DNA of 64,000 bases from Collimonas fungivorans. Its GTDB lineage: Bacteria; Pseudomonadota; Gammaproteobacteria; Burkholderiales; Burkholderiaceae_D. Shown one piece after another: positions 1 through 64,000 of this stretch. A program made the position numbers and the translations under genes. The stretch is taken from positions 1,984,001-2,048,000 of the forward strand of contig NZ_CP013232.1 of assembly GCF_001584145.1 (NCBI RefSeq), given 5' to 3'. How positions within the stretch are numbered: the stretch's first letter is position 1; every line of letters begins with the position of its first letter. A model generated the notes under the pieces. The model was not told the DNA's origin. It saw only the letters and a list, made by a program, of their open reading frames with translations, and searched no databases.

Positions 1-1
1 G

Positions 2-76
2 GGCGCCACCAGCTTCGGTTTGCCGCCGGTCCTGCATGAAGCCGCCGAACAACAACCACAGAAAGCCACGATATGA
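2..76 (+). CDS. 3' end of an upstream gene (partial)
   Basis: An open frame enters from the left edge and stops with TGA at 74-76. It overlaps the ATG of the KDPG aldolase gene by four bases (ATGA), the usual sign of translational coupling. Only 24 residues are visible, ending in QPQKATI. In this position an Entner-Doudoroff gene such as a 2-keto-3-deoxygluconate kinase or 6-phosphogluconate dehydratase would be expected, but the fragment is too short to decide. Confidence 0.5.
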   Translation, partial: GATSFGLPPVLHEAAEQQPQKATI

Positions 77-729
77 CATCCACAAACCTCCTTTACGGCA
101 ACCAGCTGCTGGACATCATGCGCGCATCGCCGGTGATCCCGGTGATTGCGATCGACGATATCGAGCATGCGGTGCCGCTGGCCAAGGCCCTGGTCGCAGG
201 CGGGATTCGCGTACTCGAAGTGACGCTGCGCACGGCGCATGGCTTGCCTGCCATCCGCGCCATCGCCGAGCAGGTGCCGGGCGCGATTGTCGGCGTCGGC
301 ACCTTGACCCAGGCTGACGAGTTTGTCGCCGCGCGCGACGCCGGCGCGGTGTTCGGCGTTTCTCCTGGCTTGACGCCAGCCTTGATCGCCGCCGCCAAAT
401 CCAGCGGCCTGCCGTTGTTGCCTGGTGTGATGACGCCGTCCGAAGTGATGGCGGCGCGCGAAGCCGGCTTCCGCCAGTTGAAGCTGTTCCCGGCAGTGCC
501 GGCGGGCGGCGTCGGCATGCTGAATGCGATTGCCGGTCCTTTAGGCGACGTCACGTTCTGCCCGACCGGCGGCATTTCGCTGGAAACTGCGCCGGATTTC
601 CTGGCCTGCAAGAACGTTGCCTGCGTCGGCGGCTCCTGGCTGACGCCGAAAGACCTGCTGAAGTCCGGCGATTGGGCGCGCATCACCGCGCTGGCGGCCG
701 CTGCCAGCAAGCTGCGCAAGGCGCTCTGA
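73..729 (+). CDS. eda: 2-dehydro-3-deoxy-phosphogluconate (KDPG) aldolase
   Basis: A 218-aa class I aldolase that splits KDPG into pyruvate and glyceraldehyde-3-phosphate, the last step of the Entner-Doudoroff pathway in the cytoplasm. The (beta/alpha)8 landmarks are present: VLEVTLRT with the general-base Glu49, GVSPGLTP, the Schiff-base Lys137 in RQLKLFPA, and the phosphate-binding FCPTGGI near residue 160. The length matches the family (about 210 aa). The gene overlaps an upstream frame by 4 bp, so it is the second or later gene of an operon, and it is followed by a strong hairpin. Confidence 0.95.
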   Translation: MTSTNLLYGNQLLDIMRASPVIPVIAIDDIEHAVPLAKALVAGGIRVLEVTLRTAHGLPAIRAIAEQVPGAIVGVGTLTQADEFVAARDAGAVFGVSPGLTPALIAAAKSSGLPLLPGVMTPSEVMAAREAGFRQLKLFPAVPAGGVGMLNAIAGPLGDVTFCPTGGISLETAPDFLACKNVACVGGSWLTPKDLLKSGDWARITALAAAASKLRKAL

Positions 730-743
730 TCTTTTCCCCTCCC

Positions 744-783
744 GCCGCTACAGCGATGGTTAACTAATCATCGCTGTAGCGGC
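744..783 (+). terminator. 15-bp perfect hairpin downstream of eda
   Basis: GCCGCTACAGCGATG at 744-758 is repeated as its exact complement at 769-783 with a 10-base loop. No T-run follows on either strand, so this is not a textbook intrinsic terminator. It may stabilise the eda mRNA end or act as a protein-binding palindrome. Confidence 0.5.
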
Positions 784-947
784 GACCGCTTGAATCCGCC
801 TAGTACTCCTTCTTTCTCCTGTTTTTCCTGATGCTGCGCCAATCCATGGCGGCAATCCGATCGCGCCCGCTGGTTATCGGCCAGTGCGTTTTCAGCGTAT
901 CGCCCGCCGGATGATATTCATTGTTATAAATTGAATTGTGTATATCG

Positions 948-1013
948 ATAGTATTTAACTATATTTCCCATTGGAAATTATCAATATGCAAAGATGTTTT
1001 GGAACTCCATAAT
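948..1013 (+). promoter_or_regulatory. Predicted OxyR site and promoter of the catalase gene
   Basis: ATAG-N7-CTAT lies at 948-962. After exactly seven bases a weaker second element follows at 970-984 (ATTG...TCAA). This reproduces the ATAG-N7-CTAT repeat spacing known for tetrameric OxyR. A CATAAT -10 candidate at 1008-1013 places the -35 directly after the site, as expected for OxyR activation. Regulation by OxyR is inferred, not shown. Confidence 0.45.
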
Positions 1014-1058
1014 TTATCGGCGTATCCCCGCACATGACAAAAACATTGAGGCCAAATC

Positions 1059-2600
1059 ATGAAGATATCCAGACAGTTCCCTCTCGCGCGCATCGCGGCA
1101 TTGGGCTTAGGCGCATTGCTGGCGTCCGGCGTCGGCGCCCAGACCATGACGCGTGACAACGGCTCGCCGGTCGGCGATAACCAGAATTCGCAAACCGCCG
1201 GTCCGAACGGCCCCGATGTACTGCAAGACACCCACCTGATTGAAAAGCTGCAGCGCTTCGACCGCGAACGGATTCCGGAACGTGTGGTCCATGCACGCGG
1301 CACCGGCGCTGCCGGCGAGTTTGTCTCTGCTGGCAACCTGTCCGGGTTGACGCGCGCCAGCGTGTTTGCCGCAGCCGGCAAGAAGACGCCCGTATTCGTG
1401 CGCTTCTCCACCGTGATCCATCCCAGCGGTTCACCTGAAACGCTGCGCGATCCGCGCGGCTTTGCCACCAAGTTCTACACCGACCAAGGCAACTGGGACC
1501 TGGTCGGCAATAACCTGCCGATCTTTTTCATCCGCGACGCCATCAAGTTTCCCGACATGATCCATTCGCTGAAACCGTCGCCGATCACCAATGCGCAGGA
1601 TCCGAACCGTTTCTTCGATTTTTTCAGCCACCAGCCGGAAAGCACTCATATGCTGACGCGGGTATATTCCGACCTCGGCATCCCGGCTTCTTACCGCATG
1701 ATGGACGGCAACGGCGTCCATGCATTCAAGATGGTCAACGCCCAGAATCAGGTCAGTTATGTGAAATTCCACTGGAAGAGCCAGCAAGGCATCAAGAACC
1801 TGACCCGCGCCGAAGCAGCCAAGGTGCAAGGCGAAGACTTCAATAACCTGACCGACGACCTCTACGGTGCGATCAAGCGCGGCGAATTTCCGAAATGGGA
1901 TTTGTACATACAGGTGGTGAAGCCTGAAGACCTGGGAAAATTTCCTTTCAATGCACTGGACGACACCAAGATCTGGCCTGGCATTGCCGAAACCAAGATC
2001 GGCACCATGACCTTGAACAAGGTGCCGGAGAACTTCTTCGAAACCACCGAATCGGTCGCCATGGCGCCGTCGCACCTGGTGCCAGGTATCGAGCCGTCGG
2101 AAGACCGCATGCTGCAAGGCCGCCTGTTCTCATATGCTGATACGCAGTTCCACCGCCTGGGCGCAAACAACCAGCATCTGCCGGTCAACCAGCCGCTGGC
2201 GAAGGTGAATAACTACAACTCCAACGGCGCCGGCACTGCCGTCAATCCGGCTGGAGACGTCAATTACCAGCCCTCGCGCCAGGCCGGCAGCTATGCCGAA
2301 GATGCGCAATACAAGGGGGTGCAGACACCTTTGAGCGGCACTACGCAACAGGCGCGTATCACTGTCACCGACAACTTCACCCAGGCCGGCGATTTCTATC
2401 GCTCATTGTCCAAACAGGAGCAGGAAAACCTGATCGGCAATCTGGCCAGCGACCTGGTCAAGGTCAGCAATCCTGAAATCAAGCAAATCATGCTCAGCCA
2501 TTTTTACAAGGCCGACGCCGACTACGGCACCCGCCTGACTGCCGCGGTAAAGGGCAACCTGGCTGATGTCCAGGCGCGGGCTAAAAAGCTCGAGGGTTAA
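1059..2600 (+). CDS. katB: Periplasmic heme catalase (KatB-like)
   Basis: A 513-aa monofunctional heme catalase degrading H2O2 to water and oxygen. An N-terminal signal peptide (about residues 1-27, ending in GVGAQ) implies periplasmic location, as in the 513-aa KatB of Pseudomonas. Visible landmarks are the distal His78 in ERVVHARG, the Asn151/152 in VGNNLPIFF, and the proximal heme ligand Tyr359 in RLFSYADTQ. The ATG follows a GAGG ribosome site. The gene stands alone, has an OxyR-like site upstream and ends at two hairpins, so it is probably a single-gene peroxide-inducible unit. Confidence 0.9.
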   Translation: MKISRQFPLARIAALGLGALLASGVGAQTMTRDNGSPVGDNQNSQTAGPNGPDVLQDTHLIEKLQRFDRERIPERVVHARGTGAAGEFVSAGNLSGLTRASVFAAAGKKTPVFVRFSTVIHPSGSPETLRDPRGFATKFYTDQGNWDLVGNNLPIFFIRDAIKFPDMIHSLKPSPITNAQDPNRFFDFFSHQPESTHMLTRVYSDLGIPASYRMMDGNGVHAFKMVNAQNQVSYVKFHWKSQQGIKNLTRAEAAKVQGEDFNNLTDDLYGAIKRGEFPKWDLYIQVVKPEDLGKFPFNALDDTKIWPGIAETKIGTMTLNKVPENFFETTESVAMAPSHLVPGIEPSEDRMLQGRLFSYADTQFHRLGANNQHLPVNQPLAKVNNYNSNGAGTAVNPAGDVNYQPSRQAGSYAEDAQYKGVQTPLSGTTQQARITVTDNFTQAGDFYRSLSKQEQENLIGNLASDLVKVSNPEIKQIMLSHFYKADADYGTRLTAAVKGNLADVQARAKKLEG

Positions 2601-2628
2601 TCCGCAGGTTTAACCCGCCTGGTGCACG

Positions 2629-2665
2629 ACCAGGGCGCCAGGTTGCTCCAGGCGCCTGGTTATTT
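2629..2665 (+). terminator. Terminator of the catalase gene
   Basis: ACCAGGGCGCC (2629-2639) pairs with GGCGCCTGGT (2651-2660) with one bulged G, followed by TATTT. A second perfect 12-bp hairpin (2673-2684 with 2693-2704) lies just behind it without a T-run. Confidence 0.6.
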
Positions 2666-2841
2666 CCCCCTCAAGACGCCGCCAGTTGGCCATGGCGGCG
2701 TCTTCGGCAAGCTGCATCCATCTTTTACTTCACTTGCTCTTTATTGTCATAAAAATCAGATTTTTCTGACATTCATTCCGTAAATCCTATGCTATCGTGG
2801 TCTTCAGACATTCGGGTAATAGCTTTTGCAAATCCCATTAC

Positions 2842-2914
2842 TGGACGTCATCAAGAAAATTGGCTATAATGGCAAACGCTCAACAATATGGTGCCGCCTC
2901 AACGGCACCTTTTT
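2842..2914 (+). promoter_or_regulatory. Promoter followed at once by an intrinsic terminator
   Basis: TGGACG (2842-2847), a 17-base spacer and a perfect TATAAT (2865-2870) form a strong sigma70 promoter. Starting about 2877, transcription would meet a GC hairpin, GGTGCCG/CGGCACC (2890-2896 with 2903-2909), followed by five Ts. Full termination would leave a transcript of only about 38 nt. The site lies about 310 bp before the osmoprotectant operon, so it could be an attenuated leader or a very small RNA. The rest of 2601-3226 holds no convincing gene. Confidence 0.45.
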
Positions 2915-3226
2915 GGGTTTCGTGACTCGCGTCAGCGGGTTGTCTCACGCTTCGGCTACGCCGGAGTTTCACCAAAGTCGGGGAATTCCTCGCATTCTTT
3001 GCCGCCCCATGCGGCAGTCGGCTTGTTCAATGTCCTCCCCGCGGGAAGACCGGACGAGATCATAAAAAATTGATTTGTATGTCGCGCTGACAGGTTTCGT
3101 GTCGTTTCGTGTTTCGCGGTCATGCAATACGCAGCGGAAAAGAAAAACCGTTTGCGCGCCCGCAGGCAAAAAAGCCGGCGTGCCGCACCACGAGTTTTCA
3201 GCCGCTGCCTATGCAAGGGAGTAAGC

Positions 3227-3943
3227 ATGACGAATCGCTATCGCAACGCCATGATCGGCGCCGCCGTCACATTGCTGGTGGTGGCTGCCATCGGCTGGTC
3301 GATCGGGCCCGCAGTGATCCATCAGTACCAGGGCGACCTGATTTATTACACCGGACGTCACCTGGTCCTGGTCGGCTGGTCGATGTCGCTGGCGCTGCTG
3401 TGCGGCATTCCGGCCGGCATCCTGCTCAGTCGTCCTTACTTTTCGCGCCATGCCGAAAAGTGGATGCAGATCTTCAATATCGGCAACACCATTCCCTCCA
3501 TGGCGGTGCTGGCGCTGGCGCTGGCCCTGTTCGGCATCGGCGACAAGCCGGCTATCCTCGCCTTGTGGCTGGCTTCGCTGCTGCCCATCGTGCGCAATAC
3601 CTATGAAGGCTTGAAGCAGGTTTCGCCGGCGATGAAAGAGGCGGCCAAGGGCATCGGCATGAAGCCGCTGCAAGTCTTGTTCCGGGTCGAGCTGCCGAAT
3701 GCCTTGCCGATCATCGTCGGCGGCATCCGCACCGCGCTGGCGATCAATGTCGGCACCGCGCCGCTGTCGATCCTGATCGGCGGCGAGAGCCTGGGCGGCC
3801 TGATTTTCCCTGGCATCTACCTGAACAACCACGGCCAGCTGCTGCTGGGCGCCACCGCCACTGCGGTGCTGGCGCTGATGCTGGATGCGATCGTCTCGCT
3901 GGGCAGCAATGCCTACCTGAGCAAGCGCGGTTTGCTGCGTTGA
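3227..3943 (+). CDS. Osmoprotectant ABC transporter, first permease
   Basis: A 238-aa inner-membrane permease of the OpuCB/YehY type for uptake of betaine-like compatible solutes. It has about six hydrophobic segments and the cytoplasmic EAA loop (EAAKGIGMKPLQ...), which contacts the ATPase. The reading frame is open further upstream, but the ATG at 3227 is chosen because it follows AAGGGAG at the right distance. It is the first of four genes (permease, binding protein, permease, ATPase) on one strand. Substrate identity is inferred from the family only. Confidence 0.85.
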   Translation: MTNRYRNAMIGAAVTLLVVAAIGWSIGPAVIHQYQGDLIYYTGRHLVLVGWSMSLALLCGIPAGILLSRPYFSRHAEKWMQIFNIGNTIPSMAVLALALALFGIGDKPAILALWLASLLPIVRNTYEGLKQVSPAMKEAAKGIGMKPLQVLFRVELPNALPIIVGGIRTALAINVGTAPLSILIGGESLGGLIFPGIYLNNHGQLLLGATATAVLALMLDAIVSLGSNAYLSKRGLLR

Positions 3944-3970
3944 TCGCCACCTATCTGACAAGGAAACAAA

Positions 3971-4879
3971 ATGCATAAATTCCGTATAACGGCGTTGCTG
4001 GCTTTCACGCTCAGCCTGTTCGGCACGGCGCCGGCCAGCGCGGCCGACCTGGTGGTCGGCGGCAAGAACTTCACCGAGCAGTTGATTCTGTCGTCCATGA
4101 CGCAGCAGTACCTGAACGCCAAAGGCTATGCGGTCGACCTGAAGAACGGCCTCGGCACCACCATCATGCGCCAGGCGCTGGAAAGCGGCCAGATCGATAT
4201 CGTCTGGGATTACACCGGCACTGCGCTGGTGGTGTACAACAAGATAGACGAGAAGCTGGACCGGGACCAGTCCTATCAGCGGGTCAAGGAACTGGATGCA
4301 TCGAGGAAGCTGATCTGGCTGCAGCCATCCGAGCTGAACAACACCTATGCATTGGCGGTGCCGCGGCAACGCGCCGAGGAAGAGGGCTTGAACACTATCG
4401 AAGACCTGGCGAACAAGATCAGGCAGGCGCGCCAGCAGGATCCCGAAAAAAAATATCTGATGGGGATGGATTTCGAATTCGCTTCGCGGCCCGATGGCCT
4501 TGAGCCGCTGCAGGCGCTGTACGGCTTCAGCCTTGACCGCAGCGAAGTGAAGCAGATGGATGCCGGCCTGGTATACACCGCCTTGCATAACGACCAGCTC
4601 AATGTCGGCCTGACCTATTCATCCGACGGCCGGGTGCAGGGCTTCAACCTCAAGCTGCTGGAGGATAACAAGGGCTTCTTCGCTTTTTACAGTGCGGTGC
4701 CGGTAGTGCGCAAAGAAATCCTGGACGCCAATCCCAAGCTTGCAGAACAGCTGAACGCGCTGTCGGCCAAGATCGATACCGCCAAGATGACCGAGATGAA
4801 TAAAAAAGTGGATATCGACCAGTTGCCGATAGCCCAGGTCGCCGCGGATTTCCTGCGCGCTGAAGGCTTGACGCAGTGA
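3971..4879 (+). CDS. Osmoprotectant ABC transporter, substrate-binding protein (OsmF/OpuCC-like)
   Basis: A 302-aa periplasmic binding protein. The signal peptide ends near ASAAD (about residues 1-24). The mature start, LVVGGKNFTEQ, and the segment WDYTGTALVVY are typical of the glycine betaine/choline-binding OpuAC-type fold, where aromatic residues cage the quaternary amine. The gene starts 27 bp after the first permease with AAGGA upstream, and the second permease follows after a 59-bp gap. Confidence 0.87.
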   Translation: MHKFRITALLAFTLSLFGTAPASAADLVVGGKNFTEQLILSSMTQQYLNAKGYAVDLKNGLGTTIMRQALESGQIDIVWDYTGTALVVYNKIDEKLDRDQSYQRVKELDASRKLIWLQPSELNNTYALAVPRQRAEEEGLNTIEDLANKIRQARQQDPEKKYLMGMDFEFASRPDGLEPLQALYGFSLDRSEVKQMDAGLVYTALHNDQLNVGLTYSSDGRVQGFNLKLLEDNKGFFAFYSAVPVVRKEILDANPKLAEQLNALSAKIDTAKMTEMNKKVDIDQLPIAQVAADFLRAEGLTQ

Positions 4880-4938
4880 ACGCGCAGTGAATGTGCAGTG
4901 AATGTTTAAAGCATTGAACGCTTAATTTAGGACGCCAT

Positions 4939-5592
4939 ATGAATTTTTTTGATTACCTGTTGAGCGCCTGGCCCGAAATCCTGCATCTGACGATCCAGCA
5001 CCTGATGCTGGTGGGGATAGCGGTTGGCCTGGCGATCCTGATCGGCGTGCCGCTCGGCATCGTCATGATTCGCCACCGCTGGCTGGCCAGCCCGATGATG
5101 GGCCTGGCGACAGTGATCCTGACCTTGCCCTCGATCGCCTTGTTCGGCTTGATGATCCCGCTGTTTTCCCGCTTCGGCCAGGGACTGGGGCCGCTGCCGG
5201 CGATCACCGCGGTATTCCTGTATTCCCTGTTGCCGATCATGCGCAACACCTACCTGGCGCTGGACGGCATCGACCACGGTATCAAGGAAGCCGGGATCGG
5301 CATCGGCATGACTTTCTGGCAGCGCCTGCGGCTGGTTGACTTGCCGTTGTCGGTGCCGGTCATCCTGGGCGGCGTCCGCACCGCCGTGGTCATGAACATC
5401 GGCGTGATGGCGGTGGCGGCGATCATCGGCGCCGGCGGCCTCGGCGTGCTGATCCTGCATGCCATCAGCCAGAGCAATATGCAAAAACTCGTAGTCGGCG
5501 CGGTATTGATCAGCGTACTCGCGATTGTCGCCGACATGCTGCTGCAAGTCCTGCAGCGGCTGCTTACACCGAAAGGAATGCAAAAATCATGA
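4939..5592 (+). CDS. Osmoprotectant ABC transporter, second permease
   Basis: A 217-aa inner-membrane permease of the OpuCB/YehW group. Six hydrophobic stretches are visible, with an EAA-type loop EAGIGIGMTFWQRL near residue 116. Its last four bases overlap the ATG of the ATPase gene, indicating coupled translation. Together with the first permease it probably forms a heterodimeric channel. Confidence 0.87.
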   Translation: MNFFDYLLSAWPEILHLTIQHLMLVGIAVGLAILIGVPLGIVMIRHRWLASPMMGLATVILTLPSIALFGLMIPLFSRFGQGLGPLPAITAVFLYSLLPIMRNTYLALDGIDHGIKEAGIGIGMTFWQRLRLVDLPLSVPVILGGVRTAVVMNIGVMAVAAIIGAGGLGVLILHAISQSNMQKLVVGAVLISVLAIVADMLLQVLQRLLTPKGMQKS

Positions 5593-6707
5593 TTCAACTC
5601 GACCAGCTCAGTAAAGTATTCACGCAAAATGACGGTAATCAGGTCAAGGCAGTGGACCAGGTTAACCTGACGGTTGCCGAAGGAGAGATCTGCGTATTTC
5701 TGGGGCCATCCGGCTGCGGCAAGAGCACTACCTTGAAAATGATCAACCGGCTGATCGCGCCGACTTCCGGCCGTGTACTGCTGGATGGCGAAGACACCAC
5801 CGGCCTGGACGAAGTCAGCCTGCGCCGGAAAATCGGCTACGTGATCCAGCAGGTGGGCTTGTTTCCCAACATGACCATCGAAGAAAACATCACCGTGGTG
5901 CCGCGCCTGCTCGGCTGGGACAAGAAGCGCTGCCACGAGCGCGCTACCGAACTGATGGCGATGGTGGCGCTCGATCCCAAGCGTTTCCTGAGCCGTTATC
6001 CGCGCGAGATGTCGGGCGGCCAACAGCAGCGCATCGGCGTGATCCGGGCGCTGGCGGCCGATCCTCCGGTATTGCTGATGGACGAGCCGTTCGGCGCGGT
6101 CGATCCGATCAACCGCGAATCGATCCAGAATGAATTCTTCCAGATGCAGCGCCAGCTGAACAAGACCGTGATCATGGTCAGCCACGACATCGACGAAGCC
6201 ATCAAGCTGGGCGACAAGATCGCGATTTTCCGGGCCGGCAAGCTGGTGCAGGTGGATCGCCCGGATACCCTGCTGGCGCGTCCCAAGGACGAGTTCGTCG
6301 GCTCCTTCGTCGGCCAGGATGCGACTTTGAAGCGGCTGTTGCTGGTGCGCGCCGGCGATGCCGCCGCCACTTCGGCGACGGTGCTGGAAGACGCCAGCAT
6401 GGCGACCGCCTATGGCGTGATGGACGATAACGATTACCGTTATGTCACTGTCACCAATGCCGCCAACCACGCGCTCGGCTACGTCGCCAGGCGCGACGCG
6501 CGCGGCGGGCAGGGCGCATGCATCGACAAGATGAAGCCGTTCACGGTCAGCGCCGCGCCGGACGAAAACCTGCGCGTGGTGCTGTCCAAGATGTACAAGC
6601 ACAGCACCAGCTGGATGCCGGTGATCGACCAGGACAACAGCTACCTGGGCGAGGTTACCCAGGACTCGATCGCCGATTACCTGAGTTCCGGCCGCACTCG
6701 CGCGTAG
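5589..6707 (+). CDS. Osmoprotectant ABC transporter, ATP-binding subunit
   Basis: A 372-aa ABC ATPase of the OpuCA/ProV/YehX group. It shows Walker A GPSGCGKST, the Q-loop VIQQVG, signature SGGQQQR, Walker B VLLMDEPFGAVDP and the switch His in VSHDIDEA. A C-terminal region of about 110 residues (about 265-372) contains a CBS-like segment, the part that senses ionic strength in relatives. The start overlaps the preceding permease by 4 bp. The stop codon TAG lies inside the left arm of an inverted repeat. Confidence 0.9.
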   Translation: MIQLDQLSKVFTQNDGNQVKAVDQVNLTVAEGEICVFLGPSGCGKSTTLKMINRLIAPTSGRVLLDGEDTTGLDEVSLRRKIGYVIQQVGLFPNMTIEENITVVPRLLGWDKKRCHERATELMAMVALDPKRFLSRYPREMSGGQQQRIGVIRALAADPPVLLMDEPFGAVDPINRESIQNEFFQMQRQLNKTVIMVSHDIDEAIKLGDKIAIFRAGKLVQVDRPDTLLARPKDEFVGSFVGQDATLKRLLLVRAGDAAATSATVLEDASMATAYGVMDDNDYRYVTVTNAANHALGYVARRDARGGQGACIDKMKPFTVSAAPDENLRVVLSKMYKHSTSWMPVIDQDNSYLGEVTQDSIADYLSSGRTRA

Positions 6708-6797
6708 GGTGGGCATGTAATGCCCACGCGTGACCTCTGATTCACCTGTGACGCTGGTGCCAGTAACGCGTGGGCAATAAAAACCTGCCCACCCTAC
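6704..6797. repeat. REP-like bimodular palindromic repeat
   Basis: GTAGGGTGGGCA (6704-6715) is exactly complementary to 6786-6797. Inside it TGCCCACGCGT (6721-6731) is complementary to 6766-6776. Each half also folds by itself (TGGGCAT/ATGCCCA on the left). The arrangement is that of paired REP elements and probably ends the transporter mRNA. A related shorter unit lies at 38803-38828. Confidence 0.65.
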
Positions 6798-6917
6798 AAA
6801 AATGTGAGGTTCCTGCTGCAGGCGAAGACCTGGCATACCATTTACAATGTGTGGTTTTGCCAGCCTCATTTCAAAACCCATGATCAGGTACCCAAGGTAT
6901 TCCCACGGAGCTAGCGC

Positions 6918-7778
6918 ATGACGGCTGGCGTGATTGCTTTGGTATTGTGCGCAGCCTTGCTGCACGCGTCCTGGAACGCCATGCTGAAAAGCAGCGGCGA
7001 CCGTTTATGGGCCATCACCCTGATGACCATCGGTTCCGCGCTGGCGTCTGTCCCCATCGTACTCTGGGCGCCGCTGCCGGCGCTTGCCAGCTGGCCTTAT
7101 ATCCTGATGTCGGTGGTCCTGCATGCCGGCTATAACCTGTTTTTGGTACGCGCTTACCGGGCTGGCGATTTCGGCCAGTCTTATCCGATTGCGCGCGGTT
7201 CCTCGCCATTGCTGGTTTCGCTTGGCGCGGCCTTGTTCGCCGGCGAACAGTTGGGAGTCCTGACGCTGGCCGGGGTGGTGCTGATCTCGGCCGGCATCAT
7301 CAGCCTGGCGCAAATCAAGTTCAGGCGCGGCAGCAGCGTGGCCGGCAGCCGCCAGTGGGATGCGCCGTTGTCGGCGTTTACCACCGGCGTTTTCATTGCC
7401 GGTTATACCATCGTCGATGGCCTCGGTTCGCGCCTGGCCGGCAGCGCCGCATCCTACGCCGGCTGGATGTTTCTCCTCGACGGCTTGCCCTTGCTGGTGA
7501 TTTACCTGTCGATGCACGGCAGCCTGAGGATTGCCTTGCGCGAGCGCGCAACCTGGAATGCGCTGGGCGGCGGCGCTATGTCGCTGCTGGCGTATGGCAT
7601 CGTGATCTGGGCGATCACGCTGGCGCCTATGGGGCCGGTTTCAGCCTTGCGCGAAACTTCCGTGCTGTTTGCAGCGCTGATCGCCCGCATGTTCCTGGGC
7701 GAGGCGCTGACCTTACGCCGGTTGCTGTCATGCGTGGTGATAGCGCTGGGCGCCGTGATGCTGGGGTGGTCGGCTTGA
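6918..7778 (+). CDS. DMT-superfamily (EamA) membrane transporter
   Basis: A 286-aa, very hydrophobic protein with about ten membrane segments in two homologous halves, as in EamA drug/metabolite transporters. Recognisable stretches include LLHASWNAMLK at the start and GPVSALRETSVLFAALI in the second half, the latter typical of the family. The substrate cannot be told. It converges on the rhlE gene and shares a bidirectional terminator with it. Confidence 0.85.
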   Translation: MTAGVIALVLCAALLHASWNAMLKSSGDRLWAITLMTIGSALASVPIVLWAPLPALASWPYILMSVVLHAGYNLFLVRAYRAGDFGQSYPIARGSSPLLVSLGAALFAGEQLGVLTLAGVVLISAGIISLAQIKFRRGSSVAGSRQWDAPLSAFTTGVFIAGYTIVDGLGSRLAGSAASYAGWMFLLDGLPLLVIYLSMHGSLRIALRERATWNALGGGAMSLLAYGIVIWAITLAPMGPVSALRETSVLFAALIARMFLGEALTLRRLLSCVVIALGAVMLGWSA

Positions 7779-7801
7779 ATTGACGCCGGCGACGAGCCAA
7801 T

Positions 7802-7836
7802 AAAAAAGGCCGCTGGAAATTTCCAGCGGCCTTTTT
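7802..7836. terminator. Bidirectional terminator between the EamA and rhlE genes
   Basis: A 24-base perfect palindrome (7808-7831, GGCCGCTGGAAA and its complement) is preceded by six As and followed by five Ts, so it can terminate both converging genes. Confidence 0.9.
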
Positions 7837-7883
7837 GTTTATTGCGGGGATTGCCAGGCAATCATCACGATCGCCATTGCTGC

Positions 7884-9296
7884 TTAGCGGTCGCCAAACG
7901 AGCGACGGGCGCCGCTGTCGTTCGAACGGTTGCCTTTGTAGCCGCCGCCACCGCCACCGCCGTCTTTGCGTGGTGCGCCTGGCTTGCTGAAAGTACGGCC
8001 GCCTGGTTTAGCAGGACCGCCGCGGTTGTCGCCTGGTTTCCAGCCGCCTGGTTTGTGGTTCGAGCGCGGAGCCGAAGCCGAACGCTTTGGTTCGAAACCT
8101 TCAACTACATCGACCGGGATCAGTTGCTTGGTGAAACGTTCGATGCGCTTGACGTTGACGCCTTCAGCGTGGTTCACCAGCGAGACTGCAACGCCGTTAC
8201 GGCCGGCACGACCGGTACGGCCGATACGGTGGACGTAGTCTTCCGGGAATTTCGGCAGATCGTAGTTGAATACGTGGGTGATCGCAGGGACGTCGATACC
8301 GCGAGCGGCGACGTCGGTAGCAACCAGCACACGGACTTGGCCGCGACGCAGGCTGTCCAGGGTGCGGTTACGCGCGCCTTGGTGCATGTCGCCATGCAGG
8401 GCAGCAGCAGCGAAACCGGCGATGTTCAGGCGGTCGGCGATAGTGTCGGCATCACGCTTGGTAGCAGTAAACACAACTGCCTGGTCCATGGTGACGTCGC
8501 GCAGCAGGTGGTCCAGCAGGCGATTCTTGTGCGACAGATCGTCGACGAAGTGAACCTTCTGTTGGATGTTTTCGTGCTTGGTGGCGGAACCGGCGATCTG
8601 GATGATCATCGGGTTCTTGGTGATGCGTTTTGCCATGTTGCCGACAACGCCGTCCAGCGTGGCCGAGAACAGCATGGTCTGGCGCGATTCAGGCGTAGCG
8701 TCAACGATTTTTTCGATGTCGTCGATGAAACCCATGTCCAGCATGCGGTCAGCTTCGTCCAGCACCAGGATCTGCAGTTGCGAGAAATCGATCTTGCCCG
8801 ATTCCATGTGGTCGATCAGGCGGCCAGGCGTAGCAACCAGGATTTCCGGGTTCTTGGCCAGCAATTGCATCTGTTTAGGGTAAGGCATGCCGCCCAGGAT
8901 CGAGATCGCCTTGACGCGCTTCATGTGCGAACCGTACTTGTCGGTTGCAGTAGTTACTTGCAAAGCCAGTTCGCGGGTCGGTGTCAGGACCAGCATCTTT
9001 GGCTGTGCCGGCTTGAAGCGTGGACGCTCGCCGCGTGAACGGGAGGCTTGCATTTCTTGATTCGGAGTCTTGCCTGCGGCGGCCGGAGCAACTTGTTGCT
9101 CGGAGGCGAATTTGTGCAGCGCAGGCAGCATGAATGCTGCGGTCTTGCCGGAGCCGGTTTGCGAGGAAACCAGCAGGTCACGGCCTTCGATGGCAGCAGG
9201 GATGGCTTGTTCTTGAACGCTTGTCGGTTTTGTGTAGCCAGCTTCGGTCAGTGCTTTGATAACGGACGTGTGGAGGCCTAGTGATTCAAAAGTCAT
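7884..9296 (-). CDS. rhlE: DEAD-box ATP-dependent RNA helicase (RhlE type)
   Basis: A 470-aa helicase for RNA remodelling (ribosome assembly, RNA decay, cold adaptation). In order: Q-motif (PTSVQEQAIP), motif I SSQTGSGKT, Ia PTRELALQ, Ib TPGRL, motif II LDEAD, motif III SAT, motif IV region VVFTAT, motif V ARGIDVP and motif VI HRIGRTGRAG. The C-terminal 90 or so residues are basic and rich in Gly, Arg and Pro, the unstructured RNA-binding tail of RhlE proteins. It is monocistronic with a shared terminator. Confidence 0.92.
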   Translation of the reverse strand: MTFESLGLHTSVIKALTEAGYTKPTSVQEQAIPAAIEGRDLLVSSQTGSGKTAAFMLPALHKFASEQQVAPAAAGKTPNQEMQASRSRGERPRFKPAQPKMLVLTPTRELALQVTTATDKYGSHMKRVKAISILGGMPYPKQMQLLAKNPEILVATPGRLIDHMESGKIDFSQLQILVLDEADRMLDMGFIDDIEKIVDATPESRQTMLFSATLDGVVGNMAKRITKNPMIIQIAGSATKHENIQQKVHFVDDLSHKNRLLDHLLRDVTMDQAVVFTATKRDADTIADRLNIAGFAAAALHGDMHQGARNRTLDSLRRGQVRVLVATDVAARGIDVPAITHVFNYDLPKFPEDYVHRIGRTGRAGRNGVAVSLVNHAEGVNVKRIERFTKQLIPVDVVEGFEPKRSASAPRSNHKPGGWKPGDNRGGPAKPGGRTFSKPGAPRKDGGGGGGGYKGNRSNDSGARRSFGDR

Positions 9297-9771
9297 TTTT
9301 TTCTTTCGTAAAGTGCAGCGTCATGAACTACAGCCATCGACCATGCGATGAATGCAGCGAACGCAAAAAAGCAACGCCAACCAACGAAATGACTAAGAAA
9401 CAAATACAAAGAAATTTCGGCACAAAAGCTTTGCGCCGGGACGGTGTCAGGATCGACACACAAGGCGGGAGGGCTTTTACAATGCGATGTCCCAATTTGA
9501 GGCCAGGACACGCTTAGGCTTGCGCAGCTACTTATTGTTTTTTACAGCGCCGCCGGATCCGGGACCTGGCAACTTGCTGTCTGCGTTCGTTATTGCAACG
9601 CAGCACAGAATAATACAATACTTTTACAATCGGCGCACCTTATTCATGCGATTGCCGCAAATTAGCCCTGGTTTGCGGCTGCACCGTTGTTTGTGGCGCA
9701 TTTTCAGGTGTCGAGGGTTGAGATACAAACAACTATTTTCAGTTTGGCAATAATGCCTTTTGGAGAGTTGT
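9297..9771. other. Gap without a recognisable gene
   Basis: About 475 bp between the rhlE start and the fabI terminator. Short open frames exist on both strands, but none has a convincing ribosome site or recognisable sequence. The rhlE promoter must lie in its left part, read on the minus strand. A long leader would be normal for this helicase class, but no specific site is identified. Confidence 0.4.
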
Positions 9772-9802
9772 AAAAAAACGCCCAGCTATGCCGGGCGCTT
9801 TA
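9772..9802 (-). terminator. Terminator of fabI
   Basis: Read on the minus strand, a GC-rich hairpin (GCGCCCGGC...GCTGGGCG) is followed by seven Ts. Confidence 0.85.
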
Positions 9803-9826
9803 AGCATACCGCGGCCGCTCGCCGGA

Positions 9827-10609
9827 TTATTCGGCGATGCCGCCCACTACTTGCGAGAAACCGCCGTCGACATAGGTGATTTCACCGGTAATGCCGCTGG
9901 ACAGGTCCGACAGCAGGAAGGCGGCGGCATTGCCGACGTCTTCAACCGTCACATTGCGGCGCAGCGGTGCGTGCTCGGCGACAAAACCCAGGATCTTGCC
10001 GAAACCCTTGATGCCGCTGGCGGCCAGGGTCTTGATCGGGCCGGCCGAAATGCCGTTCACGCGCACGCCCTTGGGACCCAGCGAACCGGCCAGGTAACGC
10101 ACGCTGGCTTCCAGCGAGGCCTTGGCCAGGCCCATTGTGTTGTAGTTGGGGACCACGCGCTCCGAACCCAGGTAGGTCAGCGTCAGCAGCGCCGAATTCG
10201 GGCGCAGCATCGGCAGCGCGGCTTTTGCCATCGCCGGGAAGCTATAGGCGGAAATGTCGTGCGCGATCTTGAAGCCTTCGCGCGACAAGCCGTCGAGGAA
10301 ATCGCCGGCGATCGCGTCGGCAGGAGCGAAGCCGATGGCGTGCACCAGGCCGTCCAGGTGGTCCCAGGATTTGCCGAGGTCGGCGAACAGGGCGTTGATT
10401 TGCTCGTCGCTGCCGACGTCGCAGTCAAAAATCAGTTCGCTGTCGAATTCCTTGGCGAAATTGGTGATGCGCTCCTTGAAGCGCTCGCCTACATAGGTGA
10501 ACGCCAGCTCGGCACCTTCGCGCTTGCAAGCTTGGGCGATGCCGTAAGCGATCGAACGGTTGGATAGCAAGCCGGTGATCAGGATTTTTTTGCCTTGCAG
10601 GAATGCCAT
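9827..10609 (-). CDS. fabI: Enoyl-[acyl-carrier-protein] reductase, NADH-dependent
   Basis: A 260-aa short-chain reductase that completes each cycle of fatty-acid elongation; it is the target of triclosan-type inhibitors. It has the modified dinucleotide motif [13 protein letters not shown] near the N-terminus, the FabI catalytic pair Tyr-x6-Lys in YNTMGLAK, and the C-terminal DGGFSQ. The frame is open eight codons further, but the ATG at 10609 is preferred because GGAG sits 7 bases before it and the length then equals the family norm (about 260). Confidence 0.93.
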
Positions 10610-10758
10610 ATTGACTCCAGATGTGCGCGCCATTGATGCTGCGGGCGCTGGGTGTGATTCTTGTTGAACAGGGCAAGATTGTAGGGGTTAGCCGCGCTCA
10701 CGGCAACTCTGGCAGTTTTACCAGTAATCATGCATTTTTGATATCGGATCCGGATTTA

Positions 10759-10795
10759 AAAAAAGACCCATACGCACCAGGCGACTGGGTCTTTC
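10759..10795 (-). terminator. Terminator downstream of mltD
   Basis: AAAAAAAGACCCA and TGGGTCTTT flank a 15-base loop. On the minus strand the hairpin ends in a run of seven Ts. The stem is T-rich on both sides, so it may work in both directions. Confidence 0.85.
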
Positions 10796-10818
10796 TGATC
10801 CGGCGTTGCGGAAATATA

Positions 10819-12327
10819 TCAGCCGCGCGCCCCGCGAGAGGAAGCCAGGACCACCGGCTTGGTGTTCTTTTTAGCCGCCACCTTGTTCTTGCTGCTGCGC
10901 GCTGTGCTTGCGGTAGCCTTGTGGTAGCGCACGTTGCCGGCTTTCCTGCTGCCGGAGTTCGACGCCACCATCCGGTTCGGCACTTGCAGCTGCAGGCTTT
11001 GGCCGCGGCTGACGCCGTCGCGGTGCAAGCCGTTCCAGGCTTTCACCTGCGCCACGCTGACGCGATAGCGCGAGGCGATCGAAGCCAGGGTGTCGCGCTT
11101 GCCGACCTTGACATAGATGCGGCGGGTTTCGGGAGCGTCCGGGGTGACTGCCATGGTGGCGTTGTCAGCCACTTCGGCGGTGATGTCGCTGCTGGAGGCT
11201 TCGGTTTTCGGCACCAGGATGGTGGAGCCGGCCTTGAGCAGCATGCGCGGCGGAATGTGGTTCACTTCGCGGATGATGGCCGGCGTCGTGTCGAAGCGGG
11301 CGGCGATGGTTTCAATCCGTTCGCGGGCGCTGCTGACGGTATGCGAGGTCCAGGAAGAAAGCGTCTGGGTCCATTTGGTCAGGTTGTTCTTGAATTTCTC
11401 TGCATTGCTTTCAGGCAGCAGGATCTTGGTGTCGCTGCTGCCGATGATCACAGGGCGGTTGAACTGCGGGTTGAGGGCCTTGAATTCATCCAGCGACAGT
11501 TCCGCCAGCTGGGCGGCTACCTTGACGTCGATGTCGCGGGTCTTGCCGATGGTGACAAAATAAGGCTGGTTGTCCACCTTGGGCAAGGCGATGTTGTACA
11601 TCTCCGGCGCTGCAATGATGTTCTTGACTGCCTGCAGCTTGGGAACGTAATTGCGGGTTTCCGCCGGCATCAGCGGCGCCAGGCTGTTGAAGTCGATCGG
11701 CAGGCCGGCTGCCTGGTTCTTGTTGATGGCGCGCTGCACCGAGCCTTCGCCCCAGTTATAGGCAGCCAAAGCCAGTTGCCAGTCGCCGAACATGCCGTAC
11801 AGTTTTTGCAGGTAAGTCAGGGCGGCGTCGGTAGAGGCCAGGACGTCGCGGCGATCATCCTTGAACATGTTCTGCTTGAGATTGTAGTCGCGCCCGGTAG
11901 CCGGCACGAACTGCCACATGCCGGCTGCCTTGGCGCTGGAATAGGCTTGCGGGTTGAACGCCGATTCGATGAACGGCAGCAAAGCCAGTTCGGTCGGCAT
12001 GCCGCGCTTTTCCAGTTCCTGCACTACGTGGAACAGGTAGCGCGAGGCGCGCACCGTGGTGCGTTCGAAATATTCCGGGCGGGCGCTGTAAAAATCGGTC
12101 TGGCTGACTACCTGCTGGTTGTCCAGGTCAGGGATGCCGAAACCCTTGCGGATGCGCGCCCAGATATCGACCTGTTCCATGCCGAGCATGCCGGCGCTGG
12201 GGTCGTTCGGGTCGATCAGGCTGAAAGTGGGGGTATAGATGGAAATGTCGTTGGCCTGGGCCAAGAGCGGAGTGCCGAAAAAAGCGAGCGCGGCAAAAGC
12301 GAAAGTCTTGAGTTTTAGCTGGTACAT
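10819..12327 (-). CDS. mltD: Membrane-bound lytic murein transglycosylase D with LysM repeats
   Basis: A 502-aa peptidoglycan lyase that cleaves MurNAc-GlcNAc bonds with 1,6-anhydro formation. A signal peptide (about 1-25, ending ALAQAN) exports it. The SLT domain at about 100-210 carries the catalytic Glu in LPFIESAFNP, followed by AAGMWQFVPATGR and AAYNWGEG. The C-terminal part contains at least two LysM segments (SSARERIETIAARF... and GKRDTLASIASRY...) that bind cell wall. The last 40 residues are basic and low-complexity. It is transcribed alone and ends in a strong terminator. Confidence 0.92.
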   Translation of the reverse strand: MYQLKLKTFAFAALAFFGTPLLAQANDISIYTPTFSLIDPNDPSAGMLGMEQVDIWARIRKGFGIPDLDNQQVVSQTDFYSARPEYFERTTVRASRYLFHVVQELEKRGMPTELALLPFIESAFNPQAYSSAKAAGMWQFVPATGRDYNLKQNMFKDDRRDVLASTDAALTYLQKLYGMFGDWQLALAAYNWGEGSVQRAINKNQAAGLPIDFNSLAPLMPAETRNYVPKLQAVKNIIAAPEMYNIALPKVDNQPYFVTIGKTRDIDVKVAAQLAELSLDEFKALNPQFNRPVIIGSSDTKILLPESNAEKFKNNLTKWTQTLSSWTSHTVSSARERIETIAARFDTTPAIIREVNHIPPRMLLKAGSTILVPKTEASSSDITAEVADNATMAVTPDAPETRRIYVKVGKRDTLASIASRYRVSVAQVKAWNGLHRDGVSRGQSLQLQVPNRMVASNSGSRKAGNVRYHKATASTARSSKNKVAAKKNTKPVVLASSRGARG

Positions 12328-12541
12328 GGGTTCAATTTATGTAACCGGGATGTAATCAACCGGTAATAATGGATTAGACGCAGTGTACGTAAGGCGGTTT
12401 TCTCCCGTCAAGCAAAAATTGCACTGTTACATGAGATAAGTGATTGATTTATCAGGTATTACTTTTAATAAATCGATATGCGGAGACTATCTAACCAACA
12501 ATCACAATAAATGACGTTGATAGGTCTCCCGGCCAGCCGGA

Positions 12542-13342
12542 TCACTTGAAATTGTTTTTCCATTCGCGCAGGGCGGCGAATGCCTCCACCGGATCGGATT
12601 GCCGGCCGTCGATGCGGCCGCTGGCCTGCAGGCTGGCGAGGATGGCCGGCTGCCGGTAACGCAGGAAGGGGTTGGTGGCGATTTCCAGGGCGATGGTCGA
12701 CGGCACGGTCGCTTGCTGGCGGGCGCGTTTGGCCTGTTCGCTGGCCATGCGGGCGACCAGGTCCGGATTGTCCGGTTCCACCGCCAGCGCAAAGCGCAGG
12801 TTGGCGACGGTGTATTCGTGGGCGCAATACACCTGGGTGTCTCCCGGCAAGCTGCTCAGCTTGCCCAGCGAATCGACCATCTGCGCCGGGCTGCCTTCGA
12901 ACAGGCGGCCGCAACCGCCGGCAAACAGCGTGTCGCCGCAAAACAGCCAGGGCTGGCCATGCGCCACATAGGCAATGTGGCCACTGGTGTGGCCCGGCAC
13001 TTCCAGCACCGACAAGGTCAGTCCCAGTTGCGGGACGACGGCGGTATCGCCTTCGCTGAGCTTCTGGCTGACGCCGGCGATGTCTTCGCCGGCAGGGCCG
13101 AATACCGGGATGTCGAAGTGCCGCAGCAAAGTTTGTACGCCGCCGACATGGTCAGCATGGTGATGTGTCAGTAAAATAGCGACAAGTATCAGGTCGTGGG
13201 CAGCGAGCGCGGCCAGGATCGGCTGGGCATCGCCGGGATCGACCACCGCCGCATGGCGGCCATCGTGAATCAGCCAGAGATAATTGTCGTTGAATGCCGG
13301 CACCGCCAATACGCTTAACGACTTATTGAATGGTTCTCTCAT
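12542..13342 (-). CDS. gloB: Hydroxyacylglutathione hydrolase (glyoxalase II)
   Basis: A 266-aa metallo-beta-lactamase-fold hydrolase that converts S-lactoylglutathione to lactate and glutathione in methylglyoxal detoxification. The metal motif THHHADH (HxHxDH) is present, with further ligands in GHTSGH and CAHEYT. The ATG at 13342 is chosen because the conserved start [14 protein letters not shown] follows closely; the frame continues upstream into the neighbouring gene. It is divergent from the methyltransferase gene only 22 bp away. The order gloB, yafS-like, rnhA, dnaQ matches Escherichia coli. Confidence 0.92.
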
Positions 13343-13364
13343 TGATTTATCAATTAAGGCAGGC

Positions 13365-14150
13365 ATGGCAAATCCGTCGTCAGAAAAGTCCATTATAGCG
13401 CTCGGCCCCTGGCTGCAGACGCCCACCGGCAGTTACATGCTGGAGTGGGAGCAGGCGCGCCTGGACGCGATGACGGCGGATATCTTCGGCTTCAACGCGA
13501 TGCAGATCGGCGTGCCGCAAATCAAGTCCCTGCAAGCGAACCGCATGCGCCACAAATGGCTGACGGACAGCCGCCTGCCGGCAGCGGGCGAAGCGCAATC
13601 CGGCGTGGTGGTGACCCACGATTTTGCCGAACTGCCGTTTGCCTCGCAAAGCCTGGACCTGGTGGTGTTGCCGCATGTGCTCGAGTTCGCCGCCGAGCCG
13701 CACCAGATCTTGCGCGAGGTCGAACGGGTGCTGATTCCGGAAGGGCAGGTTATCATCACCGGTTTTAATCCGGCCAGTTTGTGGGGCATCAGGCAAACCG
13801 CGGGCCGCATGTCGGGCGTGCATTTCCTGCCGCAGAACGCCGAGTTCATCAGCCTGCTACGCCTGAAAGACTGGCTGAAGCTGCTGAACATGGAAGTCAA
13901 CCGCGGCCACTTCGGCTGCTACGCGCCGCCGTATACCAGCAGCAAGTGGCTGCATCGCTTCGCCTTCATGGAAAAGGCCGGCAACCGTTGGTGGCCATAT
14001 TTCGGCGCGGTATATATCGTGCAGGCGATCAAGCGGGTGAAGGGCATGCACCTGGTCGGCCCGGCTTTCAGCAAACAGCTGATCAAGGCAGCGCGCGGCG
14101 TGCCGGCCACCAACAAGATACACAAGACGGACCGCAACGGCGCTGAGTAG
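13365..14150 (+). CDS. SAM-dependent methyltransferase (YafS-like)
   Basis: A 261-aa class I methyltransferase of unknown substrate. The post-I region [24 protein letters not shown] followed by [21 protein letters not shown] is typical of UbiE/COQ5-like enzymes. The glycine-rich motif I is poorly conserved, so SAM binding may be altered. Start ATG 13365 has AAGGCAGG just upstream; an earlier in-frame ATG would overlap gloB. The gene sits exactly where yafS lies in E. coli, between gloB and rnhA. Confidence 0.8.
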
Positions 14151-14192
14151 TCAGGGCAGGGGTCTCACATATAACAAGCAGCGAAAGACAGT

Positions 14193-14627
14193 ATGGACAA
14201 AGTAGAGATATATGCCGATGGCGCCTGCAAGGGCAATCCCGGCACCGGCGGCTGGGGTGCGCTATTGGTGGCGGATGGCAAGGAAAAGGAATTGTTTGGC
14301 GGCGAACGCAATACAACCAACAATCGGATGGAGCTGAAAGCGGTGATCGAGGCCTTGACCGCCCTGACTCGTCCCTGCGAGGTGACGGTGTATACCGACA
14401 GCCAGTATGTGCAAAAAGGGATCAGCGAATGGATCCACGGCTGGAAAGCGCGCGGCTGGAAAACCGCGGCGCGCGAACCCGTGAAAAACGTCGACCTGTG
14501 GCAGGCGCTAGACGCCGCCCAGGCCCAGCACAAGATCGAATGGAAATGGGTCCGGGGCCATGCCGGCCACGTCGGCAACGAGCGCGCCGACCAGCTCGCC
14601 AACCGCGGCGTGACCACGGTTGTATAA
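14193..14627 (+). CDS. rnhA: Ribonuclease HI
   Basis: A 144-aa endonuclease that degrades the RNA strand of RNA-DNA hybrids. The DEDD metal residues are visible: Asp in [11 protein letters not shown], Glu in NNRMELKA, Asp in VYTDSQYV and a late Asp in NERADQLAN, together with the basic handle [13 protein letters not shown]. Normal length. It lies 42 bp after the methyltransferase and 69 bp before dnaQ on the same strand. Confidence 0.95.
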
Positions 14628-14696
14628 CACCGCCACGGCCGCATTGGCTGCGGCGCGCTATTATTAACATATGTTTGTATTGAAAATTAAGTGACC

Positions 14697-15434
14697 ATGC
14701 GACAAATCGTTCTGGATACCGAAACCACCGGCCTCAACCCGCGCACCGGCGACCGCGTCATCGAAATCGGTTGCGTCGAGTTGCTGAACCGGCGCCTGAC
14801 CGGCAATAACTTCCATCGCTACATCAACCCCGAGCGCGATTCGGAAGAAGGCGCGCTGGCAGTCCACGGCCTGACCACCGCCTTCCTCAGCGACAAGCCG
14901 AAGTTCGCCGAAATATTCGACGAGCTGCGCGAGTACACCCGCGGCGCCCAGGTCATCATCCACAACGCCCCGTTCGACCTGGGCTTCCTCGACGCCGAAT
15001 ACAAGCTGCTAGGCAAGGGCACGTTTTCCGGCGATGTCGCCGGCGTCATCGACACCCTGGTGCAAGCCAAGGAAATGTATCCAGGCAAACGCAATTCGCT
15101 GGATGCCCTGTGCGACCGCTACGGCATCTCTAACGCCCACCGCACCTTGCACGGCGCCTTGCTTGACTCCGAATTGCTGGCCGAGGTGTACCTGGCGATG
15201 ACGCGCGGCCAGAACAGTTTCAGCATCGACCTTGGGGCAGGGCACGGCGATGCGGACGGCGGCGGTGCGGCGCTGGAACTGCTGCCGCTGGCGGAGATCG
15301 TGGTGCGCACGGCGAACGCGGAAGAACTGGCCGAGCATGAGCTGCTGCTCAACGGTTTGGACAAGGATGCCAAAGGCGCCTGCATATGGCGCCAGCCGGC
15401 GGCAGATGCAACGGAAAACCCGCCGCAAAACTGA
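14697..15434 (+). CDS. dnaQ: DNA polymerase III epsilon subunit (3'-5' proofreading exonuclease)
   Basis: A 245-aa DEDDh exonuclease that proofreads replication. Exo I is VLDTETTGL with the two acidic residues, Exo II NAPFDLGFL, and Exo III HGALLDSELLAEVYLAM with the DEDDh His. The C-terminal tail (about 190-245) would bind the polymerase alpha subunit. A GTG two codons earlier (14691) is also possible; the ATG matches the family N-terminus MRQIVLDTETTG. Confidence 0.94.
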   Translation: MRQIVLDTETTGLNPRTGDRVIEIGCVELLNRRLTGNNFHRYINPERDSEEGALAVHGLTTAFLSDKPKFAEIFDELREYTRGAQVIIHNAPFDLGFLDAEYKLLGKGTFSGDVAGVIDTLVQAKEMYPGKRNSLDALCDRYGISNAHRTLHGALLDSELLAEVYLAMTRGQNSFSIDLGAGHGDADGGGAALELLPLAEIVVRTANAEELAEHELLLNGLDKDAKGACIWRQPAADATENPPQN

Positions 15435-15500
15435 TCTTGTAAAAAATTCACACAAGACACTAGCCACGAACGAGATTTGCCATTATAATTTCGCTTCTTT

Positions 15501-15577
15501 AGGCGCGTAGCTCAGCTGGTTAGAGCACTACCTTGACATGGTAGGGGTCGTTGGTTCGAGTCCAATCGTGCCTACCA
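15501..15577 (+). tRNA. tRNA-Val (anticodon GAC)
   Basis: A 77-nt cloverleaf: acceptor AGGCGCG/CGTGCCT with one G-T pair, D-stem GCTC/GAGC, anticodon stem CTACC/GGTAG around TTGACAT (anticodon GAC), T-arm GGTTCGAGTCC, encoded CCA. The 3' half is overlapped on the other strand by the integrase gene, so this tRNA is the likely attachment site of the island to the right. Confidence 0.95.
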
Positions 15578-16791
15578 GTATTCTCAACGTTTGCGGGGAT
15601 GCTGGGACAAATTCGGGACAAATTCGAATTTGTTTGTAAGTGAATATCAGTGGAATGGAAGCGCAGTACGGCTTCCATTTTTGCTTTCTCCCTCCCGCGA
15701 TCTGCGGAATCAATCCACTTTGCATAGACCGTAAATAGCATTTTTGCATTTGCATGCCCTAGCTGGCGGCTGATGTACGTCGGGTTCACGCCGGCCATTA
15801 ATGCTGTTGTCGCGTAAGTGTGCCGGGTTTGGTAAGCGCGGCGTGTGCGAATCCCCAAACGTTTCAACGTTGGCTTCCAGTAATGGTCCCTCTGGCTGCG
15901 TTCGTCATGCCATGGCTTCTCGGTAACCGGGTTCTCAAATATCTCCGCCGATTTCATATAAGTGAAGGATTTTTGCGCCTGAAGCACCGCAATTGCTCGG
16001 TCAACCAGGTCGACGTCACGAATTTCATGCGTTTTTAGGCTTTTGAGCTGCCCCATAAAAGTTCTCGCCTGTTCGACCCTAACGGTGCCGTGATTCCAGT
16101 CGACGTCTCCCCAGCGCAGTGCGATCAGTTCTTCTGGCCGCATGCCCGTCATAAATGCGAATTCAAAATAATTCGCTATCCGACGATCATAGTGTTCGCG
16201 CATGCTTGAGAGAATCCACTCCATCTCTTCTGTAGTGAGCGGATCCGGCGCAGCTTTCTGATGTTTGCCATTCTCAATACCTTGCATTGGATTGACGAGC
16301 TCATGTATTTCCCGTCCTGCCAAGGTAAAGACACCTCTAAGTGGAATCAGATAATTATTGCAAAGCTTCGCGCTTGGCCAAGGATGCGAGCCAACGATCG
16401 CTACAATTTTTCCGTAACTCAGGGTTTCGATCGGGCTGTCGGCGCCAAGCTTGCTCTGCCAGAATTTCAGTGCATTTGAATATTGCGAGAGCGTGGCAGC
16501 CGCCAGTCGACCTTTGGTCTTAAGCCACATGTCGCACATGGCCCCAAACGTTCTGACTGTGGAGCCCATTTTCTCGGCATTGGGTGAATTCGGGAAAAAC
16601 TCGCCATAGACAAAATTGCCCATCTGGATCTTGTGTTTGATCTGATCGACCAGCCGCTCCGCGAATTTGATGTTCGGTGCGGTCGGTCTCAAGTCGAGCG
16701 TCTCCCTACAACGACGCAACCGCCAGCTAAAAGACACGCGAATTGATGCTTCGCGAATCTCTACGCCGTTACCTTTACGCCCTCTACCCAT
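15520..16791 (-). CDS. Tyrosine recombinase (island/prophage integrase)
   Basis: A 423-aa phage-type integrase with a basic N-terminal arm-binding region of the DUF3596 kind (about 1-65), a SAM-like core-binding domain (about 80-175) and a catalytic domain. Active-site residues: Arg218 in GMRPEELIALRW, Lys253, Arg323-His324 in YQTRHTYAT (Tyr replaces the usual first His, as in many relatives), His346 in LGHAN and the nucleophile Tyr356. About 18 C-terminal codons lie in the tRNA-Val gene, read antisense, as expected for an element integrated at the tRNA 3' end. No excisionase gene is recognised. Confidence 0.9.
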   Translation of the reverse strand: MGRGRKGNGVEIREASIRVSFSWRLRRCRETLDLRPTAPNIKFAERLVDQIKHKIQMGNFVYGEFFPNSPNAEKMGSTVRTFGAMCDMWLKTKGRLAAATLSQYSNALKFWQSKLGADSPIETLSYGKIVAIVGSHPWPSAKLCNNYLIPLRGVFTLAGREIHELVNPMQGIENGKHQKAAPDPLTTEEMEWILSSMREHYDRRIANYFEFAFMTGMRPEELIALRWGDVDWNHGTVRVEQARTFMGQLKSLKTHEIRDVDLVDRAIAVLQAQKSFTYMKSAEIFENPVTEKPWHDERSQRDHYWKPTLKRLGIRTRRAYQTRHTYATTALMAGVNPTYISRQLGHANAKMLFTVYAKWIDSADRGREKAKMEAVLRFHSTDIHLQTNSNLSRICPSIPANVENTGRHDWTRTNDPYHVKVVL

Positions 16792-17144
16792 TTGTAATAC
16801 TCCTGCATATTCATGTTTATGTGGCCGTCTGGCGCACGACGGTAGTGAATTCCCTCAACCCAGATACCGTCTCGATTTTTCGCCGAACGGCTTTGTCGGT
16901 ATATCCGGTGAGGGTGCAAAACACCGGTATTAGTACTAAGTGTACGTGGATGCCGGTCACTGCCGTCATCTCACTTTACCAGTACTTCTGCGACATTTCA
17001 CAACTTGCACAAAGGAGGCCGCATCCTTCTCTCCGATGCGCGACTCGCGTTGCGGCGCGGCCAATGCAGCGTCGTCAATGTACTTAACTGGGTTTGTTGT
17101 CATGATAGGATTCTCGAATAATTAGTACTAACAGGGAGGCGGGA
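16792..17144. other. Gap upstream of the integrase
   Basis: About 350 bp between the divergent integrase and a small membrane-protein gene. Short frames are present but none looks coding. The promoters of both flanking genes should lie here; no palindrome or repeat stands out. Confidence 0.35.
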
Positions 17145-17543
17145 ATGGCAACAGGTCAAATTGAAGATTTTTTCAAGGCAATGAAGGAGCGTCGCACCAG
17201 CGTCATATTTGCCGGTATCACGGCCGCTTGTATTTTTTTGTGGGCCTTCGTGGATTGGGCGACGCCTGCGGATGCCATTAAGGGACACTCCGTTCTGTTC
17301 GCGAAAATGGCTCTGGTCGCCGTGGGCGTAATTGCGTTTCTTGCTATCTGGGTCTATTTTCTGTATCCCAGGTATGAATGGGATGCTCAATTGCAGTGCT
17401 TTAAGCGAAAAAAAGACGGATTGTTTGTTTGTCCGTCGTGCCAAGGATCGAATATTGAAACGGTTTTGCGCCGCGGCTACCAGTTCTATAGTTGTCCGCG
17501 AACCGGGTGTACTGCCCGGCTGGCTCACAAGCAGGACAAATAA
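17145..17543 (+). CDS. Small membrane protein with C-terminal zinc ribbon
   Basis: 132 aa, family not recognised. Two membrane segments (about 18-38 and 51-72) are followed by a cytoplasmic tail with a four-cysteine ribbon: CPSC at about 97-100 and CPRTGC at about 117-122. The start is well supported by GGGAGGCGGGA before the ATG. It lies alone between the integrase and a minus-strand HTH gene, and could be island-borne. Function unknown; a membrane-tethered nucleic-acid or metal-sensing role is only a guess. Confidence 0.65.
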   Translation: MATGQIEDFFKAMKERRTSVIFAGITAACIFLWAFVDWATPADAIKGHSVLFAKMALVAVGVIAFLAIWVYFLYPRYEWDAQLQCFKRKKDGLFVCPSCQGSNIETVLRRGYQFYSCPRTGCTARLAHKQDK

Positions 17544-17634
17544 ATGTCGCCGAATGAGCGAGAGCATACTAACGCGGTCTGATGTTGTGGCCCCTCTAGC
17601 AATCTCGCGCTTATGGGCGAAGTTAGATTTCATA

Positions 17635-17871
17635 TCAGTACTGCTCAATTCCTGCAAGCGCCTTGATTTCTCTCGTAGTCATACCTGTCGCTTCATGCAG
17701 CTTCACCAACAACGTTGGCCCAACGGGTAGAACGTTGTTGCGAACTTTGCTGATCACTGGCGCTGCCACCTTGAGTACTCGAGCAAGCGCTGCGTCATTC
17801 TCTAAATTTTGATTTGAGATCACGACGTCCAGCATATGGGCAGGGTTGTTGGTCGTATGATTAATTTGCAT
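17635..17871 (-). CDS. Small helix-turn-helix (XRE/Cro-like) regulator
   Basis: 78 aa. The stretch from about 22 to 72 (NDAALARVLKVAAPVISKVRNN...TLLVKLHEATGMTTREIKAL) has the helix pattern of lambda-repressor-like DNA-binding domains, in which an Ala-rich helix and a Ser-Lys recognition helix are followed by a conserved scaffold. Such small proteins commonly control integrase or excision functions on islands. Weak GAGAAA ribosome site. The assignment rests on pattern only. Confidence 0.6.
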   Translation of the reverse strand: MQINHTTNNPAHMLDVVISNQNLENDAALARVLKVAAPVISKVRNNVLPVGPTLLVKLHEATGMTTREIKALAGIEQY

Positions 17872-17920
17872 AGCATTTCTCAGTAGTTGGATTTGTGTTT
17901 GAATGTAGTGGGCTCAGTTT

Positions 17921-18148
17921 TTACTGACTTAACTCGGATTGGTAGGCGCGTTCAAATGCCAACTTGCTTTGCCCTTCGTCTGGCCAGCTATCTGCGTTAC
18001 AGAGATCCGCGCGCTGGGTTTGTATATCTGCTTCGATTTCTTCTGCAGTAGGGGTGGCATACTCGCCGGCGTTAGTAGCCATTGCGTTAGCAAAGCCATA
18101 TGCGGCGATGAAAGCGAAGGCGCCAAGAACGTTTCGGAAGGTACTCAT
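17921..18148 (-). CDS. Small secreted hypothetical protein
   Basis: 75 aa with a plausible signal peptide (about 1-23, AFIAAYGFANAMA) and an acidic mature part with one Cys. It lies 49 bp upstream of the HTH gene on the same strand and may be co-transcribed with it. No recognised family, and no clear ribosome site, so coding status is moderately uncertain. Confidence 0.45.
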   Translation of the reverse strand: MSTFRNVLGAFAFIAAYGFANAMATNAGEYATPTAEEIEADIQTQRADLCNADSWPDEGQSKLAFERAYQSELSQ

Positions 18149-18893
18149 TGCTGTCTATCGGATATGCCGTTGAAATCGATCGTGCCATTTAACTTTTTCC
18201 AGGTACTGACGATGCCTGAAAATGGGGCGAGCCTTCTTTTCGTCGGCTCTACATTTTGTATTGCTACGTGTGTAGCCGAGGCCGCCACCGTTCAGAAATA
18301 CGCGACGCCATTGACGAGATATTTCGCTCAGCACCATGTTTGCTATGTCCCCCCCATTGCATTACCTCGTTGATTCATTTGTGTCGATCTTGAACAACAA
18401 AAGCAGATGCAAAATTTACTCCACATGTTGCTGCTTCGATAAAATAAATTATGCGCAAATGGATAAATAAATCAATGCGCGAACGAATAAATATTTTGCT
18501 TGCAGATATCTATCGGAGATGGGGGGAGCCGAATCGAGGTTTTAAGGAAAGAAAAAGAGCAGTGAGGAGATTTCAGAAAAATAGCGTAATCAAAAAAACG
18601 CCATAATTATTAGCCGTTATTCTTGTTGCTGTATGTTAATTCCGGTGCGACTATGTCTTATTGGCAATGCCGTTGGGAATTCGAAGGATAGTTGACATCC
18701 CCTGACGACCATGCTGGGAACGTCATCGGCCTAAGCTGCCGTTCACTAACTTGCTGGTTTTTTGATCAATTGATAGGTTGATCATGCTCCGAGACGATGT
18801 TAGCGGTTTTTTTTAAAGATCGTCTTGCACATTACCACTTAAATTTAGTCGCAGAACATTGGCGCTGATCGTTGGAAAACGGGGGTAACAAAA
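18149..18893. other. AT-rich gap with a TTGAT iteron
   Basis: About 745 bp without a convincing gene, clearly more AT-rich than the core chromosome. Three TTGAT units begin at 18762, 18770 and 18778, an exact 8-bp period, about 115 bp before the ATPase gene. This could be an operator for that gene. Nothing else stands out. Confidence 0.4.
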
Positions 18894-21224
18894 ATGAATA
18901 GAACAGGGTTCTTCGCCTATACAGCAATGCCGGTCGCTCTGGGCGAAACCATCGAGAGGGCTCTCAATCAAGCGCGATCACTGAACGGATTGACTCAAAT
19001 TTTCTCGTGGAAAGCTCTCGATATCGCGGGCCATTTTATACCCCTGGAGATTGAGAAGCAGCTAGAAGAGGCCAGCTACTTAGTGGCCGACATTACGTTT
19101 CTCAATTTTAATGTCACTTATGAAATCGGATTTGCAATAGGCAAGGGGAAGCGAATCTTTCTAGTTCGAAATCGGAGCTTTCAAGAGCAACCTCCTAACA
19201 TAAGGGAGGTTGGCATATTTGATACGCTCGGCTATAGCGAATATGCAAATGCTGACGACCTTAGGCAGCTGGTTTCAAATTTCACTTCGGATGATCCGAT
19301 CGGACTCTCAACAACATTGAATAAAAAGGCGCCTGTTTACCTTCTCGAGGCGAAACACAAGACGGATTGGATGTCCAGAGTGGTTTCTCGGGTAAAGAAG
19401 GCGCGCTATACCTTTCGAAATTTTGATCCGAATGAATCGCCTAGGCTTTCCGCTCACGACGCGATAAGTCATGTCTGTCAATCGTATGGCGTTTTGGTGC
19501 CGCTGATCTCAGCGGCACAAGACGGTGCGACTGTTCACAATTTGCGCGGCGCATTTATAGCTGGTTTGGCGGCGGGTATGGGGAAAGCTCGTTGTATATT
19601 GCAACAAGGCGATGGGCCAGTGCCGGTGGATCTTCGTGATGTTGCTGAAACGGCACAACGAATCGAAGAGGTAAATGAGATCGTAGCCGAATTTGCTTCG
19701 CGCGTTGCAGAGGCGTTTCAAGATGATCACGTTGCTTTAGATACCCCCAAGGCAACGTTCCTGCAAACGATGGATCTTGGATCGTCGTCCGCCGAAAACG
19801 AAATGCGGACGCTTGCAAAATATTATTTGGTAACGGACGCGTTTCTAAAGTCCATACGAGGTGAGGCTCATCTCGTGGTGGGTCGGAAAGGTTCAGGGAA
19901 GTCAGCTGTGTTTCTTCAGCTAAGAGACCGTGAAAGATCAAGAAATCCGAGCCAAAATATTGTTTTGGATCTCAAGCCCGAAGGTTACAAGCTTGTTAAA
20001 TTCAAGGAGATGATGCTCAGTTTTATGAAGGAGGGCACGCTGCAACATACCATCACCGCATTTTGGAATTATGTATTGCTTCTCGAAATCTGCTACAAAG
20101 TGCTGGAAAAAGATGAAAAACGCCATCTTAACGATCACGATCTCTTTGACTCATACAAAAAACTTGAAGATCTCTATCATGTGCAAAAGTATTTTTCGGA
20201 AGGGGATTTTTCCGAGCGGATTGGCGCGCTGATAGAAAAAATACAAGCAAATTACAACATAAAATATGGTGGAGAGTACGACGTCGAACTTGATTCGGCA
20301 CAGGTAACCGAACTGTTATATCAACACGATGTGAAGCGTCTAGAAATAGAGCTGACAAAGTACATGAAGCACAAAGGTGCTTTGTGGCTTCTGTTTGATA
20401 ACGTAGATAAAGGCTGGCCGACAACCGGACTTCAACACGCGGACCTTATGATAATAAGAGGACTAATTGACGCCTCCCGCAAAATAGAACGCGAATTTTC
20501 GAAACAAGACGTTGCCGTAAGTACAGTAGTTTTTCTTCGCAATGACGTTTACGAGTTACTTGTTCAAGAAACATCTGATCGGGGCAAGGAAGGTAATGTC
20601 ATGCTTGACTGGACAGATCAAGATTTGTTGCGGGAGGTAGTTCGTCTGCGCATCGTGGCCAACGGAATTAAGGATTCTCTACCTATTGAGACCGTATGGC
20701 CAATGATTTGTGTGTCTCATTATAAGGGCGAGGACAGCCTGCAATATCTGATCGATAGGTCTCTTATGAGACCAAGATTTTTGCTTAACTTGATTAACCA
20801 ATGTAAAGCGTCAGCCGTAAATCATCGTCATTCTAAAATAGACGAAAGCGATATTGAAAAAGGTCTCAAAACCTTCTCCGTGGATATTCTCGCTGACGTG
20901 GAATATGAAATTAATGATATCTCTCCAAATTCTGGAGAAGTACTTTATGCATTTATTGATTCTCCAAGCATTATGGACAGTAAATGCTTGGTGGAGCTAT
21001 TGGAAAGATTCGGCATTTCTTCAACGAGTACCGCCGGTGTTATTGATCTCTTGTTATGGTACGGATTTCTAGGAGTTCAAGTTGATACAGAAGAGGTCCG
21101 ATATATATACGACTTTAGTTATAGCACGCGTATGTTAACGGGATTCTTGAAAGCTAAACCGAGTGCGGCCTATGTAGTAAATCCTGCGTTCTATCAAGCA
21201 CTGACGATAACGAGGAAACCGTAG
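18894..21224 (+). CDS. Predicted defence protein: two NDT/TIR-like domains plus P-loop ATPase
   Basis: 776 aa. Residues 1-130 resemble the nucleoside 2-deoxyribosyltransferase/TIR-like superfamily: ASYLVADITFLNFNVTYEIGFAIGKGKRIFLV with Asp66 and Glu77 at the catalytic positions. Residues 145-275 look like a second, degenerate copy. From about 300 a P-loop ATPase follows, with Walker A GRKGSGKS (330-337) and Walker B LWLLFDNVD (Asp502), resembling Sll1717-type/STAND-like ATPases, then a helical C-terminus. Such an architecture suggests a nucleotide- or NAD-cleaving effector controlled by an NTPase sensor, probably anti-phage. It lies alone on the plus strand with GGGGG before the ATG. Domain calls are by eye. 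Confidence 0.75.
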   Translation: MNRTGFFAYTAMPVALGETIERALNQARSLNGLTQIFSWKALDIAGHFIPLEIEKQLEEASYLVADITFLNFNVTYEIGFAIGKGKRIFLVRNRSFQEQPPNIREVGIFDTLGYSEYANADDLRQLVSNFTSDDPIGLSTTLNKKAPVYLLEAKHKTDWMSRVVSRVKKARYTFRNFDPNESPRLSAHDAISHVCQSYGVLVPLISAAQDGATVHNLRGAFIAGLAAGMGKARCILQQGDGPVPVDLRDVAETAQRIEEVNEIVAEFASRVAEAFQDDHVALDTPKATFLQTMDLGSSSAENEMRTLAKYYLVTDAFLKSIRGEAHLVVGRKGSGKSAVFLQLRDRERSRNPSQNIVLDLKPEGYKLVKFKEMMLSFMKEGTLQHTITAFWNYVLLLEICYKVLEKDEKRHLNDHDLFDSYKKLEDLYHVQKYFSEGDFSERIGALIEKIQANYNIKYGGEYDVELDSAQVTELLYQHDVKRLEIELTKYMKHKGALWLLFDNVDKGWPTTGLQHADLMIIRGLIDASRKIEREFSKQDVAVSTVVFLRNDVYELLVQETSDRGKEGNVMLDWTDQDLLREVVRLRIVANGIKDSLPIETVWPMICVSHYKGEDSLQYLIDRSLMRPRFLLNLINQCKASAVNHRHSKIDESDIEKGLKTFSVDILADVEYEINDISPNSGEVLYAFIDSPSIMDSKCLVELLERFGISSTSTAGVIDLLLWYGFLGVQVDTEEVRYIYDFSYSTRMLTGFLKAKPSAAYVVNPAFYQALTITRKP

Positions 21225-21437
21225 ACGCTAGCTCTCATTTGTTCGGTTGCTGCAGTTTGCAGACAATTAGGTGTGTCAAGAATGAATGCATCTGCTTTGG
21301 ATCGTGATCAGTCATTGTTGGTAAAGTGCGGCGGATTAAATATGAATATTTTATTGCGAGAAATACAAGCCAATAGCGGGAGGCTAAGCTCGCACGTAAT
21401 CGTTGATTTTTGATCGACTTCCATTCTCCAAAGCGTC

Positions 21438-21498
21438 ATTTAACGTCCGAATTAAGCGAAGAGCTAGGATGCCATAGTTATCATGCTGAAAATTAGGC
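21438..21498 (-). repeat. attC-like site C after the TIR-DUF3298 gene
   Basis: On the minus strand GCCTAAT (21498-21492, one mismatch to RYYYAAC) and GTTAAAT (21444-21438, exact GTTRRRY) bracket an imperfect hairpin, AGCATGAT with ATCCTAGCT, that has one extra base. The right half contains CGCTTAATTC, close to the right half of aadA-type attC sites. Recombination activity is unproven. Confidence 0.4.
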
Positions 21499-21504
21499 AT
21501 GCCT

Positions 21505-22707
21505 TTAATCGTCTACGAGTTTCGTGGCACGCTTCTTCTGCCAGGCGATATGTTCGATTTCTAATGCACTTTGATATTCAGGACGGATAAATTCAATCAA
21601 CTCGATGTACGGAACTTCAGCAAACTGTGGACCACATGCATATGCTGCCACTTGGTAGGGAGCAAATAAGAATTCGATACAATCTTCTTTGAAAATGAAT
21701 GAATTAAAATCACTCCAGTTTTGCGTTCCTAAAGCAATGCCGTTCGAATCAAGACAAACCTGATGTTCCTCTTCTGGGCTGCCGAGTTTTATGGCCATAA
21801 GCTTGTTACGGACGGAATTTTGTACGTTTAGAAAGGCTTCCGATGACGTAATGAAAATTTGTTCAAGTGACTCAATTAAGATTAAGGGGGCCATTACGAA
21901 AGAATAGGTGCAAAAATCTATATTCGGATGTGCTGCGCCCGCGCCGTACCAGTGGATTGCGTATTGAATGGTCAGAACTCTCCCTTTTATGACCGGATCG
22001 GAGCAATGCGCGTCATATGTGTTTGTTCTGCGATATTTTTCTTGGCCGAAGTTGTATTGGCTAGGAGCTTGATCGAGCATCGAACTCCTAGAGGAAAAGA
22101 GACTTTCAAGGAGTCGGCCTTGTATGTATTCTCCCGCTTCATAGAGTGCGGGGTATTTGGTTGATTGCAATCTAATAAATTGTAGTTCTGTTTCGTAGCC
22201 AGGTAATCCATCGCATATCTCTTTCTTTGTTTGAAATGACCAGGATAGTTCCTCTTTTACTTGAAGCTTTTGTGTCTCAACTCCTAGCTTGTTCAATTGC
22301 AAGTTCAGCGCTTCCACGACACCAATCATGCAATTTGACGCATTCGCCGAAATGCACTGAATTCCCTGCAATTGATCTGGTATGAGAATCCCGTCGTCCA
22401 GCATTACAGGGATGAGGTAGATGTCATCAATAAGTTTTTCAGAAAGCTTATCTAGCGCGATCTTTATTTCTCTTTGCGCATAGCCCCTTCTGTTTATTGA
22501 ATTCTCGGATAAAAATGCAATTACAATACTTGCTTTGTCAAGTGCACGTTTGATTTCAAAGTCCCAGTTCTGGCCGGGTTTTAGTCTTTTGCAGTCATAC
22601 CAGACGTTAAATCCACTCTTCTCCAATGATTCGAAAAATGGAGTTACGCGATGCTGATCCGGTTTTGCATAACTTAGGAAAACTTGAGGAGGGTCTTGAT
22701 CATGCAT
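21505..22707 (-). CDS. TIR domain - DUF3298/RsiV-like fusion protein
   Basis: 400 aa. An N-terminal TIR domain (about 7-135) has the box VFLSYAKPD, a downstream LKPGQNWDFEI, and Glu80 in AQREIKIAL at the position of the NADase glutamate. The C-terminal half (about 160-385) resembles DUF4163/DUF3298 of RsiV and PdaC: IHWYGAGAAHPN and, near the end, CIEFLFAPYQVAAYACGP...VPYIELI. RsiV uses this fold to bind lysozyme, so the C-terminus may be the sensor and TIR the NAD-depleting effector. There is no signal peptide or membrane segment, so it would sense inside the cell. A putative attC-like site follows the stop. Confidence 0.8.
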   Translation of the reverse strand: MHDQDPPQVFLSYAKPDQHRVTPFFESLEKSGFNVWYDCKRLKPGQNWDFEIKRALDKASIVIAFLSENSINRRGYAQREIKIALDKLSEKLIDDIYLIPVMLDDGILIPDQLQGIQCISANASNCMIGVVEALNLQLNKLGVETQKLQVKEELSWSFQTKKEICDGLPGYETELQFIRLQSTKYPALYEAGEYIQGRLLESLFSSRSSMLDQAPSQYNFGQEKYRRTNTYDAHCSDPVIKGRVLTIQYAIHWYGAGAAHPNIDFCTYSFVMAPLILIESLEQIFITSSEAFLNVQNSVRNKLMAIKLGSPEEEHQVCLDSNGIALGTQNWSDFNSFIFKEDCIEFLFAPYQVAAYACGPQFAEVPYIELIEFIRPEYQSALEIEHIAWQKKRATKLVDD

Positions 22708-22969
22708 ATTAGTCTCTTCTTCTATCTGGGGACATCCGTTCTAAGGCCCTACCCTGGATCAGCGATCATGTAGGTGTGATCCTGCTCAATTGCTTGACCG
22801 GCTGCGAAGCTACTTGTATCACTGTCAACATCGATTGGATCGTGGCAAGAATGTGCTGTCAATGCAATATTAAATCTACGGAGGGACTTTAACGTCCAAA
22901 AAGACTCTGACTGACACTCTGGACGACTGCCTATGTCTGTGGACGGGCAAAAAAAGAACGTTCACGGTT

Positions 22970-23031
22970 AGCCAAAACGTTAGAATCAAGCGGCGCCACA
23001 TTGTAGCGTCTGCTTGCGCGAACTGTCAGAC
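22970..23031 (-). repeat. attC-like site A after the SLATT gene
   Basis: On the minus strand GTCTGAC (23031-23025) overlaps the TGA stop of the SLATT gene. CAAGC (23016-23012) pairs with GCTTG (22991-22987), with an unpaired A in the left arm where attC sites carry an extrahelical base. The left half agrees at about 21 of 27 positions with the aadA attC as remembered. The right-hand R-prime box is degenerate (GTTTTGG). Confidence 0.45.
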
Positions 23032-23889
23032 ATCCTTCCTTGCCACCCATTGAGTGTGTTCACGTGAGAACGCATTCTCCGCGTCACCGACAAATAACGA
23101 AAACTCTGTATCACTGTTAGGTAGAGACGCCTGCTCTCGTATTAAACTTATCTCATGTGCAGCCAGCGCGTAAGATGCCGCAAGTTCAGAGAACCTTTTG
23201 GCCTGCATCCAGCTCAGTAGGCTGGCAGCGGCGGCGACGAAAACATCTGTCGGCCAGAACGGAATTTCCACCAATTTGATCCTTAGGATTGCGCAGAGAA
23301 TAGCTGCTCCATTTGTCGCTATCAGAACCCAGAAGAAGCCGTTGGAAGTACGTCTATTAAAGGCTGCTTTTTTTGCGTACCAAGTGAGTTGGTTCTTGAT
23401 GCGGCCGGTCGCGTAGGCCATCTTCCTCTCATCAAGCGGATGCGCACGCATCTGGGTCATGACACTGGATATCTGTGACGCCTCCAGGTAATCAGAGAGG
23501 GACTGTGCGACGTCCTTATTTTGGTCCACTATAGCCTGCAACCTCTTTTGGAAGTCGCCTCTTGCCGTCACGTCGTCACCTTGGAACGGCTCTGCGCGAC
23601 AGACGTAACGCCAGGTGATAGTCTTGATCGACTCTGCAACTGCCCGGCTGGCGTACCAGTAACGCTCAGGACGCCTCGCGAACAAATAGATCGAACAAGA
23701 CATGGCCCCTAGTAAGACCAACAATTGGAACATCGCAACTGACCAGTGTGGGATGTTCGTGATCGACAGAATTGCAGTTATCACCAATAAGGCTAGATTC
23801 ACTTTTAATGCGCGGAAGAAGTACGTTTGGTACTCGAGTGAACGATTGTTGGCAGACCTGTATAAGGCCGGAAAATCTTGCTCTTGCAT
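23026..23889 (-). CDS. SLATT-domain (DUF4231-like) membrane protein
   Basis: 287 aa with four membrane segments in two pairs (about 28-45, 51-70, 184-203, 213-230) and a cytoplasmic middle. The motif GRIKNQLTWYAKKA at about 162-175 just before the third segment is the SLATT hallmark. SLATT proteins are predicted pore-forming effectors in nucleotide-signalling conflict systems. The gene starts 15 bp after the TIR gene on the same strand with AGAGG before the ATG, so both form one operon: a signal-producing TIR and a membrane-disrupting responder. The pairing recalls Thoeris but with SLATT replacing ThsA. Confidence 0.75.
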   Translation of the reverse strand: MQEQDFPALYRSANNRSLEYQTYFFRALKVNLALLVITAILSITNIPHWSVAMFQLLVLLGAMSCSIYLFARRPERYWYASRAVAESIKTITWRYVCRAEPFQGDDVTARGDFQKRLQAIVDQNKDVAQSLSDYLEASQISSVMTQMRAHPLDERKMAYATGRIKNQLTWYAKKAAFNRRTSNGFFWVLIATNGAAILCAILRIKLVEIPFWPTDVFVAAAASLLSWMQAKRFSELAASYALAAHEISLIREQASLPNSDTEFSLFVGDAENAFSREHTQWVARKDV

Positions 23890-23904
23890 ATATCTGCCTC
23901 TTAG

Positions 23905-24375
23905 TTAATAGCCGAGCCGAGCATAAATCTCGTCCTTGTAATGGTAATCGTCATTCGGCGCCATCTGGTAGTTCGTCAATGCATACGCAACTATTTTGGG
24001 AGAGAACGGGACGAAGATTGCGCCGATATTTCTGATGATTGGCGGACAGACAGCATCAACGACTTGCCTGGATTTATCGAGATTGATACCGATAATTCTG
24101 CACTTCTTTTCAAGTGCAACTTCCATCTCCCAGCGGACATACTTGTGCCTTGATCTAGTATCCCGTCCAATCAGCACTGCAAACGTACCGGCCATGTTGA
24201 TGCGTTCTCGGCACTTGCGCTTGATGTATGCTTCGTCTTCCGAGTTGATTTCGCTACCAAGCTGGCAATTTGTGAAATCGAAGTCAATATGCTCGTTCGC
24301 TTTCCAGGCCAGCATCAGCCGATAATAGTGAATATCGGTACTGCTGAAACTGACAAATGTCCTTGGTAATGGCAT
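23905..24375 (-). CDS. TIR-like protein of the DUF1863/ThsB type
   Basis: 156 aa, a stand-alone TIR-like domain similar to Thoeris ThsB proteins. It begins RTFVSFSSTDIHYYRLM, continues with SEDEAYIKRKCRERI, and has the candidate catalytic Glu83 in KYVRWEMEVAL. ThsB enzymes make a cyclic-ADP-ribose-type signal from NAD on phage infection. The downstream gene, 15 bp away, encodes a SLATT membrane protein, the likely receptor. A good ribosome site (AGAGGA) precedes the ATG. The upstream boundary is an attC-like sequence. Confidence 0.8.
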   Translation of the reverse strand: MPLPRTFVSFSSTDIHYYRLMLAWKANEHIDFDFTNCQLGSEINSEDEAYIKRKCRERINMAGTFAVLIGRDTRSRHKYVRWEMEVALEKKCRIIGINLDKSRQVVDAVCPPIIRNIGAIFVPFSPKIVAYALTNYQMAPNDDYHYKDEIYARLGY

Positions 24376-24410
24376 TTTTTTCCTCTTATTTCTTGGGCTA
24401 GATACGGGGG

Positions 24411-24467
24411 CGCTAATGTAGAGCTAAGCGGTGCCACGCGATTTTGGCGCGCAGCATCCTGTTAGAA
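24411..24467 (-). repeat. attC-like site B after the NDT-like gene
   Basis: On the minus strand TTCTAAC (24467-24461, one mismatch to RYYYAAC) overlaps the TAA stop of the gene at 24462. GCCA/TGGC and GCG/CGC pair around an AT-rich loop. The right arm CGCTTAGCTC...ATTAG resembles the attC right half GCTTAACTC...GTTAG. Degenerate. Confidence 0.4.
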
Positions 24468-25355
24468 TTCCTCGTCGGCCTTTCGGTAGAATTCAGGTGA
24501 GTTAGCGAAAAAGGAGTCGCTCCATATATTGCAATCTAATATTCTTGCGCTGACATTTGTTCCCTGGTGTGCATACCAACTGTAGCCGTCATGTAAAGCG
24601 TCACACAGTTCCTGTTCGGTGAAGGTGGGTGTCTCTCCGTGGTGATGAATCAAATCGATTGAGATGTTAATATTGCCGCGCTTGTCGTCATGCCATATCT
24701 TTCGCAGTTGAAGAAATTCTTTATCTGTTACTTTTGCCTCAAGTGCTTGCACATCCTCATAGACTTCCTCGAAAAACTGCTTGAACCCGGCGTGGACGTC
24801 ACCGCTCCGAGCGCAGAGGTGAATAAACTGATTGCGATAGCGGAGCGTCGCTAGCGATGGATCAGGTGTGTAGCTAATAACAATGCCCTCTAAAGAGTCA
24901 TTTGTGGGTTTGTATTCAACCGCATCTTTTTTCGGTTTCCACGCTAGAGCGCGATCAGAGTCGGCCAATACGGCGAGGATGGTCTTATGAATTGCAGTCT
25001 CAAGTTGCTTTGCCCAATCTACTTTGGCACGGTCATAGACGATTACCCGAAGATGTCGATAATCAAACGGGACATCGGTCACCGACTGCGTGATGATAAT
25101 TGCAGGTTTTTGCAGTGCGTGCGCAACGCCTAGTTCATAGTTCACGTTCGGATTCTTTCCGGTGACATCGCATAGAACCAGTGTCGCACTTGAAATTGCA
25201 GCGAATATGTCATCGATAATAGCGCCTGTGTTGTAAACCTCGTCACCACGAATGGGTTGGAGATCAGCTTTGGCAATTGCAGGTTGATAAATTTTTTCGT
25301 AGTAATCATCAAACGGATCGCCAAATGGTGAAACAACGAAGCAGAATGGGTTCAT
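24462..25355 (-). CDS. Nucleoside 2-deoxyribosyltransferase-like domain protein
   Basis: 297 aa. The N-terminal 130 residues carry the superfamily signature FAAISSATLVLCDVTGKNPNVNYELG with Asp63 and Glu74, preceded by FCFVVSPFGDPFDDYY. This matches the NDT/TIR-like fold found in many predicted nucleotide-cleaving effectors. The C-terminal 165 residues are not recognised; they may bind a trigger. It lies upstream of the TIR/SLATT operon on the same strand, separated by an attC-like sequence. Role in phage defence is inferred from context. Confidence 0.7.
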   Translation of the reverse strand: MNPFCFVVSPFGDPFDDYYEKIYQPAIAKADLQPIRGDEVYNTGAIIDDIFAAISSATLVLCDVTGKNPNVNYELGVAHALQKPAIIITQSVTDVPFDYRHLRVIVYDRAKVDWAKQLETAIHKTILAVLADSDRALAWKPKKDAVEYKPTNDSLEGIVISYTPDPSLATLRYRNQFIHLCARSGDVHAGFKQFFEEVYEDVQALEAKVTDKEFLQLRKIWHDDKRGNINISIDLIHHHGETPTFTEQELCDALHDGYSWYAHQGTNVSARILDCNIWSDSFFANSPEFYRKADEEF

Positions 25356-25395
25356 AAGATTTGGTTGAGTCTTTAACTTAGTGTGAAAGATTTCT

Positions 25396-25535
25396 GCTTA
25401 GTCTCAGCTAGCTGGTGCCGCTGGCTGATCCGGACTTGAACTACTCTTTGTATTGGATCAAATTTGAGCTAGTTAATGTTCAGGTTTGTCTTAAATGCAA
25501 GCATCTTTGGGTCGTCAATTAACAACCGGTTAATC
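25396..25535 (-). repeat. attC-like site D after the immunity lipoprotein gene
   Basis: GATTAAC (25535-25529, minus strand, one mismatch to RYYYAAC) overlaps the TAA stop of the lipoprotein gene. ACTAAGC (25402-25396) is the weak right box, preceded by GCGGCACC...TAGCTG, which is similar to the right half of site B. The weakest of the four candidates. Confidence 0.28.
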
Positions 25536-26024
25536 GGGTCCTTTTAATGGCAACCTGGTGCAACGATTTCCGTCCTCTGCCCACTTTGTGAGAAATGTCT
25601 TCCCACCCGCGTCCTGGGATAGACAAAATTCAACACGAAAACGCACTTTGGTCTCGATGTCGGCATAGTACGGGACGTCGTATTGGAGCGGCGTCGGCGC
25701 TGTCGCCGTCACCCCAGTGCGCCACGATGTCCCATACTTGACGCAACGTTCAGCGCTGGCCGGCAATGCCTCCGTGCCGTGCTCGTCGTCTATCCGCCAT
25801 GCCGTCGTTGTTCCTCGATTGCTCTTTACTGTCAGTGTCTGGCCAGCCGGTGTCGGTTTGTCGTCCGCCATGGTCGCAAAAAAACAAGGCGTGTCGTCCT
25901 TTAGTATTACCTGTGCCGGCGCCGAGTATCCGCGCGATGTTGCTGTCGACTGATTTGTACAGCCGAGGCCCGTCGCTAGCAAGCAAACGCTTAGTCCTAT
26001 CCATGCTAGGTTTGTGAGCGCCAT
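25530..26024 (-). CDS. Putative type VI immunity periplasmic lipoprotein
   Basis: 164 aa with a lipoprotein signal (LLATGLGC, lipidated Cys at about 21). The mature part contains several Cys residues and RFRVEFCLSQ, a pattern found in proteins annotated as T6SS immunity periplasmic lipoproteins. Start ATG 26024 follows GAGGAATGACCGA, only a few bases after the stop of the PAAR-metallopeptidase gene, so effector and immunity would be co-translated. It would neutralise the effector in the periplasm. Confidence 0.75.
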   Translation of the reverse strand: MALTNLAWIGLSVCLLATGLGCTNQSTATSRGYSAPAQVILKDDTPCFFATMADDKPTPAGQTLTVKSNRGTTTAWRIDDEHGTEALPASAERCVKYGTSWRTGVTATAPTPLQYDVPYYADIETKVRFRVEFCLSQDAGGKTFLTKWAEDGNRCTRLPLKGPD

Positions 26025-26028
26025 TCGG

Positions 26029-27291
26029 TCATTCCTCAATTTTGGTTGAGTTGGGTAACAAGGAAACATCGGAGGGATTCTTTATAAAGCCAGTCAGTAT
26101 CTTTTGCAAGAATGGCAGATTCGTCACGTGGGTACGGTGGGTTGCCGTGTTTTCCGACAAGTACACCGCGTCGAAATAGTGGGAAACCAAATCACCTTGC
26201 TGCTCCATGTTGAAATCTGTCATGGATTTATCGCCATCTTTGGCCGGGTCGTATACGTACGCTCGCGGAGTGTCTTGCCCTGGGGCGTACTTATATCCGC
26301 CTTTGATCTGAATTTTTATGCCGCCCCATTTGACGCTATAGCCTAGCTGGTACTGCCAGACGTGCGTCATTTCGTGGATAAACCATATCCGGAACGTATC
26401 GTCCAAAGTTGAAAAATCCGGCTTGTAGTAATCCTTCGGGAAATACATTTCGCCGTTGGGCGTCATTGCATTTGAGCCGGCGCCAACCATGTAGGCGCCG
26501 TTGTGAACTTTGACCTTAGAGTAATCCACCGAGGTACCGAATACCTTCTTGGCCAAATCGATCTCGCCTGGTGTCAACGGCCGGACTTTTTCTTCCACTT
26601 TGTGTTCTATCACCGATGAGCCAAGGGCGCTCGCGTTTGTTTTGACGCCACTCAATTCGACGTCGATACCACCTTCACCACCACCGCCAGAATTCTCAGC
26701 TTGCCGGGAGCAACAAAATGCCACGTTCGGCAGCAAGTTAGCCTGCGTGATCGTACGCGGTTCTGGCGTTGTGATCCGCTCAGTTTTGCCATCGGCATCC
26801 GTTGTTCCGGTAACCTTGCTGCCGTCATCAAGCGTCAATGTATAAGCCGCGCCAGCCAGCACCGTCCCTGAACCTAGCAGGAATTTAATCTGCTCGTCGT
26901 AGCGATGCGTTTGAGCCGCTGGCTGATTGCCGGCCATAGATACGCTGGCGGCAGAGGCGGCAGCTGGAGGCGGAACGACACCTTGAGACTCTGCCTGGTC
27001 GTCGTAGGTCGCAGTTTGGTGAAGATTGGACACGAGTTTCGGATGGACGGGGCATCCGCAGATAACAATATCGTTCTCCAGCGCCACTTCGCCCATGAAG
27101 TCCATCCTGCGCGGACCACCTGCCTTGGCGATGACTCCCACGCCTTTGCAGGCCAGGCAGGTTGCCTGCCCCCCGATTAGCGCAACTTTGTGGTCAGCAT
27201 CACCAACTGAAAAAGTTGAGTTCGCATTCGGCAGAATTACGCCGCTAGTAGTCGTCTTGTCGCCTACAACGACGATCTTCCTCAAAGCCAT
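26029..27291 (-). CDS. Type VI effector: PAAR domain fused to a zinc metallopeptidase-like toxin
   Basis: 420 aa. Residues 1-90 are a PAAR-like spike (MALRKIVVVGDKTTTSGVI, Gly-rich turns, CPVHP) that caps VgrG. After an Ala-rich linker, the C-terminal domain has FIHEMTHVWQYQ: HExxH at about 306-310, a zinc-protease signature. Such domains occur in vgr-related polymorphic toxins. The start ATG 27291 has AGGAA upstream; the frame is open a further 31 codons. The immunity lipoprotein follows directly. Confidence 0.82.
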   Translation of the reverse strand: MALRKIVVVGDKTTTSGVILPNANSTFSVGDADHKVALIGGQATCLACKGVGVIAKAGGPRRMDFMGEVALENDIVICGCPVHPKLVSNLHQTATYDDQAESQGVVPPPAAASAASVSMAGNQPAAQTHRYDEQIKFLLGSGTVLAGAAYTLTLDDGSKVTGTTDADGKTERITTPEPRTITQANLLPNVAFCCSRQAENSGGGGEGGIDVELSGVKTNASALGSSVIEHKVEEKVRPLTPGEIDLAKKVFGTSVDYSKVKVHNGAYMVGAGSNAMTPNGEMYFPKDYYKPDFSTLDDTFRIWFIHEMTHVWQYQLGYSVKWGGIKIQIKGGYKYAPGQDTPRAYVYDPAKDGDKSMTDFNMEQQGDLVSHYFDAVYLSENTATHRTHVTNLPFLQKILTGFIKNPSDVSLLPNSTKIEE

Positions 27292-27705
27292 GATTATTCC
27301 TGTTGAATTGCTATTAAACCAATTTAACAGAATATTGCTTAAGCGCAAAATATTGCAATAGTGCTCAGATGGGTTTGTGATCACTGAGATACGGCTTCAG
27401 CTTCGCGCTCAAAAATACCAAGTGAGCAGATTCTGGCTTTTCTGATGAGATTGCTTAAAGTAAGCATGGTATTCGTTCATATATTGAACTTGAACCGACC
27501 GATCATCCTACTTGCGATTGAACAGCGCACGGGAATTACCGCTGAGCGGTCGCAGAACTTTATTCACTCATGATGCATCAGGGTGATAAATAACGGCCAC
27601 AAATGGAATTGAGCGTAGTCTATACATGGCACTTCTTATGTGAAGGAAATACTGGCAAGTGCAAGTGCTTCGAGCAACGCCGGAGGGCGTTGCTGGTTCT
27701 GTTGA
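27292..27705. other. AT-rich gap
   Basis: About 415 bp upstream of the PAAR effector with no convincing gene. It may contain the promoter of the effector-immunity pair and perhaps the island boundary. No copy of the tRNA-Val 3' end was seen here. Confidence 0.35.
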
Positions 27706-28698
27706 TTACTTGGCGTCAGCAGTCTTGGAGTAATCGTTTACGTAAGGAATGGCGACCCAGCGGTATCCCTTCCCATCCTGGCGCAGGTGGCCAATACCGG
27801 GAAACGAGATATGGTCGCCAGCGACCCAGTAACGCCCCTTGACGGCATCGGTAAAGGCAGCCTTGCGCGTCGCCGCTGCCTTGGCGGGATCGACGTCGAA
27901 TGCGATCGTGACAGCCGGGTCTGGCATCTGGACATCGGCCACGTGCACGAGGTCGCCCCAGAAGAGCAATTTGTCGCCCTTGCTCTGAATCTCATAAAAA
28001 CTGTGGCCCGGTGTATGGCCCGGACTGGCAATCGAGCGAATGCCGGGAAACAGCTGGGTCGTTCCGTCGAAGATCTGCACTTTTTCGGCATCCACATAAG
28101 GCTTCACCTTGGCAAGCGCCTCATCGAAATACTTCTTGTCTGCAGCCGATGCCTGTTCCCGGTTCACAGGGCTGAGCCAGTAATCACGTTCCCGTCTATC
28201 CATGTGCAAGGTAGCATGTGGAAACACCATGCGGGCGCCATCCATCAGGCCGCCAGTATGGTCTGTGTGAATGTGGGTGACCAGAATATCGGTGATTTGT
28301 TCCGGCATGACGCCGGCGGCTTTCAAGCTCGCTTCCAGCTTGTTAAGGGTAGGACCGAGCAGTTCACCGGTTCCTGCATCGACCAGCATCAGCCGTGCAT
28401 TCGATTTGAGCAGGTAAGCGTTGATCGATGTGTTGACTGATGATGCGATTTGATAGGCCTCGCCGAGCCGCTTTTCAACTTCGCCGGGATGGGTGTTGGT
28501 CAGCAGGCTCAACGCTGGGATCGGCAAGGTGCCGTCCGACAGTGCTGTGATTTCGACATCGCCGAGCTGCATCCGGTAGTAGCCAGCTTGGGTCTGCGAT
28601 AAATTCGGTTGCTGCGTCTGCGCGTAAGTGCTGGTGTACGCGGCCCCGACGCTGACCATAATCGTTGCTGCAATGAGTTTGCGAAGTAAGTGGGACAT
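27706..28698 (-). CDS. Periplasmic MBL-fold metallo-hydrolase
   Basis: 330 aa with a signal peptide (about 1-26, ending TYAQ). The metallo-beta-lactamase motif THIHTDHTGG (HxHxDH) and the later ligands in SPGHTPGHS, WGDLVH and AGDHIS are present. Relatives include lactonases and quorum-quenching enzymes, but the substrate is not defined by sequence. It lies 64 bp downstream of the GST gene on the same strand, both divergent from a LysR regulator, which probably controls them. Confidence 0.85.
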   Translation of the reverse strand: MSHLLRKLIAATIMVSVGAAYTSTYAQTQQPNLSQTQAGYYRMQLGDVEITALSDGTLPIPALSLLTNTHPGEVEKRLGEAYQIASSVNTSINAYLLKSNARLMLVDAGTGELLGPTLNKLEASLKAAGVMPEQITDILVTHIHTDHTGGLMDGARMVFPHATLHMDRRERDYWLSPVNREQASAADKKYFDEALAKVKPYVDAEKVQIFDGTTQLFPGIRSIASPGHTPGHSFYEIQSKGDKLLFWGDLVHVADVQMPDPAVTIAFDVDPAKAAATRKAAFTDAVKGRYWVAGDHISFPGIGHLRQDGKGYRWVAIPYVNDYSKTADAK

Positions 28699-28762
28699 GT
28701 TGTTCCTTGATGGTGAATGAGGGAATCTAAAACATCAACTTGCAGACAGCAGGGGACGCTCG

Positions 28763-29434
28763 TCAGACATTTTGGGGAAACATGGCACGCCGAGCTTCTT
28801 CGTCGAAGTCGGTTTTCAGTAGCAGTTTTTCCTTGAGCGCTTGGGCACGCACTGCCGCCGGGCGCGCCGAGATTTCGTCAAGCACGCGCTGTACATGCGG
28901 ATAATCGCGCAGTCCCTGCTCTCCAAAAATGTAACCGGCGGAAATGCCCCAGCCCCACAGGGCCATGTCGGCAATCGTGTAAGCATCACCGGCCAAGTAA
29001 GGAGACACTGCCAGGCGCTCATCAAGTACGCGGTAATGGCGCGCGACTTCTTTCACGTAACGATTGCGGGCATACGGGAGAACTTCAGGGGCGTAATGCA
29101 GGAAGTGCGCCGCCTGACCCGAAAATGGCGATAGTCCGGTGGCGACAAACATCAGCCATGCCAGCATCTCGGCGCGCCCAGCGCTGCTGTCCGGCAGGAA
29201 TTTTCCGTGCTTCTCGGCCAGGTAGAGCAGGATGGCGTGGGAATCGAAGACGCGCACGCCGTCGTCCACCAACGCCGGCACTTTGCCATTCGGATTAATT
29301 GCCAGGAATGCCGGCGCATGTTGCTGCCCCTTGAGCGTATCGACTGCGACCAGTTCGTACGGCATTTGCAGCTCTTCCAGCAACAATGCTGCCTTGATCG
29401 GATTGGGGGTAGGATGAAAATAGAATGTAAGCAT
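28763..29434 (-). CDS. Glutathione S-transferase family protein
   Basis: A 223-aa cytoplasmic GST with a thioredoxin-like N-terminal domain (PNPIKAALLLEE, NPNGKVPALVDDG, and the SNAIL-type FDSHAILLYLAEK) and an all-helical C-terminal domain (AGDAYTIADMALWGW). Probably conjugates glutathione to electrophiles. Divergent from the LysR gene and followed by the MBL hydrolase. Confidence 0.9.
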   Translation of the reverse strand: MLTFYFHPTPNPIKAALLLEELQMPYELVAVDTLKGQQHAPAFLAINPNGKVPALVDDGVRVFDSHAILLYLAEKHGKFLPDSSAGRAEMLAWLMFVATGLSPFSGQAAHFLHYAPEVLPYARNRYVKEVARHYRVLDERLAVSPYLAGDAYTIADMALWGWGISAGYIFGEQGLRDYPHVQRVLDEISARPAAVRAQALKEKLLLKTDFDEEARRAMFPQNV

Positions 29435-29579
29435 GAAAATTCTTTCGTGTGTTTAGGGGAGTCAGGCTCAGCATGGTGCCGTGTTCTCGCCAGCGAACCA
29501 AGGGGGCTGCTACTAATTGACTATTCCATCTTGAGCAACAAAGTGGCAGAATATGTATTTGGTTACGGATGGTGAGAGC

Positions 29580-30485
29580 ATGGCCTTGGATAAATTATTA
29601 GCCATGCAAACGTTCGTCCAAGTCGTCGATGCCGGCACGTTCACCCGCGCGGCCGATGTCATGCATATGCCGAAATCGACCGTCACACGCATGGTGCAAG
29701 CCCTGGAAAAGGACGTTGGCGCCAAATTACTGCATCGGACCACCCGGCAATTGAGTGTGACGCAGGAAGGGGCTATTTATTACGAGGGCGCACTGCGCCT
29801 GATAAACGAACTTGGGCAATTGGAACATCGTGTGGCGGGTGCCACTGCAGTGCCAATTGGCCGGATCAAGGTCGAGGCGCCGGGTGCGATTGTGTACAGC
29901 GTCTTGCTTCCCGGATTGCCTGCTTTTTTTGAGCGCTATCCGCAGGTACAAGTCGAACTCGGCGTCGGAAACCGCACAATCGACCTCATTGCTGACCACG
30001 TCGATTGCGTGATACGGCTCGGACCGATCATGAACGAGATGCTGGTTGCCCGGCCGCTTGGGTCGATCCCCATGATTACTTGCGCTAGCGCTGGGTATCT
30101 GGCGCGATGCGGCGTGCCCAACGATTTGAACGATGTGGCGAAGCACCACACACTGATCCAGATCGTTGCACCGAGCTCTGGCCGCACCTTCATCAATACG
30201 CTAGCACATGATGGTGCAGAGGCAACTATCGAAGGCCGTTACCAAATCGCCGTCAATGATTCGACGGCGGCGCTCATTGCTGGGGTAGCCGGTCTGGGAA
30301 TCGTCACTACCTATGAGTTTCTTGTGCGCCCCTACCTGGAATCCGGCGTATTGCAGCGCGTACTGCCGGAATGGCAGGGCGAGATCGTTCAGGCCCATGT
30401 TGCTTATCCTCTAAACCGCCACCTGCCGTCCAAGCTGCGCGTGTTCGTCGAATGGGTCGTTGAACTGTTTCAGCAACGGGCATAA
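29580..30485 (+). CDS. LysR-family transcriptional regulator
   Basis: 301 aa. N-terminal winged helix (LLAMQTFVQVVDAGTFTRAADVMHMPKSTVTRMVQALE) followed by a periplasmic-binding-like effector domain of the CrgA/DmlR group. The ATG at 29580 (MALDKLL) follows GGTGAGAG and is preferred over one nine codons earlier. It is divergent from the GST-MBL pair, the standard layout for a LysR regulator and its target. Confidence 0.9.
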   Translation: MALDKLLAMQTFVQVVDAGTFTRAADVMHMPKSTVTRMVQALEKDVGAKLLHRTTRQLSVTQEGAIYYEGALRLINELGQLEHRVAGATAVPIGRIKVEAPGAIVYSVLLPGLPAFFERYPQVQVELGVGNRTIDLIADHVDCVIRLGPIMNEMLVARPLGSIPMITCASAGYLARCGVPNDLNDVAKHHTLIQIVAPSSGRTFINTLAHDGAEATIEGRYQIAVNDSTAALIAGVAGLGIVTTYEFLVRPYLESGVLQRVLPEWQGEIVQAHVAYPLNRHLPSKLRVFVEWVVELFQQRA

Positions 30486-30505
30486 AACCTGTCCTCGTGT
30501 ATGAA

Positions 30506-31699
30506 TCAGGCTTCCTGGTGTGCTGCTTGCCGATGAATCGCTGAGGCGAAAATGTCAGCCGTCCATGACTCTCTAAGCGCTCGGGCGAACAGCATTTGCT
30601 GGCTTTCCGGCGCAAGGCCGCCCACCGGCGGGTCATTGTCAAGGTTCGTGGGAAACGGATAGCCCTCGGCGCAGGATGCAATGGCTGCATTGGCTTCAGC
30701 TTCAGTCATCTTTGACGTCGCGAGCTTGTCCAGTAGGACCGGATACAAGACCTCGCACATTCTTGCCCGATTCAGCGACTCCATTGCACGGCCGTAGGCT
30801 GAGGAAATCTGCAGCAGATTGGCCATGCGCTGAACGCCTGCGGTCCGGTTCGCTCCTGCCGCGTGAAAGAGTGCGGGACTGAAGAAGATTACGTCGCCTT
30901 TCTCGAGGGGCAGCTGGACATGGTTGGCCTCAAAGTAGTCTCGAAAATCCTGGCGCCGCCATGCAAGATAGCCTTCAGCGTATCGCTGCGAGAACGGCAG
31001 CAGCTTGGTGGGGCCGCTTTCCACGGGCATGTCGCTGTGGGCGACGGCGCCTTGCAGCGTCAAGAAGGGCGACATCGTATGGACGTGCGCCGGATAACGT
31101 TCGGCCTGGGCGACGCTCTGGAATCCCAGGTGATAGTCTCGGTGTGCCTGTTGCGCATCTCCGCCGGGGCGCACGACGTTCACCTGCGACGTCATCTGGT
31201 AGCAGGGCCCTAGCCATGCTTCCGCTGCTGCAACCAGCATTGGGTTTGAGTAGTAACGGGCGAACACGGACGGAGCGCGCAAACAGAGTTTTTGCTGCGC
31301 ATTCCATATCCTGTCGTTGGCTCCCGCCTTTGCGAAATGATCGGCGGCAGCTGCGCCAGTTTCCCGCTCGTTGCGGATGATCGCTTCAAAGACCGCTGTC
31401 GCATCGTCAATCTGCGCGGGATCAGGAAAGGCGCGCTTCAACACCAGCACGCCCGCGCCGTGGTTCAGGACCTCCACCCACTCATCTTGCAGAGCGGCGC
31501 GGCTGGCTGCGTCGTCGAGCAGGCGCCCCAACTCGGCACAGTCGTAAATCGGCACGTGCTGCCATACTTCGCGGGCGTATTCGAGCTGAACGCCGTCGCG
31601 GCGGTCCTGCAAGACTGCGAGAAAGTCGCGCAGCGAGCAATCCTGCTCCCGATATCGCCGGCGTCGGTTTTCATCTGAGTGCAAGTGGGCTTGATCCAT
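30506..31699 (-). CDS. Phytanoyl-CoA dioxygenase-family (PhyH) oxygenase
   Basis: A 397-aa Fe(II)/2-oxoglutarate-dependent oxygenase. The iron ligands are likely HRD in QQAHRDYHLGF and the distal His in SPALFHAAGANRT, with Arg of NRT binding 2-oxoglutarate. Substrate unknown. The start is fixed by GAGG seven bases before the ATG, within a 12-bp tandem repeat that carries three such sites. Divergent from a LacI regulator, which is probably its controller. Confidence 0.8.
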   Translation of the reverse strand: MDQAHLHSDENRRRRYREQDCSLRDFLAVLQDRRDGVQLEYAREVWQHVPIYDCAELGRLLDDAASRAALQDEWVEVLNHGAGVLVLKRAFPDPAQIDDATAVFEAIIRNERETGAAAADHFAKAGANDRIWNAQQKLCLRAPSVFARYYSNPMLVAAAEAWLGPCYQMTSQVNVVRPGGDAQQAHRDYHLGFQSVAQAERYPAHVHTMSPFLTLQGAVAHSDMPVESGPTKLLPFSQRYAEGYLAWRRQDFRDYFEANHVQLPLEKGDVIFFSPALFHAAGANRTAGVQRMANLLQISSAYGRAMESLNRARMCEVLYPVLLDKLATSKMTEAEANAAIASCAEGYPFPTNLDNDPPVGGLAPESQQMLFARALRESWTADIFASAIHRQAAHQEA

Positions 31700-31706
31700 G
31701 GTGTTT

Positions 31707-31742
31707 CCTCACGTAGTCCCTCATGTAGTTCCTCATGTAGTT
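31707..31742 (-). repeat. Three 12-bp tandem repeats, each with a ribosome-binding motif
   Basis: Units 31707-31718, 31719-31730 and 31731-31742 read AACTACATGAGG (with small variation) on the minus strand. Each carries TGAGG; the last lies at ideal distance from the dioxygenase ATG. Copy number could modulate translation. Confidence 0.6.
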
Positions 31743-31779
31743 CTTCAATCATACCCATCCTGCGGCGGCTTGCGTTACC

Positions 31780-32868
31780 ATGAACACCTCAAAAACACCT
31801 CAACCGGGATCCATGCCGCATCGTTTTCTCATGAAGGAAATCGCCCTGCAGGCCGGCGTTGGCCTGGCCACGGTCGACCGCGTGCTGAATGGCCGCTCGC
31901 ACGTGCACGAACGCACCTGTCAGCGGGTTCAGCACGCGATCAAGGAGCTCGAAAGGCAGCAGTTCCAGCTGGCGACCAGCGGTCGAAAGCTCATCGTCGA
32001 CGTCCTCGTGGAAGCACCGGGCAGGTTTTCCGAAGAGATACGCGAGGCACTGGAATCGGAACTTCCGATGTTGCGCCCGGCCGTGTTTCGACCGCGGTTC
32101 GCGATGCACGACACCATGACTACTGCCCAGGTCGTGGCGGCGCTCGAGTCGGTGGGCCGCCGAGGCAGCCATGGCGTATTTCTCAAGGCGCGCAATGTCC
32201 CCGAGATAGCTGACGCAATTGCCGACCTGCAGCAGCGAGGGATCCCCGTCGTGACCATATTCACCGACATACCGGGATCGGCGCGGATAGCCTATGCGGG
32301 TCTCGACAACCGGACGGCGGGTGCAACAGCCGCCTATCTCATCGGCCAGTGGCTTGGCCGGCCCCAAGGGCACGTCCTGATAACCATGAGCGACAGCTGC
32401 TTCAGGGGCGAGGAAGAGCGCGCGGCTGTCTTTCGCGGCGAGCTGCGTAGGCGCTATCCGAACTTGACGCTGGTAGACGCCAGTGGCGGGCACGGGCTCG
32501 ATGCACAGACTGAGGAGCGAGTGCGAATAGCCGTCGGCAGGAAAAGAGAAATCGCGGCGGTGTATTCAATGGGGGGAGGGAATGTCGCGATACTCCGCGC
32601 CCTGCATGCCATGAAGAAAACGCCAAGTTGCTTTATTGCGCATGACCTCGACAGGGACAATATCCGCCTGCTGCGGAACGGGCAGATCAGTGCGGTATTG
32701 CACCATGACCTGCGACAGGATCTGAGGAACGCCTGCCACCAAATCATGTATTTCCACAAACTGCTGCCTGTGTCGGCCATCGGCGATTCATCGTCCGTGG
32801 TTGTGGTCACTCCGGTAAACATTCCGCAGTATATAGACCGCCGTTTTGGCAAAGCCCAACAGGATTAG
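31780..32868 (+). CDS. LacI-family transcriptional regulator
   Basis: 362 aa. The HTH (FLMKEIALQAGVGLATVDRVLNGRSHVHERTCQRV) lies at about 16-50, followed by a periplasmic-binding-like sugar domain (VTIFTDIPGSARIAYAGLDNRTAGATAAYLI). It is related to regulators of inositol-type sugars, but the ligand is not known. An ATG at 31813 (MPHRF) is an alternative start. Divergent from the PhyH oxygenase gene. Confidence 0.9.
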   Translation: MNTSKTPQPGSMPHRFLMKEIALQAGVGLATVDRVLNGRSHVHERTCQRVQHAIKELERQQFQLATSGRKLIVDVLVEAPGRFSEEIREALESELPMLRPAVFRPRFAMHDTMTTAQVVAALESVGRRGSHGVFLKARNVPEIADAIADLQQRGIPVVTIFTDIPGSARIAYAGLDNRTAGATAAYLIGQWLGRPQGHVLITMSDSCFRGEEERAAVFRGELRRRYPNLTLVDASGGHGLDAQTEERVRIAVGRKREIAAVYSMGGGNVAILRALHAMKKTPSCFIAHDLDRDNIRLLRNGQISAVLHHDLRQDLRNACHQIMYFHKLLPVSAIGDSSSVVVVTPVNIPQYIDRRFGKAQQD

Positions 32869-33298
32869 TCCATTTTGCACGCCAGTTCCTGCGACAACTC
32901 GATTTGGGCACGTCGCAAAGTTCGAACGATTCCGGGCCGCCAAATGTTTGAGTATTATCGCTTTCATTGCAAATCCTTATTTCTATAAAAAGGAATATCG
33001 GGAATTTTCGATATTTACTCGTAAAAATTACAATTCTTTCCCTATGATCTCGGCAAGAGCACTGATGGTTGCTTCGTTCCGCTTCGTACCACGGTTTCTC
33101 TTGGTGTCGCTCCGGATGTCGGAGAATGCCAACAAGAGTGTTAACTCTTGCAAAATTTTCCATTCCTCAATATTTCCTCTTGGTAACTAAAGACATTGCC
33201 AGTTATGATTTAGTGAAATACTTATCAAGTAAGGCGTCAATAGAGTTTGTTGTCAAAAAAACATAACATTGATGTCGATCTAATTTCCAGGGCGTCGC
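32869..33298. other. AT-rich gap before vgrG
   Basis: 430 bp of AT-rich sequence with no credible gene on either strand. It should contain the vgrG promoter. The composition change suggests the edge of the acquired type VI module. Confidence 0.4.
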
Positions 33299-35023
33299 AT
33301 GAGCAGTGTGTTTAAGTCTTTGATAATGGGCCGTCAGCATGGCCGCATATTGCGGCTCTCTTTCCCGCACGACGATGGCCCGCAAGCCCAACTCCTGGTT
33401 AATAAACTCGATGCAGTAGAAAGCCTGTCCCGCGATTTCGAATTCAATGTCGAATTACTGTCAGATGATTCGGCACTGGCACTCAAGGACTTGCAAGGCA
33501 AGCTGTTCAGCGTAGAGCTGGTGCGGGCAGATGGCAGTCTTCGATATTTCAGCGGTTTTTGTTTCGAATTCAGTTTGACCAGGACCGATGGCGCCATCAC
33601 GTTCTACCAGGCCAAGCTGGGTCCGTGGCTGCAGTATCTGCGGCTGCGCAAAGACAATTATATTTTTCACGGCAAGACGCTGCGCGAGCAGACAGAAAAC
33701 ATTTTCAGCGACTACGGCACTCATCCCGACTGGGATTTTCAAGTGCGTGGCGAAGATGCTGTAATGACTGACGCTTGCCAGTTCGACGAGAGCGACCACA
33801 ATTATTTGCATCGTCGCTGGGAGGCCGCCGGCTGGTCGTACTGGTACGAACATACCGAAAAGGGTCACAAGCTGATCCTGACAGACGATACCACCCAGGC
33901 TGCAGCCATCGACAATGGTCCCGATATACGTTTCCAGCGCCACGGCGGCGCAACTGAAGAAGACGGCATAGGCGACTGGTCGCCGGTGCGGCAGATCGTG
34001 CCAGGCAATGTCACGCTGGCGGGATTCAATTTCAAAAGGCCCGTTCCGGTTAGCGCGGGCGTGCCGACACTGAACAAGCAAGGCAATGTCCTCGACATCG
34101 AATCTTATGAATATACCGGTGCCTACGGCGTCAAGGATGCCGGGGATGCGGATACATTGGCCCGGCTGCGCATGGAAGAAATCGAAGCGACCGGCAAGCA
34201 TTTCGAGGCAGCAGGCAATAACCGCTCGGTCCTTCCCGGGCGTTATTTTCGTCTGACGAATCACTTTGCCTTCAATCCCTTCGGCGGCAATGAAGAGGCC
34301 GGCAAGAGTGAGTTCCTGATCCTGTCGGTCCATCACGTTGCCGTCAATAATTACCTGCAACAGGCCGACGAAAAAGCAAACTACGACAACCGCCTGACCT
34401 GCATCCGCAAAGCGATCCCATGGCGGCCAGGTCGCGGTTTCAATAGTGCCGCCACGAAAATCCTGGGACCGCAAACCGCCACGGTAGTCGGTCCCTCCGG
34501 ACCGGACAGCATCCACACCGATGAATACGGCAGGATCCGTGTGCAGTTCCATTGGGACCGCATCGGCAACAACGACGAAAAGAGTTCGGCCTGGGTGCGT
34601 GTCGCCAGTTCGTGGGCCGGCAGCCAGCTCGGCGCCAAAGCGATTCCCCGGGTTGGCGCCGAAGTGATCGTGATGTGGCTGGACGGTAATCCGGACCGCC
34701 CGCTGGTGACTGGCGCTGTCTATAACCAGCGCAATATGCCGCCATGGAAACTGGCGACGCAACAGGCGCTGATGGGATTGCGTAGCCGCGAGCTGACGCC
34801 CAACGGTGGCAATGTTGCCGGCGGCCGCAGCAATCACTTGATCCTGGACGATACTAACGCCAAGATCCAGGCACAGCTCAAGAGCGACCATCAGCACAGC
34901 CAGCTGAGCCTGGGACATATCACGCGCATCGAGGACAACGCCGGCCGCAAGGATGCGCGGGCGAGGGCTGGGAGCTGCGCACCGACGGCCATGGCGTGGT
35001 ACGTTCAGCGAAGGGCATGCTGA
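33299..35023 (+). CDS. vgrG: VgrG, N-terminal part (frame broken near 34957)
   Basis: 574 aa of a type VI spike protein: gp27-like domain (VESLSRDFEFNVELLSDD..., FHGKTLREQTENIFSDYGTHPDWDF), OB-fold gp5-like domain (TATVVGPSGPDSIHTDEYGRIRVQFHWDR) and the usual motif PRVGAEVIVMWLDGNPDRPLVTGAVYN. At DNAGRKDAR the conserved sequence changes frame: the expected GEGWELRTDGHGVVRSAKG is encoded one base out of register, and this frame stops at 35023. One base is missing in a GCGC-rich run at about 34955-34960. Either a true mutation, a read error, or a programmed shift. Confidence 0.88.
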   Translation: MSSVFKSLIMGRQHGRILRLSFPHDDGPQAQLLVNKLDAVESLSRDFEFNVELLSDDSALALKDLQGKLFSVELVRADGSLRYFSGFCFEFSLTRTDGAITFYQAKLGPWLQYLRLRKDNYIFHGKTLREQTENIFSDYGTHPDWDFQVRGEDAVMTDACQFDESDHNYLHRRWEAAGWSYWYEHTEKGHKLILTDDTTQAAAIDNGPDIRFQRHGGATEEDGIGDWSPVRQIVPGNVTLAGFNFKRPVPVSAGVPTLNKQGNVLDIESYEYTGAYGVKDAGDADTLARLRMEEIEATGKHFEAAGNNRSVLPGRYFRLTNHFAFNPFGGNEEAGKSEFLILSVHHVAVNNYLQQADEKANYDNRLTCIRKAIPWRPGRGFNSAATKILGPQTATVVGPSGPDSIHTDEYGRIRVQFHWDRIGNNDEKSSAWVRVASSWAGSQLGAKAIPRVGAEVIVMWLDGNPDRPLVTGAVYNQRNMPPWKLATQQALMGLRSRELTPNGGNVAGGRSNHLILDDTNAKIQAQLKSDHQHSQLSLGHITRIEDNAGRKDARARAGSCAPTAMAWYVQRRAC

Positions 35024-36012
35024 TCACCACCGAAGGCCGTGGCAACGCAGCCTCGCACATGAAAGACATGGGCGAGACTGTGCAAAGGCTGACATCTGCG
35101 CGCGACCAGCATGAGACTCTGGCAGAGATGGCGCAGCAGGCGGGTGCCCAGGACAAACAGGGGCAGCAAGCCGACATCGCGAAAATTCTTAAAGCCCAGA
35201 ATGATGCGGTGAAAGGCAATGGCACCGGCAGCGACAGCACTTTCCCTGAATTGTCGGAACCGCACCTGGTGCTGGCCAGCCCCGCCGGTATCGAGTCCAC
35301 CACCAGTGGTAGCACCCATATTGCCAGTGGCGACCATGCCGCCATCACAACGGGCAAGAGCCTGTCGATTGCCAGCGGCGACAGTTTGTTTGCGAGCGTT
35401 CGCCAGGCATTTAGATTGTTTGTACAGAAAGCAGGGATGAAGATGGTCGCAGCAGCTGGCGACGTCGACGTAACGGCTTTGAAAGATAGCATCAATCTGC
35501 TGGCCAAACTCAATATCACGCATACTGCAAACCGCGTCACGATTACGGCCAAGGAAGAAGTGTTGATCAACGGCGGCGGTAGCTACGTCAAATACAATGC
35601 TGCAGGCATCGAACACGGAACGAATGGCGCCTATGTTGCGCATGGCGCTACGCATAGTTTGCCTGGAGCGAAGAACCTGCCAGTGCCTTCCGTGGCTCTT
35701 CCCGTGGTGGAAATGGAGCAGGACGTAGCGCACAAGTACGTCCAGACATTCGACATCACCACCCTAGTTGATTACGCTCCCATGGCCGCAGTGTTGCAAG
35801 GCCAGCCTTACCGAATTTATTTGCCGGACGAGAGCCTGGTTCAGCAGGGTACAGTTTCCGAGACAACAGCTCAGGTCCGCACAGAAAATTCGACCAAGGT
35901 GCGCTGTGAGATCGGGGCCGGCGATTGGAAAGTGCATGAAAACGGCTACGACCACGACCAGATCGCCGACGGCGACATCAAGCAAAATGACCACAACCAA
36001 GGCATCGCGTAA
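34959..36012 (+). CDS. VgrG, C-terminal part (DUF2345 and extension)
   Basis: The continuation of vgrG in the shifted frame; a possible restart is GTG at 34996 (338 aa). It contains the DUF2345 beta-helix (LVLASPAGIESTTSGSTHIASG...TITAKEEVLINGGGSYVKY) followed by about 110 residues that may bind the effector encoded next. The TAA at the end shares its last A with the ATG of the muramidase effector. Whether an intact VgrG is made depends on the frameshift. Confidence 0.8.
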
Positions 36013-37436
36013 TGGCTAACCCTTCTTCCAATACCCCGACCGATGGCACTTCACCCGCAGGCGCCAATGCCGCGCAACCATCGCCACCAGCGGCAGCAGC
36101 TCCTGACCCTGTCGCACCTGTTGTACATAAGCCTGGCGACCCCGAGGTAGAAGCCACTTTCGTCTTCGTGGATGCGGTCAAACATGGCATTAAAGGGTTG
36201 ACTGTCAAGATAGAAGGAGGCGGTAAAAGCGAGACTGCCACGACCGGGGTCGATGGTACTGCTGTTACGTGGACCGATGCCAAGCGTGGTCAACCCATCA
36301 AAATTTATGTCAAGAAGAAAAGCGGCGATTTCGATCTCAAAGGCACCGTGACGCCCAAGCTGGATGTCAATAATTACACCATCCAGAGTCCGGAATATCA
36401 CCTCGAAGCAATCACTAAACTGGACGCTGAAGAACAGCTAGAAACGGACTTGCATATTCCCACCGTCAAGGACGGTGAAGTCATGACAGTGGAGCGATTG
36501 ACGGGGGAACTGGCGCCATTTATCGCATCCAAGCAAATGGTATCGGAAATAGGCAAGGTGCTGAAGGATACACCAACCAAGAAAAAGACTGTTACGGAAG
36601 ACCCGAAGACGCACAAGAAAAAAACAAAGATCGAGATCGAGCACCATTACAAGGCTGTAGAAACCGGTAAACCTCGTACGGTCGCGATGTATGTACTGGG
36701 ATCGCGTTTAAATTATCCAAAATCATTGGATGTGAGTGACGCAATGTACAAGTGGATGCAAAACGAGCTAAATCAGACGTTGATTTCCATGAAAGTCATC
36801 AAGGCCGGTGATCCGGGGATTGAGATTGCGGCAATTAAAGCAGTAACTACACAAGAGGCCGGTGGCAGCGGATTCGTCATAAATGGTTTACCAAAAATTC
36901 TTTTTGAGAGGCATATTTTTTACGATCTGACTGCTCCACCAGCGCCAGCGAAAGGAAAGAAACCGCAGCCGCATCCTTACGCAAAATTTCCCGATATTTG
37001 CAATCCCGATCAAGGTGGATATGACAACGGACTTGGCAAAGAGGTATTCGGAGAGGTCGAGTTTGAGAAAAAACTAAGCTATGAAGATAGGCACGAACTC
37101 TTTCAATACGAACGGTTTGTCAAAGCAGCGCTATTGGACAAAGATGCTGCAATACGCGCATGTTCGTGGGGAGCGTTTCAAGTAATTGCAAAGCCTTACG
37201 CAGAATTCGGATACTCAAGTCCATCTGAAATTGCAAATACTTGTATGGAATCAATAGACGGGCATTGCCGCTTGTTCATTGCATTTTTAAAGTCCAAAGA
37301 TAAAAAATCAGCAATTGCGTCCTTGTACAACAAAAACTGGGAAGATTTTACAACAAAGTACAATGGCGGAGGCTGGAGAACCACTAATCCGGATTACGCT
37401 TCCAATATGAAAAGAAATTATGAAAATTTTAAATAA
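36012..37436 (+). CDS. Type VI effector with N-acetylmuramidase domain (DUF3380)
   Basis: 474 aa. A Pro/Ala-rich N-terminus (1-45) and a beta-rich carrier region precede a muramidase domain (about 250-474) with Glu282 in TTQEAGGSGF, PKILFERHIF, FPDICN, YERFVKAALLDKDAAIRACSWGAFQVI and a late Asn-rich repeat. This is the peptidoglycan muramidase family found in phage endolysins and type VI effectors. No signal peptide, consistent with delivery by VgrG, whose gene overlaps by one base. The downstream gene overlaps by 17 bases and encodes a periplasmic protein, the expected immunity partner. Confidence 0.85.
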   Translation: MANPSSNTPTDGTSPAGANAAQPSPPAAAAPDPVAPVVHKPGDPEVEATFVFVDAVKHGIKGLTVKIEGGGKSETATTGVDGTAVTWTDAKRGQPIKIYVKKKSGDFDLKGTVTPKLDVNNYTIQSPEYHLEAITKLDAEEQLETDLHIPTVKDGEVMTVERLTGELAPFIASKQMVSEIGKVLKDTPTKKKTVTEDPKTHKKKTKIEIEHHYKAVETGKPRTVAMYVLGSRLNYPKSLDVSDAMYKWMQNELNQTLISMKVIKAGDPGIEIAAIKAVTTQEAGGSGFVINGLPKILFERHIFYDLTAPPAPAKGKKPQPHPYAKFPDICNPDQGGYDNGLGKEVFGEVEFEKKLSYEDRHELFQYERFVKAALLDKDAAIRACSWGAFQVIAKPYAEFGYSSPSEIANTCMESIDGHCRLFIAFLKSKDKKSAIASLYNKNWEDFTTKYNGGGWRTTNPDYASNMKRNYENFK

Positions 37437-38058
37437 ACTGGCTTTTTTTTTATGCCTATTTTGTTCCTTGAACTCACTTGCTGGGACGCTTTATAGTTTT
37501 GATAACGAGAATTTGATCGGGTTTGAGGATGGTGGGAAAATCATTGGTTCTTATTTGAGCGAAGACCATGCAGATGGTCATTTGCTTGAGTGCAAATTCA
37601 ATTTTAAGACAATAAATTCAAACACAAAAAAAGAGAAAAATAAAATAACGGCATGGGAGAAAAATAAATACTTCCAAGCTAAAGCCAATGGCTATCTTTA
37701 TATTGATGATGATGGCTGGAGAATTCAGATAAATTTTCCAAGTCAAGGGTGCAAAGGCTTTCCACGATCGGTATTTTCGTCAATCAAAATGGAGGCCGAA
37801 ACAGCCGCCATCTCGGGGAAGAAAAATGCCTTGGGGATTTTTGTTTTAAACAAAAATACGAACTACTACAGCAAAAGTGTTGATGGTTTTCATCCTATAC
37901 AAACCAAAGGCGATAATTTGGCAAAAGATGATCTAGTGTCCGCCATCGAAAAGCAAGGTGACTTCACGTATATCGAGCACTATTCATGGACGTCCCGCGC
38001 AATAAAATCGTCTGGATGGATTAAGTCGATTGACCTCGGGGATTCTATTTCTCAATAG
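37420..38058 (+). CDS. Putative periplasmic immunity protein for the muramidase effector
   Basis: 212 aa with a signal peptide (about 1-22, LAFFLCLFCSLNSLAG). Not a recognised family. Its start lies inside the end of the effector gene and its composition is AT-rich, typical of immunity genes. By context it should bind and block the muramidase in the periplasm. Confidence 0.65.
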   Translation: MKILNKLAFFLCLFCSLNSLAGTLYSFDNENLIGFEDGGKIIGSYLSEDHADGHLLECKFNFKTINSNTKKEKNKITAWEKNKYFQAKANGYLYIDDDGWRIQINFPSQGCKGFPRSVFSSIKMEAETAAISGKKNALGIFVLNKNTNYYSKSVDGFHPIQTKGDNLAKDDLVSAIEKQGDFTYIEHYSWTSRAIKSSGWIKSIDLGDSISQ

Positions 38059-38182
38059 TGATGGCGTGATCAAGATTGCTGATACCTTCAACATTGGGGA
38101 ACTTAGGTTACTTGCTGTTGAAGAATCGATGACTGACCTACTTCCTCGTACCTTCGTTCGTTATGACTGCTGGGGTATTCAA

Positions 38183-38629
38183 ATGAAGATTGGGATTTGT
38201 TTATTGGCTATCATTACGTTCAGCTGTGGCATGGCCAGAGCAGAGGTTCAATCAGAAACAGCCTGTTATGTGTATGTGCCACGCGATAGTTCCAGCAAGC
38301 CCATCAAATTTGCGTTGCGGACATATGTCGACAAAGACCTGAAAAAAGAGGTTGGTGCTTTCGTTCAATACAATGCTTCAAAAGAAACCATTCCTCTCGT
38401 ATTTACAAAGTACGTCAGTACCGACACGGACTCTCCTGATTTAGGTAATTACGAAATTTCCAGGGTTGAAATCGTCGATAAAAAAATAGCAGGCGAGTAT
38501 GTCTTTATTCAGTCGGGTGCTGGTAATACTCAAGGAAAATACGTGGTGTATACGAAAGCTAAAACAGGAAAACGTATAACATTCATGTACACGGGTGATA
38601 ATGATGCCGACTGCAAAATCGTGAACTGA
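38183..38629 (+). CDS. Small secreted protein, possible second immunity factor
   Basis: 148 aa with a signal peptide (about 1-20, LLAIITFSCGMARA). The frame is open upstream, but the ATG at 38183 is chosen because it begins the signal sequence. Two Cys residues (near the mature N-terminus and near the C-terminus) could form a disulphide. The family is not recognised. It follows the immunity candidate by 125 bp on the same strand. Confidence 0.6.
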   Translation: MKIGICLLAIITFSCGMARAEVQSETACYVYVPRDSSSKPIKFALRTYVDKDLKKEVGAFVQYNASKETIPLVFTKYVSTDTDSPDLGNYEISRVEIVDKKIAGEYVFIQSGAGNTQGKYVVYTKAKTGKRITFMYTGDNDADCKIVN

Positions 38630-38802
38630 GTGTCCAGATCAAGAATTCGTTTTGAGCGGTTTGCGCAATTTGACGATTGAATGACATGCTGCCTATCCGG
38701 CAGCATTGACACCCAAGTTACAGCTTGCGGTGGATGAAAACAAGAATGACAGACCCTCGTGACCTGCACCGGGATTTTCAAGATGTCCTAAGCTTGTAAT
38801 TC

Positions 38803-38828
38803 CAGGGTAGGCAGGTCTGCCCACCCTA
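38803..38828. repeat. REP-like palindrome
   Basis: AGGGTAGGCAG and CTGCCCACCCT form an imperfect hairpin related to the larger repeat at 6704-6797. It lies just after the sugar-binding protein gene on the minus strand and may end its transcript. Confidence 0.5.
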
Positions 38829-38834
38829 TGAGAA

Positions 38835-40172
38835 TTACTTGATATAACGTCCTTGACGCATCACCCGTTCAGCTTGCGCCTGCGATGTCTGCAAGGCAGC
38901 GTCGACTGTCGACTTGCCTGCCAGTGCGCCGGCAATCGCCTGGCCGACTACCGTGCCCAGCGACTGGAACTCGGGAATCGTCACGAACTGGATGCCGGTG
39001 TAAGGCACTTTCTGCAAGGTGGCGTCCTTGGTGTCCGCCGACTGGATCGCGTTCAGCACGAAGTCGGAGTAGGGCGCAGCCTTTTTATACTCAGGCGAGG
39101 CGTAGGTCGACATGCGGGTGCCTGGCGGCACCAGGCCCCAGCCCTTTTCCTTGGCGACCAGTTGCACATATTCCTTGGAAGTCGCCCAGGCTGCGAATTT
39201 CTTGGCGGCGTCCTGCGATTTCGACGATTTCGGAATCGCCAGCGACCAGATCCACAACCAATGCGAACCCTTAGGCGTGACCGCCACCGGCGACGGCGCG
39301 AACGCTACTTTGCCGACTACCTTCGATTCCTTGCTGCTGTAGACCATGCCGGCAGCCACCGTGGCGTCGATCCACATGCCGCATTTGCCGCTGGAGAATA
39401 GCACCAGGCTTTCGTTGAAGCCGTTCGAGGTGGCGCCTTGCGGGCCGTACTTGCGCAGCAGGTCGACATAGGCTGCGATGGCGTTTTTCCATTCCGGCGC
39501 ATTGAGCTGCGGCTGCCATTTTTCATCGAACCAGCGGCCGCCGAAAGTATTCACCATGGTGCCAATCAATCCCATGTTTTCCCCCCAGCCAGCGCGGCCG
39601 CGCAGGCAGATGCCGGCGATGCCATTTTTTTTGTCGTCGAGTTTTTCAGCGAAACGGGCGATGTCCGCGTAGGTCGGATGCTCTGGCATCGTCAAGCCTT
39701 TTTCCGTAAACAGATCCTTGCGGTAGTAGGTCATCGAGCTTTCGGCGTAGAACGGCAGCGCGTACAGCTTGCCGCCTTCGGTCAGGCCTTCGCGTACGGT
39801 CTTGATCAGGTCGGCTTCGTCGTAGTTGGCCGGCAAGCCTTCCATCGGCGCCAGCCAGCCTTTCTTGGCCCAGATCGGCGCTTCATATGCGCCGATGGTC
39901 ATCAGGTCGAACTGGCCGCTGCCGGTGGCGATGTCGGTGGTGACGCGCTGACGCAGGATGTTTTCTTCCAGGACTACCCAGCGCAGCTTGATGTCGGGGT
40001 TGGCGGTTTCGAAATTCGAGGAGAGTTTTTGCAGTTCGATCATGTCCGGATTATTGATCGTTGCGATGTTCACGGTAACCGGGGCGGCCCAGGCGCTGCT
40101 GCAGAGCACTGCCATGGAAAGCGGGGCCAGGATTGCTGCCAATGAACTGCTGCCGATGCTGCGACGTTTCAT
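38835..40172 (-). CDS. ABC sugar/polyol substrate-binding protein
   Basis: 445 aa with a signal peptide ending SSAWAAP. Family 1 solute-binding protein resembling mannitol/sorbitol-binding SmoE/MtlE (TVNIATINNPDMIELQKLSSNFE...VTTDIATGSGQFDLMTIGAYEAP). Start ATG 40172 follows GGAG. No permease or ATPase gene lies next to it in this window, so the operon is either broken or the protein serves a transporter encoded elsewhere. Confidence 0.87.
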   Translation of the reverse strand: MKRRSIGSSSLAAILAPLSMAVLCSSAWAAPVTVNIATINNPDMIELQKLSSNFETANPDIKLRWVVLEENILRQRVTTDIATGSGQFDLMTIGAYEAPIWAKKGWLAPMEGLPANYDEADLIKTVREGLTEGGKLYALPFYAESSMTYYRKDLFTEKGLTMPEHPTYADIARFAEKLDDKKNGIAGICLRGRAGWGENMGLIGTMVNTFGGRWFDEKWQPQLNAPEWKNAIAAYVDLLRKYGPQGATSNGFNESLVLFSSGKCGMWIDATVAAGMVYSSKESKVVGKVAFAPSPVAVTPKGSHWLWIWSLAIPKSSKSQDAAKKFAAWATSKEYVQLVAKEKGWGLVPPGTRMSTYASPEYKKAAPYSDFVLNAIQSADTKDATLQKVPYTGIQFVTIPEFQSLGTVVGQAIAGALAGKSTVDAALQTSQAQAERVMRQGRYIK

Positions 40173-41270
40173 GTTTGTCTCCGTGGTTGAAATCATCGAT
40201 TAGCCGTGCCGACTTGTGCGGCTTCGCTATGTTATTTTCTGCAGTATCCGGCGTATTCCCGGCGCCCTGCCATACAGCTACGATGAAAAGGCGAGCTTAT
40301 ATCGGCGGTTTTTTATGATCTCTGGCTGGATAGATTCCGATTTTTCCCATTGAACATTCCGATGCGCTTTTCGAATTTGAATTTTCTACGCATGACGAAT
40401 CAATTCTTTTAAGGCAGGAATCTGAATCCGTTTAGCGGCCGAGAATTATCTTATCGGCCAATGCATGCCTCGTCTATTTCCACAATGCCGGTTCCCGCAT
40501 TTAACTTAAATATGACACCACATGACATTTGTTGTGTGTTGCATCAGCCACACACCGCGCATTTCGTCACGGAACAACAGGCATAGGGGTGCCAGCCAGC
40601 TGCCTGAATTTCCGGCCTCATCTCTAAATGCATTCTCAAAAATATTGGCTGCAATAGTGCTCGCGATGACGGCACCAGGCAAAAAAACATGAAGGTTTTC
40701 CGGCGGCGTGGAAATAAAGCGATGCCAACGCATCGTGGCACGCGGTTTGGCGCTGGCTAAATACAAAAAACCGATCGTCACTGACGCGTCATTCAATGTC
40801 ACTTGGTGACAACCAAAGTCAATTGAGCCAATCCGCATAAATTTTTCTGAAAATGTGGCCCTGTTTTTTCTTCCAATTGGCATAGCTAATAGAAGTGCAG
40901 TAACGATCTGTCAGATGGCTCTTTGAATCACCGTTCGGAATTTTGCGCCATTACTCGCGATGGAAATGAAATGCGTTCAGAACGATTTTCTTTTTTTGTT
41001 AACCCAGTTACCTCAACCGGATTTTGTTTTTTTGGGCGGCATCGCTAGCGATGGTTTTTGATGCCGGGCATCGCAGATGTATGAAAAACGGAGGCAGGAA
41101 ATTTGATGCGAGTTGGGGTGGTTTTCTGCGCGATAGCGCGCAGCGCAAGGCGACGCCTTTCCTGCCCGGCCCGGCAAGATATGCCCAAAGCTTGCCGCGA
41201 GCGGGAAATAAGCGATGAGCAGAGGTGCGAAAACAATCCCTGTCGTTGGGCAAGCAGCCATTACTAGCCT
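40173..41270. other. Long gap without a firm gene
   Basis: About 1.1 kb between the binding-protein gene and the AraC gene. A 125-codon minus-strand frame (40506-40883) is the only sizeable one; its product has no recognised features, so it is not called. Upstream regulation of the binding protein lies at the left end. No repeat or RNA was recognised. Confidence 0.4.
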
Positions 41271-42314
41271 ATGCAGAAATTTCCCCAGCCGGATGTAATA
41301 AAAGGATTCGCGCCAAGCGGGTTGGTGCGCTTGCTGTTTGAATATCTGAAGAAACAGGATATAGACCCTGTTGCCCTCCTTGGCATCCCCGCCCCTGAGC
41401 CATTCGATCGCGGCCTGCGGCGCTATCCGATGCAACAGTGGCGGGCGATGCTGCAGCTTGCTTCCGACCGATTGAATGATCCTCTTTTGGGCCTGCGGCT
41501 AGGCGGCAATATCACGGCTACTCATTTGGGAGTAATGGGATATATCTTTTCATCCTGCCGATACTTGGCTAATGCCCTGATAAGGTTGAAAGATTATCAT
41601 CGTTTAGTATATGAAACCAGCAAGCTTCATATTGGTGTTCAAGGTTCTGATCTGACTCTTACCTGGGAAGCGGAGCCTGGTTATTATCATGGACCGCTTG
41701 TGGACGAATGTGCGATTGCAAGCTTCGTACAGTTTGTCAGGAATATTTCAAGCAAGCCTATCTCACCGTCACAGGTCTGTTTTATTAACAAGACGCCGCC
41801 GGATATCCAGCCTTATATCGATTTTTTTGGCTGTCCTGTGTTATTCGAGCAGCCAGTGAATTCGATACGCGCCAGCTTATGGCATCTGGCTACAAGAATA
41901 CATCAGCCGGACGAAATGTTGCTGCAAATGCTTGAGCAGCTAGCCGATGCGATGTTATTGGAGCTGCCTCAAACCAATAATATCGAACAACTTGTCCGGC
42001 AATCCATTGTCCGGTTGATTCACGATGGAAGACCTGAGTTGGAACAGGTAGCTCACGAACTGAATATGACTGCACGCACTCTTCGGCGCCGCCTGGACGA
42101 AGAGGGATTAAATTATCGGGCATTGCTTGAAAATATACGCAAGCATCTAGCTGAACATTATTTATCGGATCCTCGCCTGCGGCTGAGCGAAATTGCGCAA
42201 TTACTTGGCTATTCCGAGCAAAGTACTTTCAACCGAGCGTTCCGACGCTGGACCGGACAGACTCCTCATGAACGGCAGCAGCAACTTTTACACGGGCATC
42301 GAAAGGAAAGGTAA
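41271..42314 (+). CDS. AraC-family transcriptional regulator
   Basis: 347 aa. An N-terminal ligand-binding region of the OruR/ArgR-like Arabinose_bd type (about 25-210, GVMGYIFSSCRYLANALIRLKDYHRLV) precedes a C-terminal double HTH (LEQVAHELNMTARTLRRRL and LSEIAQLLGYSEQSTFNRAFRRWTGQTP). No neighbour is an obvious target. Confidence 0.88.
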   Translation: MQKFPQPDVIKGFAPSGLVRLLFEYLKKQDIDPVALLGIPAPEPFDRGLRRYPMQQWRAMLQLASDRLNDPLLGLRLGGNITATHLGVMGYIFSSCRYLANALIRLKDYHRLVYETSKLHIGVQGSDLTLTWEAEPGYYHGPLVDECAIASFVQFVRNISSKPISPSQVCFINKTPPDIQPYIDFFGCPVLFEQPVNSIRASLWHLATRIHQPDEMLLQMLEQLADAMLLELPQTNNIEQLVRQSIVRLIHDGRPELEQVAHELNMTARTLRRRLDEEGLNYRALLENIRKHLAEHYLSDPRLRLSEIAQLLGYSEQSTFNRAFRRWTGQTPHERQQQLLHGHRKER

Positions 42315-42649
42315 ATGCACAACAGAATGTTATTATTGTTATGTCCAATCCTTGCAAATCCCGGCATCACCACAGCGACCTGTTCTCGTTAAGAGACGCC
42401 ATTGTTTTTCATCATTGTGCGGCTTGATTTTTATTGATATTAAGTAATAAGATTTCATTAAAAGATATCGTCGTTTAGCACTGATCTACGCTGTTTTATC
42501 GGACACATGGGGACCGTCGCTTTTGAGTATTCAAGGGCATAGATGGGTTCAAAGGATTCCGTAAAAACAGCTGCGGGGTCAAATCTGCCAATCATTTGTC
42601 CATTCGAAGTTACTCATCACATCACATCGCAGAGAAAGGCAAAGCAATC
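42315..42649. other. Gap without a gene
   Basis: About 335 bp. No convincing coding frame, hairpin or repeat is seen. Confidence 0.35.
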
Positions 42650-43095
42650 ATGGCTACCAACACAGTTCGTTTTCACCGTGTGCTCCGGGCGCCTCCGGAG
42701 AGAATCTACCGAGCGTTTCTTGACGCCGACGCGATGGCTAAATGGCTGCCGCCGCATGGCTTCACGGGCAAGGTCCATCATATTGATGCCAAAGTCGGCG
42801 GCACTTATAAAATGTCGTTTACGAACTTCTCCACGAAAAATAGCCAATCCTTTGGCGGAGAGTATCTCGAGCTGATACCCAACGAAAAAATCCGGCACAC
42901 GGACAAATTCGACGACCCTAATTTGCCGGGGAAATGCAGACGACGATTTCTTTACGGAAGGTCTTTTGCGGCACTGAAGTGAATATCGTGCAAGAGGGCA
43001 TACCGGAAGTGATTCCGGCTGAGGCTTGTTATCTCGGGTGGCAGGAGTCGCTCACTCTTCTCGCGCAATTGGTTGAGGCTGAGATTCCAGAGTAA
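42650..43095 (+). pseudogene. SRPBCC/AHSA1-family protein, frameshifted
   Basis: The first 93 or so codons read an SRPBCC protein (TVRFHRVLRAPPERIYRAFLDADAMAKWLPPHGF). After NLPG at a GGGG run (42928-42931) the frame runs into unrelated sequence and stops at 42982. Adding one G restores the family sequence EMQTTISLRKVFCGTEVNI...GWQESLTLLAQLVEAEIPE to a stop at 43093-43095. A one-base loss, by mutation or read error, is the simplest explanation. Confidence 0.8.
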
Positions 43096-43164
43096 TCATT
43101 TGGCGAGCCGATGCCTGGGCGCGGCGGATGCCATGTTCCTCCGGCATTGGCGCCGCCGGCTTTT

Positions 43165-43617
43165 CTACAAAGTTCTGGCCCAATCCATGGCGCCATCGGC
43201 AAACTTGCGAAGCAGGCGAGACAAGTTGCGCACGTCTTCGGTTTCCCAGCCTGCAAGCAGGTCATGAATGATCTTCTGGCGTGCAGCATCCAGCGCCGCT
43301 GTCATGGTCCGCCCTTGATCCGTGATGATCGCTGCGCGAACCCGGCCGTCCTCGGGACTTGGGCAGCGGGCGACCAGTCCCAGCCCCTCCAGCTTTGTTA
43401 TCTGCCGGCTGACCGTACTGTGGTCCCGTCCGGCCAGTTCCGCCAGTTCAACGATGCCAATCGGCCCTAGCCGGTCGATGCGGACAAGCAGTGGAAAAAG
43501 TGCGCGGTCGAGGTCGACTCCCGCGGCTTCAATAAGCGCGCTATCGGGTTGGGGGCGGTTCAGCACGCCCGCGAGGTCCAGCATAGCTTCGCGCAATTCG
43601 CGGATTTCTTTTTTCAT
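43165..43617 (-). CDS. MarR-family transcriptional regulator
   Basis: 150 aa. Winged helix GIVELAELAGRDHSTVSRQITKLEGLGLVARCPSPEDGRVRAAIITDQG with the basic wing. ATG 43617 follows AAGGAG. Divergent from an oxidoreductase gene, with a palindrome covering both promoters, so it probably represses both. Confidence 0.9.
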   Translation of the reverse strand: MKKEIRELREAMLDLAGVLNRPQPDSALIEAAGVDLDRALFPLLVRIDRLGPIGIVELAELAGRDHSTVSRQITKLEGLGLVARCPSPEDGRVRAAIITDQGRTMTAALDAARQKIIHDLLAGWETEDVRNLSRLLRKFADGAMDWARTL

Positions 43618-43647
43618 GAAACTCAACTCCTTACCGATTTTAATTAT

Positions 43648-43660
43648 GTGTATAATACAC
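43648..43660. promoter_or_regulatory. Candidate MarR operator over divergent promoters
   Basis: GTGTATAATACAC is an inverted repeat of 5+3+5 bases. It contains a TATAAT -10 on the plus strand and a TATTAT -10 on the minus strand (with TTGGGC 16 bases upstream), so a bound repressor would shut both genes. Confidence 0.55.
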
Positions 43661-43725
43661 GCATATTGGGGTTGCCCAATCCCGGATGACGCCGATACCC
43701 AGACACTTTACCAAGGAGAACGGAT

Positions 43726-44688
43726 ATGAAAGCAGCACTCGTTCAAGAGCCCGGCACAACGCCGGTTTACGCCGACTTCGCCGAGCCGGCCGTTACTGAA
43801 GGCACGGTGCGCATCGCGGTTACAGCGTCCGCTCTGAGCCATCTCACGAAAAACCGGGCATCGGGCAAGCACTATAGCTCCAGCGGGAAGTTTCCTCTTG
43901 TGCCCGGCGTCGACGGCACCGGCATTCGCGAAGACGGAACACGCGTCTATTTCGTGCTGCCGGAAGCGCCCTTTGGCGGCATGGCTGAGTACTGTGTTGT
44001 CAAGGAGACGCATTGTATTCCTTTGCCAGCGGCGCTGGACGATGTGACGGCAGCGGCAATCGCGATTCCGGGAATGTCGTCATGGGCCGCCTTGCTTGAA
44101 CGTGCCAAGCTGGTCAAGGGAGAAACCGTGCTGATCAATGGTGCGACAGGTGTCTCGGGTCGTCTTGCAGTGCAAATTGCAAAGCATCTGGGCGCCGGCA
44201 AAGTCATAGCTACCGGCCGCAATGCGGAAGCCCTGCAATCTCTGCGAGCGCTTGGTGCCGACGTGACGATCAGCCTTGCGCAAGACCAGGAGGCGCTCGA
44301 AAGCGAATTCCAAGCGCAGTTCCGCGATGGCATTGACGTCATTCTCGACTATCTGTGGGGGCAGAGCGCAGAGCTGCTGCTGGTGTCCGGCGCCAAGGCG
44401 GCGCCGGAGGCGGTCCCGGTCCGCTTTGTTCAGATTGGCGCGGTTAGCGGGCCAAACATTACGCTTCCAGGTGCGGCGCTTCGATCATCGTCCATCGAAC
44501 TCATGGGCAGTGGCTTGGGCAGCATTCCGATGCCGCGCATCTTCGATGCGATTGAGCAGCTGCTCAAGGCCACGATCCCGGGCGGCTTCAAGATCGCAAT
44601 CAGGCCGGTCCCGCTGTCCCAGGTAGCAGATCACTGGTTAGGCGATGAAAGCTCGGCCCGGACTGTATTTACGACTGGACTCCGGTAG
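43726..44688 (+). CDS. Zinc-independent MDR-type oxidoreductase (quinone oxidoreductase-like)
   Basis: A 320-aa medium-chain reductase. GroES-like N-terminal half (VPGVDGTG), Rossmann motif in LINGATGVSGRLAVQIAKHLGA, and no catalytic zinc cysteines. Likely NADPH-dependent reduction of quinones or enones. GGAGAA precedes the ATG. Divergent from the MarR gene; its last 20 bases overlap the converging methyltransferase gene. Confidence 0.87.
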   Translation: MKAALVQEPGTTPVYADFAEPAVTEGTVRIAVTASALSHLTKNRASGKHYSSSGKFPLVPGVDGTGIREDGTRVYFVLPEAPFGGMAEYCVVKETHCIPLPAALDDVTAAAIAIPGMSSWAALLERAKLVKGETVLINGATGVSGRLAVQIAKHLGAGKVIATGRNAEALQSLRALGADVTISLAQDQEALESEFQAQFRDGIDVILDYLWGQSAELLLVSGAKAAPEAVPVRFVQIGAVSGPNITLPGAALRSSSIELMGSGLGSIPMPRIFDAIEQLLKATIPGGFKIAIRPVPLSQVADHWLGDESSARTVFTTGLR

Positions 44689-45367
44689 CATATGCCACCC
44701 AGCCTTTGATGCTCAAGCCGGCGTAGAAAAGGCTGATATCCGAAAATCCGGCAGCTTCAAGCATCGCCACATCTTCCTCTGGCGACAGGACTGACAGCTT
44801 GCTGCTGATTGCTTCTCGGGTGGCTTGCGCATGGGCCGGGCCTGCTCCATCGGGGAGGCCATAGGCGACATGGCGAGCTATCCATTTCGACCGCTCGGGC
44901 TCAGTCTGCGGGAAGCTCAGGTGGACCACGATGAACGGCGCACCATCTTTCAATCGGCGCCGCAGTTCTTTCAGGGTTTCGAGACGCTGTTCGCGTGAAA
45001 TGAAATGGAAGGTCAATATGCATGTGGCGGCGTCGAAAAGCTCCTCCGGTGCGCTGCCGATGTAACCCTCATGCAAACGCACCCGCGCATCGTGTGAACT
45101 AGTCACCCGCCTGGCCAACCGCAGCATGTCGGCCGAGGGGTCGACGCCATCGAATGACCATCCTGGATGCGCTTCCGCCAGTGCCTTGATTTCCTGGCCG
45201 CCGCCGGCTCCCAAGACCAGCACGCGTCCGTCGGCAGGCATGTGCTCGGCGAGTAAAAGAGACACCATGCGATGCAGGCTGGAATAGCCCGGAACCTGCC
45301 GTGGCGGACCTTCGTTATAAGAATCCACGGTGCTTCCGGAAAACGCAGAGTCGGTATTATTGGACAT
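44669..45367 (-). CDS. SAM-dependent methyltransferase (CmoA-like)
   Basis: A 232-aa class I methyltransferase. Motif I is VLVLGAGGGQEIKALAE, then WSFDGVDPSADML, and post-motif FDAATCILTFHFI resembles CmoA-type enzymes. Substrate unknown. Converges with and overlaps the oxidoreductase gene by 20 bp. A 12-bp palindrome lies about 35 bp upstream of the start. Confidence 0.85.
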   Translation of the reverse strand: MSNNTDSAFSGSTVDSYNEGPPRQVPGYSSLHRMVSLLLAEHMPADGRVLVLGAGGGQEIKALAEAHPGWSFDGVDPSADMLRLARRVTSSHDARVRLHEGYIGSAPEELFDAATCILTFHFISREQRLETLKELRRRLKDGAPFIVVHLSFPQTEPERSKWIARHVAYGLPDGAGPAHAQATREAISSKLSVLSPEEDVAMLEAAGFSDISLFYAGLSIKGWVAYATGVQS

Positions 45368-45402
45368 GGAGCGCGTCCGAGAAATGGCTGGTTTTATTCA
45401 TG

Positions 45403-45414
45403 CAACATATGTTG
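45403..45414. promoter_or_regulatory. 12-bp palindrome upstream of the methyltransferase
   Basis: CAACATATGTTG, a perfect palindrome, is a plausible repressor operator. No regulator gene is adjacent on this side. Confidence 0.3.
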
Positions 45415-45461
45415 TTACATAATATCCGATGTGTCAAGGACAATGCCTGCTACTCGTCGTC

Positions 45462-45884
45462 CTATTGGTAATCAGGTATGAATCGCGCGGTCCGGGAGGA
45501 GTCGCCGTCCATCTGGATGCGGTAGAAGTAGCTTTTGTCGGCCTTGAGGTCCTGGTCTATGGCATTCAGGGAGCGCATGTCAAACGGATCGGTTGGCGCC
45601 GCGCCGAAAACATGCTTGCCTGGCGTGAGCATGAATTCCACTTTCTCGCCGGGATTCAGTGAGGCCGCTTTTTTGCCGTCTATGTAGAGATGCTGATATA
45701 CGCCGGGGCCAGAAGATCCGGCATCTCTCACAAACACCGCGCGGGCGCTGTTCGCCAGCGGCAGCGCATCGGCGCGGAATACGCGTTCCATCGGCACCGA
45801 CCGGGCATTGTTGATAGGGGCCGTGACAGTGGCGCAGCCGCCGGCCGAAATGAGTACCGAGAGTGCAAGCAATGTGTTTTTCAT
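45462..45884 (-). CDS. Lipoprotein, DUF2846-like
   Basis: 140 aa. Start ATG 45884 (MKNTLLALSVLISAGGC) gives a lipobox with Cys at about 17. The mature protein contains FVRDAGSSGPGVYQHLYIDGKKAASLNPGEKVEFMLTPGKHVFGA, a small PEGA-like beta domain of the DUF2846 type. Function unknown, envelope-located. Confidence 0.75.
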   Translation of the reverse strand: MKNTLLALSVLISAGGCATVTAPINNARSVPMERVFRADALPLANSARAVFVRDAGSSGPGVYQHLYIDGKKAASLNPGEKVEFMLTPGKHVFGAAPTDPFDMRSLNAIDQDLKADKSYFYRIQMDGDSSRTARFIPDYQ

Positions 45885-46174
45885 TTTTACTCCAAACAAT
45901 TGATTGTCATAAAGTAATTTGCAGCATAACCGATAGCGCATTTTTTACCAAAATAGTTTACGCGAGTCGCCAGGCTTGATCTCATCAAGATCATTAGCTG
46001 TTGTGGCTCGAATGTACCGTCGCGCAGGGGATAGTTTGTGAGAAATTGACGATATTCCTCATTTGCAAAAAATACTGTTTCCTGCAATGATCGCCGCTTG
46101 GCAATGCCTGGGAAAAGCCGCGCAATAGCCTTTTGGATCAGTCGATCTTAATGCTCGAAGTGAAATGAACCGTC

Positions 46175-46792
46175 ATGCGTTACCAGGGAAAAATCGCCAA
46201 TTGGAAAGATGACCAGGGTTTTGGTTTTGTCATCCCGAACGGTCGCAAGGAAAAAGCTTTTGTGCATGTCAAGGCCTTCGCCAGCCGTTCGCGTCGCCCG
46301 GCTGAAGGCGATCTCATTACCTATGAGTTGATCATGGACGAGAAGGGGCGTTTTCGTGCCGACGAAATCAGGTTTGCCGGCGAGAGGGCTGTGTCGGCGG
46401 CTTCCTCAGGAACCAGGTGGTTCGGCTTTGTCTTTATCGCTCTGTTCTTCTGTTTCTTGCTGGCGGCCGCATTGACGGCGTGGATTCCGCTGGCAGTGCC
46501 TGTCCTCTATCTTGCGGCAAGCGTCATTGCCTTTCTTGCGTATGCATTCGACAAGGACGCCGCGCAGAACAAACGATGGCGAACCAAGGAGAGCACGCTG
46601 CACCTGCTGGGACTTGCCGGCGGCTGGCCGGGCGCTTTCCTGGCCCAGAAAATCATGCGCCACAAATCGAAGAAAGAAGAATTCCAGGCAGTATTCTGGA
46701 TCACCATCATCCTGAATTGCTGTGCGCTCGGCTGGATTTTGACAAAGCCTGGCGCCGGTTTTTTGCGATCCGCCATTGCCCTGGCGGCGTGA
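46175..46792 (+). CDS. Cold-shock domain fused to DUF1294 membrane protein
   Basis: 205 aa. Residues 1-68 are a cold-shock domain (GKIANWKDDQGFGFVIPN... with the RNP1-like KGFGFV variant). Residues about 80-200 hold three or four membrane segments with the DUF1294 motifs YAFDKDAAQNKRWRTKESTLHLLGLAGGWPGAFLAQ. A known but uncharacterised fusion; it would tether a nucleic-acid-binding domain to the membrane. Confidence 0.87.
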   Translation: MRYQGKIANWKDDQGFGFVIPNGRKEKAFVHVKAFASRSRRPAEGDLITYELIMDEKGRFRADEIRFAGERAVSAASSGTRWFGFVFIALFFCFLLAAALTAWIPLAVPVLYLAASVIAFLAYAFDKDAAQNKRWRTKESTLHLLGLAGGWPGAFLAQKIMRHKSKKEEFQAVFWITIILNCCALGWILTKPGAGFLRSAIALAA

Positions 46793-46971
46793 TCCAAGGA
46801 TTGTCGATTTTCACTTTGAATTTGGGCCTGATGAATTTGGGCCTGATACATGATATTGCGCAGACGAACTAAGATGTCGTTGGCGAGAGAGCAATATGTT
46901 TGCAATGCTCGGTATCGCACATACGGCCGTGAAGGTTTCCGATAGATTCAAATTTTAGATCGGAGACTATC

Positions 46972-47385
46972 ATGTCAGCCAAGCGAAATTTTTCCCTATC
47001 CATATTTATTGCTTGCAAGGCAATGCGGCAACTGGCCATGGCGCTTTTTATCTCTGGCGCCTCGCTGGCCGCAACGGCCGCCGGCAATCCGCAAGATGCG
47101 AATGCGCGCTACCAGGCGGAACGGGCGGCCTGCCTGAACGGGCAATCGAACCAGGCGCGCGCAACTTGCCTGCGCGAAGCCGGCGCGGCTTTGCAAGAGT
47201 CGAAAAGAGGCCGTCTCGGCGACGATCAGGCGGCCGATCAGAGGAATGCTCTGTTGAGGTGCAATGCCTTGCCGGCCGATGACCGCGACGCTTGCCAGCG
47301 TCGCATAGCGGGCGAAGGCACGACCACCGGCAGCCTGCTTGAAGGCGGCGTGCTGCGCGAGCTGACCGTGCCGGATCGCAAATAG
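46972..47385 (+). CDS. Hypothetical exported protein
   Basis: 137 aa with an N-terminal hydrophobic signal (about 20-37, ending TAAG). The mature part has four Cys residues spaced in two pairs (RAACLNGQSNQARATC, LLRCNALPADDRDAC), suggesting disulphides in the periplasm. Similar small proteins are common in Burkholderiales; function unknown. Confidence 0.7.
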   Translation: MSAKRNFSLSIFIACKAMRQLAMALFISGASLAATAAGNPQDANARYQAERAACLNGQSNQARATCLREAGAALQESKRGRLGDDQAADQRNALLRCNALPADDRDACQRRIAGEGTTTGSLLEGGVLRELTVPDRK

Positions 47386-47700
47386 GCGTGCCGCCGCGGC
47401 GAATTGAAATGGGCCGGCTTGGCGGCAATCACGGGTATTTCCAGGCCGGCCAAAACCATGCCGCGCTGTTTGCTGCTTGTGTGGTCTGGATGTTTCATTG
47501 CTAAATGTTCAATGCATCAGTTTTCATGCATTCAGACGCTGCTAAATGCATGGAATTTTGAACTTGCGAAACGGGCGTGATGTCTTATTCCATCAGCTCC
47601 ATCGCAGGCGTCCGTGTGGCTTCAGGGCAGGCGCGGTTGTTAATGTCCAATACTGAGATGGGAATGCTGGTTTTACCACCTATTTTCAGGAGAGAAGAAA
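47386..47700. other. Gap without a gene
   Basis: About 315 bp. Short frames only. No clear terminator or regulatory motif was seen. Confidence 0.35.
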
Positions 47701-47967
47701 ATGCGAATTTCCTTTCTCGGTGCAATAGTTCACGATCCCAATTCCAACAGCGTCATCATTCCAGTCGTAATCGATAACAAGCTGACAAAATGCAATGTCA
47801 CCAAGGAATGCCTGGATAATAAATTCTATGCCGGGCCGCAGCCGGAAGACCGGCTGGCGACTTACCGCGGCCACAAGGTCGAGATCCAGATAGCGCTTGC
47901 CCACAAGCTCAGGGCGACGGGACGCCGCAACGGCGTTACACTGTTGGCAGACGATTTTAACGATTAG
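47701..47967 (+). CDS. DUF1488-like small protein
   Basis: 88 aa. The segment KLTKCNVTKECLDNKFYAGPQPEDRLATYRGHKVEIQIALAHKL resembles DUF1488 (E. coli YrdB). The ribosome site CAGGAGAGAAGAAA is strong. Function unknown. Confidence 0.65.
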   Translation: MRISFLGAIVHDPNSNSVIIPVVIDNKLTKCNVTKECLDNKFYAGPQPEDRLATYRGHKVEIQIALAHKLRATGRRNGVTLLADDFND

Positions 47968-48024
47968 ACAATCCTTCATTATTGCAAGCCGGTATACAAC
48001 CGGAACAGCGGATGGCCTAGCCTG

Positions 48025-48320
48025 CATATCAAACCAGTCATATCCAGGCTGATCGCTCTCTGCGCGGTCAGCCTCGTTTTGTGCGCGGGTGCGGCGCAAG
48101 CGGATGAAATCGATGTGATGAACTCGGGCGGTTTCACTGCCGCCTACAAAACCCTGCAGCCAAAATTCGAAGCGGCTGCCGGCCATGTGCTGATAACCGC
48201 CTGGGGGCCGTCAATGGGCAAGGCGCCGGAAGCGATTCCCAACCGCTTGTAGCGGGGCGAGCCGGCGGATGTGGTGATCATGGTCGGCTATGCCCTGGAT
48301 GACCTGATCAAGCAGGTCCA
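48025..48320 (+). pseudogene. Remnant of a ModA-like periplasmic binding protein
   Basis: The frame reads a signal peptide (LIALCAVSLVLCAGAAQADE) and VMNSGGFTAAYKTLQPKFEAAAGH, WGPSMGKAPEAIPNRL, then an in-frame TAG at 48250-48252, and continues RGEPADVVIMVGYALDDLIKQ. The start codon is lost and homology ends near 48320, leaving about a third of a normal gene. It is beyond function. Confidence 0.75.
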
Positions 48321-48428
48321 GAGCATCACCACCTTTGCGGTCGGCATTCATCGAATATTCATTCGTAGGCAGCGGCGGCAATCGATTACCATGTCTGATC
48401 TGCCGACCAATATCTCTATCTGAACCAT

Positions 48429-48605
48429 ATGAAATTACCGATCGCTATAGTCATAGGCTGCGCCATCATCGCAGTCGCCATATTCCTGGGCCTTACCTAC
48501 GACAAGCGCACATGGATGGAGTCATGCACCAGCGGTAACGAACTTTTCCTCAAGGACCAGACGACGCAAACCTGCGAGCTGCAATACGTCAAATCCAGAA
48601 AATGA
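48429..48605 (+). CDS. Small single-span membrane protein (58 aa)
   Basis: A 58-codon frame. Residues 4-22 form a membrane helix (IAIVIGCAIIAVAIFLGLT), followed by a short basic/polar tail with two Cys residues (ESCTSGNE, QTCELQ) that could pair outside the membrane. No strong ribosome site. Supported by composition and architecture only. Confidence 0.5.
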   Translation: MKLPIAIVIGCAIIAVAIFLGLTYDKRTWMESCTSGNELFLKDQTTQTCELQYVKSRK

Positions 48606-48659
48606 ATCGCGAGGGTGGGTAGCTTGCCATTGTGACCTGGCGCTGCTGGGACGATTTTT

Positions 48660-49271
48660 TCATCTTTCGGTCAACGCCAGCTTGACCGCCAAGGCGCCGA
48701 ACGCCGCTGCAAAACTGCGCCGCATCCAGGCCATGACATTCGGCCGCGACACTACGCGGTCGCGCATGACTGCGGCAAACACGCCATAGCCCGAAAAAAT
48801 GACGAAAGTGGCCAGCATGAAAGTGCCGGACAGCTCCAGCATGCGCAGCAGCGGGTGCGCTTCCTGGGGGCTGACGAACTGCGGCAAGAACGCGACGAAG
48901 AAAATCGATAGCTTGGGATTGAGGATGTTGATGAGGATGCCATCGATGATCACGCGCAGGTCCGAGCGTTGGTCCTGGACCTGGTCGACCCGCAATGCGC
49001 CTTTTTCGCGCAGGGAGTTCCAGGCCATGAACAGCAGATAGGTGATGCCCGCATATTTGATGGCGTTGAAGGCGAGCGCGCTGGCGTGCAGGATCGCCGC
49101 CAGTCCGAAGATGGCGGCGCCGAGGTGCGGCAGGATGCCCAGCGTGCAGCTGAAGGCAGCCAGGACGCTGGCTTTAGCTCCGCGCGACAGGCCGGCAGAC
49201 AAGGTGTAGATCACCCCGGTGCCGGGCGATGCGACAATGATCAAGGTCGTCAGCAGGAATCCGAGCGTCAT
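48660..49271 (-). CDS. LysE/RhtB-family amino-acid exporter
   Basis: 203 aa with about six membrane segments. The family motif SPGTGVIYTLSAGLSRGAKASVLAAFSCTLG occurs at the N-terminus. Exports amino acids or related metabolites; substrate not assigned. GAGGGCA precedes the ATG. Confidence 0.87.
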   Translation of the reverse strand: MTLGFLLTTLIIVASPGTGVIYTLSAGLSRGAKASVLAAFSCTLGILPHLGAAIFGLAAILHASALAFNAIKYAGITYLLFMAWNSLREKGALRVDQVQDQRSDLRVIIDGILINILNPKLSIFFVAFLPQFVSPQEAHPLLRMLELSGTFMLATFVIFSGYGVFAAVMRDRVVSRPNVMAWMRRSFAAAFGALAVKLALTER

Positions 49272-49570
49272 GGGCTTGCCCTCAATGGTTTGAGCTTGCA
49301 GGGTGGATGGCTAGTCGCGATTGCAAAGTCTATCATTGAAAACCGGTTTGGAATCCGGGGAGCAGCCGCGGGAGAAGGAGGAGGGCAATGGGAGGAGGGC
49401 AATGCGGGGGAAAATGCACTGACGCACAAGCCGGCAACGGCAGCGAGTCACGGCTTCCAGTCATGTTTGCTGCGCGCCATGCCTGGACTTTACTGGCCGG
49501 TCCCCATGCTGGCGAAACCAGATGACACCGTCCAGCTTTGTGCAGGCAAGTCTTGCGACGCCAGGTATTT
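49272..49570. other. Gap with a purine-rich direct repeat
   Basis: About 300 bp between lysE-like and the cspA terminator. Around 49376-49407 GGAGGAGGGCAATG-type units repeat. No gene. Confidence 0.35.
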
Positions 49571-49574
49571 TATT

Positions 49575-49602
49575 CGAAAGCTGCAGGACAGCTTTCGAGG
49601 TC
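49575..49602 (-). terminator. Terminator of the cold-shock gene
   Basis: CGAAAGCTG and CAGCTTTCG form a 9-bp perfect stem with a 5-base loop, followed on the minus strand by AATAAAAT. Confidence 0.7.
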
Positions 49603-49621
49603 TAACACTCGTAATCGAGTT

Positions 49622-49825
49622 TCAGGGATTTTGAATGTTGGATGCCTGCTTGCCTTTCGGGCCTTGGGTAACATCGAATGTCACTTTCTGGCCTTCTTTG
49701 AGCGTCTTGAAACCTTCCATGTTGATCGCGGAGAAATGCGCGAACAAGTCTTCGCCACCATCGTCCGGCGTAATGAAACCGAAACCTTTGGAGTCGTTGA
49801 ACCACTTAACAGTACCTGTTGCCAT
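49622..49825 (-). CDS. cspA: Cold-shock protein (CspA family)
   Basis: A 67-aa single OB-fold RNA chaperone. RNP1 is KGFGFITP and RNP2 DLFAHFSAI; the start [17 protein letters not shown] is canonical. The 200-bp space up to otsA allows the long 5' leader usual for these genes. AAAGATCATT precedes the ATG. Confidence 0.95.
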
Positions 49826-50028
49826 AATGATCTTTCAAATGTGTTAGCTACGGGCCAAGGTTAGTAGCGCCAGGAAAATGCTTCTGTACGTTAATTAACA
49901 TAGCGCCGCGGGTCGGGCCGAAAACAGGGTGCGTCCCGGCATCGATAAGTATCCTCCTAAATTTCTGTTTTTGCCAAGAGAGTTGCCGAAATAATACAGA
50001 TATCCAGCTATTTGATATCTGCCATCCC

Positions 50029-51405
50029 TTAGCGAACGTTCGCCAATGCTTCCAGAAACTGCCCGCACCACCAGTGCACATCGTATTTGCGCACGTTCTC
50101 CAGCAGCGCCGCATGGCGCGCCTGGCGCTCCGCCAGTGGCATTTGCAGGGCGCGCTGGATGGCTTGCGCCGTGCCCGGGATGTCATAGGGATTGACCAGC
50201 AGCGCTTCCTTCAACTGTTCGGCGGCGCCGGCAAAACGCGACAGCACCAGTACTCCCGGATCGGCGGCATCCTGCGCCGCGATGAATTCCTTGGCGACCA
50301 GGTTCATGCCGTCGCGCAGCGGCGTTACCAGCGCCACGTCGCAAGCCTGGTATAAACCTGGCAGCCGGCGCCGCGCCACCGCGCGATGGATATAGCGTAT
50401 CGGCATCCAGTCGAGGTCGCCGTAGTTGCCGTTGATGGCGCCGCACAGGCTTTCCAGCTCATGCTGGATGTCGCTGTAGGCGTCGACATCTTCGCGGCTG
50501 GGCGCAGCTATCTGCAGCAAGGTCGCGCTGTGCCGGTTCTCGGGATATTCATTGAGCAGTTCGCCGAAGGCGCGGATGCGCTGCGGCAGTCCTTTTGAAT
50601 AATCGAGGCGGTCAACCCCGATCAGTAGCCGCCGGCGCGAATATTCGCGGCAAGTGGTTTCATAGGTTTCCTGCGATTCGCGCGCCCGCCCCAAGCGATG
50701 GAAGTCGTCGATGTCGATCCCGATCGGAAACGCACCGGCTTGCACCGTGCTGTTGAAGGCGCGGAACTGGCCGACGCCGACGGTTTCCGCGGTGGCTTCG
50801 GCTTTCACGTAGTGAGCGAAATTCAGCAGGTCGGCCTCGCTCTGGAAACCCACGAGGTCGTAGGCGAACAGGGCACGCATCAGCCATTCATGGGACGGGA
50901 TCGCCGCCAGGATCTGTTGCGGCGGCAGCGGGATGTGCAAAAAGAAGCCGATCTTGTTGCCGCAGCCCATGGCGCGCAGTTCGGCTGCCAGCGGGATCAG
51001 GTGGTAGTCGTGGATCCAGATCATGTCGTCCGGCTTCAGCAGCGGCATCAGCTTGCGCGCGAACAGATGGTTGACGCGGCGATAGCCGCTCAGGTAGCCG
51101 GACTCCAGGTTGGCCAGGTCGAGCCGGTAATGGAAGATCGGCCACAGCACGCCGTTGGCGTAGCCGCGGTAATAGGCGTCATGGTCTTCCTGGCACAGGT
51201 CCATTTCGGCCAGCGTCACTTGGCCGGCCTGGTGCACGCGCAGTTCTCCCTCGCCGGGAGTGCCGTCCTTGACCACCGTACCGCTCCAGCCGAACCACAG
51301 GCCGCCGGTTTTCTTGAGGGTTTCGCCTAGCGCCACCGCCAGACCTCCTGCCGCGGGTTTGCGCGGATCAGCGAGTCGGTTGGATACTACGACCAGCCGG
51401 GACAT
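50029..51405 (-). CDS. otsA: Trehalose-6-phosphate synthase
   Basis: A 458-aa GT20 glycosyltransferase joining UDP-glucose and glucose-6-phosphate. Seen: [61 protein letters not shown], and [19 protein letters not shown] 51405 follows AGGAA; the frame is open further upstream. Last gene of the otsB - GH15 - otsA cluster, for the osmotic/desiccation protectant trehalose. Confidence 0.94.
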
Positions 51406-51451
51406 GGGCAGATTCCTTTCTTGTTGTGGATGAGGTGTTTTGCAATCGCGT

Positions 51452-53377
51452 TCAGATGGCGCTCTCCCAGGCTGCGGAAAGGCGCATGGCGCAGTTGATG
51501 ATGCCAACCATGGAATAGGTCTGGGGGAAGTTGCCCCACATTTCGCCGGTGACCGGATGGGTGTCTTCGGACAGCAGGCCGAGATGGTTGCGGGTAGCCA
51601 GCATGGTCTCGAAAATCTCGCGCGCCTGTTCTTTGCGGCCTATGCGCGCCAGCGCGTCGATGCGCCAGAAGGTGCAGATATTGAATGCCGTTTCCGGCCG
51701 GCCGAAATCGTCGGGTGCTTCGTAGCGCCGCATGTAAGGGCCGTCGCACAGATATTTTTCCAGGGCGTCGACGGTGGCGATGAAACGCTGGTCGGTCGGC
51801 GCGACCAGGCCGACTTCCACCATCAGCAGCACGCTGGCGTCGAGGTCGCGGCCGCCGAAACTTTCGGCATACGCCTGGCGTTCCTCATTCCAGGATTCGC
51901 TCAGGATGCGCTGGCCGATGGTCGCCGCGCGTTCGTGCCAGTAAGCGGCGCGTTCTCCCAGCTCCAGTTTGCTGGCGATCTTGGCCAGGCGGTCGCAGGC
52001 GGCCCAGCTCATCAGCGCTGATGAAGTATGGATGCGCGAACGGGTGCGCAGCTCCCACATGCCGGCGTCCGGCTGGTCATACAGGGTAAAGGCGCGCTCG
52101 CCGCAAGCTTCCAGATGCTGGAACTGTTCGACGCCGGAGCGGTGCAGCAGCCGCTCGTCGTGGAACGACTGTGCAGCGCCGAGCACGATATTGCCGTAGA
52201 CGTCATGCTGGAAATGCTCGTAAGCCTGGTTGCCGACGCGCACCGGCTGGTGGTTGCGGTAACCGGGCAGGTGGTCCAGGGTGACTTCCGGCAGTGCTTC
52301 TTCGAGGCCGATGCCGTACAGGGGCTGGATATGGCCGCCGGCGCTCCTGACAACGACATTGCCGAGCCAGCGCAGGTAGTCTTCCATGGTGCCCAGTTCG
52401 GACAAACTGTTGAGTGCGCGCACCACAAAAAACGCATCGCGCAGCCAGCAAAAGCGGTAATCCCAATTGCGCGCGCTGCCCGGCGCTTCCGGCACGCTGG
52501 TGGTCATCGCGGCGACGATGGCGCCGGTGTCTTCGCACAAGGACAGTTTGAGCGTGATGGCGGCGCGGATCACGGCGGCTTGCCATTCCAGTGGCGTCGC
52601 CAGGGCGCGGCTCCAGCTGCGCCAGTAAGCCAGGGTTTCCTGTTCGAAGGTGCGGGCGGTGTCGCCGATGCCGTTGACCAGGGTTTCGTCCGGCCCCAGG
52701 AGAAAGTTGTAAGGCCGGCTGACCACGAACGAGGTTTCCGCCAGCAGGTAGCTGATGGGAGCGTCGGTATTCAGGCGCAGGGTCTGTTCCGAGCCGACAT
52801 ATCGCAGGTGGTTGCTGCCGCGCGTGATCACCGGTATTTCGCGGCCCCAGTCGAAACGCGGGCGCAGCAATATGCGCAGGCGCGGCGCGCCGCTCAGCGG
52901 ATGCAGGCGGCGCACCAGGGTCAGCGGCCGGAAGAAACGGCCACGGCTGGGAAAGCGCGGGGCGAAATCGGTAATTTCCACGCCTTGTCCCAGAGTGTCG
53001 AACAGGCGGGTATGCAGCACCGCGGTGTTCGGTTCATACCATTGCTCGCTATGGGAAAAATTCTCCAGCTGGAAACTCCACAAGCTGCCGTTTTCGCTGG
53101 GATCGAGCAAGGCGTTGAACACCGGGTCGCCGTCGAAGCGGGGCAAACAGCACCAGACCACGCGTCCGAGCTTGTCGATCAACGCATTCAGCGCGCAGTT
53201 GCCGACGACGCCGAGGTCGAGAGAAGAAGTGGATGGTATGGCGCCGGCTGTAATCACATCGGCAGCCGGCGCTGCGGCAGCCGTTGCTGCTGCAACCGGC
53301 GCTGCTGCAACCGGCGCTGCGACAACCGTAGCGGCCAGCGTTTCGGCGGCCGACGCTTCGGTAGGTGGCTTGGTCAT
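51452..53377 (-). CDS. Glycoside hydrolase family 15 protein (trehalase/glucoamylase-like)
   Basis: 641 aa. GH15 alpha/alpha barrel with NWDYRFCWLRDAFFVVRAL, GNQAYEHFQHDVYGNIVL and a C-terminal WRIDALARIGR. N-terminal 45 residues are an Ala/Val/Pro-rich repeat encoded by near-identical 15-bp units, unlikely to be structured. The gene sits between otsB and otsA on the same strand, with 17 and 46 bp gaps, so it is co-expressed with trehalose synthesis and may recycle trehalose or trim glucans. Confidence 0.88.
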   Translation of the reverse strand: MTKPPTEASAAETLAATVVAAPVAAAPVAAATAAAAPAADVITAGAIPSTSSLDLGVVGNCALNALIDKLGRVVWCCLPRFDGDPVFNALLDPSENGSLWSFQLENFSHSEQWYEPNTAVLHTRLFDTLGQGVEITDFAPRFPSRGRFFRPLTLVRRLHPLSGAPRLRILLRPRFDWGREIPVITRGSNHLRYVGSEQTLRLNTDAPISYLLAETSFVVSRPYNFLLGPDETLVNGIGDTARTFEQETLAYWRSWSRALATPLEWQAAVIRAAITLKLSLCEDTGAIVAAMTTSVPEAPGSARNWDYRFCWLRDAFFVVRALNSLSELGTMEDYLRWLGNVVVRSAGGHIQPLYGIGLEEALPEVTLDHLPGYRNHQPVRVGNQAYEHFQHDVYGNIVLGAAQSFHDERLLHRSGVEQFQHLEACGERAFTLYDQPDAGMWELRTRSRIHTSSALMSWAACDRLAKIASKLELGERAAYWHERAATIGQRILSESWNEERQAYAESFGGRDLDASVLLMVEVGLVAPTDQRFIATVDALEKYLCDGPYMRRYEAPDDFGRPETAFNICTFWRIDALARIGRKEQAREIFETMLATRNHLGLLSEDTHPVTGEMWGNFPQTYSMVGIINCAMRLSAAWESAI

Positions 53378-53394
53378 GACTTCCCCTTCGATTA

Positions 53395-54171
53395 TTATTG
53401 TGAATGCTTCAGCACCTGCGCCAGCATGCTGCGTACCGCGGCCGGGCTGGCGATGCGCGCGCGCGCCAGGCTGGGGCCGGGGCCTACCTTGATGCCGAGG
53501 CCGCCGGCTGCTTCCGACTGGACCCAGGCAAAGCCGACCTCATCGGTAATGTCGTCGCCGATGAACAGCGGCCGGCGGCCGGCAAACGGCGCTTCTTCCA
53601 TGAAAGCTGCAATCGCCTTGCCTTTGTCGGCGTCGGCCGCCTTGGCTTCGACCACCATATTGCCGCGCAATAGCGCAAATCCTTGTTCGTGCGCCAAGGC
53701 TTCGCTCATTGCTTGCACGCAGATCTGTTCCAGGTGAGGAGCGCGCCGGTAATGCAGGGCCAGTGCGCCGCGTTTGACTTCCAGCAGCAGTCCGGCATGC
53801 TGCTGCGTCAGCGGCTGCAGGCAAGCCAGCAAGCGTTCGATGTCGGGCACCTGCAGTTGCGTCATGCGGCCATCGGCGCTGCGGCGCTCGGCGCCGTGTA
53901 CGCCGGCCACGGGTAAACGCAGGGGCGCAAGAAAATGGTCGATCTGCTTTAACGGACGGCCGCTGACAATGGCCAGCGCTCCGTTTGCAGCATGTTGGAG
54001 CCGTTGCAAGGTTGTTATCAAGTCTGGCGGCAGCACCACGCTTTCCGGCAGCGGGGCAAAATCGACCAGGGTATTGTCGAAGTCCAGAAACAACGCATCA
54101 GCGGCAAAGTCGTAGTCACGATTTTGTGGAGGCATGTTATGTATGGTGGCGGAACGCCGGATTAGTTCCAT
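53395..54171 (-). CDS. otsB: Trehalose-6-phosphate phosphatase
   Basis: A 258-aa HAD phosphatase. DxDxT motif FLDFDNTL, the SGRPLKQIDHFL motif II, and GDDITDE motif III. Releases trehalose from trehalose-6-phosphate made by OtsA. An ATG 12 codons in (54135) is an alternative start; neither has a clear ribosome site. First gene of the cluster. Confidence 0.9.
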   Translation of the reverse strand: MELIRRSATIHNMPPQNRDYDFAADALFLDFDNTLVDFAPLPESVVLPPDLITTLQRLQHAANGALAIVSGRPLKQIDHFLAPLRLPVAGVHGAERRSADGRMTQLQVPDIERLLACLQPLTQQHAGLLLEVKRGALALHYRRAPHLEQICVQAMSEALAHEQGFALLRGNMVVEAKAADADKGKAIAAFMEEAPFAGRRPLFIGDDITDEVGFAWVQSEAAGGLGIKVGPGPSLARARIASPAAVRSMLAQVLKHSQ

Positions 54172-54267
54172 GACAAAAGTGACAGATGATCATTTGTCAT
54201 CAAAGCCAGGCTGAAAAAACGCTCGGGAAACGGGGCGGCGGCGCTGTCGATGCGCCGCCCCGGCTTG

Positions 54268-54582
54268 CTATAGCTGAGCTTTCATTGCTGCCGATTCCAT
54301 CGCCGCATTGCGCTCTTCGCTGGCTTCGATCGGATCGACAATATCGTCGCTCGCTGCCGCCGCGCGCTCGGCGGCAGCAATGGCCGGATCCAGGCCGGTG
54401 CCGAACTCTTCCTCGTCGTCGCCCGGCGGCTCCAGCATGTCTTTCAGCATGGCGCTCAGCTCCGCCGTATCCCACGGCTCGCCATGGCGTTTTTTTACCG
54501 TAATGTAGTGCCTTACTTCTGCGTCTTGCTCCGGAGTCAACGGCAGCCCCCGGAAACTGCTCTTGGGTTCAATGTCGGTCAT
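54268..54582 (-). CDS. Hypothetical acidic protein
   Basis: 104 aa, rich in Glu, Asp and Ala, no signal or membrane segment. Begins TDIEPKSSFRGLPLTPEQDAEVRHYI. Family not recognised. GAGTG lies upstream of the ATG. It is separate from otsB and pssA. Confidence 0.6.
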   Translation of the reverse strand: MTDIEPKSSFRGLPLTPEQDAEVRHYITVKKRHGEPWDTAELSAMLKDMLEPPGDDEEEFGTGLDPAIAAAERAAAASDDIVDPIEASEERNAAMESAAMKAQL

Positions 54583-54720
54583 GATGTCACTCCCGCGTTG
54601 CGCTGGCTGGTGTGGGTTTCATGGTTTGCGAAACACCACACTGAGAGTGTAGACCTATTGCGCGAGCTGGTGGGGCCTTCGGCGGTTTTATCTGGCCGCA
54701 CTGGCCATTTGCGCCTTTGC

Positions 54721-55338
54721 TTACAGTTTTGGAATCCTGATGCGGCTTACCATCAAGGCCCCGGACAGGGCGAACATCAGCACTAGCGGGTGGAACTGGA
54801 AGCCGGCGACATACACCACGCCCAGCCACAGTTGTTCGCCCAAGGCGCCGTGCCAGGCAGCCGCCGCCAGCACCATGACCAGCAGCAAGGAAGTGGGGAT
54901 CGGCGTGCCTTCGAAATATTTCACTTTGTCGCCGCCTTCCGAAAGTTTTTCGGATGTGACGTTGTAGCGCGCCAGGCGCGAGACGCCGCAAGCGACAAAA
55001 AACACCAGGATGATGCGGTCCACCAGCCCCTGCATGCCGCAGCCATAGGCAATGATTGCCGGCGCCACGCCAAACGAGATGATGTCGGCCAGCGAATCGA
55101 GTTCGCGTCCCATGGCGGAGCTTTGCGCGCGCCAGCGGGCGATGCGGCCGTCCAGCACGTCAAATACCAGGGCTGCCGGAATCAGGCTGCAGGCCAGGAG
55201 GATATGCAGCACTTCGCGGGTCTGCAGATAAGTCATCACGGAAAACAGGGAGCCGACGCCGCAGAACGCGTTGCTGAGCGTGAACCAATCGGCGAGATGG
55301 AATTCACGTATCATCGAAAAAGGCTTAGGTCTGGTCAT
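54721..55338 (-). CDS. pssA: CDP-alcohol phosphatidyltransferase (phosphatidylserine synthase type)
   Basis: A 205-aa membrane enzyme with six to eight hydrophobic segments. The CDP-alcohol motif DGx2ARx8Gx3Dx3D is present as DGRIARWRAQSSAMGRELDSLAD. The N-terminus IREFHLADWFTLSNAFCGV is typical of phosphatidylserine/phosphatidylcholine synthases. Exact head group is inferred. Start ATG 55338; an ATG 12 codons earlier is possible. Confidence 0.85.
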   Translation of the reverse strand: MTRPKPFSMIREFHLADWFTLSNAFCGVGSLFSVMTYLQTREVLHILLACSLIPAALVFDVLDGRIARWRAQSSAMGRELDSLADIISFGVAPAIIAYGCGMQGLVDRIILVFFVACGVSRLARYNVTSEKLSEGGDKVKYFEGTPIPTSLLLVMVLAAAAWHGALGEQLWLGVVYVAGFQFHPLVLMFALSGALMVSRIRIPKL

Positions 55339-55434
55339 TGATTCAATCCGGATGTGATAAAAAAAGTGGGGCAATCAATTGCCCGCACCAAATTTATCAC
55401 ATACGGCGCGCCAATCCATACCTGAATGCCTGAT

Positions 55435-55703
55435 CTAGGGCCTGTTAGCACTTAATTCGGGAGATGCGTTCCCACCAGAACGAGCGCTGGCAAGGCGCGT
55501 GGCACAGCTGGGGCTGATGCCCCAGCAAGCCATGCAACGCGGCCAGCGCTCGTTCTGGTGGGAACCCTCCGGGAACGGCTGCAGGCGTCACATGCCGTCG
55601 TTGCGCCTCCTTGCCGTAGCACCGCTACGCCGCGTCGTCGCGCCTAGGCCTGTAACGCCTGCCGCGCGTTCGCACTCCCGAATTAAGTGCTAACAGGCCC
55701 TAG
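55435..55703. mobile_element. MITE-like nested inverted-repeat element (269 bp)
   Basis: Terminal inverted repeats of 29 bp, perfect: 55435-55463 and 55675-55703 (CTAGGGCCTG...). Inside, 55468-55490 is exactly complementary to 55543-55565 (23 bp), enclosing an 8-bp hairpin (55507-55514 with 55519-55526). GCAGGCGT/ACGCCTGC pairs in the right half. No transposase frame. The right end supplies the TAG stop of msrA. A non-autonomous transposable element or a large structured repeat. Confidence 0.7.
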
Positions 55704-56446
55704 CGCGATGCGACCTTGGTAAGTGCCGGCTGGGCGCGGTACATGGCTGGAAACAGGCGCTTCAGGTCGTCGATTTTCGGCAGGTCGTTGACGACGATGT
55801 AAGGGTAGCCAGGATTACGTGTGAGGAAATTCTGGTGATAGGACTCGGCGGGATAGAAGCCGTTGAAAGGCTCGATCCGCGTCGCCAGCGTTTTGCCGAA
55901 CACTTTGCTTTTGTCGATCTGGCCGACATACGCTTGCGCCAGGTTGCGCTGCATGTCGTTGGCGGGAAACACCGCCGAGCGGTACTGGGTGCCGGAGTCT
56001 GGACCTTGGCGATTCAACTCGGTCGGATCATGGGCGACCGAGAAAAATATCTGCAGCAGCTTGCCATAAGTGACCTGGGCCGGATCGTAAGTGATCTGCA
56101 CTGCTTCCGCGTGCCCGGTGTCGCCATCGCTGACCCGCTCGTAGCGGGCCGTATCGCGGCTGCCGCCCGCGTAACCGGACACCACGTCAGTCACTCCACG
56201 CACATGCTGGAACACGCCTTGCACGCCCCAGAAACAACCGCCGGCGAAGACAGCCGTCTCCGTGTGCGCAGTGGCAGGCGGCTGTTCATCGCTGGCGGGC
56301 GGCGGCACGACTTTCGCCGTCTCTGACGAGAGCGCCGGATTCTGGCTGAGCAGCGCGGCAAGCCCGAGCCCGCATGCCGCCAGCAATCCCTTGGCCCAGG
56401 TAATGGCAACTGCCTGCCGCCTGGTTTTGCTTGATAAGTTATCCAT
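55700..56446 (-). CDS. msrA: Peptide methionine-(S)-sulfoxide reductase, exported
   Basis: 248 aa. The nucleophile Cys71 is in AGGCFWG; GVTDVVSGYAGG, GHAEAVQITYDP and AHDPTELNRQGPDSGTQYRS follow. A leading TRRQAV plus hydrophobic stretch (about 9-34) suggests export, perhaps by Tat. ATG 56446 follows AGAGGATG; the open frame extends much further upstream over non-conserved sequence. Stop codon lies in a repeat element. Confidence 0.9.
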   Translation of the reverse strand: MDNLSSKTRRQAVAITWAKGLLAACGLGLAALLSQNPALSSETAKVVPPPASDEQPPATAHTETAVFAGGCFWGVQGVFQHVRGVTDVVSGYAGGSRDTARYERVSDGDTGHAEAVQITYDPAQVTYGKLLQIFFSVAHDPTELNRQGPDSGTQYRSAVFPANDMQRNLAQAYVGQIDKSKVFGKTLATRIEPFNGFYPAESYHQNFLTRNPGYPYIVVNDLPKIDDLKRLFPAMYRAQPALTKVASR

Positions 56447-56665
56447 GACATCCATCCTCTTCGATATGATCGGTTTTTTGCGACACTGGTACTTAGTCGG
56501 CAAAGCCTGGATTTCCTTACGGAGAATGGAGTTTATCTTTGTAGATTGCGTAGTTCCAGCATACACCCAGGCGGAAATGCAGGCTCGATGTTGCTTTGCC
56601 AATTTGTCCGTGGCAACATGCTGCGAGGCATTTTGTGTCTTCGATTGTTGTCTGGAAGAGAGCGT

Positions 56666-57136
56666 ATGACCGTATTGATGTTGAGGCCGCCTGTTGCAGC
56701 GGATTATGCCGCCGTCGCCTCCTGGATCCCCGATGCCGAGGCTTGCGTGCGCTGGGCCGGTCCGCAGCTGGCGTATCCGTTTGACGCCGGCGCATTGCCG
56801 CAATTGCTGGCGGTAGAGCACGGCGCCAGTTACGCTCTGTGCGACGCGCAGGCCGCTTTGCTCGGCTTCGGCCAGTACCGCTTGCGTCAGCCCGGAACGG
56901 CGCACTTGTGCCGCATCATCGTCGCTCCCGAGGCGCGCGGCCAAGGCATGGGCAAGGCGTTATGCCGCTTGCTGATTGATGAAGCAAGCCGTGCGACTGC
57001 GGCGGACGCCGTGACACTGCGCGTTTATCGCGATAACCTTGCCGCTTACGCAGTTTATCTGGACCTGGGATTTGTCCCGACCGACGAGGAAGCGGACGCC
57101 GAAGTGCTCATGATGAAATTGACGCTCAAGGCCTGA
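56666..57136 (+). CDS. GNAT-family N-acetyltransferase
   Basis: 156 aa. Acetyl-CoA motif LCRIIVAPEARGQGMGKALCRLLI and the later VYRDNLAAYAVYLDLGFVP. ATG 56666 follows GGAAGAGAG. Ends 11 bp inside the converging acyltransferase gene. Confidence 0.87.
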   Translation: MTVLMLRPPVAADYAAVASWIPDAEACVRWAGPQLAYPFDAGALPQLLAVEHGASYALCDAQAALLGFGQYRLRQPGTAHLCRIIVAPEARGQGMGKALCRLLIDEASRATAADAVTLRVYRDNLAAYAVYLDLGFVPTDEEADAEVLMMKLTLKA

Positions 57137-58286
57137 CCGCTGCCGGCGGCAGCGGCGCGCGCAGGAAGGCCGCCCTGAGCCAGGCGTTCACCGGTTCCGA
57201 ATAGAATCGGGCGACAAGGCCGGCGACGATCGCCGAAATCGCCAGGAACAGGGTCAGCAGCGGCAGCTTGTAGCCATAAGCCATGGTCCCGCGCGGTATG
57301 AAGCTGCGCATCAGCCCAAGTACGATGATGTGGAACAGGTACAGCTCATAGCTGTGCCTGCCGAGCCAGCGCACCCCGGCCAGCAGCCGGTTGCGCCGTA
57401 GCCAGGCGGGTGTGGCGCGGCTGCCGGACCCTGCCAGCAGGACGGCGGTGCCGGCCGCGACCAGGCTGAAGCCGAACACCTCATGGCCGATGATGCCGCG
57501 CAGGTAAGTGACGGCGACCAGGCAGGCCGCGGCAAGCTGGATCAGCGCTCCGGCCTTCCCCTGCAAACGATTCCTGGCCGCAAACAAGGCAGCACAGCAG
57601 CCAAAGGCCACGGCGTCGAAACAGGCCGCGTAGGCATACATGAAATAGATCTCGTCACTGGCATGGAAGCTGCGGTAAACCGGGCCGATCACAATCGCCA
57701 GGATCCATACCGAGGCGATCGCCCACTCGCGTTTCAAGCCGAAACAGAGCAGGGGAAACACAAGATAGAACACCTCTTCCACCGACAGCGACCAGTAGAT
57801 ATTCATCGCATAGTTGAAATACCATGCGTGCTGCATCAGCACATTGTGCCAGAAGGTCAGGACAGACAGGACTGCTAGCGGGTAGCCGACATCCGGCCAG
57901 CCGTGCTGGGCGGAATTCATGAACGCGGGCTGCCCGAGCAGCCCCAGGATAACGATGGCTGCAAGCGCCACCAGCAGGCACGGCATGATCCGCGCCAGGC
58001 GGAAGACATAAAAGCGGCGCAGGTTGACCTCGCCGAGGCTGCCATAGCGTTTGATGGCAGTCGAGGTGATCAGGTAGCCCGAGATCGCAAAAAACATCGT
58101 CACCCCGTAGTTGCCGTTGACCGCAACCGCCTTGATGGCTTCCTTGGAAAACAGCAAGGCCAGCGGACTGTTGGTGAGCGCGTAGGACAGATGATAGTGG
58201 AGGACGAGCACCAGGCTGATGGCAATCCCTCTGAGCAGATCTATCCTGAAGTTGCGCGAGTCATCAAGAGCCATTGGGGGTTTCAT
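57126..58286 (-). CDS. Acyltransferase 3 family membrane protein
   Basis: 386 aa with about ten membrane segments. N-terminal FRIDLLRGIAISLVLVLHYH with the RxxxG..LVLxxH catalytic pattern, FFAISGYLIT, FYVFRLARI, WSLSVEEVFYLVFPLL. Transfers acyl groups to sugars or glycans of the envelope (OafA-like). Start at 58286 or 58274. Confidence 0.87.
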   Translation of the reverse strand: MKPPMALDDSRNFRIDLLRGIAISLVLVLHYHLSYALTNSPLALLFSKEAIKAVAVNGNYGVTMFFAISGYLITSTAIKRYGSLGEVNLRRFYVFRLARIMPCLLVALAAIVILGLLGQPAFMNSAQHGWPDVGYPLAVLSVLTFWHNVLMQHAWYFNYAMNIYWSLSVEEVFYLVFPLLCFGLKREWAIASVWILAIVIGPVYRSFHASDEIYFMYAYAACFDAVAFGCCAALFAARNRLQGKAGALIQLAAACLVAVTYLRGIIGHEVFGFSLVAAGTAVLLAGSGSRATPAWLRRNRLLAGVRWLGRHSYELYLFHIIVLGLMRSFIPRGTMAYGYKLPLLTLFLAISAIVAGLVARFYSEPVNAWLRAAFLRAPLPPAAVRP

Positions 58287-58485
58287 TTTCCAGGACGATA
58301 GGAACTGCGGGCCGGCAAGCATCATAAACGTAAACTGCGACTTAAACTGCGTGGCTTGCGTTCGCAGATAGGGAGCTCAATTTGCGAACTGAAGTTTAAA
58401 TTGCCATTTTTTCTATTCGGAAACAAAGTTGTTTCTAAATGTTTCCGTATGCATATGCTTGGTGACGCCGGGAATTGGAGCCGAT

Positions 58486-59244
58486 ATGATGCATTTTTCT
58501 CAATCACAATCTCCTTCCATGAAAAACATCGTTCTGGGCTTGATCGGCGCGTCCCTTGCATTGCCTTGCTTTGCGCAATCCGTCGATGCGCCATTGGTCA
58601 AGGCCGGCGATAGCTGGACCTATCGCCTCACTGTGGAGAGAGGGCCTTCCGGATGGAGCCAGAGCCGTTCCGAAGTTGCGGTTTCCCATGTCACTTCTTC
58701 CAGCATTTATTACTCGACAAAACAAAGCGGATCGACGCAGGCTGCCAATGACATGTTTGCCGGTACCGACTGGAGCCGGAGCCGCGATGTGAACGGTAAG
58801 GAGACAGTAGTCAACAAGCCGTTTTCATTTCCATTGAGCGCCGGGAAAACCTGGGAAATCCAATACACTGAGCAACATCCCAACAAGGCGCACAGGTTTG
58901 AGCAATGGAGCCACAAATTCACGGTGGTCGGTTTTGAAACGGTTGAAGTACCGGCGGGGAAATTCAAGGCAATCAAGATTGAAGAAGAAGGCCGATGGAA
59001 TGCGGAGATGGAGCCGGCTCAAACAATTTTGCAAGGAGCACAAACAGGACAGGGCGGCGCCACCATGGTCACTCAGGTGCAAAAAACCACAGCCGGACCG
59101 GCGACTGGCAGGACCTACAAGGCATTCTGGTATGTGCCGGAAGTTAAACGCTGGGTCAAGTCGGTAGAAGAATATTACGGAAATGGCGGCGTCCGCACGG
59201 AACGTTACACCGGCGAGCTGGAATCATTCAAGTTGAGCGAGTGA
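58486..59244 (+). CDS. Exported hypothetical protein
   Basis: 252 aa. Start ATG 58486 follows TTGGAG. The signal peptide lies at about 12-31 (IVLGLIGASLALPCFAQ). The mature beta-rich protein resembles DUF3108-type envelope proteins (YRLTVERG..., FWYVPEVKRWVKSVEEY). Function unknown. Confidence 0.7.
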   Translation: MMHFSQSQSPSMKNIVLGLIGASLALPCFAQSVDAPLVKAGDSWTYRLTVERGPSGWSQSRSEVAVSHVTSSSIYYSTKQSGSTQAANDMFAGTDWSRSRDVNGKETVVNKPFSFPLSAGKTWEIQYTEQHPNKAHRFEQWSHKFTVVGFETVEVPAGKFKAIKIEEEGRWNAEMEPAQTILQGAQTGQGGATMVTQVQKTTAGPATGRTYKAFWYVPEVKRWVKSVEEYYGNGGVRTERYTGELESFKLSE

Positions 59245-59336
59245 CTTCCCGGTCTGGGCGAAATGCCATAGGATGAGGGTCTCGTCCAGCTGGTTTCTGA
59301 TACATGAAGACAGCCTCATTCCGTGAAATTTAATTT

Positions 59337-59891
59337 ATGCGCTACGTTGATCTTCCTGGATTTGCACATGAACTCGTTTACATGCGTCCGCTGAGCCGTG
59401 CCGATGCGCCATCCTGGTATGCGTATCTGACCAAACCGCATGTGCTGGAACATACCAGTTGGCATCTCGCTTCAATGGATGAACTGCAGCTGAAATTCGA
59501 CGCCATGGAATCCTCGGACCTCGGAGCAGAAATGCGGTTCGCGATTATCCTGAATGACTCCGGCGCGCTGGTCGGAACTGTCGGCTTTCATAGCGTATCG
59601 CCGCTGAACCGGACAGCGGAAATCGCCTACGACCTTGCCCCCGATGTCTGGGGCAGGGGCATTGCGGCTGCAGCATGCAATGCCGTGGTCGAATGGGGAT
59701 TCTCGCATCTTGGCGTGGTCCGGATCCAGGCTACCACACTTGACACCAATACGCGGTCAGCCAGGGTATTGGAAAAATGCGGTTTCCAATGCGAGGGCTT
59801 GTTGCGCAGTTTCCGCATGGTGCGCGGCAATCCGCGCGATTTCTGGATTTACTCCCGCCTCAATCCGCACTCCGCGGTTGCAGAAACCTAG
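59337..59891 (+). CDS. GNAT-family acetyltransferase (RimJ/RimL-like)
   Basis: 184 aa. Motif AEIAYDLAPDVWGRGIAAAACNAVVEWGF, then TLDTNTRSARVLEKCGFQCEGLLRSFR and FWIYSRL. Likely N-alpha or ribosomal-protein type. Converges on soxR, 6 bp apart. Confidence 0.88.
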   Translation: MRYVDLPGFAHELVYMRPLSRADAPSWYAYLTKPHVLEHTSWHLASMDELQLKFDAMESSDLGAEMRFAIILNDSGALVGTVGFHSVSPLNRTAEIAYDLAPDVWGRGIAAAACNAVVEWGFSHLGVVRIQATTLDTNTRSARVLEKCGFQCEGLLRSFRMVRGNPRDFWIYSRLNPHSAVAET

Positions 59892-59897
59892 ATAGCG

Positions 59898-60383
59898 TCA
59901 GTCATACTCGCCCGAATCGTCGTCGGCGAGAACCGTCGCGGCATTGTCTCCCAACAGGTAGCGCGGTCCCGTGCCGCGCCGTTTTGCGGCATCTTCTGGA
60001 TTGTATAGCGCGCACTTTTTCAGCGAAAGGCAGCCGCAGCCGATGCACGAAGTCAGCTGGTCACGTAGCGCCGTCAGTGTATCTATGCGCTGCTGGAGTA
60101 GGGGGTGCCAGGAACGCGAGAGCCGTTCCCAATCCTGTTTGGTTGGCGTGCGTTTCTGCGGCAATGTCGACAAGGCCGCCTTGATTTCGTCGAGACTGAG
60201 GCCGACTGTCTGCGCCACGCGGATGAAAGCGACCCGGCGCAATACGTCCCTGGAGAACTGGCGCTGCCGTCCGCTTTCGCGCGTGCTGCTCAATAATCCT
60301 TGTTCTTCATAGAAGCGCAAGGCGCTGGCTGCCACGCCGGAGCGTTTCGCCAGTTCGCCGATGGTGATCAATATTTCGCTCAT
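59898..60383 (-). CDS. soxR: Redox-sensitive transcriptional activator SoxR
   Basis: 161 aa. MerR-type HTH (ITIGELAKRSGVAASALRFYEEQGLL) and a C-terminal [2Fe-2S] cluster site with Cys113, 116, 118 and 124 (CxxCxCx5C). Activated when the cluster is oxidised by redox-cycling agents. A perfect SoxR-type palindrome lies about 25 bp upstream, so it probably regulates itself or a divergent transcript. Confidence 0.95.
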   Translation of the reverse strand: MSEILITIGELAKRSGVAASALRFYEEQGLLSSTRESGRQRQFSRDVLRRVAFIRVAQTVGLSLDEIKAALSTLPQKRTPTKQDWERLSRSWHPLLQQRIDTLTALRDQLTSCIGCGCLSLKKCALYNPEDAAKRRGTGPRYLLGDNAATVLADDDSGEYD

Positions 60384-60407
60384 GCGGTTTCCCTGAAAGT
60401 CATTGAA

Positions 60408-60423
60408 TTCAAGTTTACTTGAA
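60408..60423. promoter_or_regulatory. SoxR operator
   Basis: TTCAAGTTTACTTGAA is nearly a perfect palindrome (one central mismatch) matching the core of known SoxR sites (TCAAGTT...ACTTGA). It lies just upstream of soxR. Confidence 0.7.
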
Positions 60424-60624
60424 CTTCATGATAGTTGTGCGTGATGGTCCCGGTTATTTTCCGAATTCATCCGGTGCCAGGGAAGATCCGTGCTAGATTC
60501 TCGGTTCGGTGTATGAACTCATGGAAGGTACGTATTGCCAACATGACACAGTATCCTCATTCGCAATTCGGTAGTTGAGCGCGATGGCCCAACACCGCTT
60601 CACCCCAAGCTCGGGTCCATAGCA

Positions 60625-61083
60625 ATGATTACCGCCATCCAAACTGTCGAGCCTCAAGATATTCCAGAATTGCGCAGTTTCATGGAACGCGTTATGCGCT
60701 CTGAACGCGTATTCGACGATCTCAGCCTGCAAGCCGAACTTGTCCATAACGTGAATCAGAATCTTGACTGGTGGTCGATGAATAGCGATGAATGTTGTCA
60801 TCTCAAATTCATCCAGGACGGACAGATTGCCGGAGTGGTGTTGGTGAAAAATTTCTGGAACCTATGCAGTTTGTTCGTGGCGCCGGAACTGCATCGGCAG
60901 GGTATCGGCCGGCAGCTTGTTGTTGCGGCCATTCAGCATTGCCGCAATTTTACTGACAGGTCGTCGATTCGACTCAATGCCGCGCCCAATGCAGTCGTTT
61001 TCTATGAAGCAATCGGCTTCTTGCCGGCAAGCAGTACCAGGATCCTTCCGCCTGGATTTAAACCCATGGAATTTCATCTATGA
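60625..61083 (+). CDS. GNAT-family N-acetyltransferase
   Basis: 152 aa. LCSLFVAPELHRQGIGRQLVVAAIQHC is the acetyl-CoA motif, with NAVVFYEAIGF later. Weak ribosome site. Target not assigned. Confidence 0.85.
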   Translation: MITAIQTVEPQDIPELRSFMERVMRSERVFDDLSLQAELVHNVNQNLDWWSMNSDECCHLKFIQDGQIAGVVLVKNFWNLCSLFVAPELHRQGIGRQLVVAAIQHCRNFTDRSSIRLNAAPNAVVFYEAIGFLPASSTRILPPGFKPMEFHL

Positions 61084-61210
61084 AGCACGATGTGCCTCAA
61101 TAGGAACCGAGGAAACGGCGAGAGAGCCAAGTTGAGCGTGTCGATGTGGGCGCTGCACCCGACGCCGGCTGAAACCGGCAATATCTTCGGAACCGGCCTG
61201 CCGATTTAAC

Positions 61211-61507
61211 CTAGCATTTGGCAAAGAACATTTTTGTCTTGGCGTCCTTGCGTTCCTTGTCTATCCACTCCTTGGTCTGGACCGGGCTTTGCTGTGCGCC
61301 GGTCCGTCCGCCACGGGCGATGCGTTCGTCGTCCATCCTGTCGAGTTCGCTGACGCGGTCTTGCAAGCGCCGGCATTCTTCGCTAGCTTGCGGTTTTGCC
61401 GTATCCAGCGATACGCGCGGGCCGGCTTCCTGGGCCTGCGCTACGGCAAGGCTGGCCGCCGTCAGCAGCATGGCAGCAAGGGGTTTGTGGAATGTCATGG
61501 TCGTCAT
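61211..61507 (-). CDS. Hypothetical exported protein
   Basis: 98 aa. Signal peptide (about 5-25, PLAAMLLTAASLAVAQAQ). The mature part is charged, predicted helical (SEECRRLQDRVSELDRMDDE) with two Cys residues. ATG 61507 follows AAAGGAA. Not a recognised family. Confidence 0.65.
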   Translation of the reverse strand: MTTMTFHKPLAAMLLTAASLAVAQAQEAGPRVSLDTAKPQASEECRRLQDRVSELDRMDDERIARGGRTGAQQSPVQTKEWIDKERKDAKTKMFFAKC

Positions 61508-61573
61508 AGATTGATGTTCCTTTGAATCCAGGCACCGGCACTGGCCTTTGCCTGTTGTCATGCAGTGCAGCGC

Positions 61574-61981
61574 TTAGCGATGATAGCGGTCGTTGTCGCG
61601 GTGGTCATAGCCACGGCGACCGTCGCCGCGGTGATGGTCGCGCCTGCCGTCATATCCGCCGCGATGGTCGCCGCGCTGCCAGCCGCCGCGGCGGAGTTCC
61701 CAGCCGTTTCGTCCCTGGCGCCATTCCGGCCGGTTATACATATAGCCGTTGCGCGACCTTTCCCAGTGCCCGCCAGCCCAGACATGGCGGCGGCCATCCC
61801 AGTTCCAGTATCCGGGCGCCCACATGTAGCCAACGCGCGGCGGCGGCATCACTTCGTATCTTGGCGGCGGTGGCGGCGTGCCGATGATGATGTTGACGCC
61901 GACTTGCGCCATGGCCTGGGTCGGCACTAAGGCGGCGGCGCTGACGGCGGCGAGGGCAACTGCGCAGAGCAAACGTTTCAT
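61574..61981 (-). CDS. Exported WxxGxW-repeat (YXWQ-like) protein
   Basis: 135 aa. Signal peptide ending TQAMAQ; a Pro-rich stretch, then YMWAPGYWNWDGRRHVWAGGHWERSR, the repeat of the YXWGxW/BcpO-related family; a C-terminal Gly/Arg/Asp/His-rich tail. Envelope protein of unknown role. Confidence 0.8.
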   Translation of the reverse strand: MKRLLCAVALAAVSAAALVPTQAMAQVGVNIIIGTPPPPPRYEVMPPPRVGYMWAPGYWNWDGRRHVWAGGHWERSRNGYMYNRPEWRQGRNGWELRRGGWQRGDHRGGYDGRRDHHRGDGRRGYDHRDNDRYHR

Positions 61982-62100
61982 GGATTTTTATAGTGTGGAT
62001 GGATTGCACTAACTATACCTGCGAATGTAAACCGGCCAAGCAATGATGCAATTAATTACATTCATTTATAACTGGCATTTAAATACGCTTCCGCTTATAT

Positions 62101-62116
62101 TATGTATGCATACATA
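62101..62116. promoter_or_regulatory. TetR operator
   Basis: TATGTATGCATACATA, a perfect 16-bp palindrome, about 25 bp before the TetR ATG. Suggests autoregulation of the TetR-thioesterase unit. Confidence 0.6.
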
Positions 62117-62138
62117 CATAATTCAGGAGTTTGCCAAC

Positions 62139-62705
62139 ATGCAGGATTTTCGCGGACAGATGATTTTGAAAGCCATCCAGCTTTTGCCGACGCATGGTTA
62201 CGCTGGCATCACGCTGATGCATGTCGCCCGCGCCTGCAAGGCTCCCAGAGGATCGCTTTATCATTATTTCCCCGGCGGCAAGGATGACTTGATGGCGGCA
62301 GTGCTGGAGGCGGCCAAGGAATACAGCCTGGGCACTTTCATAACTTCCTGCTCGCGCGCGCCGGAACTGCAGGATTACATCGCTGACATGGGCAGGGCCT
62401 TGTCGGCCGCGCTCAGCAAATCCGGCTTCGAGCTCGGCTGTCCGGTGGCGGCGATTGCGATGTCGACTGCAAAGACCCATGTCCTGAATCAGGCATGCAA
62501 GGCCATTTACGCCGACTGGCGCCTGGCGCTGCAAGCAAGGCTGCAGGCTTACGGCTTGCCGTCCCGCGAGGCGGCTGTGACGAGCCTGAACATCCTGAAT
62601 GCCTTCCAGGGAGCGCTGCTGCATGCCCGCATGGCGGCCTCCTGCGAGCCGATCGAACAGGCTGCGCTGCTGCTGCAGCGGGATATCCAGCAGCGTGGCC
62701 ATTAA
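62139..62705 (+). CDS. TetR-family transcriptional regulator
   Basis: 188 aa. HTH MILKAIQLLPTHGYAGITLMHVARACKAPRGSLYHYFPGGKDDLM, followed by a LmrA/YxaF-like C-terminal domain (GFELGCPVAAIAMS). ATG 62139 after GGAG; the frame is open 32 codons earlier. A palindrome sits at its promoter, and a thioesterase gene follows 37 bp downstream. Confidence 0.9.
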   Translation: MQDFRGQMILKAIQLLPTHGYAGITLMHVARACKAPRGSLYHYFPGGKDDLMAAVLEAAKEYSLGTFITSCSRAPELQDYIADMGRALSAALSKSGFELGCPVAAIAMSTAKTHVLNQACKAIYADWRLALQARLQAYGLPSREAAVTSLNILNAFQGALLHARMAASCEPIEQAALLLQRDIQQRGH

Positions 62706-62742
62706 CACACACTTACCGCCGACACCTACCGGAGCAATCGAT

Positions 62743-63219
62743 ATGAACCTGTTTCTGCGTCTTTTTTATGTGCTGCTCTCGTCTTTCTTTCGTCCGCGGC
62801 TCACGGTAGGCAAGACCGTCAGCGAAATCAGCATGCTGACCATGCCCAACGATCTCGACATCAACCTGCACGTCAACAACGGCCGTTATCTCACCTTGTG
62901 CGACTTGAGCCGGGTCGATGTATTTATCCGCACCGGGCTGGCGCGGGTCATGATCAAGCAGGGATGGATGCCCATCATCGCCGAGCACACGATGACTTAC
63001 CGCAAGTCGCTGGGCATGTTCAAGAAATTCAAGGCGACGCTGGAAATCACGCACTGGGACGAAAAATATTTTTTCATGACGCACCGTTTTTCCGTGAATG
63101 GCACGATCATTGCCGACGGCACTTCCAAAGGCGTGGTGAAAGGCAAGCAGGGCGTGGTCCCGCCTGACGCGGTGATCGCTGCGGTGCTCGCTGCAAATGG
63201 CGGCGCCGTGCTTCGATGA
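62743..63219 (+). CDS. Acyl-ACP/acyl-CoA thioesterase-family protein (4HBT-like)
   Basis: 158 aa. Hot-dog fold: MPNDLDINLHVNNGRYLTLCDLSRVDVFIRTGL with the HxNNxxY motif, and TYRKSLGMFKKFKATLEI. A hydrophobic N-terminus (about 3-17) may anchor it, as in THEM6-like proteins. ATG 62743 follows GGAGCAA. Probably co-regulated with the TetR gene. Confidence 0.82.
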   Translation: MNLFLRLFYVLLSSFFRPRLTVGKTVSEISMLTMPNDLDINLHVNNGRYLTLCDLSRVDVFIRTGLARVMIKQGWMPIIAEHTMTYRKSLGMFKKFKATLEITHWDEKYFFMTHRFSVNGTIIADGTSKGVVKGKQGVVPPDAVIAAVLAANGGAVLR

Positions 63220-63273
63220 AACCTGGCGGAAAATGGTAAAGTTCCTGCTTGCCGGACATCCTAGAACGATCTC

Positions 63274-63936
63274 ATGCTGCAGACTTCCATCGATCACCTG
63301 GTCATTACTGCGGCGTCCCTGGCGGACGGCGTGGAGTATGTGCGGCGCGCGCTGGGCGTGACGCTCGAAACGGGCGGCGAACACCCGCGCATGGGAACCC
63401 ACAATTGCCTGCTGAAACTCGGCGACGAGATTTTCCTCGAAGTGATCGCGGTAAACCCGGATGCACCGCGTCCTGTCCGCCCGCGCTGGTTCCAGCTCGA
63501 CGAACTGGCTGCCGATTGCCCGCCGCAGCTGGCGACATGGCTGGCGCGGACCGGCGACATCCATGCTGCAATCGCAGCCTCGCCGGTCGATGCCGGCGTG
63601 ATCGAGCCCATGACGCGCGGCCGGCTGAACTGGCTGATCAGCATTGCAGCGGATGGCAAGCTGCCTCTGCACGGCATCGCACCGTCATTCATCGAATGGC
63701 AGGCCGCAACCCATCCGGCCCGCAAGCTGCAGGACCTGGGTTGCTCGCTGATTCGCCTGGAAGCGTTCCATGCCGAAGCAGAGCAAGTCGACCGCATGCT
63801 GGCATGCGTCGGTTTTCAAGGCGCATTTTCGGCAACCGCCATCGCCGCAAGCGAACAGCCTTACCTGGTCGCGCATATCCAGACCCCTGCCGGGCTACGC
63901 CAGCTTGGCGGGCCGGCAGCTTACGCCGCCAAATAA
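63274..63936 (+). CDS. VOC/glyoxalase-like domain protein
   Basis: 220 aa. SIDHLVITAASLADGVEYVRRALGVTLETGGEHPRMGTHNCLLKLGDEIFLEVIAV is a glyoxalase-like (PF13468-type) start with the metal-type His and Glu. Substrate unknown. It lies 55 bp after the thioesterase gene on the same strand. Confidence 0.8.
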   Translation: MLQTSIDHLVITAASLADGVEYVRRALGVTLETGGEHPRMGTHNCLLKLGDEIFLEVIAVNPDAPRPVRPRWFQLDELAADCPPQLATWLARTGDIHAAIAASPVDAGVIEPMTRGRLNWLISIAADGKLPLHGIAPSFIEWQAATHPARKLQDLGCSLIRLEAFHAEAEQVDRMLACVGFQGAFSATAIAASEQPYLVAHIQTPAGLRQLGGPAAYAAK

Positions 63937-64000
63937 CCCTTCTCCCCACCTGAATCATCAGCCAGCCCTCATGACGGCTGTCGCGCATGCGCCACGCCTG

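Follow-up and report, generated by a model that had tools for sequence, protein, structure and literature searches.

A probable decayed integron cassette array of anti-phage genes in Collimonas fungivorans

We consider it likely that a block of genes at positions 25355-21438 of the 64,000-nucleotide stretch of the Collimonas fungivorans chromosome analyzed here (the window; Table 1) is a fragment of a decayed integron cassette array, probably made up of three cassettes that carry an NDT gene, a TIR+SLATT pair and a TIR-DUF3298 gene. The case for a cassette origin is strong for TIR+SLATT, is supported by a right-half remnant for TIR-DUF3298, and is weak to moderate for NDT. The initial annotation had proposed this layout with attC-like sites at four gene stops. 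The cassette origin held up in that layout, and sites 3 and 2 and the right half of site 4 proved to be above chance, but site 1 is a chance match and the array is not a working one. It is probably a decayed remnant: all three sites are worn, and no integron integrase was found in the genome.

Table 1. Features of the block and its surroundings, in window positions.
Feature	Position	Strand	Remarks
Tyrosine (phage-type) integrase, not an integron integrase	15520..16791	-	at tRNA-Val (15501-15577), start of the low-GC stretch with the block
Site 4, attC remnant behind TIR-DUF3298	21438..21498	-	GCTTAATTCGGACGTTAAAT (21457-21438), the right half, well preserved; left half unlike attC
TIR_2 + DUF3298 gene	21505..22707	-	PF13676 6.4e-22, PF11738 5.3e-7
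Site 3, degraded attC behind SLATT	22972..23031	-	R'' GTCTGAC overlaps stop; L''/L' hairpin CAAGC..GCTTG with one bulged base; worn R' GTTTTGG
SLATT gene (SLATT_3 + SLATT_1), predicted membrane effector	23026..23889	-	PF18184 2e-42, PF18181 3.2e-38
ThsB-type TIR gene, first of the TIR+SLATT unit	23905..24375	-	PF08937 8.5e-18
Site 2, likely attC remnant following the NDT gene	24411..24467	-	TTCTAAC ... GCTTAGCTCTACATTAGCG; core GTT changed to ATT
Gene with NDT/Rcl-like nucleotide-hydrolase domain and C-terminal domain of unknown type	24462..25355	-	no Pfam match
Site 1, GATTAAC at the lipoprotein gene stop	25529..25535	-	not an attC
Lipoprotein-like gene	25530..26024	-	no Pfam match

The coordinates agree with the earlier description of all genes from 21505 to 26024 as lying on the minus strand. 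The lipoprotein-like gene more likely pairs with the upstream PAAR gene, which by position fits better than a cassette. The NDT gene product has a conserved NPNVNYELG motif, matches a TIR-type effector in PADLOC (1.6e-11) and weakly matches Rcl in the PDB (E 0.011). The ThsB-type TIR protein matches PADLOC ThsB (5.7e-43) and PDB entry 8v6t (3.1e-18), with weak matches to 9b7d and 6lhy (E 0.011). Thoeris systems combine a ThsB TIR protein with ThsA; the Collimonas protein belongs to the ThsB family (PF08937), but its partner is SLATT, and no ThsA model appeared among the PADLOC matches of the five proteins scanned. Another comparable arrangement is the pair treated in part of PMC9503650, in which TIR adjoins a 2TM SLATT in firmicute phages and SLATT is a predicted membrane effector regulated by an ADP-ribose derivative. 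As in that pair, the TIR gene directly precedes the SLATT gene, whereas the version found here is SLATT_3+SLATT_1, occurs in bacteria and, in two loci, is a cassette with an attC on either side.

Two detectors of different kinds, with overlapping training sites, were applied: a profile from 70 attC sites in 17 groups (4 of 74 candidates were discarded as spurious) and a covariance model from 32 of these (of 33 non-redundant short sites). The training sites were picked by box pairing (at least 5/7), and therefore their R-box pairing is no independent yardstick; the six real sites in the R-box comparison below were matches to one of the two detectors. Scores at the gene stops were compared with those at control stops, which numbered 1066 for full and right-half scores, 1173 for nearest-attC identity and 1184 when the R'' columns were ignored. 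The controls exclude 7 of the 80 SLATT loci, those with real or possible attC arrays, keep two loci with one lone site of 20-21 bits each (L076 and L141), and take in other loci of the Collimonas genome and its genus mates, one of which (L158) falls inside the window. Local dinucleotide shuffles served as a second null.

Site 3, behind the SLATT gene, carries most clearly the marks of an attC. The gene's stop lies inside GTCTGAC (23031-23025), as had been proposed, and the site is the top attC match of the window in both detectors, with 20.2 bits in the profile and 16.0 bits in the covariance model, where the runner-up reached 9.2 bits; its window-wide E is about 0.06 and 0.19, respectively. 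Its full score was reached by none of the 1066 control stops (maximum 14.7) and its nearest-attC identity of 33/48 by none of 1173, and local shuffles gave p = 0.0005. The initial annotation had named a lack of attC matches at all four sites as one outcome that would speak against an array; instead, site 3 stands out. Several SLATT homologues share a conserved C-terminus (..RKDV, then stop) that itself yields GTNTAAC-like letters, and site 3 was therefore rescored without the R'' columns. The signal persisted (20.3 versus a control maximum of 15.0 at 1184 stops), which led us to reject the coding end as the sole origin of the box. A conserved terminator behind SLATT was rejected by eye because the 3′ stretches differ among close relatives; of those compared, only Thauera, Azonexus and Azospira have the stretch behind SLATT in common.

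The bottom strand of site 3 folds into a hairpin of 10 pairs with one bulged T, an attC-like shape in which the L''/L' complementarity is present, along with the suggested CAAGC/GCTTG pairing and unpaired base. The fold test concerns shape and not stability: the energy at site 3 is not lower than that of shuffles (z -0.11), and none of the eight single-strand folds was clearly better than its own shuffles (z -0.92 to 0.75). The R' box of attC reads GTTRRRY; at site 3 it has become GTTTTGG, with RRRY lost and the core GTT kept, and R'' is one change from RYYYAAC. In four attC-bearing loci, the attC that follows SLATT has a profile score of 18.7, 22.2, 27.9 and 34.6, and thus site 3 lies within the range of real sites, while falling below 95% of the left-out training sites (27.6 bits, profile). 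The covariance-model list up to E 1 holds 17 other attC-like sites from six loci at 15.1-43.5 bits (one further row is the opposite strand of the same site), which places site 3 at the bottom of the range.

The other stops gave more partial signals. Behind TIR-DUF3298, GCCTAAT (21498-21492) does follow the stop at 21505, and the right half of site 4 scored 11.3 bits, equaled at 1 of 1066 control stops (shuffle p = 0.0005); by letter identity, 8 of 1173 control stops were as good. The pattern GCTTAAYTCNNRCGTTRRR is matched exactly nowhere else in 5.6 Mb, and at two mismatches it has 7 further matches, not above the reversed control (10). The full nearest-attC test fails at site 4 (552 of 1173 control stops as good), no attC-like fold was found there, and the overlapping covariance-model match has only 4.2 bits, not above noise. 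At site 2 the NDT stop lies inside TTCTAAC (24467-24461), again as described, and a nearest-attC identity of 31/48 was equaled at 4 of 1173 control stops, with shuffle p values of 0.0015 (identity) and 0.0125 (full score). Its full score was matched by 2.5% of the control stops and its right half by 3.2%; site 2 is absent from the covariance-model list and has no attC-like fold. At site 1, the stop is indeed inside GATTAAC (25535-25529), but we rejected this site as an attC, as 890 of 1173 control stops were as good and the shuffle p was 0.50 to 0.83 in three scores.

The C-termini of 37 NDT homologues give only a hint. Their last place is V/A/I/T in 30% and F in 19%, compared with 16, 8 and 5% V/A/I/T and 0% F in the three places before it, and 3-22% and up to 16% F further in; the idea was post hoc, formed after the data were seen, and the sequences are not independent. 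The TIR-DUF3298 homologues lack such an excess.

Cassettes of the same kind occur in other genomes. A ThsB-type TIR gene and a SLATT gene form a two-gene cassette in Aliidiomarina (L121, between attC 5433-5480 and 6880-6951) and in Salinivibrio (L152, between attC 5465-5542 and 6880-6967), and in a further locus (L140) TIR+SLATT is followed by an attC; by coordinates, the unit measures 1.47 kb in Aliidiomarina versus 1.44 kb in Collimonas. Another genome (G209) has attC sites at 3031-2968 and 1871-1816 of locus L176, and between them is a 355-aa gene whose NDT domain matches at 43% over 137 residues; the stop of this gene comes just before TTCTAAC. A Salinivibrio gene judged NDT-like by eye was dropped, as it has no Pfam or PADLOC match and only a short stretch of 55 residues with 35% identity (E 8e-8 in a single comparison). 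The closest TIR+SLATT relatives, at 71-79% identity, come from a Geobacter MAG, Methylotenera, Thauera, Azonexus, Azospira and Ottowia, and in none is the stop followed by a full attC, the highest full score being 12.8. Since, in addition, no site reaches 20 bits in 71 of the 80 SLATT loci, TIR+SLATT also travels without integrons.

Related strains revealed neither other gene orders nor an invariant operon, the related genomes searched having no close copies of the genes. SLATT was found at E 1e-30 in 1 of 384 genomes, its own; NDT at 1e-60 in 1 of 399, also its own, and at 1e-25 in 4 of 369, own included; and TIR-DUF3298 at 1e-30 in 2 of 196, own included, and at 1e-25 in 1 of 369, its own. 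Relatives on plasmid records number 81 for SLATT, 8 for TIR-DUF3298 and 82 for NDT, all below 60% identity. Viral contigs contained no NDT relative and one TIR-DUF3298 locus, in which no site reached 14 bits. Homologues at higher identity are encoded on metagenome contigs, with 82-85% for NDT and 78% for TIR-DUF3298.

The absence of an integron integrase near the array had been noted, and it extends to the whole 5.6-Mb single-contig genome, in which no match exceeds the TIGR02249 cut-off of 265 bits; the best match, which spans positions 237-303 of 315, reaches 83 bits. A whole-genome covariance-model search of the host gave no match among the 150 of 4313 candidates scored. In a genome of the same family (G015), at least 21 distinct attC sites lie next to an integron integrase. 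GC content is 0.41-0.53 over about 15.5-28 kb of the window; the preceding part has 0.58-0.62, and the part that follows, to 32.5 kb, has 0.55-0.62. A repeat of the tRNA-Val end was not found in the window, and consequently no far boundary can be set for the apparent island.

The IntegronFinder default for a CALIN is two or more attC sites in a covariance-model search. The term denotes a cluster of attC sites lacking integron integrase, in the part of the IntegronFinder 2.0 paper concerned with it (PMC9024848). The block resembles a CALIN in its cassette-like genes running one way round, its attC-like sites at their ends and, as far as the genome search shows, the lack of an integron integrase, but differs in that only one site passes the covariance model (our own, not IntegronFinder's) and all sites are worn.

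Site 3 might alone be a true attC remnant, left by a single TIR+SLATT cassette that entered an ordinary defense island, with sites 2 and 4 as coincidences. It is the sole covariance-model match above noise, and the other two have no attC fold. We nevertheless regard this as unlikely, given that few control stops equal site 2 (4/1173) or site 4 (1/1066), that both lie in the right place and on the right strand, and that a cassette at a non-integron site is not expected to leave attC remnants behind its neighbors. Still less probable is an ordinary defense island in which every attC-like feature is a chance match selected by a searching reader. Defense genes often cluster without integrons, 71 of the 80 SLATT loci show no attC at the 20-bit level, site 1 is indeed chance, and the window-wide E of site 3 is 0.06-0.19; against this, the attC-like sites fall at stops on the right strand, site 3 and the right half of site 4 each have a local-shuffle p of 0.0005, and TIR+SLATT is elsewhere a cassette between attC sites. 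We give almost no credence to a still-mobile CALIN movable by an integron integrase supplied in trans: site 3 keeps its GTT core, L-box hairpin and bulged base, but Watson-Crick R-box pairing is down to 2/7 at site 3, 4/7 at site 2 and 3/7 at site 4, against 4-6/7 in the six real sites, and site 2 has ATT in place of the GTT core.

For the decayed array that we favor, known integron biology suggests that each unit would have been a circular cassette in an ancestor or donor, its attC folding as a bottom-strand hairpin, and that an integron integrase would have recombined those sites. The fragment would later have come to lie beside tRNA-Val, in an apparent genomic island, without an integron integrase, and all three attC sites, freed from selection for recombination, would then have lost R-box pairing. 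The sites are worn and an integrase was not found, yet the gene frames are open; the genes were probably retained through anti-phage action. Judging from their families, the TIR protein would produce an NAD-derived signal upon infection, the SLATT protein would then permeabilize the membrane, and the NDT-like and TIR-DUF3298 proteins would deplete nucleotides or NAD.

The spread of defense genes as integron cassettes is already known, and the Collimonas block is probably a fossilized case. The relevant part of a Xanthomonas paper, which also cites Vibrio work, describes anti-phage genes carried as integron cassettes (PMC12444791); defense genes are likewise the cargo here, whereas the Collimonas block lies beside tRNA-Val with the integrase absent and the sites decayed. 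We tentatively raise the possibility that integrons feed defense islands: ready-made two-gene TIR+SLATT (and NDT-effector) cassettes may move between unrelated integrons and then settle in groups in chromosomal islands that lack an integrase, where attC decay hides their origin. Because of this decay such a route would easily go unnoticed, and a locus in mid-decay, together with TIR+SLATT cassettes in attC arrays elsewhere, would be a concrete case of it. If this is true, many "defense islands" could hold unrecognized cassette fossils below standard attC thresholds, and the stop-anchored test could be applied across defense islands to count those of integron origin.

Probable integron attC remnants mark the minus-strand block of four predicted defence genes (Table), and we read the block as probably the decayed cassettes NDT, TIR+SLATT and TIR-DUF3298. 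The clearest remnant is site 3, behind the SLATT stop codon. With 20.2 bits it is the top match of the window to our attC profile (runner-up, 14.1), and matches of at least 20 bits are expected 0.064 times per window in random sequence, both strands counted. A covariance model run with filters off also ranks site 3 first (16.0 bits, E 0.19; runner-up, 9.2). When scores were anchored at stop codons, site 3 exceeded 1066 of 1066 control stops (maximum 14.7). Because its GTCTGAC box derives partly from conserved C-terminal codons, these columns were masked; the site then scored 20.3, and the best of 1184 control stops reached 15.0. The bottom strand adopts an attC-like fold with one bulged base, at a stability no better than that of shuffles, and the R' box is worn (GTTTTGG, pairing with R'' at 2 of 7 positions). 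Four loci with attC behind SLATT score 18.7-34.6 on the same profile scale, so site 3 is worn yet within the range of real sites.

Table. Features of the block and its surroundings (window coordinates)
Feature	Position	Strand	Remark
tRNA-Val	15501-15577		
tRNA-Val and adjoining tyrosine integrase	15501-16791		integrase phage-type
776-aa protein	18894-21224	plus	
NDT/Rcl-like, ThsB-type TIR, SLATT and TIR_2-DUF3298 genes	25355-21505	minus	four-gene block
Site 4, right half	21457-21438		behind TIR-DUF3298 gene
Site 3	23031-22972		behind SLATT gene
Site 2	24467-24411		behind NDT gene
Lipoprotein-like gene	25530-26024		follows PAAR gene
PAAR protein	26029-27291		
VgrG-type gene	33299-35023		

Both detectors were built from attC sites in DNA fetched beside a selection of integron integrases, the search for which had returned 8 genomes over the cut-off for 40 relatives and 70 for 185 class members. 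Seventy-four sites were chosen by box and arm pairing; after removal of 4 spurious ones, the remaining 70, from 17 groups, gave a two-block profile with a leave-one-group-out median of 43.5 bits and 95% of training sites above 27.6. The covariance model used 32 short sites with the canonical stem, including its unpaired base; pairing holds in 87.9% of alignment cells, and both sides change in 113 cells compared with 39.9 in shuffles.

At site 4 the right half alone survives. This sequence, GCTTAATTCGGACGTTAAAT, is the sole exact match in 5.6 Mb to a right-half consensus. One control stop in 1066 equalled its score, and local shuffles gave p = 0.0005. Site 2 has 31 of 48 letters in common with the nearest real attC, from genome G175, an identity equalled at 4 of 1173 control stops (local shuffles, p = 0.0015); its core is ATT, and its full profile score is equalled by 2.5% of control stops. 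Neither of these two sites passes the covariance model. The initial annotation had proposed a further attC site behind the lipoprotein-like gene (site 1), which stayed at chance level in control-stop, nearest-attC and shuffle tests.

Genes of these kinds were also found in cassettes elsewhere. TIR+SLATT forms a cassette flanked by two attC sites in Aliidiomarina soli (locus L121) and Salinivibrio siamensis (L152), is followed by attC in a Hyphomicrobiales MAG (L140), and in Shewanella (L127) the SLATT stop is overlapped by attC. Additionally, genome G209 carries a 355-aa NDT-domain gene between two attC sites, the second of which begins just behind the gene's stop. Therefore, TIR+SLATT and NDT gene kinds do travel as cassettes. 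These loci came in part from a SLATT scan of the species-genome collection, which gave 189 relatives. In the best 80 of the 189, kept as loci, tblastn found a homologue of the window TIR in 53 and missed more distant TIR genes (e.g., L140 and L152), which were found by domain; 71 of the same 80 lack an attC of at least 20 bits by profile. Among these 71 are five of the six closest relatives discussed (71-79% identity), and the sixth, in a Geobacter MAG (L076), has a single lone site (20.9 bits), which lies elsewhere than at the SLATT stop.

Behind the TIR+SLATT cassette of L152, attC sites enclose two further genes, 8329-9255 and 9252-9788 (region 8244-9859). The first of them resembles NDT over a short stretch of 55 residues (35%) and has no Pfam or PADLOC match. 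Left halves like those of attC, made partly of coding-end letters, occur at the SLATT stops of two close TIR+SLATT relatives, L076 (left 8.0, full 4.9) and an Ottowia locus, L098 (left 5.8, full 12.8), possibly further cassette fossils. Among the 120 matches listed for each, NDT and TIR-DUF3298 homologues (up to 85% and 78% identity, respectively) lie mostly on short metagenome contigs, the longest contig exceeding 50 kb in only a few cases, as would be expected if cassette arrays assemble badly, although other causes could give this too.

The block sits where GC falls to 0.41-0.53 (about 15.5-28 kb), compared with 0.58-0.62 before and 0.55-0.62 after (to 32.5 kb). This stretch begins at the tRNA-Val. 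A search of the window for a repeat of the tRNA end found none, which leaves the island's other boundary unplaced. G003, the closest genus mate (96% in the core flank), has a related integrase at its tRNA-Val site (84% over 15149-16884). Nucleotide similarity to the window is absent from the next 10 kb or so and resumes at window position 42625. The window's SLATT occurs in its own genome only (1 of 384 searched). Within the set of genomes searched, the block is therefore confined to this lineage, and it is probably a recent import. No relative among them has it in another gene order, and in the DNA retrieved for G003, G009 and G007 no attC-like site reaches 18 bits. In these three genomes, similarity to the tRNA-integrase segment reaches the integrase end and then diverges; G005, G006 and G012 carry additional, incomplete copies of the tRNA 3' end at distances of roughly 8-90 kb. 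The segment appears to be a hotspot for integration within the genus.

Upstream of the block lie the PAAR-domain and lipoprotein-like genes, and a VgrG-type gene is present at 33299-35023. The PAAR and lipoprotein-like genes probably encode an effector of type VI secretion and its partner, and would then delimit the cassette block on this side. By eye, the PAAR protein has a HEMTH metallopeptidase-like motif. In the 776-aa protein, the N-terminus looks NDT-like by eye and a P-loop (GRKGSGKS) can be discerned; the protein has only a weak PADLOC match and none in Pfam. Its gene, which faces the block, may likewise serve in defence.

TIR adjoining SLATT is a described pair, with SLATT predicted to be a membrane effector regulated by ADP-ribose derivatives (PMC9503650). 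TIR sensing would likely yield an NAD-derived signal upon which SLATT damages the membrane. The NPNVNYELG motif is retained in the NDT-like protein, which would hydrolyse nucleotides, and the TIR-DUF3298 protein is probably an NADase with a sensing domain.

Cassette arrays lacking an integrase (CALIN; PMC9024848) and anti-phage integron cassettes (PMC12444791) have been published; among the papers listed from a collection covering a minority of subscription journals, none was by its title about TIR+SLATT as an integron cassette. The one-contig 5.6 Mb genome has no integron integrase (TIGR02249 top match, 83 bits; cut-off, 265). In genome G015, from the host's family, a large integron (L010) has an integron integrase and, next to it, at least 21 distinct attC sites within 20 kb, which places a donor of cassettes close at hand. 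The formal CALIN rule demands two attC sites by covariance model, and the block falls short of it; the block works, or worked, like a CALIN.
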